Source: an uncultured Bacilli bacterium
Lineage (GTDB): Bacteria; Bacillota_I; Bacilli_A; RFN20; CAG-449
Direction of reading: 5' to 3'
Assembly: GCA_944332525.1 (NCBI GenBank)
Contig: CALVKD010000047.1
Span: 1 to 35,331 of the forward strand
DNA: 35,331 nucleotides
The position numbers and the translations under genes are program-made. The notes beneath the pieces are model-generated. The model was not told the origin of the DNA. It saw only the letters and a program-made list of their open reading frames with translations, and ran no database searches. This document shows, piece after piece, positions 1 through 35,331 of the stretch (positions are counted from its first letter, which is position 1; the number at the start of each line of letters is the position of its first letter).

Positions 1-67
1 TTAATCCTAATCCCTCTTCACAATATAATCTAATTATTTCTTTTTTGTCTTTTAAACTTAGTTTCAT
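1..67 (-). CDS. IS3-family transposase OrfA, N-terminal fragment (runs off window)
   Basis: The first 22 codons are visible: MKLSLKDKKEIIRLYCEEGL followed by G-L. This is the usual beginning of the helix-turn-helix DNA-binding OrfA protein of IS3-family elements (a K-x-[ST]-x-x-x-K-x-x-I-x-x-L pattern before the first helix). The start ATG at 65-67 has AAGGGG eight bases upstream, a credible ribosome-binding site. The rest of OrfA and the DDE-transposase OrfB, normally joined to it by programmed frameshifting, would lie to the left. The call relies on the short peptide plus the adjoining IS end. Confidence 0.65.
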   Translation of the reverse strand, partial: MKLSLKDKKEIIRLYCEEGLGL

Positions 68-101
68 ATAAAAAACCCCTTCAGCTTTTCCGATGTTACT
101 C

Positions 102-126
102 GGTCCAACTTTTGGGGTTAATTACA
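102..126 (-). repeat. IS terminal inverted repeat (left)
   Basis: The 25-base outer end of the insertion sequence starts with TG at 126/125 and contains CCCCAAAAGTTGGAC. The partner repeat would lie left of the window. It is assigned by resemblance to known IS150-group ends. Confidence 0.6.
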
Positions 127-133
127 ATTAAAC

Positions 134-319
134 CTACTTCTTTTTATTTTTTCTAATCTTATTAGCTATTTTATCAATATCTTTAGCAAAACATTTTTTA
201 TTGCATCCAAAACAATCTTCACATCCCGAACGCTTTTTTAAAAATGAATAGTAAAAGCATAGGGCAAAAATAATGATAATAATTATTAAGATAATAATAG
301 ATACTATAATCCCTATCAT
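134..319 (-). CDS. FeoB-associated Cys-rich small membrane protein
   Basis: This 61-residue protein has one N-terminal transmembrane helix (residues 2-27, nearly all I/L/F) followed by a cytoplasmic tail with four clustered cysteines, C-E-D-C-F-G-C-N-K-K-C (residues 33-43), and a Lys-rich end. It matches the family annotated as FeoB-associated Cys-rich membrane protein, found directly after feoB in many Firmicutes and thought to assist ferrous iron transport, perhaps by binding iron. Its start codon overlaps the feoB stop by four bases (ATGA-type), so it is the third gene of the operon. Its job is inferred from context and the cysteine motif. Confidence 0.85.
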   Translation of the reverse strand: MIGIIVSIIILIIIIIIFALCFYYSFLKKRSGCEDCFGCNKKCFAKDIDKIANKIRKNKKK

Positions 320-2298
320 ATTATTAACATCACCAATGTTCCGATTCCGTTGATTAATGAGGCTAAAACATAAGCGAGTAAAGTTTGATAAGCAATTGCT
401 TTAAACATAGCTTTCTTTGAATTTAGTTCCTTTCGCATCGCGCTGATAGCGCCTAAGCATGGAGCTGAGAATAAGCAAAATACCATAAAGGCATAACCAT
501 TTACACCATTAAAGAAGGAAAAAATCCTACTATTAGCAAAAATTAATGATCCATTAGAAGCATTATCCGCTAATCCAGCGATAACCGCCATTGTTGAGAC
601 TATTTGTTCTTTAGCGACAATTCCTAGTAAAGCTGAAACAGTCGCTGCCCATGAAAGATGACCGATAACTGGATAGAAGATATAAGCGAGTATTGAACCT
701 ATTGAAGCTAAAATAGAATTTTCAATATCGACTCCATATTGGAATGTCCAAGAGAAAGAAGTCAAAAACCAAACAATGACCGAGCAGACAAAGATGATGG
801 TTCCAGCTCTTTTAATAAATGACCAAACCTTTTCTGCTACATCGCGGGTAACATAACGAAACGATGGTTTCTTATATTCAGGAAGTTCCAAAATATAATG
901 TTCAGTTTCATCTTTCATATATACTTTTTTAAATAAAATAGCTGATAAAAGAATGATGATTATAGCTAAAAAATATAATGATACTGAAGCTAACCAAGCT
1001 AATGACCCGAAAAAGAATGTCGTAAATAAAGTTATGACAGGTAACTTAGCTGAACAAGGTATAAAAGGAGTTAATAAGATAGTTACCTTTTTTTCTTTTT
1101 CGTTTTCAATTGTTCGCGCGGTCATGATTCCCGGTACCGAACATCCGGAACCAACGATAAACGGAATAATTGATTTACCAGATAGTCCAAATTTTCTAAA
1201 TAAGCGGTCGAGAAAAAAAGAAATTCGCGACATATAGCCACATGTTTCCAATATTGATATACAAATAAATAGAATAATGAGTTGAGGAATAAAATTCAAA
1301 ACTGCTCCAATACCGGTAATAATTCCATCACAGAGCAAGGATATCAACCAAGGCCACGCGCTAATTGATTCTAAACCAGATCTTAATGATGTCTTAATTA
1401 ATTCAAATAAGCTTTCGATTAAACCTGTCGTAAAATTTCCTACTAAACCGACTGATAAGAAGTATACTAAGGCCATGATGACAACAAAAATTGGAATAGC
1501 GGCATATTTATTTAGAAATACTTTATCTAACTTGTCCGATATTGTTTCCTCTTGCCTATCTGAATGAAAGAAAAGGCTTTTATTTTTAACGATGAAATTA
1601 TATCTTTCATCTGCGATAACCTCATCTAATCCCTTGTTATAAATATTCTTAAGTTTTTGAATAATTTCTTCAGCCTCAGGGTGATCTTTTTTTAAATAAA
1701 GATTATCTTCCTCTAGGATTTTTAATGCATTATAACGCTGATTTACCGAGATTTTTAAAGAAAGCTCAGCAACTGCTTTTTCAATATCATCATCAAATAT
1801 TTTTACACTGCTAATTTGATTTTTATCCATTGATTCCAACGTTTTTATTAGTTTATCAATTCCTTCATTTTTTAATGCCGAAACTTTAATAACTGGAAGA
1901 TTTAAAACTTCAGATAAAATATCTTCATGAACGTGATACCCTTTTTTCTTAAGTAAATCACACATGTTTAAGGCAATTACTACACGTTTTCCTAAATCTA
2001 TTAATTGAGTTGTTAAATAAAGACTTCTCTCAATTGAAGTAGAATCTATTATGTTTAAGATTACATCATATTGTTCGTTAAGAAGAAAATCACGAGTTAT
2101 TTTTTCTTCACTAGTAAATGGATTTAACGAATAAACTCCGGGAAGATCTATTATTTCTAAGTCAGTACCTTTAACGATTCCTTCCTTCCTATCGATGGTG
2201 ACACCAGGCCAATTGCCAACCTTTTGATTCATTCCAGTTAAAGCATTAAAAAGTGATGTTTTGCCAGAATTTTGATTACCAACTAAACAAACTCTCAT
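316..2298 (-). CDS. feoB: Ferrous iron transport protein B (FeoB)
   Basis: This 660-residue protein is the GTP-driven ferrous iron importer of the cytoplasmic membrane. The N-terminal G domain has G1 GNQNSGKTS (7-15), G2 around PGVT (31-34), G3 DLPG (51-54), G4 NMCD (111-114) and G5 near SAL (140-142). A helical GDI region follows to about residue 260. The membrane part contains the two Gate domains with the conserved cysteine motifs GSGCSVPG and FIPCSAKLPV, then further helices to the C-terminus. Length fits compact Firmicutes FeoB proteins. The start overlaps the feoA stop by four bases (TGA within ATGA), implying translational coupling. Iron is the family substrate; manganese cannot be excluded. 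Confidence 0.97.
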   Translation of the reverse strand: MRVCLVGNQNSGKTSLFNALTGMNQKVGNWPGVTIDRKEGIVKGTDLEIIDLPGVYSLNPFTSEEKITRDFLLNEQYDVILNIIDSTSIERSLYLTTQLIDLGKRVVIALNMCDLLKKKGYHVHEDILSEVLNLPVIKVSALKNEGIDKLIKTLESMDKNQISSVKIFDDDIEKAVAELSLKISVNQRYNALKILEEDNLYLKKDHPEAEEIIQKLKNIYNKGLDEVIADERYNFIVKNKSLFFHSDRQEETISDKLDKVFLNKYAAIPIFVVIMALVYFLSVGLVGNFTTGLIESLFELIKTSLRSGLESISAWPWLISLLCDGIITGIGAVLNFIPQLIILFICISILETCGYMSRISFFLDRLFRKFGLSGKSIIPFIVGSGCSVPGIMTARTIENEKEKKVTILLTPFIPCSAKLPVITLFTTFFFGSLAWLASVSLYFLAIIIILLSAILFKKVYMKDETEHYILELPEYKKPSFRYVTRDVAEKVWSFIKRAGTIIFVCSVIVWFLTSFSWTFQYGVDIENSILASIGSILAYIFYPVIGHLSWAATVSALLGIVAKEQIVSTMAVIAGLADNASNGSLIFANSRIFSFFNGVNGYAFMVFCLFSAPCLGAISAMRKELNSKKAMFKAIAYQTLLAYVLASLINGIGTLVMLII

Positions 2299-2525
2299 TT
2301 GATAACCTCACATTCTATTTGGCTTAATTCATTTTTTCTTAAACAAAGCTGATATCCTCTTAGCGAGATATCAATCGGATCTCCCAATGGAGCAATCTTT
2401 TTAATTTCAATAACGACACCAGAAGTGATTCCCATATCAAGAATTCTTCTTTTCAGCAAAGCATTCGTAATGTTAACCTTAGTAACGACTGCTTTCTGAT
2501 GTATTTTCAAGTCGGTTAAAACCAT
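2295..2525 (-). CDS. feoA: Ferrous iron transport protein A (FeoA)
   Basis: This 76-residue SH3-like cytoplasmic protein supports FeoB. It shows the FeoA core: an L-x-x-M-G-I turn (L-D-M-G-I-T-S-G), then V-x-I-x-x-x-A-P-L-G-D-P and a closing beta hairpin with L-R-G-Y-Q-L-C-L-R-K. I chose the ATG at 2523-2525 because GAGGGAAG lies seven to twelve bases upstream, whereas an in-frame ATG 51 bases further up would add a non-homologous hydrophobic leader and lies in the promoter-operator zone. It is the first gene of the feoA-feoB-Cys-rich operon. Confidence 0.93.
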   Translation of the reverse strand: MVLTDLKIHQKAVVTKVNITNALLKRRILDMGITSGVVIEIKKIAPLGDPIDISLRGYQLCLRKNELSQIECEVIK

Positions 2526-2582
2526 TTTTCTTCCCTCTTTCATAGATATTTTAATAAGGTAAAAAATGATTTTCAATAATAA

Positions 2583-2608
2583 AAGTTAGATATGTCTAAC
2601 TTATTATA
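2583..2608 (-). promoter_or_regulatory. feo promoter -10 and palindromic operator (likely iron-responsive repressor)
   Basis: A perfect 8-bp inverted repeat with a 4-base centre, AAGTTAGATATGTCTAACTT, spans 2583-2602. On the minus strand a TATAAT (2603-2608) abuts it directly, so the predicted transcription start falls inside the palindrome, a classical repressor arrangement. GTTAG...CTAAC arms resemble DtxR/IdeR/MntR-type boxes more than the Fur consensus. No convincing -35 is visible. The element overlaps the last bases of the upstream gene's tail. The identity of the regulator is inferred. Confidence 0.6.
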
Positions 2609-2612
2609 TACA

Positions 2613-4058
2613 TTATATATTTGAAATATTTAAGTAGTAATCCGAAATATAAATGGTCATCAATTCATAATCATATGAAAAATAAATCATATGATGTTCA
2701 CCATTACTTATATCAATATTATTAAATGTCTTATCATCAACATTGAAAAGAAGATAATAATCATAATCCTCAGTCGCTAAAATATCATTTGGAGAAATTA
2801 TATTGTATGGATAATTTATCGCTTTTGTAAAATTATCATTATTAGCTATATTTTTATTTATTACTTCATTATCACTTTCTGAAAATTTAATATGGCTCAA
2901 CCTATAATACATAATTTCATTTTCTGAAGTAATATCACCATAATCGCGGTAAACCATCGTTTCAACGTAAGAAGGTGCAGGAGTTTCTAAACCAATTTCT
3001 TCACATATTTGAAAATAATATTGTTCATCATGAATAAAATTATCTTTATAGATAAATGTAAAAGAACCAAATAATGATATAATTAAAGTGAAAACTATGC
3101 CGCTAATTAAATTTTTAGTAGTTTTGACCTCGCTTAAATTTCCATAAATTGCAAATAATATATTAATAATTGGAACAGGTAAGAAAAATAATAGAATATA
3201 AAAATTTTTAATGACATAAGCAAATTCATTTATATGTCTATTAGCATAAATTGTTAGTTCAACAATCAAGAAAAAAGAGGCAAAAAAGGTCACTAAATTA
3301 ATAATATAAAGAATTAAAGAAGCTTTTCTAATTTTATTGCTTTTTACGCTTCCACTTGGAGAATAATAATAAAATCTTCCTGAAGAATATTTCAAAATAT
3401 CAATTAGATGCTGATTATTTAAATCGTCAAAAGGTAAATAACCACCATTTTTTCCTCTTCGAAAATACAGATTGTTGTCCTTGATAGATACAAAATCAAT
3501 TTCGCTATATAAGATATTTTCTTTTACATAGGTTCTTCTATTATCCGCAATATGAACAATTTTATCTTGATAAAACAAATATAAATCTAAAGTCTCTTTT
3601 TTGATCTTTATTAATTTTTTTACCTCATAAATCAATTTTTGTAAGTAAGAATATCCTACCAAAAAAATTATTAAAGCCAAAGCAAAAAATATTATTCCTA
3701 TATAAAAAATATCTTGTAAAAAAATAAATACAAACCCGAGAATGACGCAAATAATTGAAGAATAGAGTAAAATAGTCAAAGGTATATTTTTCGACGATAT
3801 AACATTCTTAATTTCATCTTTTTCACGGATAATTAATGCTGATGATGCCAATAAATTTTTATCATCAAGATGAAATAATTGTTTAATTTTTTGTTCATTT
3901 TCCAACGACAAATTTTCTTTATCATCTAGAAATCTATATAATTGATCAACATCTATCTGTGCTTTATCAGCAATCAATGGCAATTTATCGCGATGATTTT
4001 CTAATAACTTTCGTGTATCCATATTTTTATTATAATGTTTTAATGTTTTTTTGACCAT
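2613..4058 (-). CDS. Membrane protein with HTH-like N-terminus and extracytoplasmic tail, function unknown
   Basis: I do not recognise this 481-residue protein as a named family. Residues about 18-64 look like a small helical DNA-binding fold of the XRE type (L-P-L-I-A-D-K-A-Q-I-D-V-D-Q-L-Y-R-F-L). Two helices follow at 93-114 and 117-137, then a cytoplasmic beta-rich segment (155-230) resembling a bacterial PH/YcxB-like domain, three more helices (246-270, 284-305, 317-337), and an acidic, Tyr-rich tail to 481. Its start overlaps the esterase stop by 19 bases, so the two genes are probably co-transcribed. No clear Shine-Dalgarno sequence is visible; an alternative ATG lies at codon 13 (4022). 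HTH plus membrane segments could mean membrane-tethered regulation, but that is speculative. Confidence 0.6.
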   Translation of the reverse strand: MVKKTLKHYNKNMDTRKLLENHRDKLPLIADKAQIDVDQLYRFLDDKENLSLENEQKIKQLFHLDDKNLLASSALIIREKDEIKNVISSKNIPLTILLYSSIICVILGFVFIFLQDIFYIGIIFFALALIIFLVGYSYLQKLIYEVKKLIKIKKETLDLYLFYQDKIVHIADNRRTYVKENILYSEIDFVSIKDNNLYFRRGKNGGYLPFDDLNNQHLIDILKYSSGRFYYYSPSGSVKSNKIRKASLILYIINLVTFFASFFLIVELTIYANRHINEFAYVIKNFYILLFFLPVPIINILFAIYGNLSEVKTTKNLISGIVFTLIISLFGSFTFIYKDNFIHDEQYYFQICEEIGLETPAPSYVETMVYRDYGDITSENEIMYYRLSHIKFSESDNEVINKNIANNDNFTKAINYPYNIISPNDILATEDYDYYLLFNVDDKTFNNIDISNGEHHMIYFSYDYELMTIYISDYYLNISNI

Positions 4059-5404
4059 TCTAAAAATGATTCTTCATAATGAGACCTATGATATTCTTCA
4101 AATTGAGGATTGCCTTCATAAACAAAATATTTTATTATGCGGCGAAGTTTATCACCAAAATACTTATCTGTTGCATCTAAAGTTAGAAATGGTGTATCCA
4201 TATTAAAAAGAATTGGAACATCTTCGGCATGAAAATTTGGTAAATTATTTTTTTGATACTGAGATGCGACATAATCAAAAATATATTTATAGACTGGTCC
4301 AGAATAATTATTGATGATATCAAATAAAGGGTCGCGATATACAAAATTAGTCATACCTTCATAAGCTTTTTCGCGGAAAGTTCGCTCATCTTTAGCAATT
4401 TTAAAATGATAAAGTTTCGTTAAAAACGGCAATAAAGCATCCGGAATATCATTAATGAATAAGTTTGCTTCATTTGACATAGTACTAACCAAGAGAGGAT
4501 ATTTCAATGTCGGTACTACGTCTTTAGGATGCTTTTTTAATATCTTTCCATCAATTATTGGTGAAAAGCAGCATCTTGTCTCACCGAGTAATCTCACTAT
4601 TGATTTTAACTTTTGATTAGCTTTAATTATTTTTTCTTGAGAAGTAGAAAATAATTTTTCAAGATGGCGTGGACTTATATTCAAATATTTTAAATATCTT
4701 TCCGTTATCTTATGACTTTCTTGTTCAAAGAAAAAATGATCAACCGGAGCAGATAATAAAATTGCTTTGTTAAAAGGAGCTTTCTCTTGATAAATGCTCA
4801 TCAAGGCGAGAATTGAAGTAGCCCCTGCCGACTGTCCCATAACAGTGATGTTATTTTCATCACCATCAAAGAAATGGATATTATCTTTAACAAATTCTAA
4901 GGCATTAATTTGATCGACAAGACCATTATTGATATCAAACCGTTCATCTAAATAATTCAAATTTAAAAATCCATAGATATTTAATCGATAGTTAAAGGTC
5001 ACAACAATCGATTCAGTGTCTTTAGCTAAAATAGATCCATCATATTTCAATTCTTTAGTATCCGATGACTTTGCTCCGGTCCCTCCAGAATTAAAAGAAC
5101 CTCCATAAATCCATACGAGCACTGGAAGTTTTCTTTTTTCTGTCTTAGGGACAAAAATATTTAGATACAAGCAATCTAAAGAAATATTTTGCACGCTAAG
5201 CATACCCTTACCTTGAATAGGGTTAGTTTTACCGCTTAAAGCTAAATATGGCGATACTGGAAGTTTTGTAATCTTTTTAGAATTTTTAAAAGACATATCC
5301 TCTATTGGGGCATCAGCATATGGTATTCCTAAGAATTTGTATACTCCATCGTCATAAAATCCTTCTATTTGACCTAAACTATCGCAATTTACTATGTGCT
5401 TCAT
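4040..5404 (-). CDS. Carboxylesterase, type B (alpha/beta hydrolase)
   Basis: This 454-residue enzyme is of the carboxylesterase/para-nitrobenzyl esterase family, which hydrolyses carboxylic esters. It has the oxyanion-hole stretch Y-G-G-S-F (100-104), N-Y-R-L-N-x-Y-G-F-L (138-147), the nucleophile elbow G-Q-S-A-G (Ser192), a probable acid Glu312 in S-N-E-A-N-L-F, and His392 in F-H-A-E-D-V-P-I-L-F. No signal peptide, so it is probably cytoplasmic. It is slightly shorter than the usual 480-500 residues. It shares a divergent intergenic region with the first lipoprotein operon and overlaps the downstream membrane protein gene. A TATAAT at 5447-5452 (minus) could serve as its -10. The natural substrate cannot be read from sequence. 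Confidence 0.93.
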   Translation of the reverse strand: MKHIVNCDSLGQIEGFYDDGVYKFLGIPYADAPIEDMSFKNSKKITKLPVSPYLALSGKTNPIQGKGMLSVQNISLDCLYLNIFVPKTEKRKLPVLVWIYGGSFNSGGTGAKSSDTKELKYDGSILAKDTESIVVTFNYRLNIYGFLNLNYLDERFDINNGLVDQINALEFVKDNIHFFDGDENNITVMGQSAGATSILALMSIYQEKAPFNKAILLSAPVDHFFFEQESHKITERYLKYLNISPRHLEKLFSTSQEKIIKANQKLKSIVRLLGETRCCFSPIIDGKILKKHPKDVVPTLKYPLLVSTMSNEANLFINDIPDALLPFLTKLYHFKIAKDERTFREKAYEGMTNFVYRDPLFDIINNYSGPVYKYIFDYVASQYQKNNLPNFHAEDVPILFNMDTPFLTLDATDKYFGDKLRRIIKYFVYEGNPQFEEYHRSHYEESFLEWSKKH

Positions 5405-5560
5405 ACTAATATCATAATCCTTCTTTAATCTTTAGTCAGCGAAAAAATTATATATATTTGCATATATTTTTTATATTTTAAAACATCGCATATATTTAAT
5501 GTTATAAATAGTGTTTTTTTGACTCTAAAACAATTATATTAAATATTTTTAAATCGATTA

Positions 5561-5608
5561 TTGACATATAAAAACAAGAGGTCTACACTAGAAGAAATTT
5601 AAAGGGGG
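5561..5608 (+). promoter_or_regulatory. Promoter and G-rich ribosome-binding site of the first lipoprotein operon
   Basis: TTGACA (5561-5566), a 17-base spacer and TACACT (5584-5589) form a good sigma-A-type promoter. AAAGGGGG (5601-5608) follows as the ribosome-binding site. The rest of 5405-5560 is AT-rich and must also carry the divergent esterase promoter. Confidence 0.65.
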
Positions 5609-5619
5609 ACAAATTGAAT

Positions 5620-8355
5620 ATGAAAAAGACCAAAATTTCTTTGGCTATTTTAGCATTAGCTGCATCTACAATTCTTGCAGCCTGTGGCGGAACTACATCA
5701 AGTACAACGCCTACAACAAGTGCCGGTGGTGTTTCGACTGGAACATCAGAAACAACACCTACAACTTCTCACCCTGGTACATCAGTAACTCCAGGGACTT
5801 CTTCTACAACATCGGCGGTAGTCGTTGATCATGAAGAATTAAAAGTAACAAAGCCGACAAAATCGACATATGAATTAGGAGAACCTCTTGATTTAGATGG
5901 TCTTAAAGTTGAAAAAGTTAGCTATGATGCTGATGATGTTGAACTTGAACGTGTTACTTTATCCGAAGGAGAATATACGCTTTCTCACCCAGGTACAACA
6001 GTTGCCACTGGCTTAACTCTTGATTTTGCTGGTGAAATGCCAATTACTGTTAAGGCTGGTGAATTAACAACAAGTTTCACAATTACTATTAATCCATCGG
6101 TTACTGCAGCTTTAAGAATTACAAAGCCAACAAAGAGCGAATATGTCGTTGGTGATGAACTTGATTTAACTGGTCTTAAAGTTGAAAAAGTCACAACAAC
6201 TGATACAGGATCGTCAAAAGTTGAACCAACAGAAGAAGTCGTCGAACTTAAAGCAGGAGAATATACACTTTCACATCCTGGTACAACTATTGAAAACGGA
6301 TTAGTTCTCGACTTTGCCGGCGCAATGCCGATTACTGTTACTGCTGGTGATTTAAAAGTAAAATTCACAATTACTATTAATCCAAAAGTTACAGAAGAAT
6401 TAAAAGTAACTCCACCAACTAAGACTACTTACGTTCATGGCGAAGCACTTGACTTATCCGGATTAAAAGTTGAAAAAGTTACAACAACCGATAACGGTGG
6501 AAAGGCTGAACCAACTGTCGTGACAAAAGAATTAACCGAAGCTGAATATACTTTAACTCATGGTGGAACATTCACAGTTACTGATGGTGTTTTATTAGAA
6601 GAATCTGGATTAATGACTATTAAAGTCACAGCTGGCGATTTAACAGCCACATTCACTATCACAATTGATTCTGTTGTAACAAAAGCAATTGCGGTTACTA
6701 ACTTACCTACTAAAACTGAATACAAAGCTGGTGAAATATTTGAAACTTCTGGCTTAGTTGTTTCGTTAACTACGACAACCGATGGTGAAGCAGTAACAAC
6801 CGTCTTAGAAGAAGGAGACTATACCTTAACTATCGACGGCCAAGCTGCAGCAACCTATATCTTCCAACCAACTGAAGAAAATCAAGAATATACAGTAACT
6901 GTCACACCAAAAAATACAACTATCGCTCCAGTCACATTCAAAGTTACCGCTTCACCAGTTGAAGTTGCTAAATACGGCGTAACAATTGAAGGTTTAGGCG
7001 ATATGAAACTTGATTGGTGGTATGTCGGAGGAACTGAATGGGTTGTCGATAGGGGTGAACCAATTGAAGACATTACTACCGCTAAATTCAAAGAAGGTGA
7101 TGTAATTGGTTTCTCTATTGCAGCTGATTCCCCTTCATATGTCAAATATGAAGATATTGAATTAGAAGGTGCAACATTATTCAGAACAACTATTGGTGAT
7201 GACGAAAAAGAATCATTCTACTTCACAGTTAAGACTAGCGATGTTAAATTAATAGTCAACAATCTTCGTGGCGAAACCAAATATGCAGGAAAAGAATTTG
7301 TTGGAACATATACAGTTTATGATTTATCATCGGGAACAACAGCTCATACATTAGTTGTTGGAGCTGACGGCGAAGTAACATTAGATGATGGTACTAGTTA
7401 CGAATACACTTATGATGAAGCAACTGGCGACTTTGATATGGAATACAGTAGTGTATCGCTTGCATATAGCGCTGGAGCAGTTTTCTATAATAATAAATAT
7501 TTAGGATTTAAAGACGGCACCATCTCTAATTATTTATTTAATTCAAGTAATGACTATATCGCTGAATTCTCTGCTGATGGAGGAACAAAGTTAGTCTACA
7601 AATACTATTCAACTTTATTAGTTGAAGGCGCTGACTTTACAGCAGAATACGTTGGAGAAGATTTATCCGATTTCTCAGTTTTAACATTAACAGCAGATGC
7701 TAATGATGAAGGAGACTCATGCTTCTCAATCGCTATGGGATATAGTTCTGTTGATAGAACAGCTGTCGAGGGTAAACATCTTCTCTATATCGTTTCAAAT
7801 GGAAAAGGTGGATTCACAAGAGAAAAGAAAGATGGTACACAGGGAACATATACTGGTGCAGAAGGTGAACTCGTATTAGATGGTTTCAAAAATTACACAT
7901 TAAATGGTGTAAGCGGTACATGCACATATGATGAAAGTTTAGGAATTATCACTCTTGATACTGGAAAAACATATAAAATTGATACCGATGCAATGACATA
8001 TGAAGAATTTGAACTCGTTACCTCTGATCCTTGGGCAACATCAACTGCTGAATTTGTTTCAGAAGACGGCACTTTCACTTTTACATTTAGTAACGGAAAA
8101 GTTACATTTACAGATAGCAAACATTCTTGGGACGACGAGGGTACCGCTATTTCATATAAGGTTTCTAATGGAAAATTAACATTTGAAGCTACATATGATT
8201 ATTGGAATGAAGAATATGCTGAATTTGTATTATTCATCGATCCAAGTCTAGAAACAATCACTGTTTTTGAAGATGTAGTAGCTGAACCATTATATGGTTG
8301 GGGAGGCACAACAATTATGAAAGCAGGCACTGTCTTTACTTTAGTTACTGAATAA
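5620..8355 (+). CDS. Lipoprotein with four bacterial Ig-like (Big_3-like) repeats
   Basis: This is a surface-anchored lipoprotein of 911 residues. The signal peptide MKKTKISLAILALA ends in lipobox LAAC, giving lipidated Cys22, followed by a Thr/Ser/Gly/Pro linker of about 45 residues. Four tandem modules of about 90 residues then follow, each opening with [KPL]-P-T-K-[ST]-x-Y-x-x-G-E and L-D-L-x-G-L-K-V-E-K-V and closing with T-F-T-I-T-I, the Big_3 pattern. The remaining half is beta-rich with G-T-Y-T and L-D-x-G modules, possibly ligand binding. The ATG at 5620 is chosen for its normal signal peptide; an in-frame TTG at 5614, nearer the GGGGG, is possible. It is first of four genes, 17 bases before the next. 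Binding of host or dietary polymers is a guess. Confidence 0.88.
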   Translation: MKKTKISLAILALAASTILAACGGTTSSTTPTTSAGGVSTGTSETTPTTSHPGTSVTPGTSSTTSAVVVDHEELKVTKPTKSTYELGEPLDLDGLKVEKVSYDADDVELERVTLSEGEYTLSHPGTTVATGLTLDFAGEMPITVKAGELTTSFTITINPSVTAALRITKPTKSEYVVGDELDLTGLKVEKVTTTDTGSSKVEPTEEVVELKAGEYTLSHPGTTIENGLVLDFAGAMPITVTAGDLKVKFTITINPKVTEELKVTPPTKTTYVHGEALDLSGLKVEKVTTTDNGGKAEPTVVTKELTEAEYTLTHGGTFTVTDGVLLEESGLMTIKVTAGDLTATFTITIDSVVTKAIAVTNLPTKTEYKAGEIFETSGLVVSLTTTTDGEAVTTVLEEGDYTLTIDGQAAATYIFQPTEENQEYTVTVTPKNTTIAPVTFKVTASPVEVAKYGVTIEGLGDMKLDWWYVGGTEWVVDRGEPIEDITTAKFKEGDVIGFSIAADSPSYVKYEDIELEGATLFRTTIGDDEKESFYFTVKTSDVKLIVNNLRGETKYAGKEFVGTYTVYDLSSGTTAHTLVVGADGEVTLDDGTSYEYTYDEATGDFDMEYSSVSLAYSAGAVFYNNKYLGFKDGTISNYLFNSSNDYIAEFSADGGTKLVYKYYSTLLVEGADFTAEYVGEDLSDFSVLTLTADANDEGDSCFSIAMGYSSVDRTAVEGKHLLYIVSNGKGGFTREKKDGTQGTYTGAEGELVLDGFKNYTLNGVSGTCTYDESLGIITLDTGKTYKIDTDAMTYEEFELVTSDPWATSTAEFVSEDGTFTFTFSNGKVTFTDSKHSWDDEGTAISYKVSNGKLTFEATYDYWNEEYAEFVLFIDPSLETITVFEDVVAEPLYGWGGTTIMKAGTVFTLVTE
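5836..6957 (+). repeat. Four tandem Ig-like coding repeats
   Basis: Four units of about 255-275 bases encode consecutive Ig-like modules. Units 1 and 2 are closest: both encode G-E-Y-T-L-S-H-P-G-T-T and D-F-A-G-x-M-P-I-T-V, and share near-identical DNA such as GGTCTTAAAGTTGAAAAAGT. Unit 3 is more diverged and unit 4 most. The gradient fits stepwise tandem duplication. Confidence 0.8.
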
Positions 8356-8372
8356 CATAGAACGGAGCCATA

Positions 8373-9230
8373 ATGAAGAAACAATTATTATTCACTTTAT
8401 TAACCATGACTTTATTAACAGCTTGTGGGGGAACAACTTCATCAGTTGTTTCCTCTGCTCCTGTTAGCAGTCCATCATCTACGACAACTTCAGAAGTTTC
8501 ATCTTCAACTTCTGATAGTCCTTATTCTGATTTTGATTTATCGTTTAGAGGAATCACCATTGATAATGTTTATGAAGATTATTCATCAGCATCATTTGGT
8601 GGAATGCTTGAAGATATCGGTATTGGAGCTTGGATGGTTGTCGGTGATGAATACACAATTAATGTCGATATTAAAGATCTTTCAGATCAAACCATTTCTG
8701 TCGAGTTTGATGATCCGAGTATTTGCGAGTATCGTCTAGATAATATTGACGGACAAAAATCTCACAAATTAATTCCATTGAAAACTGGCGGAACTACAAT
8801 GCGTATCTACGACGCAAATCATGATTTAATCTACCGCAATGCGATTAACTGCCGCGTTGCTATTAGAGATATTGATACAATGTTTGAGGTTCTCTACCAA
8901 GCTGATTACTGGGCTGGAGCCTTCTCATCTGCTGCAGGAATTGGTTACTACCGCTTCTCTATGTCAGCCGATGAAAATCACAACATTGTCACAATATCCG
9001 GTCAAGATTCAGGAATTAGTTACGCACCAGCGCAATTTGAAGTTGATCTTGATAATTACGTCGAATCAGATGTCGAAACTTTCCATACTTACGACTTTAG
9101 TTGCACGATGATTACAACTGATACAAGCTTAAATATCACGCATTTTGCTGTATCTTTATCACTAGACACAATCTATGTTTCTGAAGATATCGGTATTCTC
9201 GATTTCTTTAGACCAGTCTATCTCGATTAA
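8373..9230 (+). CDS. Lipoprotein, second gene of the operon, unknown function
   Basis: This 285-residue protein has a signal peptide with lipobox L-T-A-C (Cys18), then a Ser/Thr/Pro/Val linker to about residue 48. The mature domain (50-285) is beta-rich and acidic with no recognised motif; it includes a segment with D-D-P-S-I-C-E and L-K-T-G-G-T-T-M-R-I-Y that resembles the strand pattern of a single Ig-like (BIG2-type) fold. GGAG lies five bases before the ATG. The gene starts 17 bases after the previous stop and ends 24 bases before the next start, so it is part of the operon. The function is not known. Confidence 0.82.
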   Translation: MKKQLLFTLLTMTLLTACGGTTSSVVSSAPVSSPSSTTTSEVSSSTSDSPYSDFDLSFRGITIDNVYEDYSSASFGGMLEDIGIGAWMVVGDEYTINVDIKDLSDQTISVEFDDPSICEYRLDNIDGQKSHKLIPLKTGGTTMRIYDANHDLIYRNAINCRVAIRDIDTMFEVLYQADYWAGAFSSAAGIGYYRFSMSADENHNIVTISGQDSGISYAPAQFEVDLDNYVESDVETFHTYDFSCTMITTDTSLNITHFAVSLSLDTIYVSEDIGILDFFRPVYLD

Positions 9231-9254
9231 TTAGAAAGGGGATTAAATCAGGAT

Positions 9255-11909
9255 ATGAAAAAAACTAAAATATTAACTTTGGTAGCTATGGCAGCATTAT
9301 TAGCTGCTTGCGGAGGAACATCTTCATCAGTTACCTCATCATCACAAGGAATTAGCACACCTTCTACTTCACAAACTCCATCAGTTTCATCTGAAACTAG
9401 TACTGCTACTAGTTCCCAAGGTGGTAGTTCTTCAACAACTAGCCAAACACCGGTTGAAGAAGAATACCGCGTCAATATCGGAGCTACTATGGGAGGTATT
9501 ACTGTAACCAGCGATAAAGAAAAAGCTAAAGCTGGGGAAGTCATTACCTTAACTGTTACTGTCACTAATAACAGTTATACAGTCACCGGTGTTTTCTATG
9601 ATGAATCTGCTTGTACAAAAACAAACGATACGACATATTGGTTCATTATGCCGGATCATCCAGTAACTGTTACAGTTAGAGCTAATGTCGAAGGCGATGT
9701 TACTTTACAAGGTGATATCACTGCAGCTTTTACTGAAGAAAACGGAATTTATGTAGCTAGAAACGTTAAAGTCGATGCTGATAGTGACTTCAATTTAGTC
9801 ATTAAAAGCGGTGATACTACCGAAGAACTCGATTCTTTCTCGCTTGATAGATACAAAACAACTGCTAATATTGAATACTCAAGACAAAATGAATATGCTT
9901 TTGAAATTAAAGGTGGCTGCACATATGATTTCTTCTACGATGTCAATAATGGCGCGCGTCCTTTCTATGTAAGAAGAACTGCTGTAAATTCTTTACCTTC
10001 CGGTGAGGATTCACTTTATAGCTTATTTACTGGATATATTCTTTCTGAATGCACAGTTAATCCTCAAGGTATCACAGCGATTAATTATACTAATGAGGCT
10101 GCTAATGAAACTTATCAATGGAAGTTATATAACAATAACACCTCATATGCTAAAGTAACTGAAAGTGATAGCACTGGTGCAGTTAAAACTAAGGCTGAAG
10201 TTTATACTAAGCTTGAAGATTCTACATTGACTATTGTTGATACTTATACCCCATCGACTGAAGACGCTTATGAATATGATTACTCTTGCTGGGGTGATTC
10301 AGAAAAATATGCCGGTCGTTATGTTATTAGTGATAACGATGAAGACGGTGATTTAACAAGCGATATTGAATTTGAACAATACTCAAATTACGTCAATTCA
10401 CACACAGCCGATTTTGTTCTTAAACAAGGTTATAACCATGGCATGGAATCAATTGAAACAGACTTTATGCATTCTTACCGCGTTGGAATGGTAGTTGAAG
10501 ATTATATTAAACAAGCTTCTGTCAACATTACCTCTGAAGATACTGCTGAAGGATTTACTACAAAAATTGTCTCTTCAAAAACTTATGATGATACCGGCTC
10601 TAATGGTGGAGTTGGAAAATACCATCTTGAATATCGGGCAACACTTAATTTCAAAGATGACGGAACATTATTATCTATCGATTATGAGTATAAAACCTTT
10701 GATGAATCAGTGTTCAATTTCACTAATTTTACTTGGCTCAGCGGTGATACAGCTAGTAACTATGCAAACAACGGCAAGTTAGTCAACCATGTCACTGCAA
10801 CTTACACTTATGGCACCGAATCAGCACCTGATTATACGTTTGATGTCACACCTTACTTTGTCTCCCAAATCAAAGATCTCAGCGTTAATAATCCAGATGC
10901 CGATATTGATGCAGCGAACAAATTAAATGTCGGTGATGCAGCTGAAGATTATGCCGCTTGCACTTATTTACCAGAAACTGCGCTCGATACTTGGCAATAT
11001 GAATTCCTCTCTTCTAGTAATGAAAATGTCATCGCTTATGATGATTCATATGTTGAATATGCTGCTATTGGAGATGGAACAACTACATTAACATTTGGTT
11101 CTGTTAATGGATTAGGAACCTCTGCTACAGTTGATGTCACAGTAGCATATACTTATAAATTAAGAAACATTTACCTTTATGAAGATTTCGGAAAATATGC
11201 ACCTATCACTAGTTCTTCATCCGCAGAGCTCAACGCAGGTACAGTTGCTGAATATGGTCTCCAAGCAAAAGAATCAGCACACAACACAGTTATCCCATTG
11301 CCAAGCGATGCCACAGCAGAAATTATCGATAAAAAAGGATTAGATATCGCTGTAACATTAAATAATGTCAACGGAACTTTGGTTGTCGATACCAGCAAAG
11401 CAGTTGTCACTTCATCAACGGATTTCGTTGTTAGAATCAATACTTCTTATTACGATTCCGAATGGGTTTCTAAACCAATAGAATTTACATTCACAATTTT
11501 ACCAAGCGTTAGCGCAGATAATATTGTTGGAACATATCTACCTAATGACTCTTCGTACGCTGGAGATTCAATTACCTTTACTAAAAATTCTACTTCATCA
11601 ATTCCAGGATATGAAGGAACATTACCTTATATTGGAACAATGACCGCAGACAAGGCTTCTTATAGTTTTGCATGGGGAATTAATGAATTAAGTGAAATTG
11701 AAACAGAATTCCTAAGTGGCGCGTTACCTGAAGGCGCGATGGTCGATTTAGATCTCGTCTATCATTCAGACACAGAGTCACTTGATGTCATCTTCTCTTA
11801 CTCCGTCATTGGTGATACCACTGGTGGAGATTATGGTACTACCTACGAAGTTATCGGATATTACGATGAAGAAAGCTTCCCTGTTTACGTTACTTTCAAC
11901 AAGCAATAG
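9255..11909 (+). CDS. Large lipoprotein with InlB-B-repeat-like domain
   Basis: This 884-residue lipoprotein has the lipobox L-A-A-C (Cys19) and a Ser/Thr/Gln linker of about 45 residues. Residues 71-145 resemble a divergent InlB B-repeat (Flg_new_2-like) module: K-A-G-E-V-I-T-L-T-V early and the hallmark F-I-M-P-D-H-P-V-T-V-T-V at the end. The remaining roughly 740 residues are beta-rich, Tyr/Asp/Thr-rich and unrecognised, ending in a G-T-Y-L-P-N module akin to the C-terminal modules of the 5620 and 18498 genes. AAAGGGG lies 13 bases before the ATG and AGGA immediately before it. An adhesive or ligand-binding surface role is likely but unproven. Confidence 0.85.
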   Translation: MKKTKILTLVAMAALLAACGGTSSSVTSSSQGISTPSTSQTPSVSSETSTATSSQGGSSSTTSQTPVEEEYRVNIGATMGGITVTSDKEKAKAGEVITLTVTVTNNSYTVTGVFYDESACTKTNDTTYWFIMPDHPVTVTVRANVEGDVTLQGDITAAFTEENGIYVARNVKVDADSDFNLVIKSGDTTEELDSFSLDRYKTTANIEYSRQNEYAFEIKGGCTYDFFYDVNNGARPFYVRRTAVNSLPSGEDSLYSLFTGYILSECTVNPQGITAINYTNEAANETYQWKLYNNNTSYAKVTESDSTGAVKTKAEVYTKLEDSTLTIVDTYTPSTEDAYEYDYSCWGDSEKYAGRYVISDNDEDGDLTSDIEFEQYSNYVNSHTADFVLKQGYNHGMESIETDFMHSYRVGMVVEDYIKQASVNITSEDTAEGFTTKIVSSKTYDDTGSNGGVGKYHLEYRATLNFKDDGTLLSIDYEYKTFDESVFNFTNFTWLSGDTASNYANNGKLVNHVTATYTYGTESAPDYTFDVTPYFVSQIKDLSVNNPDADIDAANKLNVGDAAEDYAACTYLPETALDTWQYEFLSSSNENVIAYDDSYVEYAAIGDGTTTLTFGSVNGLGTSATVDVTVAYTYKLRNIYLYEDFGKYAPITSSSSAELNAGTVAEYGLQAKESAHNTVIPLPSDATAEIIDKKGLDIAVTLNNVNGTLVVDTSKAVVTSSTDFVVRINTSYYDSEWVSKPIEFTFTILPSVSADNIVGTYLPNDSSYAGDSITFTKNSTSSIPGYEGTLPYIGTMTADKASYSFAWGINELSEIETEFLSGALPEGAMVDLDLVYHSDTESLDVIFSYSVIGDTTGGDYGTTYEVIGYYDEESFPVYVTFNKQ

Positions 11910-11918
11910 GAGATTCCA

Positions 11919-13304
11919 ATGAGAAAAAAATTAATCTTATCATTACTTGTCTTATCATCAATTGGTTTAACCGCATGTAATCAAGGTACGACAAGTCTCA
12001 TATCAAGTGTTGAAAGTTCGTCTTCGCAAACAAGCATAGTATCAAGTGATAATGTCTCAACAGTTGGCGAAGCTTTACAAGCTTTAAAAAACATTGACTT
12101 TGAACTGGTGACTATTTCAACTAATGAGGGGAAAATTTTCGATACTGTTTTTACTCAAGATTTCACTTATGATGCATTAAGTAGTCAAGGTTATTTAGTC
12201 AAAGATGGAAAAGTTTATCCATATATTGATGACAATCAAACAATTCGAACTGGTTTAGAAACAACTTTCACTTCTCTCTATGGTCAAGGTGGAGCAGTGA
12301 GCAATTTTGATCTCAATTTATCATTGCTAGACTATAGCACTGATGAGGTAACTTCCTTAAAACGCGATTTTGTTGTACCTATTATCAAAATGATGGGTAT
12401 AGGGGAACAATATTACACAACCGTGCTCTCATGCCGCCTCTATCTAGATGGAAATAAAGCAACTGATTTAGGAATTGAAGTAAATGTCGATGGTTCAATC
12501 TACCGCGGTTTAATTCTTGATTATGAAGGAGAATTTGACTACGTTGATGAATTCATCAAAAATGATGCTTTATCCACAATCGACCCATTATTGCTGCATG
12601 TAAAGGAATTATTCAATCAAGATAATTATACTCTTTGCTTATATGATGATGCTTCAACACCAGATACTCCGACATCATATTCATATTTCACTGATGATTA
12701 CTATATTCAAATCTTTACAAATGCTTATATCGCTCTTAATCCATTAGCTCAATCACAGCAATATGGTTATATGGAAATTCTTAATCCAAATACTCCGATT
12801 ACCATAAGCGGTCAAGATTTAATCTTTGATGATATTTATATGTTCACTTATAGCGGAAGTTATGAAACAGAAGGAAGTTTGGGAATTTACACCCGTGAAA
12901 ATCCTTCTAAGCCTGGCTATGCTCAAGGTGCTTTCACTTATCGGTGCACGGATATTTCACAGGTTATGAATTATCCGCGTTACTCATCGCTTTTCTCGTA
13001 TCTCCAAGTTTTTGAAGAAACCGAAAGCGAAATAGAAGGCGCAAGAACTTTCTCAACAACTTATCAACCAGTTATCGCTGATATTTTAGATAATTATGGC
13101 TTAACCGGTGGATTTGATAACTATGGAGGAATTGAAACATTACAGATTATTGATATCCCAGAAAGCAACCGGGCTAATGAACGCGTTATCTTCCGTTTAT
13201 TAACTCCCGGTGGAACTGGTTACTATGATCTTGATCACACCAATTTCGGAAGTACAGCATTTGCTCCATTTGAAGATTTAAGACAATCGCTTAATCTCGA
13301 TTAA
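11919..13304 (+). CDS. Lipoprotein, last gene of the first lipoprotein operon
   Basis: This 461-residue lipoprotein has the signal peptide MRKKLILSLLVLSSIGLTAC with lipidated Cys20, followed by a shorter Ser-rich linker (about 22-47). The mature region looks like a mixed alpha/beta domain with many Tyr, Asp and Gly residues; no motif is recognised. It sits nine bases after the preceding stop with AGGAG just before the ATG, so it is translated from the same message, and the operon terminates 7 bases downstream of its stop. No enzymatic signature is visible. Confidence 0.82.
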   Translation: MRKKLILSLLVLSSIGLTACNQGTTSLISSVESSSSQTSIVSSDNVSTVGEALQALKNIDFELVTISTNEGKIFDTVFTQDFTYDALSSQGYLVKDGKVYPYIDDNQTIRTGLETTFTSLYGQGGAVSNFDLNLSLLDYSTDEVTSLKRDFVVPIIKMMGIGEQYYTTVLSCRLYLDGNKATDLGIEVNVDGSIYRGLILDYEGEFDYVDEFIKNDALSTIDPLLLHVKELFNQDNYTLCLYDDASTPDTPTSYSYFTDDYYIQIFTNAYIALNPLAQSQQYGYMEILNPNTPITISGQDLIFDDIYMFTYSGSYETEGSLGIYTRENPSKPGYAQGAFTYRCTDISQVMNYPRYSSLFSYLQVFEETESEIEGARTFSTTYQPVIADILDNYGLTGGFDNYGGIETLQIIDIPESNRANERVIFRLLTPGGTGYYDLDHTNFGSTAFAPFEDLRQSLNLD

Positions 13305-13310
13305 AACAAA

Positions 13311-13342
13311 AAGGACTGTTCTCAAGAACAATCCTTTTTATT
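13311..13342. terminator. Bidirectional intrinsic terminator between lipoprotein operon and mgtA
   Basis: AAGGACTGTTCT pairs with AGAACAATCCTT around a four-base loop (one mismatch), followed by TTTTTATTTT on the plus strand. Read on the minus strand the same hairpin is followed by TTTTTGTTTT. It therefore can end both converging transcripts. Confidence 0.85.
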
Positions 13343-13348
13343 TTGCTT

Positions 13349-16126
13349 TTATAAAAGTCTGCCGTAATGCTTCTTATAGAGATACTTTGCAATCGTAGTT
13401 AATATTGAATAAATTAAAACAAATATAATCATAAACAATATAAATAACGGATTTATCGGTGAAAAATCAAAGATGGTATTAATGTTTGGAACATAAATAA
13501 CAAAGAAACCTAATAAACAAGAAACAATAATTCCAAGTGATAAAGTAATAGATGGGAATGATTGAATTAAAGGCAATTTTTCGGTTCTTAAGAAAGCATA
13601 GACAACGTTTTGAGTTAATAAAGATTCTAAGAAAAATCCAGATTGGAAAATCGTCATGAATAAAATGAATTCTGGACTATTGCTTTCCCACAGTTGATTA
13701 AATTGACTGCCGACTGCCATTGGGCAAATATAGTACATCAATAAAGCAAATGTTAACATATCGACAAGAGAAGATATTGGGCCAAAGGTAAACATAAAGT
13801 TTCTAATTTGCCGAGATGAGAAATTTAATGGCTTAAGAATTTGTGATTCATCAACTTTGTCAAAAGGAATAACTCCGCATGAGATATCAGTAATAATGTC
13901 GAGCAAGATTAAGTGTAAAGCTCTCATCGGCATAAAAGGAATCCATAAAGCTCCAATCGATTGCGAAATCATGTTACCGAAGTTTGAGGAAGTTTGACCC
14001 TTGAGGTATTTCATCATATTGACATAGGATTTTCTGCCTTCGATAATCCCGTCTTTTAAAACATCTAAATTATTTTCCATCATAACGATATCCGCGGCTT
14101 CTTTAGCAATATCCGTTGCATCTTTAAAAGAAATACCGACATCAGCCAAACGAAGGGATGGAGCATCGTTGATTCCATCACCCATGAAACCAACGGTATG
14201 CTTAAATTTATTTTCTTTTAAAGCTTTGACAATACGATATTTATCATCTGGGCTAAGCTTATAGAAAATATTATATTCTTCGACTTTATTTTGTAATTCA
14301 TTATCATCCATTGCAGCAATTTCTTCGCCGGAAAGATATTTAACATTAGTAAAGCCGGTTTTTTTGGTAACTTCTAAAGTGGTTTGTAAATTATCTCCGG
14401 TTAATACCTTAATCTCCACACCATAATGACGCAAAGAATTTAAAGCTGATTCAGCATTGCTTTTGACTTTATCTTCAAATGATAAAAATCCTAAAAATAT
14501 CATATCTTTTTCATCTGAAATATCAACTGTAGCCTTTTCATCCATTTCGCGAATAGCTAATAAGATAACTCTTCTTCCGCGTCTTTCTTCTTGATTGACT
14601 TTAAGAAGAATTTTTTCTTTAATCTCATCTGTAAGCGCGATAGCTTCTGTATTATTTCTTAGTTTTACTTTAGAAATGGTCTCAAGCATTTCTTTACAGG
14701 CACCTTTAGTGATTAAGTACTTTTTCTTATCAGTTACATTTTCTAAAAACACCGATAGTCTCTTGCGATGGAAATCAAAAGGTAATTCATCAATTTTCTG
14801 ATAATCAGAAGAAATATCTAAAATATGCGAAGCGTTCAATGAAGAAAAATAAATAATTGATTTATCGATAACTGAACGAATTCCGCTTTGGAAATACGAA
14901 TTTAAGTATGCGTATTGCAAAACGTAATCGTCGTCATTGTCATCATCTAAATTAAAGTAATCACATAAAGTTGAACTCGCCTCAGTCAGAGTGCCGGTTT
15001 TATCTGTGCATAATACATCCATCGCTCCAAAGTTTTGGATAGTATTAATATCTTTTACAATAACCTTCTTCTCTGACATTTTTAAAGCGCCTTTAGCTAA
15101 ATTAGAAGCCACTTGCATCGGTAATAAGCTCGGCATAATACCAACAGCGACAGTAATAGCAAAGACAAAAGCTTCAATCCATTGATGATAATCGTTATAT
15201 CCGCTAATAGTAATACCTGATGGCGAGATATTTATTCCTATTCCGTCTACTAAGAAAACAATCGGCAGCATGATGACTAAAAAAGTAATTAAAAGCTTAG
15301 AGACACTATCAATTCCCTTTTCAAAAGCTGTTTTACCTTTTTTCTCAACTACTTTTTTAGCTAATTGTCCAAAAACTGTTTTATCGCCAACAGCAATAAT
15401 TATTCCTTTTCCTTGCCCAGAAACAATATTTGAACCAGAGAACAATAAGCACTGCGCATCAAAAATAGATGATATATTACTTTCTAATGGCAAATCATTC
15501 TTTTCAACCGCTTCTGATTCTCCAGTCAAACTCGCCTGAGAAACAAATAAATCTTTTGATTCGATAACTCTAATATCAGCAGGGACCATATCTCCGGCTG
15601 ATAACATAACAATATCACCTACAACTAATTCACTATTTGGAACTTCGACTTTTGCATTATCACGAATAATAGTTGATGTATTTTCTGATAAAGATTTCAG
15701 TGCCTGTGTACTTCTAAGAGACTTATTTTTTTGAACAAAGCCAACTAACCCTGACATCAAAATAATGATGATCAAAATAAGCGGCGTAATCCACCAAGTC
15801 ATTTTCTCTTCTTCTGAAGATGGAGCTAGATAAGAAACAAGTCCTGAAACTACAGCGACAAAGAGCATTATAAAAATAAATGGCGAACTAAAAGATTCTA
15901 ATAATCTAATGATTACAGTTTCGTCTTTAGCTTTCGATAAGATATTTTTTCCATACTTTTCTTCGCTAGCATTTCTTTCTTCTAATGAAAGACCCTTATT
16001 AGCATCAGAAGAAAGACTTCGGAGGCACTGATCTTTCGTTAACTTCGCATTTTCAAATAATTCTTTTGAAACATCATTTTTATTGATTAACTCAGTTTTA
16101 TTAATTTTATTCTTTTTTAAAATCAT
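13349..16126 (-). CDS. mgtA: Magnesium-importing P-type ATPase (MgtA/MgtB type, P3B)
   Basis: This 925-residue membrane pump uses ATP to import Mg2+. Visible motifs are TGES of the actuator domain (201-204), the phosphorylation site D375-K-T-G-T, TGDN (576-579) and G-D-G-I-N-D-A-P (649-656). The M4 segment reads M-P-S-L-L-P-M, the P3B counterpart of the MgtA P-E-M-L-P-M stretch, followed by L-A-K-G-A. Helices at about 80-100 and 112-130, the M3-M4 pair and six C-terminal helices give the usual topology and full length. AGGAGG sits eight bases before the ATG. The leader is short (under about 100 bases), with no obvious Mg2+-sensing structure. It is monocistronic and converges with the lipoprotein operon. 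Confidence 0.93.
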   Translation of the reverse strand: MILKKNKINKTELINKNDVSKELFENAKLTKDQCLRSLSSDANKGLSLEERNASEEKYGKNILSKAKDETVIIRLLESFSSPFIFIMLFVAVVSGLVSYLAPSSEEEKMTWWITPLILIIIILMSGLVGFVQKNKSLRSTQALKSLSENTSTIIRDNAKVEVPNSELVVGDIVMLSAGDMVPADIRVIESKDLFVSQASLTGESEAVEKNDLPLESNISSIFDAQCLLFSGSNIVSGQGKGIIIAVGDKTVFGQLAKKVVEKKGKTAFEKGIDSVSKLLITFLVIMLPIVFLVDGIGINISPSGITISGYNDYHQWIEAFVFAITVAVGIMPSLLPMQVASNLAKGALKMSEKKVIVKDINTIQNFGAMDVLCTDKTGTLTEASSTLCDYFNLDDDNDDDYVLQYAYLNSYFQSGIRSVIDKSIIYFSSLNASHILDISSDYQKIDELPFDFHRKRLSVFLENVTDKKKYLITKGACKEMLETISKVKLRNNTEAIALTDEIKEKILLKVNQEERRGRRVILLAIREMDEKATVDISDEKDMIFLGFLSFEDKVKSNAESALNSLRHYGVEIKVLTGDNLQTTLEVTKKTGFTNVKYLSGEEIAAMDDNELQNKVEEYNIFYKLSPDDKYRIVKALKENKFKHTVGFMGDGINDAPSLRLADVGISFKDATDIAKEAADIVMMENNLDVLKDGIIEGRKSYVNMMKYLKGQTSSNFGNMISQSIGALWIPFMPMRALHLILLDIITDISCGVIPFDKVDESQILKPLNFSSRQIRNFMFTFGPISSLVDMLTFALLMYYICPMAVGSQFNQLWESNSPEFILFMTIFQSGFFLESLLTQNVVYAFLRTEKLPLIQSFPSITLSLGIIVSCLLGFFVIYVPNINTIFDFSPINPLFILFMIIFVLIYSILTTIAKYLYKKHYGRLL

Positions 16127-16227
16127 TTCAATGTCCTCCTTTTCCCTGCCTTCTAATCTACTCTATGCCTTAGAAAAGTAGAACATTTTTTTACTATTTT
16201 CGATATTTTAATTACTTCAAATCACAT

Positions 16228-17142
16228 TTATCGATTTTCTATATTATTTTTGCGATTGAATAATGGTTTATCGCTGCTAGTTAGTATTGCTCCAATAATC
16301 ATTATTGCTAAAGCTATAACATATTGAAATGTCGGTATTTGTAAAAACAAAATCAAAGAAAATATTGAAGCGACGAACGGATTTATCGCATAATAAGCAC
16401 TTGTGCGAGCGGCTCCAATATATCTCTGAGCATAAATATAAAAAAGAATTGATAATCCATAAGCAACTATTCCGATTCCAATTGCAGCAAATATTGTCCA
16501 ACTATAAGTAATTGTTTCTCCAATAGCAAATCCTATAATCAACGACCCTGTTCCAGAAAATATTCCTTAATTAAGACAATAACTATAGGGTCAGAATTAG
16601 AAATCTTTTTGGTGCAATTATTTTCTATTCCCCAGCAAACGGCAGCTAATAAAACAAATAATGAGCCAAACGAAAAATTTAAAGATTCATCGTTTTCAAA
16701 AGACAAAATTAAACAAGAAATAGTAATAGTTATTATGCCGAGAATAACCCGTAAAGACATTTTTTCTTTAAATATGACAAAGGCAATTATCGCTGTCATT
16801 ACAATCTCAAAATTATTTAATAATGATACATTTGCCGCTGAAGAATATTTTAAACCGTACATCAAAAGTATAGGGGCAGCAATATCAAGAATAACCATTA
16901 AGAAAAAAAATATATATAATCTTTACGTTGAAATTTTGAATTATCAGAAGGTATTTTAAATATTTTTTTAACAGAAAAATTATTATCATACAAACACCTG
17001 CTCCTAAATAAAGAAACCCTGCCATTAAAGTCGGAGCGATATACTTTAACAATACTTTTGATAAAGGTGATGACAGAGAATAACTTAAAGCTGCAAAAAT
17101 TGCTAATGATATTCCTTTTTTATTAGATTTTTTATCTTCCAT
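16228..17142 (-). pseudogene. EamA/DMT-family permease gene with three frameshifts
   Basis: Three overlapping pieces on the minus strand add up to one ten-helix drug/metabolite transporter of about 305 residues. The N-terminal part contains L-S-S-P-L-S-K-V-L-L-K-Y-I-A-P-T. The middle part contains L-D-I-A-A-P-I-L-L-M-Y-G-L and L-L-N-N-F-E-I-V. The C-terminal part contains I-I-G-F-A-I-G-E and the second EamA repeat. Continuity is restored by adding one base at each of three homopolymers: the T7 at 16963-16969, the A8 at 16903-16910 and the CC at 16565-16566 (plus-strand letters). The first and last pieces share a frame, as three single-base losses predict. This is either a decaying gene or clustered sequencing error. 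The family exports or imports small metabolites. Confidence 0.85.
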
Positions 17143-17262
17143 AATTTTATTTTATTATTTATTTGAATATTAAATTGAAATTCTTATTATTTTTCTAACA
17201 ATTTATATTTTCGTCTGAAATAAAAATAATTATTAACAAATTTGAAAGTCTATGTATTTAAC

Positions 17263-17291
17263 TTTACATATTATTTCTTAAGTTGTAATAT
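17263..17291 (+). promoter_or_regulatory. Candidate promoter of the second lipoprotein operon
   Basis: TTTACA (17263-17268), 17 bases, TAATAT (17286-17291) would start transcription about 20 bases before the gene. An alternative is TTGAAA (17242-17247) with TACATA (17265-17270). Both are imperfect. Confidence 0.35.
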
Positions 17292-17319
17292 AAGAAATAA
17301 GTTTAAAGGGGAAATTTGT

Positions 17320-18480
17320 ATGAAAAAAAGAATAATGTTTTTTGCATTAGTTTTTTTGCTATTATCGAGTTGTAATAGCAACATAACTTCCGATGTCAGT
17401 TCGATTATCGATAAACCTCCAATTACAACAAGCGACGTCACATCTATCTCAAATAGTTTATTAGATAGCAGTGTCGAAAGCAGTGTTGAAACAAACGATT
17501 GGAACACTGAAATAAAAAATGTATTTAAAACTGTATTGGAAGATGAAAGTTTAGTTCCATACATTAAAGCAGATTACTATACATTTGATGTAAAACAGGA
17601 TCAAGGAATAGATTTTGTAGATATCTTACTAAGTGGTATTCATACCGAAACTATTATAGAAGATTATACAGAAATCTTAGAAAGCAATGGTTATTATGTA
17701 AGTCAGCCTTCTTTGGATTATTTAGCATCAAAAGAAGTTGATGTGGAAGATAATTGCTATATCCAGTTCAATTTAATAGAACAAAACGGAACCAGTAGCG
17801 GTAATTTTCTTCATCTAATGGCCTATCGAGTCCAAGAAAGAACGACAATATGGCCAGACGATTTATTATATACAATGTATTTTGAAACATTGCCGAAATT
17901 TCCAGCAAAATCCTATGAAATGTCTTACTATTTTGATTCTACAAATGTGACTTATGTCCTAACTTGTTATGCATATTATACAGAAGAAAATGGATATGAA
18001 TTATACAAGGATTCATTAACAAATTCTGGATTCGATATTTTAGATAGTGGTGACTATTATAAAGCGACAAGCGAAACATCAAATTTAGATGTTATGGTTT
18101 ATGATTATGATAGTTTAAATAACTTAGTCTATCTAAAAGTAACCTGCAACAGATTACATTTTCCTGGCTTCATGTTCAAATTATTAATTGAAGAGGAAAT
18201 ACCTACCATTGAAGTAAGTGGATGCGAATATGATTATTTCTTCTTTGATAATAATGAAGGGCTATTAAATGACTATACACTAGAACCATACGTTCCTGTT
18301 CTTTATATCTATAATGTAGGAAGCGAATACTATCTAGATTATTTAAATCGCTTGATAGAAAACGGCTGGAAGGAAGATACAGATGGAACTTACAAAAAGA
18401 CTATAAATGATAAAGAACATACGTTATTTCTAGTATATAGCGAGACATATGAATCAATGGCTATTTTTGTCATTAAATAA
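17320..18480 (+). CDS. Lipoprotein, first gene of the second lipoprotein operon
   Basis: This 386-residue lipoprotein has the signal peptide MKKRIMFFALVFLLLSSC with lipidated Cys18, then a Ser/Thr/Asp linker to about residue 55. The mature part appears to contain about four copies of a loosely repeated unit in which a Tyr-rich beta segment precedes a short helix with L-x-x-x-G-[FWY] (for example L-E-S-N-G-Y-Y-V, L-T-N-S-G-F-D-I and L-I-E-N-G-W-K-E). I do not recognise the fold. The ATG at 17320 is chosen because AAAGGGG lies eight bases upstream; a further upstream in-frame start would add 26 unrelated residues. The next gene starts 17 bases after its stop. Confidence 0.82.
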   Translation: MKKRIMFFALVFLLLSSCNSNITSDVSSIIDKPPITTSDVTSISNSLLDSSVESSVETNDWNTEIKNVFKTVLEDESLVPYIKADYYTFDVKQDQGIDFVDILLSGIHTETIIEDYTEILESNGYYVSQPSLDYLASKEVDVEDNCYIQFNLIEQNGTSSGNFLHLMAYRVQERTTIWPDDLLYTMYFETLPKFPAKSYEMSYYFDSTNVTYVLTCYAYYTEENGYELYKDSLTNSGFDILDSGDYYKATSETSNLDVMVYDYDSLNNLVYLKVTCNRLHFPGFMFKLLIEEEIPTIEVSGCEYDYFFFDNNEGLLNDYTLEPYVPVLYIYNVGSEYYLDYLNRLIENGWKEDTDGTYKKTINDKEHTLFLVYSETYESMAIFVIK

Positions 18481-18484
18481 AAAA

Positions 18485-18491
18485 GGGGGGG
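18485..18491 (+). promoter_or_regulatory. Seven-G tract acting as ribosome-binding site
   Basis: A run of seven G bases follows AAAAA and lies six bases before the ATG of the 1061-residue lipoprotein. It is the only purine-rich Shine-Dalgarno candidate there. A G7 run is conspicuous in such AT-rich DNA and could vary in length by slippage. Confidence 0.6.
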
Positions 18492-18497
18492 AATTTT

Positions 18498-21400
18498 ATG
18501 AACAAAAAATTTATATCAGCTATGAGCTTAATGGCAGTATTAACACTTGCTGCCTGTGGTGGAACGTCATCATTAGTGCCGTCTACGGCAAGTGTCACTC
18601 CTAGCAGCAATCCTGTTACAGGAAGCACTTCAGGAAGCAGCGCAGTTCCATCAACAACTTCTTCAACACCTTCATCAAGTGTTAGCTCAGCAACTAGCGT
18701 TGAAACTTTTGATCCTTTTGCATTTTTTGATGCAGCATTGGTAAAGGATTATTCAAATTCAACTGTTGAAAGCGTTCAACAATATAATGATGGTGAAAAT
18801 GTCGAAACCGATTTTGAATATTGCAGCGAAGGATATTATGTAGATTATAATCCAGATCTCGCCGGTATGGGCATGGATCCATATATCTATTATTTCGTCG
18901 AAGATGGTGTTTCATATCAATATTTTGAAAAGGATAACTATAATCCAAACTCTAAATCCGGTTGGTTAAATAAAGGTGCGAATAATATTGATTTATCAAT
19001 TTGGAATACCTATTTCTATCTTCCGATGCTCTTAGAGAATATTACCAGTGATGATGTTGAATTTTACGGGGATTTAGGTACATCTTACGCATATTTTGTT
19101 AATCCTGCAGTTGTCGAAGAATTAAATGAAACAGCCTTTAGATACGCTTGGTTTAATGAAATATTAGATGTGACTATTTATGTTGGCAAAGATGGTTATA
19201 TTAATCATATTCAAGGTTTCTCAGATGAAGATCCAATGATTACAAATAACTATGTCGATATCAAAATTACGAATATTGGCACGACCACTCTTCCTGATGG
19301 TGTTCCTAGTAAACCAACAGAAGAAACAAAACTTGAATATTGGGAATATAAAGGTTGGGAAAGCGATTATACCGATGCCTATTTAACAAGTATCACTGCA
19401 ACATTAGAGGAAGGTGTCGAATCTAGCGATCCTTATGATGTCGTTCTTGATATTGAACATAAGGCTACTATTTCATATGTTACTCTTCCTGATAGTTTTG
19501 AACCATGGGAAATGGTAGATGATACAGTCACTCTTCATTCAACTGATCCTGATGTCGCAACACTTACTTATGGAAATAATAACACTGCAGTCATCACAGC
19601 GATTAAAGAAGGTGAAACTGAAGTATATTTAAGTGTTAATGGTGAAAACGGTGTAATTGAATCAGAGCACTTTAAAGTAAAAGTTAACGGCTTAAAAGAA
19701 CAAGATAAAACAGAAGCAGTGTACGATTTTGATTTCATTTCAATGGATGAAGAAGAAAATATTTCTGCTATCAATAAAGTATCTGATGTAAAAGCCCCAT
19801 TTACTATTAAGAGTAATAAAGGCAAATTCCTCGATGGAAAATATAGTGAAATCTTTGATGCAGGAAAAGAGATTTTCACTCTTGATCCGTTAAGCACAGA
19901 TTTCTCAAAACCAGCAGGAGCCAGTGTCAGCTTTGATTTTGGCGAACAACAAGTTTCAAGTTTATCAGTGTACTATGGCTTAATCTATGATTCACATAAA
20001 GCTAATTTATCATATCTTGATGAAGCGGTTATTAAAACATCTAACGACGGTGTTGATTGGAAAGAAATTGATATTTTACAAACTTTAAAAGATGAAGCAT
20101 CTGGTAATAATAAGAAATTATTAGATGTTGCCTTTGATCCAGCAAGTAAAGTTGAAATCTATTTACATTCAAATATTGTCGGCAATTCTTTAGCTTTAGG
20201 ATTGGATGGATTTGTTTTCGGTGCAGATGAAAGATGCCATGATTATGTTGCACCTGAAGATGTACATGTCGAATCCGTAACCGTCGCTCCAGAATCATTA
20301 GATTTAACAATTGGTGATGTCTCTCCTCTTGTCGCTAATGTTTTACCGTCTAATGCATATACAAAAGACGTTAAATGGACTAGTAATAATCCAAGCATTG
20401 CAAGTGTTGATGCTGACGGCAAAGTCACAGCTGTAGCAGCAGGAACTACCACAGTATTTGCTACCAGTGTTGACGGAGATATCAAATCAAACGAAGTAAC
20501 AATTACTGTCAAAGAGCCAGTAACTATCCCAGAAAACATTGATGGAACATTCAAAAATGATTTAGATTTCCCTGAATTAACAGTTACTGTCAATAAGGAA
20601 GATAATAGTTTAGATGTTATTTTCAAAGACTATACTACTACCTTAAATCTTGTAGGATTAGATGGTGACTTTTACGAATTTAGAAATGATGGCGGAGATG
20701 TTTTATATTTATCATTAAGAAATGAGACAAAATTAAGCGTTGATACTACAAATTCTCGAATTGACGGAGAAAAGCTCGTCCCAGTTCATCAAGAATTATT
20801 TAAAGTTATTCCTGCTACCTCATTTGATGTTGTTGTCAGTGATGTTGAGATGGGTGAAGATGGCAAATACCATATTATTGAAAATGACTCAGCTATCGTA
20901 ACTGCTAAAAACTTCATTCCAGAAGATGCTAATGTCAAAGATGTAAAGTGGACTATCTCAAATGATAACGGTGTCTACGATGAAGAAATGGCGACATTTA
21001 AAGCTGTAAAAGAAGGCGAAGTCACCTTGACCGCTACCTGCTTACACGATGAAACTGTAACAAGCAGCGTCACATTTGTTATCGAAAAAGAAGTTAAGCC
21101 AACCTCAATTGAAGTAACTTCTAAAACAGGCGCTTATGAAGTAAATAAAGGCGATAGATTAGAATTAGAAGTAAGTTATAATGAAGGATGCAACAGAACT
21201 GGTGTTACCTGGAGTGTTGATAATAGAAATATTGCGACAATTGATGAAGATGGTGTGTTAACCGGAAAAGCAGCCGGTACAGTAACAGTAACTGCTACTT
21301 CAACCTATGATGATAGCGTAGTCGGTACAGTCGAAGTAACTGTTCTAGGCACTACTACTGAAGGAGCTATTCCAGCATCTTTAATTGGTAAATGGACAGC

Positions 21401-21683
21401 ATCAGATGATGATTTTTATGGAGTCATAAATTTCGAATTCACAATAAATGAAGATAAAACTTTGCATGGTATGGAAGATTTATACGGCATTGAATATTAC
21501 GCTACATTAAATGAAGAATTATCAACCGATGGAGTTCTCCATTATGATTTAGATGATGGATCTGGCGACTATATTGAAATTTTCTATGATGACTCAGGAA
21601 TAACTTCAGTCGCAGTTGATGATACAAATAGTTGCTTAATATCTGGTACACTTATTACATTTAGCACAGTCACTGCTTGGTAA
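18498..21683 (+). CDS. Very large lipoprotein with several Ig-like (BIG2) domains and a lectin-like module
   Basis: This 1061-residue surface lipoprotein has lipobox L-A-A-C (Cys20) and a Ser/Thr/Pro linker to about residue 68. After a unique domain (70-260), residues 295-397 look like a diverged Ig-like unit. Residues 470-576 resemble a discoidin (F5/8C)-type carbohydrate-binding fold (I-K-T-S-N-D-G-V-D-W-K-E-I). Residues 590-672 form a clear BIG2 domain (L-T-I-G-D, V-K-W-T-S-N-N-P-S-I-A-S-V-D, G-K-V-T-A-V-A-A-G-T), 775-862 a degenerate one and 868-950 another clear BIG2. The end (955-1061) opens with L-I-G-K-W-T-A-S, a module seen in other lipoproteins here. It ends the operon. Glycan binding or adhesion is the likely role. 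Confidence 0.88.
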   Translation: MNKKFISAMSLMAVLTLAACGGTSSLVPSTASVTPSSNPVTGSTSGSSAVPSTTSSTPSSSVSSATSVETFDPFAFFDAALVKDYSNSTVESVQQYNDGENVETDFEYCSEGYYVDYNPDLAGMGMDPYIYYFVEDGVSYQYFEKDNYNPNSKSGWLNKGANNIDLSIWNTYFYLPMLLENITSDDVEFYGDLGTSYAYFVNPAVVEELNETAFRYAWFNEILDVTIYVGKDGYINHIQGFSDEDPMITNNYVDIKITNIGTTTLPDGVPSKPTEETKLEYWEYKGWESDYTDAYLTSITATLEEGVESSDPYDVVLDIEHKATISYVTLPDSFEPWEMVDDTVTLHSTDPDVATLTYGNNNTAVITAIKEGETEVYLSVNGENGVIESEHFKVKVNGLKEQDKTEAVYDFDFISMDEEENISAINKVSDVKAPFTIKSNKGKFLDGKYSEIFDAGKEIFTLDPLSTDFSKPAGASVSFDFGEQQVSSLSVYYGLIYDSHKANLSYLDEAVIKTSNDGVDWKEIDILQTLKDEASGNNKKLLDVAFDPASKVEIYLHSNIVGNSLALGLDGFVFGADERCHDYVAPEDVHVESVTVAPESLDLTIGDVSPLVANVLPSNAYTKDVKWTSNNPSIASVDADGKVTAVAAGTTTVFATSVDGDIKSNEVTITVKEPVTIPENIDGTFKNDLDFPELTVTVNKEDNSLDVIFKDYTTTLNLVGLDGDFYEFRNDGGDVLYLSLRNETKLSVDTTNSRIDGEKLVPVHQELFKVIPATSFDVVVSDVEMGEDGKYHIIENDSAIVTAKNFIPEDANVKDVKWTISNDNGVYDEEMATFKAVKEGEVTLTATCLHDETVTSSVTFVIEKEVKPTSIEVTSKTGAYEVNKGDRLELEVSYNEGCNRTGVTWSVDNRNIATIDEDGVLTGKAAGTVTVTATSTYDDSVVGTVEVTVLGTTTEGAIPASLIGKWTASDDDFYGVINFEFTINEDKTLHGMEDLYGIEYYATLNEELSTDGVLHYDLDDGSGDYIEIFYDDSGITSVAVDDTNSCLISGTLITFSTVTAW

Positions 21684-21715
21684 TAAAAATCTTTGATAGA
21701 AAACCGAAATTTAGA

Positions 21716-21746
21716 AGGACTTGTTCTAATAGCAAGTCCTTTTAAA
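21716..21746 (+). terminator. Terminator of the second lipoprotein operon
   Basis: AAGGACTTG pairs perfectly with CAAGTCCTT around a nine-base loop (TTCTAATAG), followed by TTAAATT. The ascending arm (AAGGACTTGTTCT) closely matches the terminator at 13311 (AAGGACTGTTCT). Confidence 0.8.
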
Positions 21747-21781
21747 TTGCAAATAATTATTTCTTACTTACATATCCATTC

Positions 21782-21827
21782 AAAAAACCAGCGAACTATA
21801 GCATTTTTCATGCTTTAATCGCTGGTT
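21782..21827 (-). terminator. Terminator of the isochorismatase-like gene
   Basis: On the minus strand AACCAGCGA pairs with TCGCTGGTT (nine bp). An inner hairpin AGCAT/ATGCT occupies the loop, and the stem is followed by TTTTTTG. It lies 40 bases past the stop at 21867. Confidence 0.78.
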
Positions 21828-21866
21828 ACAATTATTTTGAATTTAATTACTTAGCTATAAAATATA

Positions 21867-22421
21867 TTACTCATTAAAGAATTCAATTAATTCATCAGAT
21901 GTCATAATCTTTGCACCATAAACTTCTTTAAGATACTTAATTCCGATATCATAATCTTCTTTAGTGAAAGAATCAGTGCAGTCGCTAGCAACGATAACTT
22001 CATATCCGAGCTGATAAGCATCGGCACTTGTATGACGAACGCACATATGTGTATGCAAGCCAGTCATAATGACGCTGTCGACATCAAGTTCTTTAAGTAA
22101 TAACTCTAAATCAGTATGGAAGAAACCACTATAACGTCTCTTTTTGACTACATAATCTTTTTCACATAACCCTAGTTCTGGAATGACTTCAGCACCTTTT
22201 GTTCCGTCAATAGCGTGATCACCCCATAACTTTAATTCGTGATCGATACCTTTTAAATGGGCATCATTTGAAAAGATGACCGGAATATTATTTTTTCTCG
22301 CTGCCTCTAATAATTTTCTAGTCGGTTCAATTGTGGCTTTAGCTCTATCACAGGCTAAAGCTCCTGTTACAAAGTCGTTGAGCATATCAACAACAATAAT
22401 AGCCACATGTTTTTTATCCAT
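21867..22421 (-). CDS. Isochorismatase-family cysteine hydrolase, nicotinamidase-like
   Basis: This 184-residue cytoplasmic hydrolase shows the isochorismatase/nicotinamidase fold: V-V-D-M-L-N-D-F with catalytic Asp12, K-K-R-R-Y-S-G-F supplying the catalytic Lys (93 or 94), and T-G-L-H-T-H-M-C with nucleophile Cys127 after the usual small-residue turn. A metal site like that of PncA is plausible from Asp53, His55 and His69. That favours an amidase such as nicotinamidase (nicotinamide to nicotinate for NAD salvage) over isochorismatase, but relatives of unknown substrate are common. AGAGGA lies seven bases before the ATG. It appears monocistronic, with its own terminator. Confidence 0.9.
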   Translation of the reverse strand: MDKKHVAIIVVDMLNDFVTGALACDRAKATIEPTRKLLEAARKNNIPVIFSNDAHLKGIDHELKLWGDHAIDGTKGAEVIPELGLCEKDYVVKKRRYSGFFHTDLELLLKELDVDSVIMTGLHTHMCVRHTSADAYQLGYEVIVASDCTDSFTKEDYDIGIKYLKEVYGAKIMTSDELIEFFNE

Positions 22422-22521
22422 TTCTTTTTCCTCTCATTATCAATATCATACAATTTCTTTTTTATTTAATGAATAAATTAAAATTAATACGCATTTCTGA
22501 TTATTATTCAAAAAATTAAGA

Positions 22522-24504
22522 TTAATTAATATTTTTTTTGTTTTTAATATAATCGGTAAACTCAACGATAAATAATAATAAAATAGGGAATAATATCAAT
22601 AATGAAAAATTAGAGTAAGTTTGAAATTTCAACATCGGTAAATTTTGATATAATTCATTTTTTAAAGCAACTGCATAATTACTTTTATATTTATAACTAA
22701 AGAAAAGATTATTTATATACGGAATCATTACAAATAAATAAACTAAGAAAGGAATCAATATCGTTATTAGAGCTTCTATGCCTAAGAATAAAAATCTAAG
22801 TGAGAATATCTTCTTTATCGTAAATCCATTTAGTAATAACAAATCATTAAATTCTTTCCTTTTGTTTCTCTTAATGTGATTTATGATAAAAATACTGGCA
22901 ACATATAAGATTAAAATAAAAACCGCGGCAGCTAATATAATCAAACTAATCTCCAGTGTTAAATAATATCCTGGAGTAATAATATCTACTACCTCTAAAA
23001 AATTGTTATCTTTAAGCAAATCGATAGTTTCAGATTTATTTTTAACCTGAGTGTATTTTTCATTAACAGATAAAATATATTGATAAAGCGTAAAAGAAAT
23101 CTCAATATATCTATCATTTTCCGCAGTAGTATAAAACGTTTCACTATGTCCAGGCAAATTTAAAGTAATCTTCGTATCTTTAGCAAATCCCGGAACAGCT
23201 AAATGATAAGAATCACCGGTAATGATTTTTAAAGGTGTATTGAAAGATGCATTAGTTGATGGATATTTGATAGTAGAACCGACCACTTCTAGAATATCAT
23301 TATAAAAAGGTGTTTGTCCGGTATTTATAGTATTAAATAAACCATTCTCAAGCATCAAAGAAAATAAGTTTCTTGAAACAGCTACTACATGAAAACTATT
23401 TGACAAATTAAAATCAAAATAATCAGCAGAAATACTTTCAAAATTCAAAGGTATTGTTTCTCCATCTGCAGTTTCTAAGGAAGTATCAGATAAATCGAAA
23501 TTCGCGTATATGGTATCATCTTTAAATTGCTGATCATCGCTAACAATAAATGTTATAGGAAACTTCCCATAAATCTCAATTGTGCTATTGAGAGGTTGAT
23601 TTACAAATTTATCATAACTGCACTTTTCTGGGTTGATAGCTATTTTAAATTGTTCATATGGATCTCTTTCTACAGAATATATTTGAGGATCCCTTAACTC
23701 CGAATTTGCTAAAGAAACAATTCCTGAAAGAAAAAGTGTGGAAAAAACTAAAGCAAAAATAAAATTTAGAATAATCAGCAACTTATTGCTAAAAATATAT
23801 GATTTTGTTGCAGCTTTTTTAAATTTAGTAGAAACAGTAAAATGGTTATTTAAATAATTATTTACATGATTATCACTTTCAATTTTCTCTATAACTTTAT
23901 CTTCCATCGAAAGGTGATAATTTTCATTAAGCCCTTCAACAGTTTCATGGCTAATCAAAATGACCAATCGCTTTTTAGATTCACTATTTAAAATATCGCG
24001 GAGATTATTTTTACTATCGGCATCTAAAAATGCAAATGGTTCGTCTAATAAGAGAATCGGACTCTTTTTCAATAAAGAAGCGATTAGTTCCGCCTTTTTT
24101 TGATTTCCTCCACTTAATAAATATAAGGGTTTATCCACCTCATGAAAGCGAAATAATTTCTTTAATTTAAGAAATACTTCTTTATCAAATTCATCGCGAA
24201 GAGATAGATTTTTAGTCAAACTTAAATTATTCAGCAAAACTTGTTTTTCACCAGCATACGAAAAATGTGAAAAGCGAAAACTAGCATTATCTTTTTCTTC
24301 ATGAAGAGAATAATCATAGTCATCAATAATTATTTTTCCTTCATCAGGTTTCATCAACCCAAGAAGAATATTGGCTATTGTCGATTTGCCGCTTCCACTT
24401 TTTCCTTTTATCAAAAAAATACCGCAATCGCCAATTTCACCATTAATATTATCTAAAACGATTCTTTCACCAAATTTTTTGCTTAACGAATCAAATTTAA
24501 TCAT
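22522..24504 (-). CDS. ABC transporter, fused ATPase and MacB-like permease (complete ATPase motifs)
   Basis: This 660-residue protein carries an N-terminal ATPase and a C-terminal permease. ATPase motifs: Walker A G-K-S-G-S-G-K-S (34-41), signature L-S-G-G-N-Q (130-135), Walker B L-L-L-D-E-P (about 151-156) and H-loop histidine (I-S-H, about 186). The permease has one helix near 247-269, a long extracytoplasmic domain, then three helices near the C-terminus, the MacB/FtsX (type VII) layout. The ATG at 24502-24504 has GGAGG six bases upstream; a GTG two codons earlier is less likely. It overlaps the preceding homologous gene by eight bases, so the pair probably forms a heterodimer. MacB-like systems drive mechanical export or signalling rather than classical import. 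Confidence 0.9.
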   Translation of the reverse strand: MIKFDSLSKKFGERIVLDNINGEIGDCGIFLIKGKSGSGKSTIANILLGLMKPDEGKIIIDDYDYSLHEEKDNASFRFSHFSYAGEKQVLLNNLSLTKNLSLRDEFDKEVFLKLKKLFRFHEVDKPLYLLSGGNQKKAELIASLLKKSPILLLDEPFAFLDADSKNNLRDILNSESKKRLVILISHETVEGLNENYHLSMEDKVIEKIESDNHVNNYLNNHFTVSTKFKKAATKSYIFSNKLLIILNFIFALVFSTLFLSGIVSLANSELRDPQIYSVERDPYEQFKIAINPEKCSYDKFVNQPLNSTIEIYGKFPITFIVSDDQQFKDDTIYANFDLSDTSLETADGETIPLNFESISADYFDFNLSNSFHVVAVSRNLFSLMLENGLFNTINTGQTPFYNDILEVVGSTIKYPSTNASFNTPLKIITGDSYHLAVPGFAKDTKITLNLPGHSETFYTTAENDRYIEISFTLYQYILSVNEKYTQVKNKSETIDLLKDNNFLEVVDIITPGYYLTLEISLIILAAAVFILILYVASIFIINHIKRNKRKEFNDLLLLNGFTIKKIFSLRFLFLGIEALITILIPFLVYLFVMIPYINNLFFSYKYKSNYAVALKNELYQNLPMLKFQTYSNFSLLILFPILLLFIVEFTDYIKNKKNIN

Positions 24505-26434
24505 TTCCACCCTCCATCAAAGCTAAATCTTTTTCAATCTGCTTTGGACTAATATAAAGCGAAACAAACAAAGCAAAGATAATAATAGCCACAATTGATT
24601 CAATTAATAAAATCATCAAAACCATCGGAGAGAATGTGAGTAAATTAACCGGAGTACCTAGTTGAGACATATTTATAAAATTATTTAAAATTAGATTTGT
24701 CATGGAAAAAGCAAAATAGCCAATTATATTTCCCATTACTAATACAAAAGTGAATACTGCGATTTTTCCTAATACTTGATGCTTTCTTGATGCACCAAGC
24801 GCGCGGCAAAGTATGCATCTTTTTCTTTCACTAAACGCATATAAGATAAAATATGTAATTAAATAAATAGCGTATAATACAATTAAAATATATGAGAAAA
24901 GATTTAAGAAATTAATTTCATATAAGAATGCCGGAATAGTTTTGCTATCAAAAATAAATAAAGGCGAATACATGCTTTGTGCTATATCAAAACGAATAAT
25001 GGTAGCTAATGTCCCTATATCTTCTTTATTCAAAAAGTTTTTATCAATTATACTTTCCGTAACATCATTTCTAGCAACAATATACCTATCTAACTTAGTC
25101 TCATCTGTGAATTCTGGACCAGCAAAGATGGTATCAATTCCAAATCCAAATGCTACTCGCGAAAAAAATATCAAATCATCTTCTAATAATTTTTCATATC
25201 TATCTAAGTTAGTATCAAAAACTTTATATGAACCAACAATATGTAGATGTTCTCTATTAACTGTTATTATTTCATTATTTTTTAGATAGTCTTCAATAAT
25301 TCGATTTTTATCCAACATTGTTTTGTCTTCTGAATATTCGGCAATTAATTTTTCAAAAACAGCTTCACTAACTATAACCTCTTTATCTTGAGCTGGATAA
25401 GTACCATTCACAAGTTTAATTTCACTCTCATTAAAAGATTCGCTAATGACAATTCCATATCCTGATCCACCGATTGAGTATCTTGATTCATTAGAAGCAA
25501 TAAAAAAATCATTTCTCAACATATAATTAGTGCTATAAACATACTTTTGATCAAAATTATTTTTGCTACTAACTTCAATTTCATAAGCATTTGTATTTGC
25601 TAAATATGCTTCCGAAGCTAAATTATAAAGATTGTCGTCGCTTATTGTGGATGAAACAGTCATAAACATTGACGCAAAGGGAAAAATAATTGATATAAGT
25701 AAAAGTAATATCGAAGAAATTTTATGATGTTTGACTTCTTCTATAGCAATATCGAAATTAGACTTATTAAGTTTAGTGCCATTTTGTACTTGATTAGTTT
25801 CTTTAATATCATTAATAAGGGTAATTTTCTTATTCGCAATAGAAATGATATTGTTATCAACCAATTCTTCATCGCGTTCACTATTGCTTGAAACAATTAC
25901 CAATCTTTTTAATGCTTCTTTTTTTATAATTTCGTTTACTATTTTAAGACTTTCATCATCCAGATTTGCAGTCATTTCATCAAGGAGTAAAATATCCGGA
26001 TTTTTGAATAATCCCCGAGCTAAAGATAATCTTGCTTTTTCTCCTTTAGATATCGTGTCAGCCTTTTGCGAAGCAATAGACTGCAAGCCAACCAAGTTTA
26101 ATAATTCTAAAGCTTTTTTCTTATCTTTACTATAATAAGGATAGAGAACATTTTCTAAAACCGTTAAATTTTTTAAAATAAGTGGATTCTGCGATAAATA
26201 GGAAACGTGATCAAAAGTATATGTCGATGCATTCTTTTTATCAATTAATTGATTATTATAAAATATCTCACCTTCATACTCGCTATCTAGACCAGCAATA
26301 ATTCTTAAAAAGGTTGATTTTCCTGATCCATTATGACCTTTTAAAACAAATAAACCATTATTTGGTAAGAGGATATTAACATCACTATAAAGTTGTTCAT
26401 CAAACTTTTTTGACATGTCTCTTATTTTTATCAT
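24497..26434 (-). CDS. ABC transporter, fused ATPase and MacB-like permease (H-loop histidine absent)
   Basis: This 645-residue paralogue of the downstream gene has the same ATPase-then-permease order. Walker A is G-H-N-G-S-G-K-S (33-40), Q-loop Y-L-S-Q, signature degenerate I-S-K-G-E-K (128-133), Walker B L-L-L-D-E-M. The switch position reads V-S-S-N-S, with no histidine. The permease has a helix near 240-262, a large extracytoplasmic region, then three C-terminal helices, the first followed by a Cys/Arg-rich loop (K-R-C-I-L-C-R-A-L-G-A-S-R), typical of FtsX-family cytoplasmic loops. I chose the ATG at 26434, since the protein then opens M-I-K-I-R like other ABC domains; a GTG at 26452 is possible. 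Co-translation with the second half implies a heterodimer. No periplasmic adaptor is nearby. Confidence 0.88.
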   Translation of the reverse strand: MIKIRDMSKKFDEQLYSDVNILLPNNGLFVLKGHNGSGKSTFLRIIAGLDSEYEGEIFYNNQLIDKKNASTYTFDHVSYLSQNPLILKNLTVLENVLYPYYSKDKKKALELLNLVGLQSIASQKADTISKGEKARLSLARGLFKNPDILLLDEMTANLDDESLKIVNEIIKKEALKRLVIVSSNSERDEELVDNNIISIANKKITLINDIKETNQVQNGTKLNKSNFDIAIEEVKHHKISSILLLLISIIFPFASMFMTVSSTISDDNLYNLASEAYLANTNAYEIEVSSKNNFDQKYVYSTNYMLRNDFFIASNESRYSIGGSGYGIVISESFNESEIKLVNGTYPAQDKEVIVSEAVFEKLIAEYSEDKTMLDKNRIIEDYLKNNEIITVNREHLHIVGSYKVFDTNLDRYEKLLEDDLIFFSRVAFGFGIDTIFAGPEFTDETKLDRYIVARNDVTESIIDKNFLNKEDIGTLATIIRFDIAQSMYSPLFIFDSKTIPAFLYEINFLNLFSYILIVLYAIYLITYFILYAFSERKRCILCRALGASRKHQVLGKIAVFTFVLVMGNIIGYFAFSMTNLILNNFINMSQLGTPVNLLTFSPMVLMILLIESIVAIIIFALFVSLYISPKQIEKDLALMEGGND

Positions 26435-26494
26435 AAATTTATTATTCCCCACACTTAGTCACAAATATTATGTGAAAAAATTGTTTCTATAATA

Positions 26495-26522
26495 ATTATA
26501 CATCCACATAAAATTTATACAA
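26495..26522 (-). promoter_or_regulatory. Promoter of the MacB-like ABC operon
   Basis: On the minus strand TTGTAT (26517-26522), 16 bases, TATAAT (26495-26500). Transcription would begin about 50 bases before the ATG at 26434. TCACA and TGTGA arms seven bases apart lie in the leader and might be an operator. Confidence 0.5.
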
Positions 26523-26539
26523 CTTAAGAAAACGAAGAT

Positions 26540-26566
26540 AAAAAAATCTAGATAATTGTCTAGATT
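26540..26566 (-). terminator. Terminator downstream of the transglutaminase-like gene
   Basis: AATCTAGA and TCTAGATT form an eight-bp stem with a six-base loop, followed on the minus strand by TTTTTTTATC. It sits about 130 bases past the stop at 26699; the rest of 26567-26698 shows no gene. Confidence 0.78.
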
Positions 26567-26698
26567 CTCTGATACATTAATTATTTTAATTATTAATTAC
26601 TTTTACACTCTTTCTTATTGAGTTTTTTAAATCAAAGAAAACAATTTCACTTAAAAAGAGAATTAATATTAAAATCATAGTTTATGGAAGAAAACATA

Positions 26699-27625
26699 CT
26701 ATTCTTTTATTGGCGATAATAAATAAGAGTCAATATTATTTAATTTCTTCGTGGAGTCAATATTTTTTAAAGATGTTTCAAGTCTTTTTTCTGCCCATTC
26801 TATAAGCTTATCTGGATTCTCAATTTCATCTTTGTGTTCCTTTATATATTGAATTCTAAATTTAGAGTTCTGCACGTTCCAATTTCCGAAGTTAAAGGTT
26901 ATAGGTGCAAATACTAAAACATCATCTTTATCTCCAAATGTAGATATAGCATCAATAAAAAAGCAAAAACAATTTTTAGAATAATATGCAATAGTTTCCA
27001 ACATATCATTATACTGTTTTTCATAATCAAATTTCTTTTGATTTGTTTTGATAGGGAATATTTTCTGATTATTTCCATAAGCTTCTCGCATTTCAAACAA
27101 CGACAATGGTTTATTATCTTTATCTACTACATAACAGTTTGAAGTTGGATCAAGCATTATCCATTTATTTAAATTTCTATCATATATCTCGACTACTACA
27201 TGATTATCCATATCAAATGGAGAATACGGCATCATAAAACATCTTCTAGCGTATATTCCTATAGCCAATAAACATTCTTGCAAAATTTTTGATTTGTTCA
27301 AGCAATTGATTCCTTGATTCTTATTTTCAAAACTATATTCTAACAAGTCTAAAGCATTACATTCAATATGATTATCATAATAACTTGAGTGATAAAGCCT
27401 TTTTGAAAAATAATTAAGCAATCTCTTCGCTTTAGAGAAATCATTGCCTTTCCCAGCAATTTCCTCTAAATTATATTTTTCTTTTAATTTTATGAACTCA
27501 GGACAATCAAAATTATATATTATATCTTTAGCCAATCCATTGGTAGATAATGGATTGTTCGCAATTATTCCGTTATAAATTTGCAAAAAATTCTCCTGTA
27601 TTTGCAAGTATTCTTTTTTATTCAT
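26699..27625 (-). CDS. Transglutaminase-like superfamily protein, cytoplasmic
   Basis: This 308-residue protein contains a papain-like transglutaminase core with all three catalytic residues in order: Cys108 in G-I-N-C-L-N-K-S, followed by L-L-A-I-G-I-Y-A-R-R, the usual helix and turn; His142 in D-N-H-V-V-V-E-I-Y; and Asp159 in W-I-M-L-D-P-T. Proteins with this core act as cysteine proteases, amidases or, rarely, cross-linkers. There is no signal peptide or membrane segment, so it probably works inside the cell. The N-terminal 70 residues and C-terminal 130 residues are not recognised. AGGAGA lies before the ATG. It is flanked by its own terminator, so is probably monocistronic. The substrate is unknown. 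Confidence 0.82.
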   Translation of the reverse strand: MNKKEYLQIQENFLQIYNGIIANNPLSTNGLAKDIIYNFDCPEFIKLKEKYNLEEIAGKGNDFSKAKRLLNYFSKRLYHSSYYDNHIECNALDLLEYSFENKNQGINCLNKSKILQECLLAIGIYARRCFMMPYSPFDMDNHVVVEIYDRNLNKWIMLDPTSNCYVVDKDNKPLSLFEMREAYGNNQKIFPIKTNQKKFDYEKQYNDMLETIAYYSKNCFCFFIDAISTFGDKDDVLVFAPITFNFGNWNVQNSKFRIQYIKEHKDEIENPDKLIEWAEKRLETSLKNIDSTKKLNNIDSYLLSPIKE

Positions 27626-28414
27626 ACTACTTTCTCCTGCTTAATTTCGACATATCATAAACAATAAAATATTCATATGTCTAATACAAATCATCAGCAA
27701 TTTCTTCTTCTAATTCTTATCAATCTTTGTCAACTTGTTAACTACATTAAAGATTAACTATCATAATATCCTATTATATCTAAAAATAAACTTAAATCAT
27801 CAATAAATGAAGCTAATTAATTTTGTATTTTCTTAGTTAATCCCAAGTATCGTGCTTATATTTTACAACAAATTTATAAAGAAATTTCAATATAAGAATT
27901 TTTTTGTTATATCTTTTATGAATCCATATAGATTTTCGTTTTCATTCTATAAAAATCTAATAGCAACTTGTTAGCAATAAAAATTATAAATCTAATATTA
28001 TTATAGTTATAGTCACAAGAATTGCTTTTGTTATTAAAACTAAGGCCTTTATCATTGTATATTTAGTCATAATATGAACCTCTGAAGGAGAGCTGGGTAA
28101 TTGGTATCTAATTCAACATCTATCAAATAATTTCATTTTGTTTAATATCTAAGTTTGTCATCATTTATTACTTTCTATCTTTTCCAATATTGAGAAGCAG
28201 TTGTTTTATTATCATATAATAACTACTTTTTAAATAATTTATAAATAAATAATCTACAACAATTTTGCAAGAATTTCTTCTAGCGATTCTTGTAAATTCA
28301 ATCTCAATATATTTTTTTCTTTTTCTAAAATGTTTTATTCATACCTTGTCATTGCATGTATATATTGCTCTAAAGAGACTATTTATTAGTAATAAAGACA
28401 CTATTATAAAATAA
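27626..28414 (-). other. Gene-poor AT-rich stretch with possible remnants
   Basis: No convincing full gene is present. A 28-codon reading frame with a fair ribosome-binding site lies at 27984-28070 (listed separately). At 28168-28331 the minus strand can be read as two coding-looking pieces joined by one frameshift (ending L-E-E-I-L-A-K, then V-V-D-Y-L-F-I-N-Y-L), which may be the vestige of a lost gene. The rest should include the promoter of the transglutaminase-like gene. TTGACA at 27728-27733 (minus) has no good -10 at a normal distance. Confidence 0.5.
27984..28070 (-). CDS. Candidate 28-residue hydrophobic peptide
   Basis: An ATG at 28068-28070 is preceded eight bases upstream by AGAGG. 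It opens a 28-codon frame starting M-T-K-Y-T-M-I-K and ending in a stretch rich in I, V, T and L (one membrane-spanning segment, then L-D-L). Such short hydrophobic peptides include type I toxins and small membrane regulators, but nothing ties this one to a family and no antisense RNA can be demonstrated. It may be a chance frame in AT-rich DNA. Confidence 0.25.
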   Translation of the reverse strand: MTKYTMIKALVLITKAILVTITIIILDL

Positions 28415-28438
28415 AAGAGCTCATATTTCAGAGCTCTT
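28408..28438 (-). terminator. Terminator of the CNNM/CorC operon
   Basis: AAGAGCTC and GAGCTCTT form a perfect eight-bp stem around an eight-base loop, followed on the minus strand by TTTTATTTT. It lies 25 bases past the stop of the small membrane protein gene. Confidence 0.85.
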
Positions 28439-28462
28439 GATTAGTACAAATAAACTTTATAA

Positions 28463-28675
28463 TTATTCTTTCTTTTTTATAATGTAAATTATTCCTATTA
28501 TAAGTGGAATAGCAAACACATATGTGGAATAAAAGAAAATATTCCAAAATAGATTAAATGTATCATTTTTAGGAAAAGGAATATAACGTAAAATCTCCAT
28601 TACCATACCTAACAGAAATGAAATTATGAAAAGTATAAAGAAAATACATAATATGATTTTCATAGTTTTTTTCAT
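28463..28675 (-). CDS. Small two-helix membrane protein downstream of the CNNM/CorC pair
   Basis: This 70-residue protein begins M-K-K-T-M-K-I-I-L. It has two predicted helices, about 6-28 and 42-65, separated by a short loop with R-Y-I-P-F-P-K-N-D, and ends in K-K-K-E. The ATG at 28673-28675 is chosen because AAGGAG lies about ten bases upstream; an upstream ATG would place that ribosome site inside the coding region. It follows the second CNNM gene by 60 bases and precedes the terminator, so it is probably the last gene of that operon. No family is recognised; it could be a subunit or regulator of the transport pair, by context only. Confidence 0.6.
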   Translation of the reverse strand: MKKTMKIILCIFFILFIISFLLGMVMEILRYIPFPKNDTFNLFWNIFFYSTYVFAIPLIIGIIYIIKKKE

Positions 28676-28735
28676 GTTTTTCACTCTCCTTTCTGCCATA
28701 AGCACTATATAACTAAAGCTTTTGGAAAATAATTA

Positions 28736-30058
28736 TTAATTATCTTCTTCTTTTTTTATCTTAGTAACTAATAATTTTTCAATTGATTGATTCTTATCTA
28801 AAGCGAGAACTTTTAATTTATATCCTGATAATTCAACCTCATCACCTAATTTAGCAAAATTATCATCTAATAATTCAATACAATAACCACCTATTGTGAC
28901 ATACTCAGTATCGATATCTTCATAATCAATCGAGAACAATTTACAAAAATCTTCTAAATTAAAGGATCCATCAACTATATATGATCCATCTTTTCTTATA
29001 GAATACATCGCGTCAACATCATCTTTTTCATCCCAGATATCGCCTACGATTTCTTCTAGAATATCTTCCATTGTTAAGATACCTTCAATTCCTCCGTATT
29101 CATCGATAATTAAAGCAAAGTGTTTCTTTTCTTTCTTAAACACTTTTAAAATATTATTAATCTCAGCTGAACGAGGGAATCTCAAAGGTTCTATCAATAA
29201 TTTTTTTAAGTCAATCGGTTCTTTTTTAAGTTTCAAAATCATCAATTCCTTAGTTGAGACATAACCGATTATATTATCTATAGTATCTTTAAATACTGGC
29301 ACTCTAGAATATTTAAATAAATTAGGATTGTTAAGACTTTCCTCGATATCATCTTCAATATCTAAAGCGTACATATCTACGCGAGGAGTCATTATTTCAT
29401 AAGCTTCCGTCGTGGTGTAGGTGATCGCATCATGAATAATTTCAGCTTCCTCTTCATCGAGAGTTCCTTGTTTTTCAATATCATCAACCATCTCGTGTAA
29501 ATCATCTTCAACAACTTCTATATCCTCAATATACTTATTGAAAGGATAAGCGATTAAACTTCCAAAAGATGAGACGACAAAAGTGATTGGAGTCAAAATA
29601 TAATTTAAGCAATTTATCACTTTTGAATATATTAATGTCATCTTTAAATTATAGATTTTACCTAATGATTTTGCGATTATCTCTCCAATTGTGATTTTAA
29701 TAATTAAGATAATCATAGAAGCTATGAAACCCCAAGTCTCCGCGATAGATATAATGTTAGTTTCATCTCCACCTAAGATTAAATAGCAAAGATTGACACC
29801 TAATAAAGTTGCAACGGAATCTAAGCAGGCATTAATTGTGTCATTTAATAATAAGATTGTTGAGATGGTCTTATCATAATTAACAGTTAATTTCTTAGCC
29901 CTAGCGATTCTTTTTTGCTGCTTTTTATCAGTTATTAAATCATATCTTAAAGGATTAATTGATCCATAAGCCATATCTGAAGAAGAAAAGAAAAAAGATA
30001 AAGATATCATCACAAAAAGGACTATTGCGTATATGGCTATTAATATTTCTCTAGACAT
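28736..30058 (-). CDS. CNNM/CorC-family (hemolysin-like) membrane protein with CBS and CorC_HlyC domains
   Basis: This 440-residue protein has three regions: a CNNM (DUF21) membrane domain (about 1-185), a CBS pair (about 220-340, including M-T-P-R-V-D-M-Y and D-E-Y-G-G-I-E-G-I-L-T-M-E-D-I-L-E-E-I-V-G-D-I), and a C-terminal CorC_HlyC domain (about 350-430). Members such as CorC/MpfA are linked to Mg2+ efflux; the CBS pair binds adenine nucleotides. The usual S-x-S-E of the first helix reads S-S-S-D-M-A here, a conservative change. Its start overlaps the preceding paralogue by eight bases. It is the second gene of a three-gene operon. Confidence 0.92.
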   Translation of the reverse strand: MSREILIAIYAIVLFVMISLSFFFSSSDMAYGSINPLRYDLITDKKQQKRIARAKKLTVNYDKTISTILLLNDTINACLDSVATLLGVNLCYLILGGDETNIISIAETWGFIASMIILIIKITIGEIIAKSLGKIYNLKMTLIYSKVINCLNYILTPITFVVSSFGSLIAYPFNKYIEDIEVVEDDLHEMVDDIEKQGTLDEEEAEIIHDAITYTTTEAYEIMTPRVDMYALDIEDDIEESLNNPNLFKYSRVPVFKDTIDNIIGYVSTKELMILKLKKEPIDLKKLLIEPLRFPRSAEINNILKVFKKEKKHFALIIDEYGGIEGILTMEDILEEIVGDIWDEKDDVDAMYSIRKDGSYIVDGSFNLEDFCKLFSIDYEDIDTEYVTIGGYCIELLDDNFAKLGDEVELSGYKLKVLALDKNQSIEKLLVTKIKKEEDN

Positions 30059-31166
30059 GACGAGTCTCCTTCTTTAATGAATCAAAAGGATGTTCATCGA
30101 TATCATCTATCAAGACCTCTAAAAGATCTTCCATTGAGATGATTCCTAGCAAGGTTTCCTTATCATAAACTAATCCAAGATGAACTTTTTCTTTGTTTAA
30201 AACATCAAAAGCTTCATCGATATTCATGCTTGCATCTATCTTCACCACATCTTCTAAAATCGAACGAATTTCAAGATGAGGATCTCGCGTATACTCTTCA
30301 AAATAAGTCTTTAAAACTAAAATACCTACAATATTTTCTTTAGTTTCTTCATAGCAAGGAATTCTAGAGTACTTAGAATTAATAATCTTTTGATTTACTT
30401 CATCGATAGTGATGTTATCGATATCTATCATAGTAACATCTTCAATTTTTATGTATTCGTCTTTTACTTTTTTAGACACGAATTCAAAAGCATTTTTTAA
30501 AATCTCTTTTTCATTATTTTCAAATAATTTTTCTTTATCATCCTCATCTTCTTCATTTATCGCCTGCGAGGCTACGTGAATTAAATCTTCTTTAGTTAAT
30601 AAAGAATCCTCTTTAATTTTAAATAATTTATGAACAAGAGCTAAGATTCCCTTAAATAAAATAATTATAGGAAACAAAATTATATTCGTAATCGTCACAG
30701 GGTAAGCCAAAATTACCGCGAGGTGATTTGGTAAAGTCTTAGAAAGTATTTTAGGAACTGTATCTGAAACAATATAGACTAAAAATGCCATGACAATTGT
30801 TGAGACGATAGCCTCAATTCCATCCGCCCAACCTAAAGCAAGTGACATATTATAAAAAAGCATCGCTGAAAGATAAGACATGAAGGTTTGAACAATATTA
30901 TTACCGACTAACACGGTAACTAATGTGTTATCAAACTTCTCTATCAGTCTTACGATTAGCTTAGCAGTAAAGTTATTTTTGCTAGCTTTAGCTTTAAAAT
31001 GATATTTATTACAGTTAGTGTAGGCATTTTCAGATGCTGAATATATTCCAGAGATAATTAACAATATAGCGATGATGACCCATACAAGGTAGCTAGGCAT
31101 TCCTAGCACCGTAGGTTCTTGAGCATCAGCTGTTAAAGTAGTAAAGCAACATATCGGAATTTCCAC
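30051..31166 (-). CDS. CNNM/CorC-family membrane protein lacking the CorC_HlyC domain
   Basis: This 371-residue protein is a paralogue of the next gene. A CNNM (DUF21) membrane domain (about 24-200) includes Y-S-A-S-E-N-A-Y (42-49). A CBS pair follows (about 240-360, S-K-Y-S-R-I-P-C-Y and G-I-I-S-M-E-D-L-L-E-V-L). It stops soon after, at H-P-F-D-S-L-K-K-E, without the CorC_HlyC domain. The start is GTG at 31166 with AGGAGG about a dozen bases upstream; no ATG fits better. It is the first gene of the operon and is divergent from the K+/H+ antiporter. Two unlike CNNM halves encoded together suggest a heterodimeric divalent-cation transporter, by inference. Confidence 0.9.
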   Translation of the reverse strand: MEIPICCFTTLTADAQEPTVLGMPSYLVWVIIAILLIISGIYSASENAYTNCNKYHFKAKASKNNFTAKLIVRLIEKFDNTLVTVLVGNNIVQTFMSYLSAMLFYNMSLALGWADGIEAIVSTIVMAFLVYIVSDTVPKILSKTLPNHLAVILAYPVTITNIILFPIIILFKGILALVHKLFKIKEDSLLTKEDLIHVASQAINEEDEDDKEKLFENNEKEILKNAFEFVSKKVKDEYIKIEDVTMIDIDNITIDEVNQKIINSKYSRIPCYEETKENIVGILVLKTYFEEYTRDPHLEIRSILEDVVKIDASMNIDEAFDVLNKEKVHLGLVYDKETLLGIISMEDLLEVLIDDIDEHPFDSLKKETRHV

Positions 31167-31274
31167 GATTGAAAAGTCCTCCTTTAGTTTAAAATCATAA
31201 AAAAGAATCTATATTTTTTCAAGTAATTAACATAAAATTGCAAAGAATATGATAACTAAATAGCAAATATAAGT

Positions 31275-31289
31275 TATAATTCCTTTGCT
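31275..31289 (+). promoter_or_regulatory. -10 element immediately before an SD-less start (leaderless candidate)
   Basis: TATAAT at 31275-31280 ends nine bases before the ATG at 31290, so transcription should start within a few bases of the start codon. The intervening TCCTTTGCT contains no ribosome-binding site. The -35 is poor. Confidence 0.5.
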
Positions 31290-32975
31290 ATGAATTATAT
31301 TGCTTTGCTTCTATTACTTGGAGTTGTAATCGCCCTTTGCATCTTCATAAATAAAGTCTCCGACAAATTTAAAATACCATCCTTATTACTGTTTATCGGT
31401 TTAGGATTAATTTTTGGAGTGATTTTTAGATTAGTAAATCTAGGTAATTTTACTGAATATAATATTGGAAACGTCGTTTGTTCAATCTTATTAGTTTTCG
31501 TGATCTTTTTTGGAGGATTTGGGACGAATTTTAAAGCTGCTAAACCGGTTATCAAACAATCTATAGTTCTTTCATTAGTGGGAACTTTAGCTACCGGATT
31601 TTTATTAGGCGGAGTAGTTTATTTAATCTTCATGATATTGCCTTTTGGTAATATTTCCTTTTTAGAAGCTTTACTCATCGGCGCGGTTATCTCTTCTACC
31701 GACGCAGCTTCGGTGTTTGATATTTTAAGAAGAAGAAAGCTAAATTTAAAATATAACACCGCGTCTATGCTAGAAGTTGAATCTGGATCAAATGATCCGA
31801 TGTCATATTTATTAACCTTTATTCTAGTGAGCCTTCTCTCCATTAATTATGGTATTAGCAATGATTCCTATGCTTGGTATAAAGTTATCATAATGTTTAT
31901 TTCTCAAATCGGTCTAGGTGCGATATCTAGAGTTGGATTTGGTCTATTAGGTGTCTTTATTTTAAAAAAGACTAATCTATCTTCCTCGCATGGCTCAACT
32001 TTATTTTTATTAGCTTTAGGTCTTATATCCTATTCTCTACCATCGATTTTACCTCCTGCTTTTGCTGGTAACGGCTATTTAGGATGCTATATTGCTGGAT
32101 TAATTTTAGGTAATTCTAAAATTCCTGAAAAAAGAGAAAGCGTTAAATTCTTTGATAATGTCACTTCTATCTCTCAAATGATCATCTTCTTCTTATTAGG
32201 TCTTTTAGCTACTCCAGAATGGTTGATAAAAGTTGAGACTTTAGTCCCTGCTGTATTGATTTTTATCTTATTAACTATAATAATTCGACCTTTAGTGGTC
32301 TTTTCAATCTTAGCCCCAACTAAAGCTAAACTAAATCAGATAGTATTAGTTGCTTTTGGAGGACTCCGCGGAGTCGCTTCCATAGTCTTTGCAACCTATG
32401 CGATGAGCATGCTTGGTGAAGATAATTTACCTTATGATATCTTTTCTATCATCTTCATCGTCGTCATCTTATCCTTAGTCTTACAGGGAAGTTTTTTACC
32501 AAATGTAGCCACGAAATTAGATATGATTTCTTTAAATGACGATGTCATGAAAACATTCAACGATTACACGGATGAAAAAGATATTTCCTTCTTTAAATTA
32601 AACATTACTAAAAATCATTCTTGGTGCAATAAGCTTTTAAAAGAATGCGTAACTCCTAAAGATTTTTTGATTGTATTAATTATGCACGATGGGAAAGCAT
32701 CAGTCCCTAACGGTAACTCAATAATTTTAGAAAATGACTCTTTAATCTGCTGCGCGCCTTCATTTAATTCCGACGAAGAAGGGTTCGATCTTTCTGAAAT
32801 TAACGTCATCAAAAATTCGCCTTTTATCAACAAGCATATCTATGAAACCGAATTACCTAAAGGAACATTGATCGTCTTAATCAAACGTAACGGAAATAAT
32901 ATCGTTCCAAATGGAATGACTGTGATATTAGAGGAAGACACTTTAGTAACTTTAAATATTAATAAATCAATTTAA
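31290..32975 (+). CDS. CPA1 K+/H+ antiporter (NhaP2/CvrA-like) with two C-terminal RCK_C-like modules
   Basis: This 561-residue antiporter has about twelve helices in the first 405 residues. Conserved features are S-S-T-D-A-A-S-V-F (135-143), the ion-binding E-S-G-S-N-D-P (164-170, Asp169) and G-G-L-R-G (357-361). The cytoplasmic tail has two RCK_C (TrkA_C)-like modules, about 434-490 and 503-556, each with V-P-N-G followed by I-L-E-x-D-[ST]-L. RCK_C modules bind small ligands (for example c-di-AMP in some relatives), so gating by ligand is likely. This family exports K+ (or Na+) in exchange for protons. It is divergent from the CNNM operon and converges with a lipoprotein gene whose stop is three bases away. 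Confidence 0.92.
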   Translation: MNYIALLLLLGVVIALCIFINKVSDKFKIPSLLLFIGLGLIFGVIFRLVNLGNFTEYNIGNVVCSILLVFVIFFGGFGTNFKAAKPVIKQSIVLSLVGTLATGFLLGGVVYLIFMILPFGNISFLEALLIGAVISSTDAASVFDILRRRKLNLKYNTASMLEVESGSNDPMSYLLTFILVSLLSINYGISNDSYAWYKVIIMFISQIGLGAISRVGFGLLGVFILKKTNLSSSHGSTLFLLALGLISYSLPSILPPAFAGNGYLGCYIAGLILGNSKIPEKRESVKFFDNVTSISQMIIFFLLGLLATPEWLIKVETLVPAVLIFILLTIIIRPLVVFSILAPTKAKLNQIVLVAFGGLRGVASIVFATYAMSMLGEDNLPYDIFSIIFIVVILSLVLQGSFLPNVATKLDMISLNDDVMKTFNDYTDEKDISFFKLNITKNHSWCNKLLKECVTPKDFLIVLIMHDGKASVPNGNSIILENDSLICCAPSFNSDEEGFDLSEINVIKNSPFINKHIYETELPKGTLIVLIKRNGNNIVPNGMTVILEEDTLVTLNINKSI

Positions 32976-32978
32976 TTA

Positions 32979-33950
32979 TTATAACGCGCGATAATCAGAT
33001 AATTTTAAATCAATAGTTAAATTATCTTCTTCAACGACAAATGTTGAATTTCCTGTGCTATTTACTGTAAAAGAATAATCTGGGCTGATTTGCTTTGGTT
33101 CTAAAGCAATCCAAATTCGATCTGAAACTTCCTCGCCTTCTACAAACACTTGAGCAAAGTATTCATGACCGACAGCGTATTTAATATTTTCCATGCTAAC
33201 TGAAGTATAAGTGTCACTTATCTCAATTGGGACTTGTTTCACTTGGTCAGCTGAATAGCCATAGACTTCTTCGCTAGGCGCGTTATCACCGATTGAAAAA
33301 GTAATTGAAGTAATATTTGTTGAGTTTTCTTCAATGATCGTATCTAAACCTGTTAAATCAACATTAAGATTTAAATTATAAGTATCTACCTCAATCGTTC
33401 CATATTCTTTAATGGTTATATCTACGCATATAACTGTGTTTTTGCTAATCGTAGATGAGCCATTATTTGGATGAACTTGAATTTTGAGTTTTGATTGACC
33501 TGGTTTTACTTTTGTTCTATCTAATTCTACATCTATCGCGTATATTTCATTGCTTCCTGAAGAACCAACAATATCAGAATTTTTAACAATATCTAAGGAT
33601 ACTGAACCTTCTGGTAACACATCTTCATTTTCAGCGATTATTTTGGTTTCTCTATCTAATAATCCGGTGCAGCCATTCCAGGTTTGATCCGTCATCAAAC
33701 GGATTGTAGCTTCTGGAGGAAACTGATCATCCTCCGCGGCTGTAGAAAATAAAAAGCTAGATTCAGCTACCGAAAGACCATTATCCTCAGTAACAATGGT
33801 AAAATCTTCTTGAGGAATCGATGTTTCCTCAGTTGTTTGAGAGGTAGTAGATTGAGAGATTAAGGCTATAGAACTTGTCTGAGAACCATTACAAGCAAAA
33901 AGCATGGTTAGTAATAATAAAGAAAGTGAGCTTTTAATAATTTTCTTCAT
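32979..33950 (-). CDS. Lipoprotein, unknown function
   Basis: This 323-residue lipoprotein has the signal peptide MKKIIKSSLSLLLLTMLFAC (lipidated Cys20) and a Ser/Thr/Gln/Glu linker to about residue 48. The mature domain is beta-rich and acidic, without recognised motif; one segment (A-T-I-R-L-M-T-D-Q-T-W-N-G-C-T) is unusual in having a Trp and Cys together. AGGAG lies seven bases before the ATG. It is monocistronic and faces the antiporter gene tail to tail. Its architecture resembles the lipoproteins at 5620-13304 and 17320-21683, but the linker is shorter and the lipobox is F-A-C-N rather than A-A-C-G. Confidence 0.82.
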   Translation of the reverse strand: MKKIIKSSLSLLLLTMLFACNGSQTSSIALISQSTTSQTTEETSIPQEDFTIVTEDNGLSVAESSFLFSTAAEDDQFPPEATIRLMTDQTWNGCTGLLDRETKIIAENEDVLPEGSVSLDIVKNSDIVGSSGSNEIYAIDVELDRTKVKPGQSKLKIQVHPNNGSSTISKNTVICVDITIKEYGTIEVDTYNLNLNVDLTGLDTIIEENSTNITSITFSIGDNAPSEEVYGYSADQVKQVPIEISDTYTSVSMENIKYAVGHEYFAQVFVEGEEVSDRIWIALEPKQISPDYSFTVNSTGNSTFVVEEDNLTIDLKLSDYRAL

Positions 33951-33971
33951 AATAAATCTCCTGTTTTTTCA

Positions 33972-34001
33972 ATTATATATGCTTTTAAAGGAATTTAAAA
34001 G
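33972..34001 (-). promoter_or_regulatory. Promoter with inverted repeat before the lone lipoprotein gene
   Basis: On the minus strand TATAAT (33972-33977) lies 16 bases from TTTAAA (33994-33999). The -35 half is part of a perfect inverted repeat, CTTTTAAAGGAATTTAAAAG (33982-34001; eight-bp arms, four-base centre), a plausible operator. Confidence 0.45.
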
Positions 34002-34044
34002 TAGGCGAGTTATATTTGCTACATTAAATAGAAATTGCAATATA

Positions 34045-34406
34045 TTACATTTTCTTTTCAAATCGAAAAAATAAATTATTTTCTATAGGAATATTGCCAG
34101 AAGTTTCTCCTTTTTGATGCGGATCACAATGCTTAGGAGAAAAAAATTCTACTATTTTAAACCCTAAGCAATTTACATAAAAATGGATATTTCTCTTATC
34201 GTAATATGGGTATGGGTCACCCACATTTTCGTGCTAGGAAATTTATCTTCAATTGCTTTGAATAACTTGTATCCAATTCCTAAATTTTGATATTGGTTGC
34301 TAACATATAATAAATCTAATGAATTCATTTGGGTCTCCTCGTTAATTAAAACGACAGCTTTCATTGCTTGAAATGAATCATCCCATAAGTTCATTTGGTG
34401 AATCAT
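34045..34406 (-). pseudogene. GNAT acetyltransferase, frameshifted and N-terminally short
   Basis: The first piece contains the acetyl-CoA-binding stretch of GNAT enzymes: L-Y-V-S-N-Q-Y-Q-N-L-G-I-G-Y-K-L-F, then W-V-T-H-T. Adding one base at the C3 (GGG at 34208-34210 on the plus strand) restores P-Y-Y-D-K-R-N-I-H-F-Y-V-N-C-L-G-F-K-I-V-E-F-F, the usual GNAT ending, which then runs to a stop at 34045. The N-terminal strand and helices before the first beta sheet are short or missing, probably lost where the gene now abuts the neighbouring remnant. It is very likely non-functional. Confidence 0.75.
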
Positions 34407-34414
34407 TTTAGTAC

Positions 34415-34819
34415 CTACCAGTATCCATTTTTATTTGCACCTATTCGTGCAATTATTCCAGAATATTTTAATTGTTTTAAATTCTTTTTTACTCCTGGTT
34501 CAGACAAACCGGTAATTACCATTAATTGATTTATAGTAACATTTGGATTATTTCTAATTGCAGAAATTATTTTTTCTTTAGTGCCATTTACTTTATTGGA
34601 TACTTTATTAGATACTATAAACTTATTTACTTCAATTTTTTCGAAAGGAATTGTAACTATTATTCTATTTTTTTCAATTTTAATTGAATCTTTTCCGTAT
34701 CTACCAACAATTTTTGGATCTCCTCTACCTGAACGTTCACTGATTCTTAGCTGAAGAAAAATAGAAGCAAGAACATCATTAACTGGTAAACTAGCACCAC
34801 TATAAAAAGCCCTTCTCAT
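34415..34819 (-). pseudogene. C-terminal stump of an AlbA/HATPase_c_4-type ATP-binding regulator
   Basis: The 134-residue frame opens with V-N-D-V-L-A-S-I-F-L-Q-L-R-I-S-E-R-S-G-R-G, followed by P-K-I-V-G-R-Y-G, which is the C-terminal part of the GHKL-like (HATPase_c_4) domain of AlbA_2 regulators, then a winged-helix end (about 80-134: T-K-E-K-I-I-S-A-I-R, V-T-I-N-Q-L-M-V-I-T-G-L-S). The usual 300 or so residues before it, including the AlbA_2 domain, are absent, and nothing upstream restores them. It is most likely a 5'-truncated remnant. A standalone small winged-helix protein is the alternative. Confidence 0.6.
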
Positions 34820-34896
34820 CCTGATCCAATAATTAAAAAAGTCCGATATTATTAGATGAACCCCGTAACGGATTAAACTAATTCAGGCCAAAAGTA

Positions 34897-34933
34897 AACC
34901 TCATCCAAGAGTTTATAGCTCAAGGGTGAGGTT
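34897..34933. terminator. Hairpin between the regulator remnant and the small hypothetical gene
   Basis: AACCTCATCC pairs with GGGTGAGGTT (one G-U pair), with an inner GAG/CTC pairing in the loop. Read on the plus strand it is followed by GTTTTGTTATTT; on the minus strand by TACTTTTGG. It could terminate the 34940-35331 operon, though the minus-strand T run is weak. Confidence 0.5.
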
Positions 34934-34939
34934 GTTTTG

Positions 34940-35128
34940 TTATTTAATTACAGGTCCTAAATTAACAGCAACATTCGGAACATCTAATTTTATATCCGTA
35001 GGAAATGAATAATTACCATACTCATCAAAAACTTCTGCATTATTTTCAATTTCTTTTTTTTTGCCGTAATTAAGCATAATCAAAGCTTCTTCTACAGAAA
35101 TTAACTTAATATTGTCGTCTTGTTTCAT
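34940..35128 (-). CDS. Small hypothetical protein in operon with an SDH-family proteinase
   Basis: This 62-residue soluble protein of unknown family begins M-K-Q-D-D-N-I-K-L-I-S-V-E-E-A-L-I-M-L and ends V-A-V-N-L-G-P-V-I-K. A helix with E-E-A-L-I-M-L-N-Y-G-K-K-K precedes an acidic, Tyr/Pro-containing tail. The ATG at 35126-35128 is chosen because AGAGGT, inside the end of the upstream proteinase gene, gives a normal ribosome-binding distance. It starts seven bases after that gene's stop, so translation is probably coupled. A partner or regulator of the proteinase is possible, by context only. Confidence 0.65.
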   Translation of the reverse strand: MKQDDNIKLISVEEALIMLNYGKKKEIENNAEVFDEYGNYSFPTDIKLDVPNVAVNLGPVIK

Positions 35129-35135
35129 TTTAGTC

Positions 35136-35331
35136 TTACCTCTTTCCATTAATTATAAAAGAATTGCCGTCATGCGCCTCAATAAGTTTAATTGCTGAAG
35201 GATCTGTATATGTAGAAAGCAAATATGTATGATAGATTGATAGTACTTTATCCTGAAAATTTGGATCAAGTTCTAATTTTTTCACATTAAGACCTATTTT
35301 TTTGCATTTTTCATAATCAAAATGGCGGTCA
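35136..35331 (-). CDS. SDH-family Clp-fold serine proteinase, C-terminal fragment (runs off window)
   Basis: The last 64 residues are visible, from D-R-H-F-D-Y-E-K-C-K-K-I-G-L-N-V, through L-D-P-N-F-Q-D-K-V-L-S-I-Y-H-T-Y, to A-I-K-L-I-E-A-H-D-G-N-S-F-I-I-N-G-K-R. The pattern of G-L-x-V, then D-x-x-x-Q-x-x-V-L-S-x-[YH]-H, then A-x-K-[IL]-I-E-x-H-x-G matches the C-terminus of the serine dehydrogenase proteinase (SDH_sah/SppA-like Clp-fold) family. The catalytic Ser and Lys would lie to the right of the window and cannot be checked. It is co-transcribed with the 62-residue gene after it. Confidence 0.65.
   Translation of the reverse strand, partial: DRHFDYEKCKKIGLNVKKLELDPNFQDKVLSIYHTYLLSTYTDPSAIKLIEAHDGNSFIINGKR

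Follow-up and report, generated by a model that had tools for sequence, protein, structure and literature searches.

Two operons of lipoproteins

The window, by which the whole analysed stretch of 35,331 nucleotides is meant, encodes seven lipoproteins: A to D (5620-13304) and E and F (17320-21683), all on the plus strand, and G (32979..33950) on the minus strand, which resembles A to F in its signal and linker and is otherwise unrelated. An earlier note on this DNA had described six lipoproteins in two operons and a seventh at 32979, each with a signal and a lipobox cysteine, and this description holds: in 7/7 proteins, a cysteine predicted to be lipidated lies at residue 18-24 behind the N-terminal signal. 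Ser and Thr make up 15-30 of the 50 residues following this cysteine in all seven proteins; of 50-mers drawn at random from this genome, 0.8% reach a content of at least 15. Across 309 kb sampled from this genome, the same linker is found in 13/19 candidate lipoproteins, and tandem lipoprotein genes also occur elsewhere. As judged from the sampled sequences, signal, lipobox, and Ser/Thr linker are a genome-wide lipoprotein style with no sign of a special tie between the operons. The "one plan" formerly attributed to the two operons is thus present in its signal, lipobox, and linker but not specific to them, and the ectodomains are not all homologous. A single homologous ectodomain for A to F was considered and rejected, as profile comparisons connect only the modules named below. 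Solute-binding protein families of ABC importers gave no match in Pfam and NCBIfam scans, the structures modelled being those of C and F.

Operon 1 is preceded by a promoter-like site, TTGACA-17-TACACT (5561..5589), assigned by consensus match alone, four such sites having been found against 2.5 expected. The first gene, A (5620..8355), starts at an ATG (5620) that is likely the true one, with a GGGG ribosome site, and encodes four Big_3 domains (about 5848-6950; PF07523, E 2.7e-17, 63.2 bits against a Pfam cut-off of 21.2) and C-terminal G-T-Y modules. Homologs of A occur only in the genomes G001, G002, and G021, i.e., in this genus and G021. B (8373..9230) belongs to family A9, is partly Ig-like, and gives a weak profile match (about 50%) to each Ig domain of F. 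C (9255..11909) is a large modular lipoprotein (AlphaFold pLDDT 83.7) whose domains are an InlB-like domain (9444-9704), for which Flg_new_2 (InlB B-repeat) is found in 18/30 C homologs, a central domain (about 9987-10832) weakly LprG-like by fold match, a Big_2-like domain (10842-11150), a cadherin/S-layer-like Ig domain (11151-11507), and a C-terminal module (11508-11906). Pfam detected the InlB-like and Big_2 domains alone among C homologs. D (11919..13304) is made up of a duplicated domain, whose copies at 12054-12602 and 12594-13301 match each other with hhalign at 94.5% (E 7e-8), and chance-level single matches were all that Pfam returned for homologs of D and E. By eye, hairpins carrying T runs can be made out 3' of D and of F; simple terminator scans detected no terminator.

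Operon 2 likewise follows a promoter-like consensus match, TTTACA-17-TAATAT (17263..17291). E (17320..18480), for which the ATG at 17320 is likely the true start, with a GGGG ribosome site, contains an internal repeat, about 110 residues long, in about three copies (hhalign self-comparison 99.2%). F (18498..21683) is a large modular lipoprotein of 1061 residues whose model (AlphaFold pLDDT 82.8, pTM 0.44) is of good local confidence, the relative placement of the domains being uncertain. Behind a LolA/LprG-like domain 1 (residues 70-275; 18705..19322), assigned by structure match to LprG, lies domain 3 (residues 402-586; 19701..20255), predicted to be an F5/8 type C (discoidin)-like jelly roll. 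PF00754 matches this region in 18/31 homologs (best E 8.8e-6), the window copy remaining below the Pfam cut-off (E 0.064); the profile matches chain 7nit of a Bifidobacterium bifidum beta-galactosidase (E 1.8e-4), and the fold of the predicted model resembles CBM29-2, MAM, and reelin (Z 8.4-9.4). There follow a Big_2 domain (residues 591-672; 20268..20513; Pfam E 1.7e-27, 95.6 bits against a cut-off of 22.8; 7r3t Z 15.8, rmsd 1.0), a first G-[TK]-[YW] module (20514..20807), two further Ig/Big_2 domains (residues 770-952; 20805..21353; LigA 8gyr Z 12.4 over 770-953, 5ngj Z 14.0 over 866-954), and a last G-[TK]-[YW] module (21354..21680). The latter is related to DUF5640: three homologs match this family, short of its curated cut-off (E 4.9e-6 to 1.5e-3), and the window copy gave no match. 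The two F modules are related to each other (hhalign 96%, E 5e-9), the C module is related weakly (49%), and the C-terminus of A matches the last F module (75%), so that the common C-terminal modules claimed for some of the proteins are found in A, F, and, weakly, C. The mixture of folds recognized earlier is confirmed as well: Big_3 in A, an InlB-like domain in C, and Big_2 and discoidin-like domains in F.

Domains of the Big_2, Big_3, InlB-like, and F5/8 type C kinds are typical of surface binding proteins, and the closest structures to the Ig arrays include LigA, intimin, and S-layer proteins. The role in adhesion or glycan capture proposed in the earlier note is therefore a close and serious rival to the reading preferred below and quite possible, if short of probable. 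In such a role, Ig stalks, InlB-like, and discoidin domains would bind mucin, plant or bacterial glycans, or other cells, and the LolA-like domain of F would be a structural or protein-binding head. It accounts for most of the domains equally well, and the discoidin profile points to a galactosidase domain of B. bifidum and to a fold like that of CBM29-2. Ig-like domains are, however, spacers of a generic kind, the neighbourhoods read show no conserved genes for glycan processing next to the cassettes, and the lipid-carrier fold at the start of F is left unexplained.

A predicted lipid-carrier fold in F

Residues about 68-268 of the F model align with LprG 3mha at Z 10.5 (rmsd 5.5, 169/195 residues, VIA-align), and further LprG entries follow closely (3mh8, Z 10.1; 3mh9, Z 9.9). 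The three alignments span 169-180 residues in a part of the model where pLDDT is mostly 85-95, and their Z values of 9.9-10.5 exceed the tool's warning level of 8. The model displays the highly curved beta sheet and helical lid that define the LolA fold, with a fitting order of strands and helices. The N-terminal domain of F is accordingly a predicted LolA/LprG-like fold, a structural assignment to be read beside sequence searches in which the Pfam LolA and LppX-LprG families gave no match among 31 F homologs at E up to 5, nor in a PDB profile search. In C, a LolA-like domain is a tentative assignment: residues 245-526 of the predicted model match LprG at Z 6.4 (rmsd 7.5), and profile comparison lends no support to this likeness. 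The second copy of D gives a profile match of 58-63% to the F N-domain, whereas other families and D copy 1 stay at or below 2.2%; D is an internal duplication whose second copy is weakly related to the LolA-like domain of F. Profiles of C, D, E, and the F N-domain yielded no usable match to PDB sequences.

The LolA superfamily is united by the binding of hydrophobic ligands, and LolA and RseB have the same fold (PMC6363788). Since a LolA/LprG-like fold binds hydrophobic ligands, F suggests lipids no less than glycans. The proposal of adhesion or glycan capture thus stands as far as surface lipoproteins with binding-type domains are concerned but loses its exclusiveness with the head of F. The kinship with RseB also permits a reading as envelope quality control or signalling, in which LolA-like domains would act on mislocalised lipids or on lipoprotein lipid tails as RseB or LolA do, the Ig parts being scaffolds. 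Operon 2 adjoins two MacB/FtsX-type ABC proteins in this genome, and a MoxR-DUF58-BatA/B operon adjoins E-F-E' (E' being an E-like gene) in five relatives, both of which would fit such a role. Yet a cell with one membrane has no need of a LolA-type shuttle, the two ABC genes do not accompany the cassette in relatives, and its surroundings show no sigma/anti-sigma pair, which makes this reading distinctly unlikely.

Conservation and genomic neighbourhood

Among 279 genomes of the order, C is present in 48, D in 46, and both together in 43 against 7.9 expected; F is present in 39, E in 29, and both in 27 against 4.1 expected. These co-occurrence counts ignore the relatedness of the genomes, and the hypergeometric values are not true probabilities; physical linkage is the clearer evidence of conservation. 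The gene order indeed recurs in relatives. B lies directly upstream of C in 30/31 testable loci, with gaps of -7 to 46 bases, E is upstream of F in 32/40 loci, and E' is downstream of F in 20/33, these three counts being slightly inflated by loci entered twice with different starts. D is found within 6 kb of C in 44/53 loci, on varying sides and strands, and the order of operon 1 is identical in G001, G002, and G021. Searches of G001 and G002 detected no F and no E, and in G001 the segment carrying operon 2 (about 17170-26145) is replaced by other DNA. The trees of C and of the first domain of F do not follow family lines, so that transfer or an old duplication is likely. C and F are at most 60 kb apart in this window only, for which reason a single linked system of both cassettes was rejected. 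On the gene orders compared, B-C-D is one cassette and E-F(-E') another, independent of it; both recur across families within a single order, and the earlier treatment of the operons as one cassette is not borne out.

No transporter is conserved beside F or C in the neighbourhoods read. The statements that a SusCD-like transporter and a sortase are missing proved correct, in that no SusC-like gene occurs among the scanned window proteins and no sortase in the whole genome. That there is no catalytic partner applies to the two operons themselves, within which no enzyme was found; however, at least eight relatives carry HExxH metallopeptidase-like lipoproteins next to the C cassette, and several copies are encoded elsewhere in this genome, so that the lack of such a partner is not clear. 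These lipoproteins gave no Pfam match at E 0.01, and their peptidase activity would be a guess from the motif.

Cell type and lipid supply

The source genome (1.7 Mb, 98 contigs) is 98.95% complete. Neither the penicillin-binding transpeptidase PF00905 nor the sortase PF04203 has a match in it, while 10/14 and 3/14 control genomes, respectively, do match. Ketoacyl synthase (PF00109) is also without a match in this genome, as it is in 262/279 genomes of the order, several of the remaining 17 having short partial matches; all 14/14 controls match. Five DegV/FakB-type proteins are encoded; DegV proteins are common, which weakens their use as evidence on fatty acids here. According to PMC9136124, FakB binds fatty acid and FakA phosphorylates it in Staphylococcus aureus. 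Taken together, the missing transpeptidase, sortase, and ketoacyl synthase and the five DegV/FakB-type proteins suggest a cell that is probably wall-less and likely a fatty-acid auxotroph, ketoacyl synthase being the one synthesis step searched. Of the wall-less or thin-walled surface envisaged earlier, the former is thus probable.

A genome lacking wall transpeptidase and sortase would also suit a protein coat or envelope scaffold, in which the large lipoproteins, rich in Ig domains, would build a structural layer on the surface in place of the wall, and the best Foldseek matches of the C and F models include the S-layer proteins Sap, EA1, SbsB, and SbsC. These matches are, however, due to generic Ig arrays that are shared with cadherins, LigA, and intimin, and most of the order's genomes lack the cassettes, with E-F absent even from close relatives; a coat of this kind is very unlikely.

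The reading preferred here, tentatively and with somewhat less than even confidence, is that lipids or glycolipids are captured or handed over at the surface by proteins with Ig stalks and a docking domain of the discoidin type. Both cassettes would supply membrane-anchored lipoproteins covering the surface of a wall-less, probably fatty-acid-auxotrophic Bacilli cell, each centred on one large modular protein, C (with B and D) or F (with E and often E'). F would be laid out as a lipid anchor, a flexible Ser/Thr linker, a LolA/LprG-like clam domain, a stalk of Ig-like domains, a discoidin-like domain for docking, and small beta modules. Through its discoidin and Ig parts the cell may attach to membranes, vesicles, or mucin-like glycans, and the LolA-like domains of F, and probably of D, would take up a hydrophobic ligand, for instance a fatty acid, glycolipid, or lysolipid. 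The ligand could then be passed to the membrane and on to the intracellular DegV/FakB proteins.

This proposal draws on the match of F to LprG, the kinship of D copy 2, and the F5/8 type C domain, as well as on the missing PF00109, the five DegV/FakB-type proteins, the missing wall and sortase functions, and the conservation of the cassettes. It is weakened by the lack of a Pfam lipid-carrier match in the F domain, the weak LprG match of C, the absence of a conserved adjacent transporter, and the fact that B, E, and most of A are without a fold assignment. Furthermore, the cassettes cannot be the only lipid route, since fatty-acid synthesis is lost throughout the order, whereas the cassettes occur patchily (C 48/279, F 39/279). 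A bolder version is rather doubtful: that the cassettes are lipid scavengers of wall-less fatty-acid auxotrophs, with LolA-fold heads, Ig stalks, and discoidin docking, and that throughout an entire uncultured order they have arisen convergently as an equivalent of Mycoplasma P116. The order, probably RFN20 to judge from the wall and sortase profile and the literature, is largely uncultured, its members seem unable to make fatty acids, and many of its families are seemingly without a wall. Should F or D prove to bind lipids, it would be a first named candidate for the way in which such cells acquire membrane lipids, and a practical hint for culturing them.

Comparison with known systems

A limited literature search found no prior description of these cassettes; their novelty lies in the combination and the setting, no single fold being new. 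F and LprG of Mycobacterium tuberculosis are both lipoproteins anchored in the membrane, and the fold predicted for F is that of LprG (Z 10.5 over 169 residues). LprG, however, consists of one small domain and cooperates with the MFS protein Rv1410 in an envelope of two membranes (PMC10576003), whereas F is a 1061-residue multidomain protein of a probably wall-less monoderm, has no Pfam-level match, and has no such partner nearby; in the neighbourhoods read, an adjacent MFS protein of the LprG-Rv1410 type is missing, and no transporter is conserved next to either F or C. Mycoplasma P116, a surface protein of a wall-less bacterium, takes up external lipids (PMC10023570), as F would. In contrast to F, P116 has a fold of its own with a very large cavity, and it is not among the listed fold matches of the C and F models. 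Carbohydrate- or membrane-binding domains of the F5/8 type C family share the jelly-roll fold with domain 3 of F and are matched by 18/31 F homologs, but in F the domain belongs to a lipoprotein that opens with a LolA-like domain, and the window copy falls below the Pfam cut-off. Finally, A with its Big_3 domains, F with Big_2, and the C homologs with InlB B-repeats resemble surface proteins built from these repeats, from which they differ in being lipid-anchored rather than sortase- or wall-anchored and in belonging to fixed multi-gene cassettes.

The segment 17170-26145 varies between strains: in the window it holds operon 2 (lipoproteins E and F), together with a gene resembling isochorismatase and a pair of ABC proteins of the MacB/FtsX type, whereas in the sister genome G001 other DNA stands in its place. 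Upstream of operon 2, a transporter-like gene on the minus strand (16228-17142) is broken across three frames in the window; the frame of its G001 counterpart (locus L035) is intact and encodes 285 residues. The split reflects either gene decay or a sequencing error. Across the order, PF00109, the fatty-acid ketoacyl synthase family, found no match in nearly all of the 279 genomes.

At five loci (L041, L045, L047, L048, and L191), a MoxR-DUF58-BatA/VWA operon is convergent with the E-F-E′ cassette, E′ being an E-like gene downstream of F, and a small lipoprotein sits between the two. The C cassette (lipoproteins B, C, and D) is adjoined in relatives by a lipoprotein with an HExxHxxG motif, which by its sequence appears metallopeptidase-like (L054, L173, L178, L179, L181, L182, L186, and L190); seven matches to it occur in the window's own genome. 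The same genome carries a further run of five lipoprotein genes on contig G000:C48 (L231:11550-20000), one product having D-type domains and another Big_2, an Ig-like domain also present in F.
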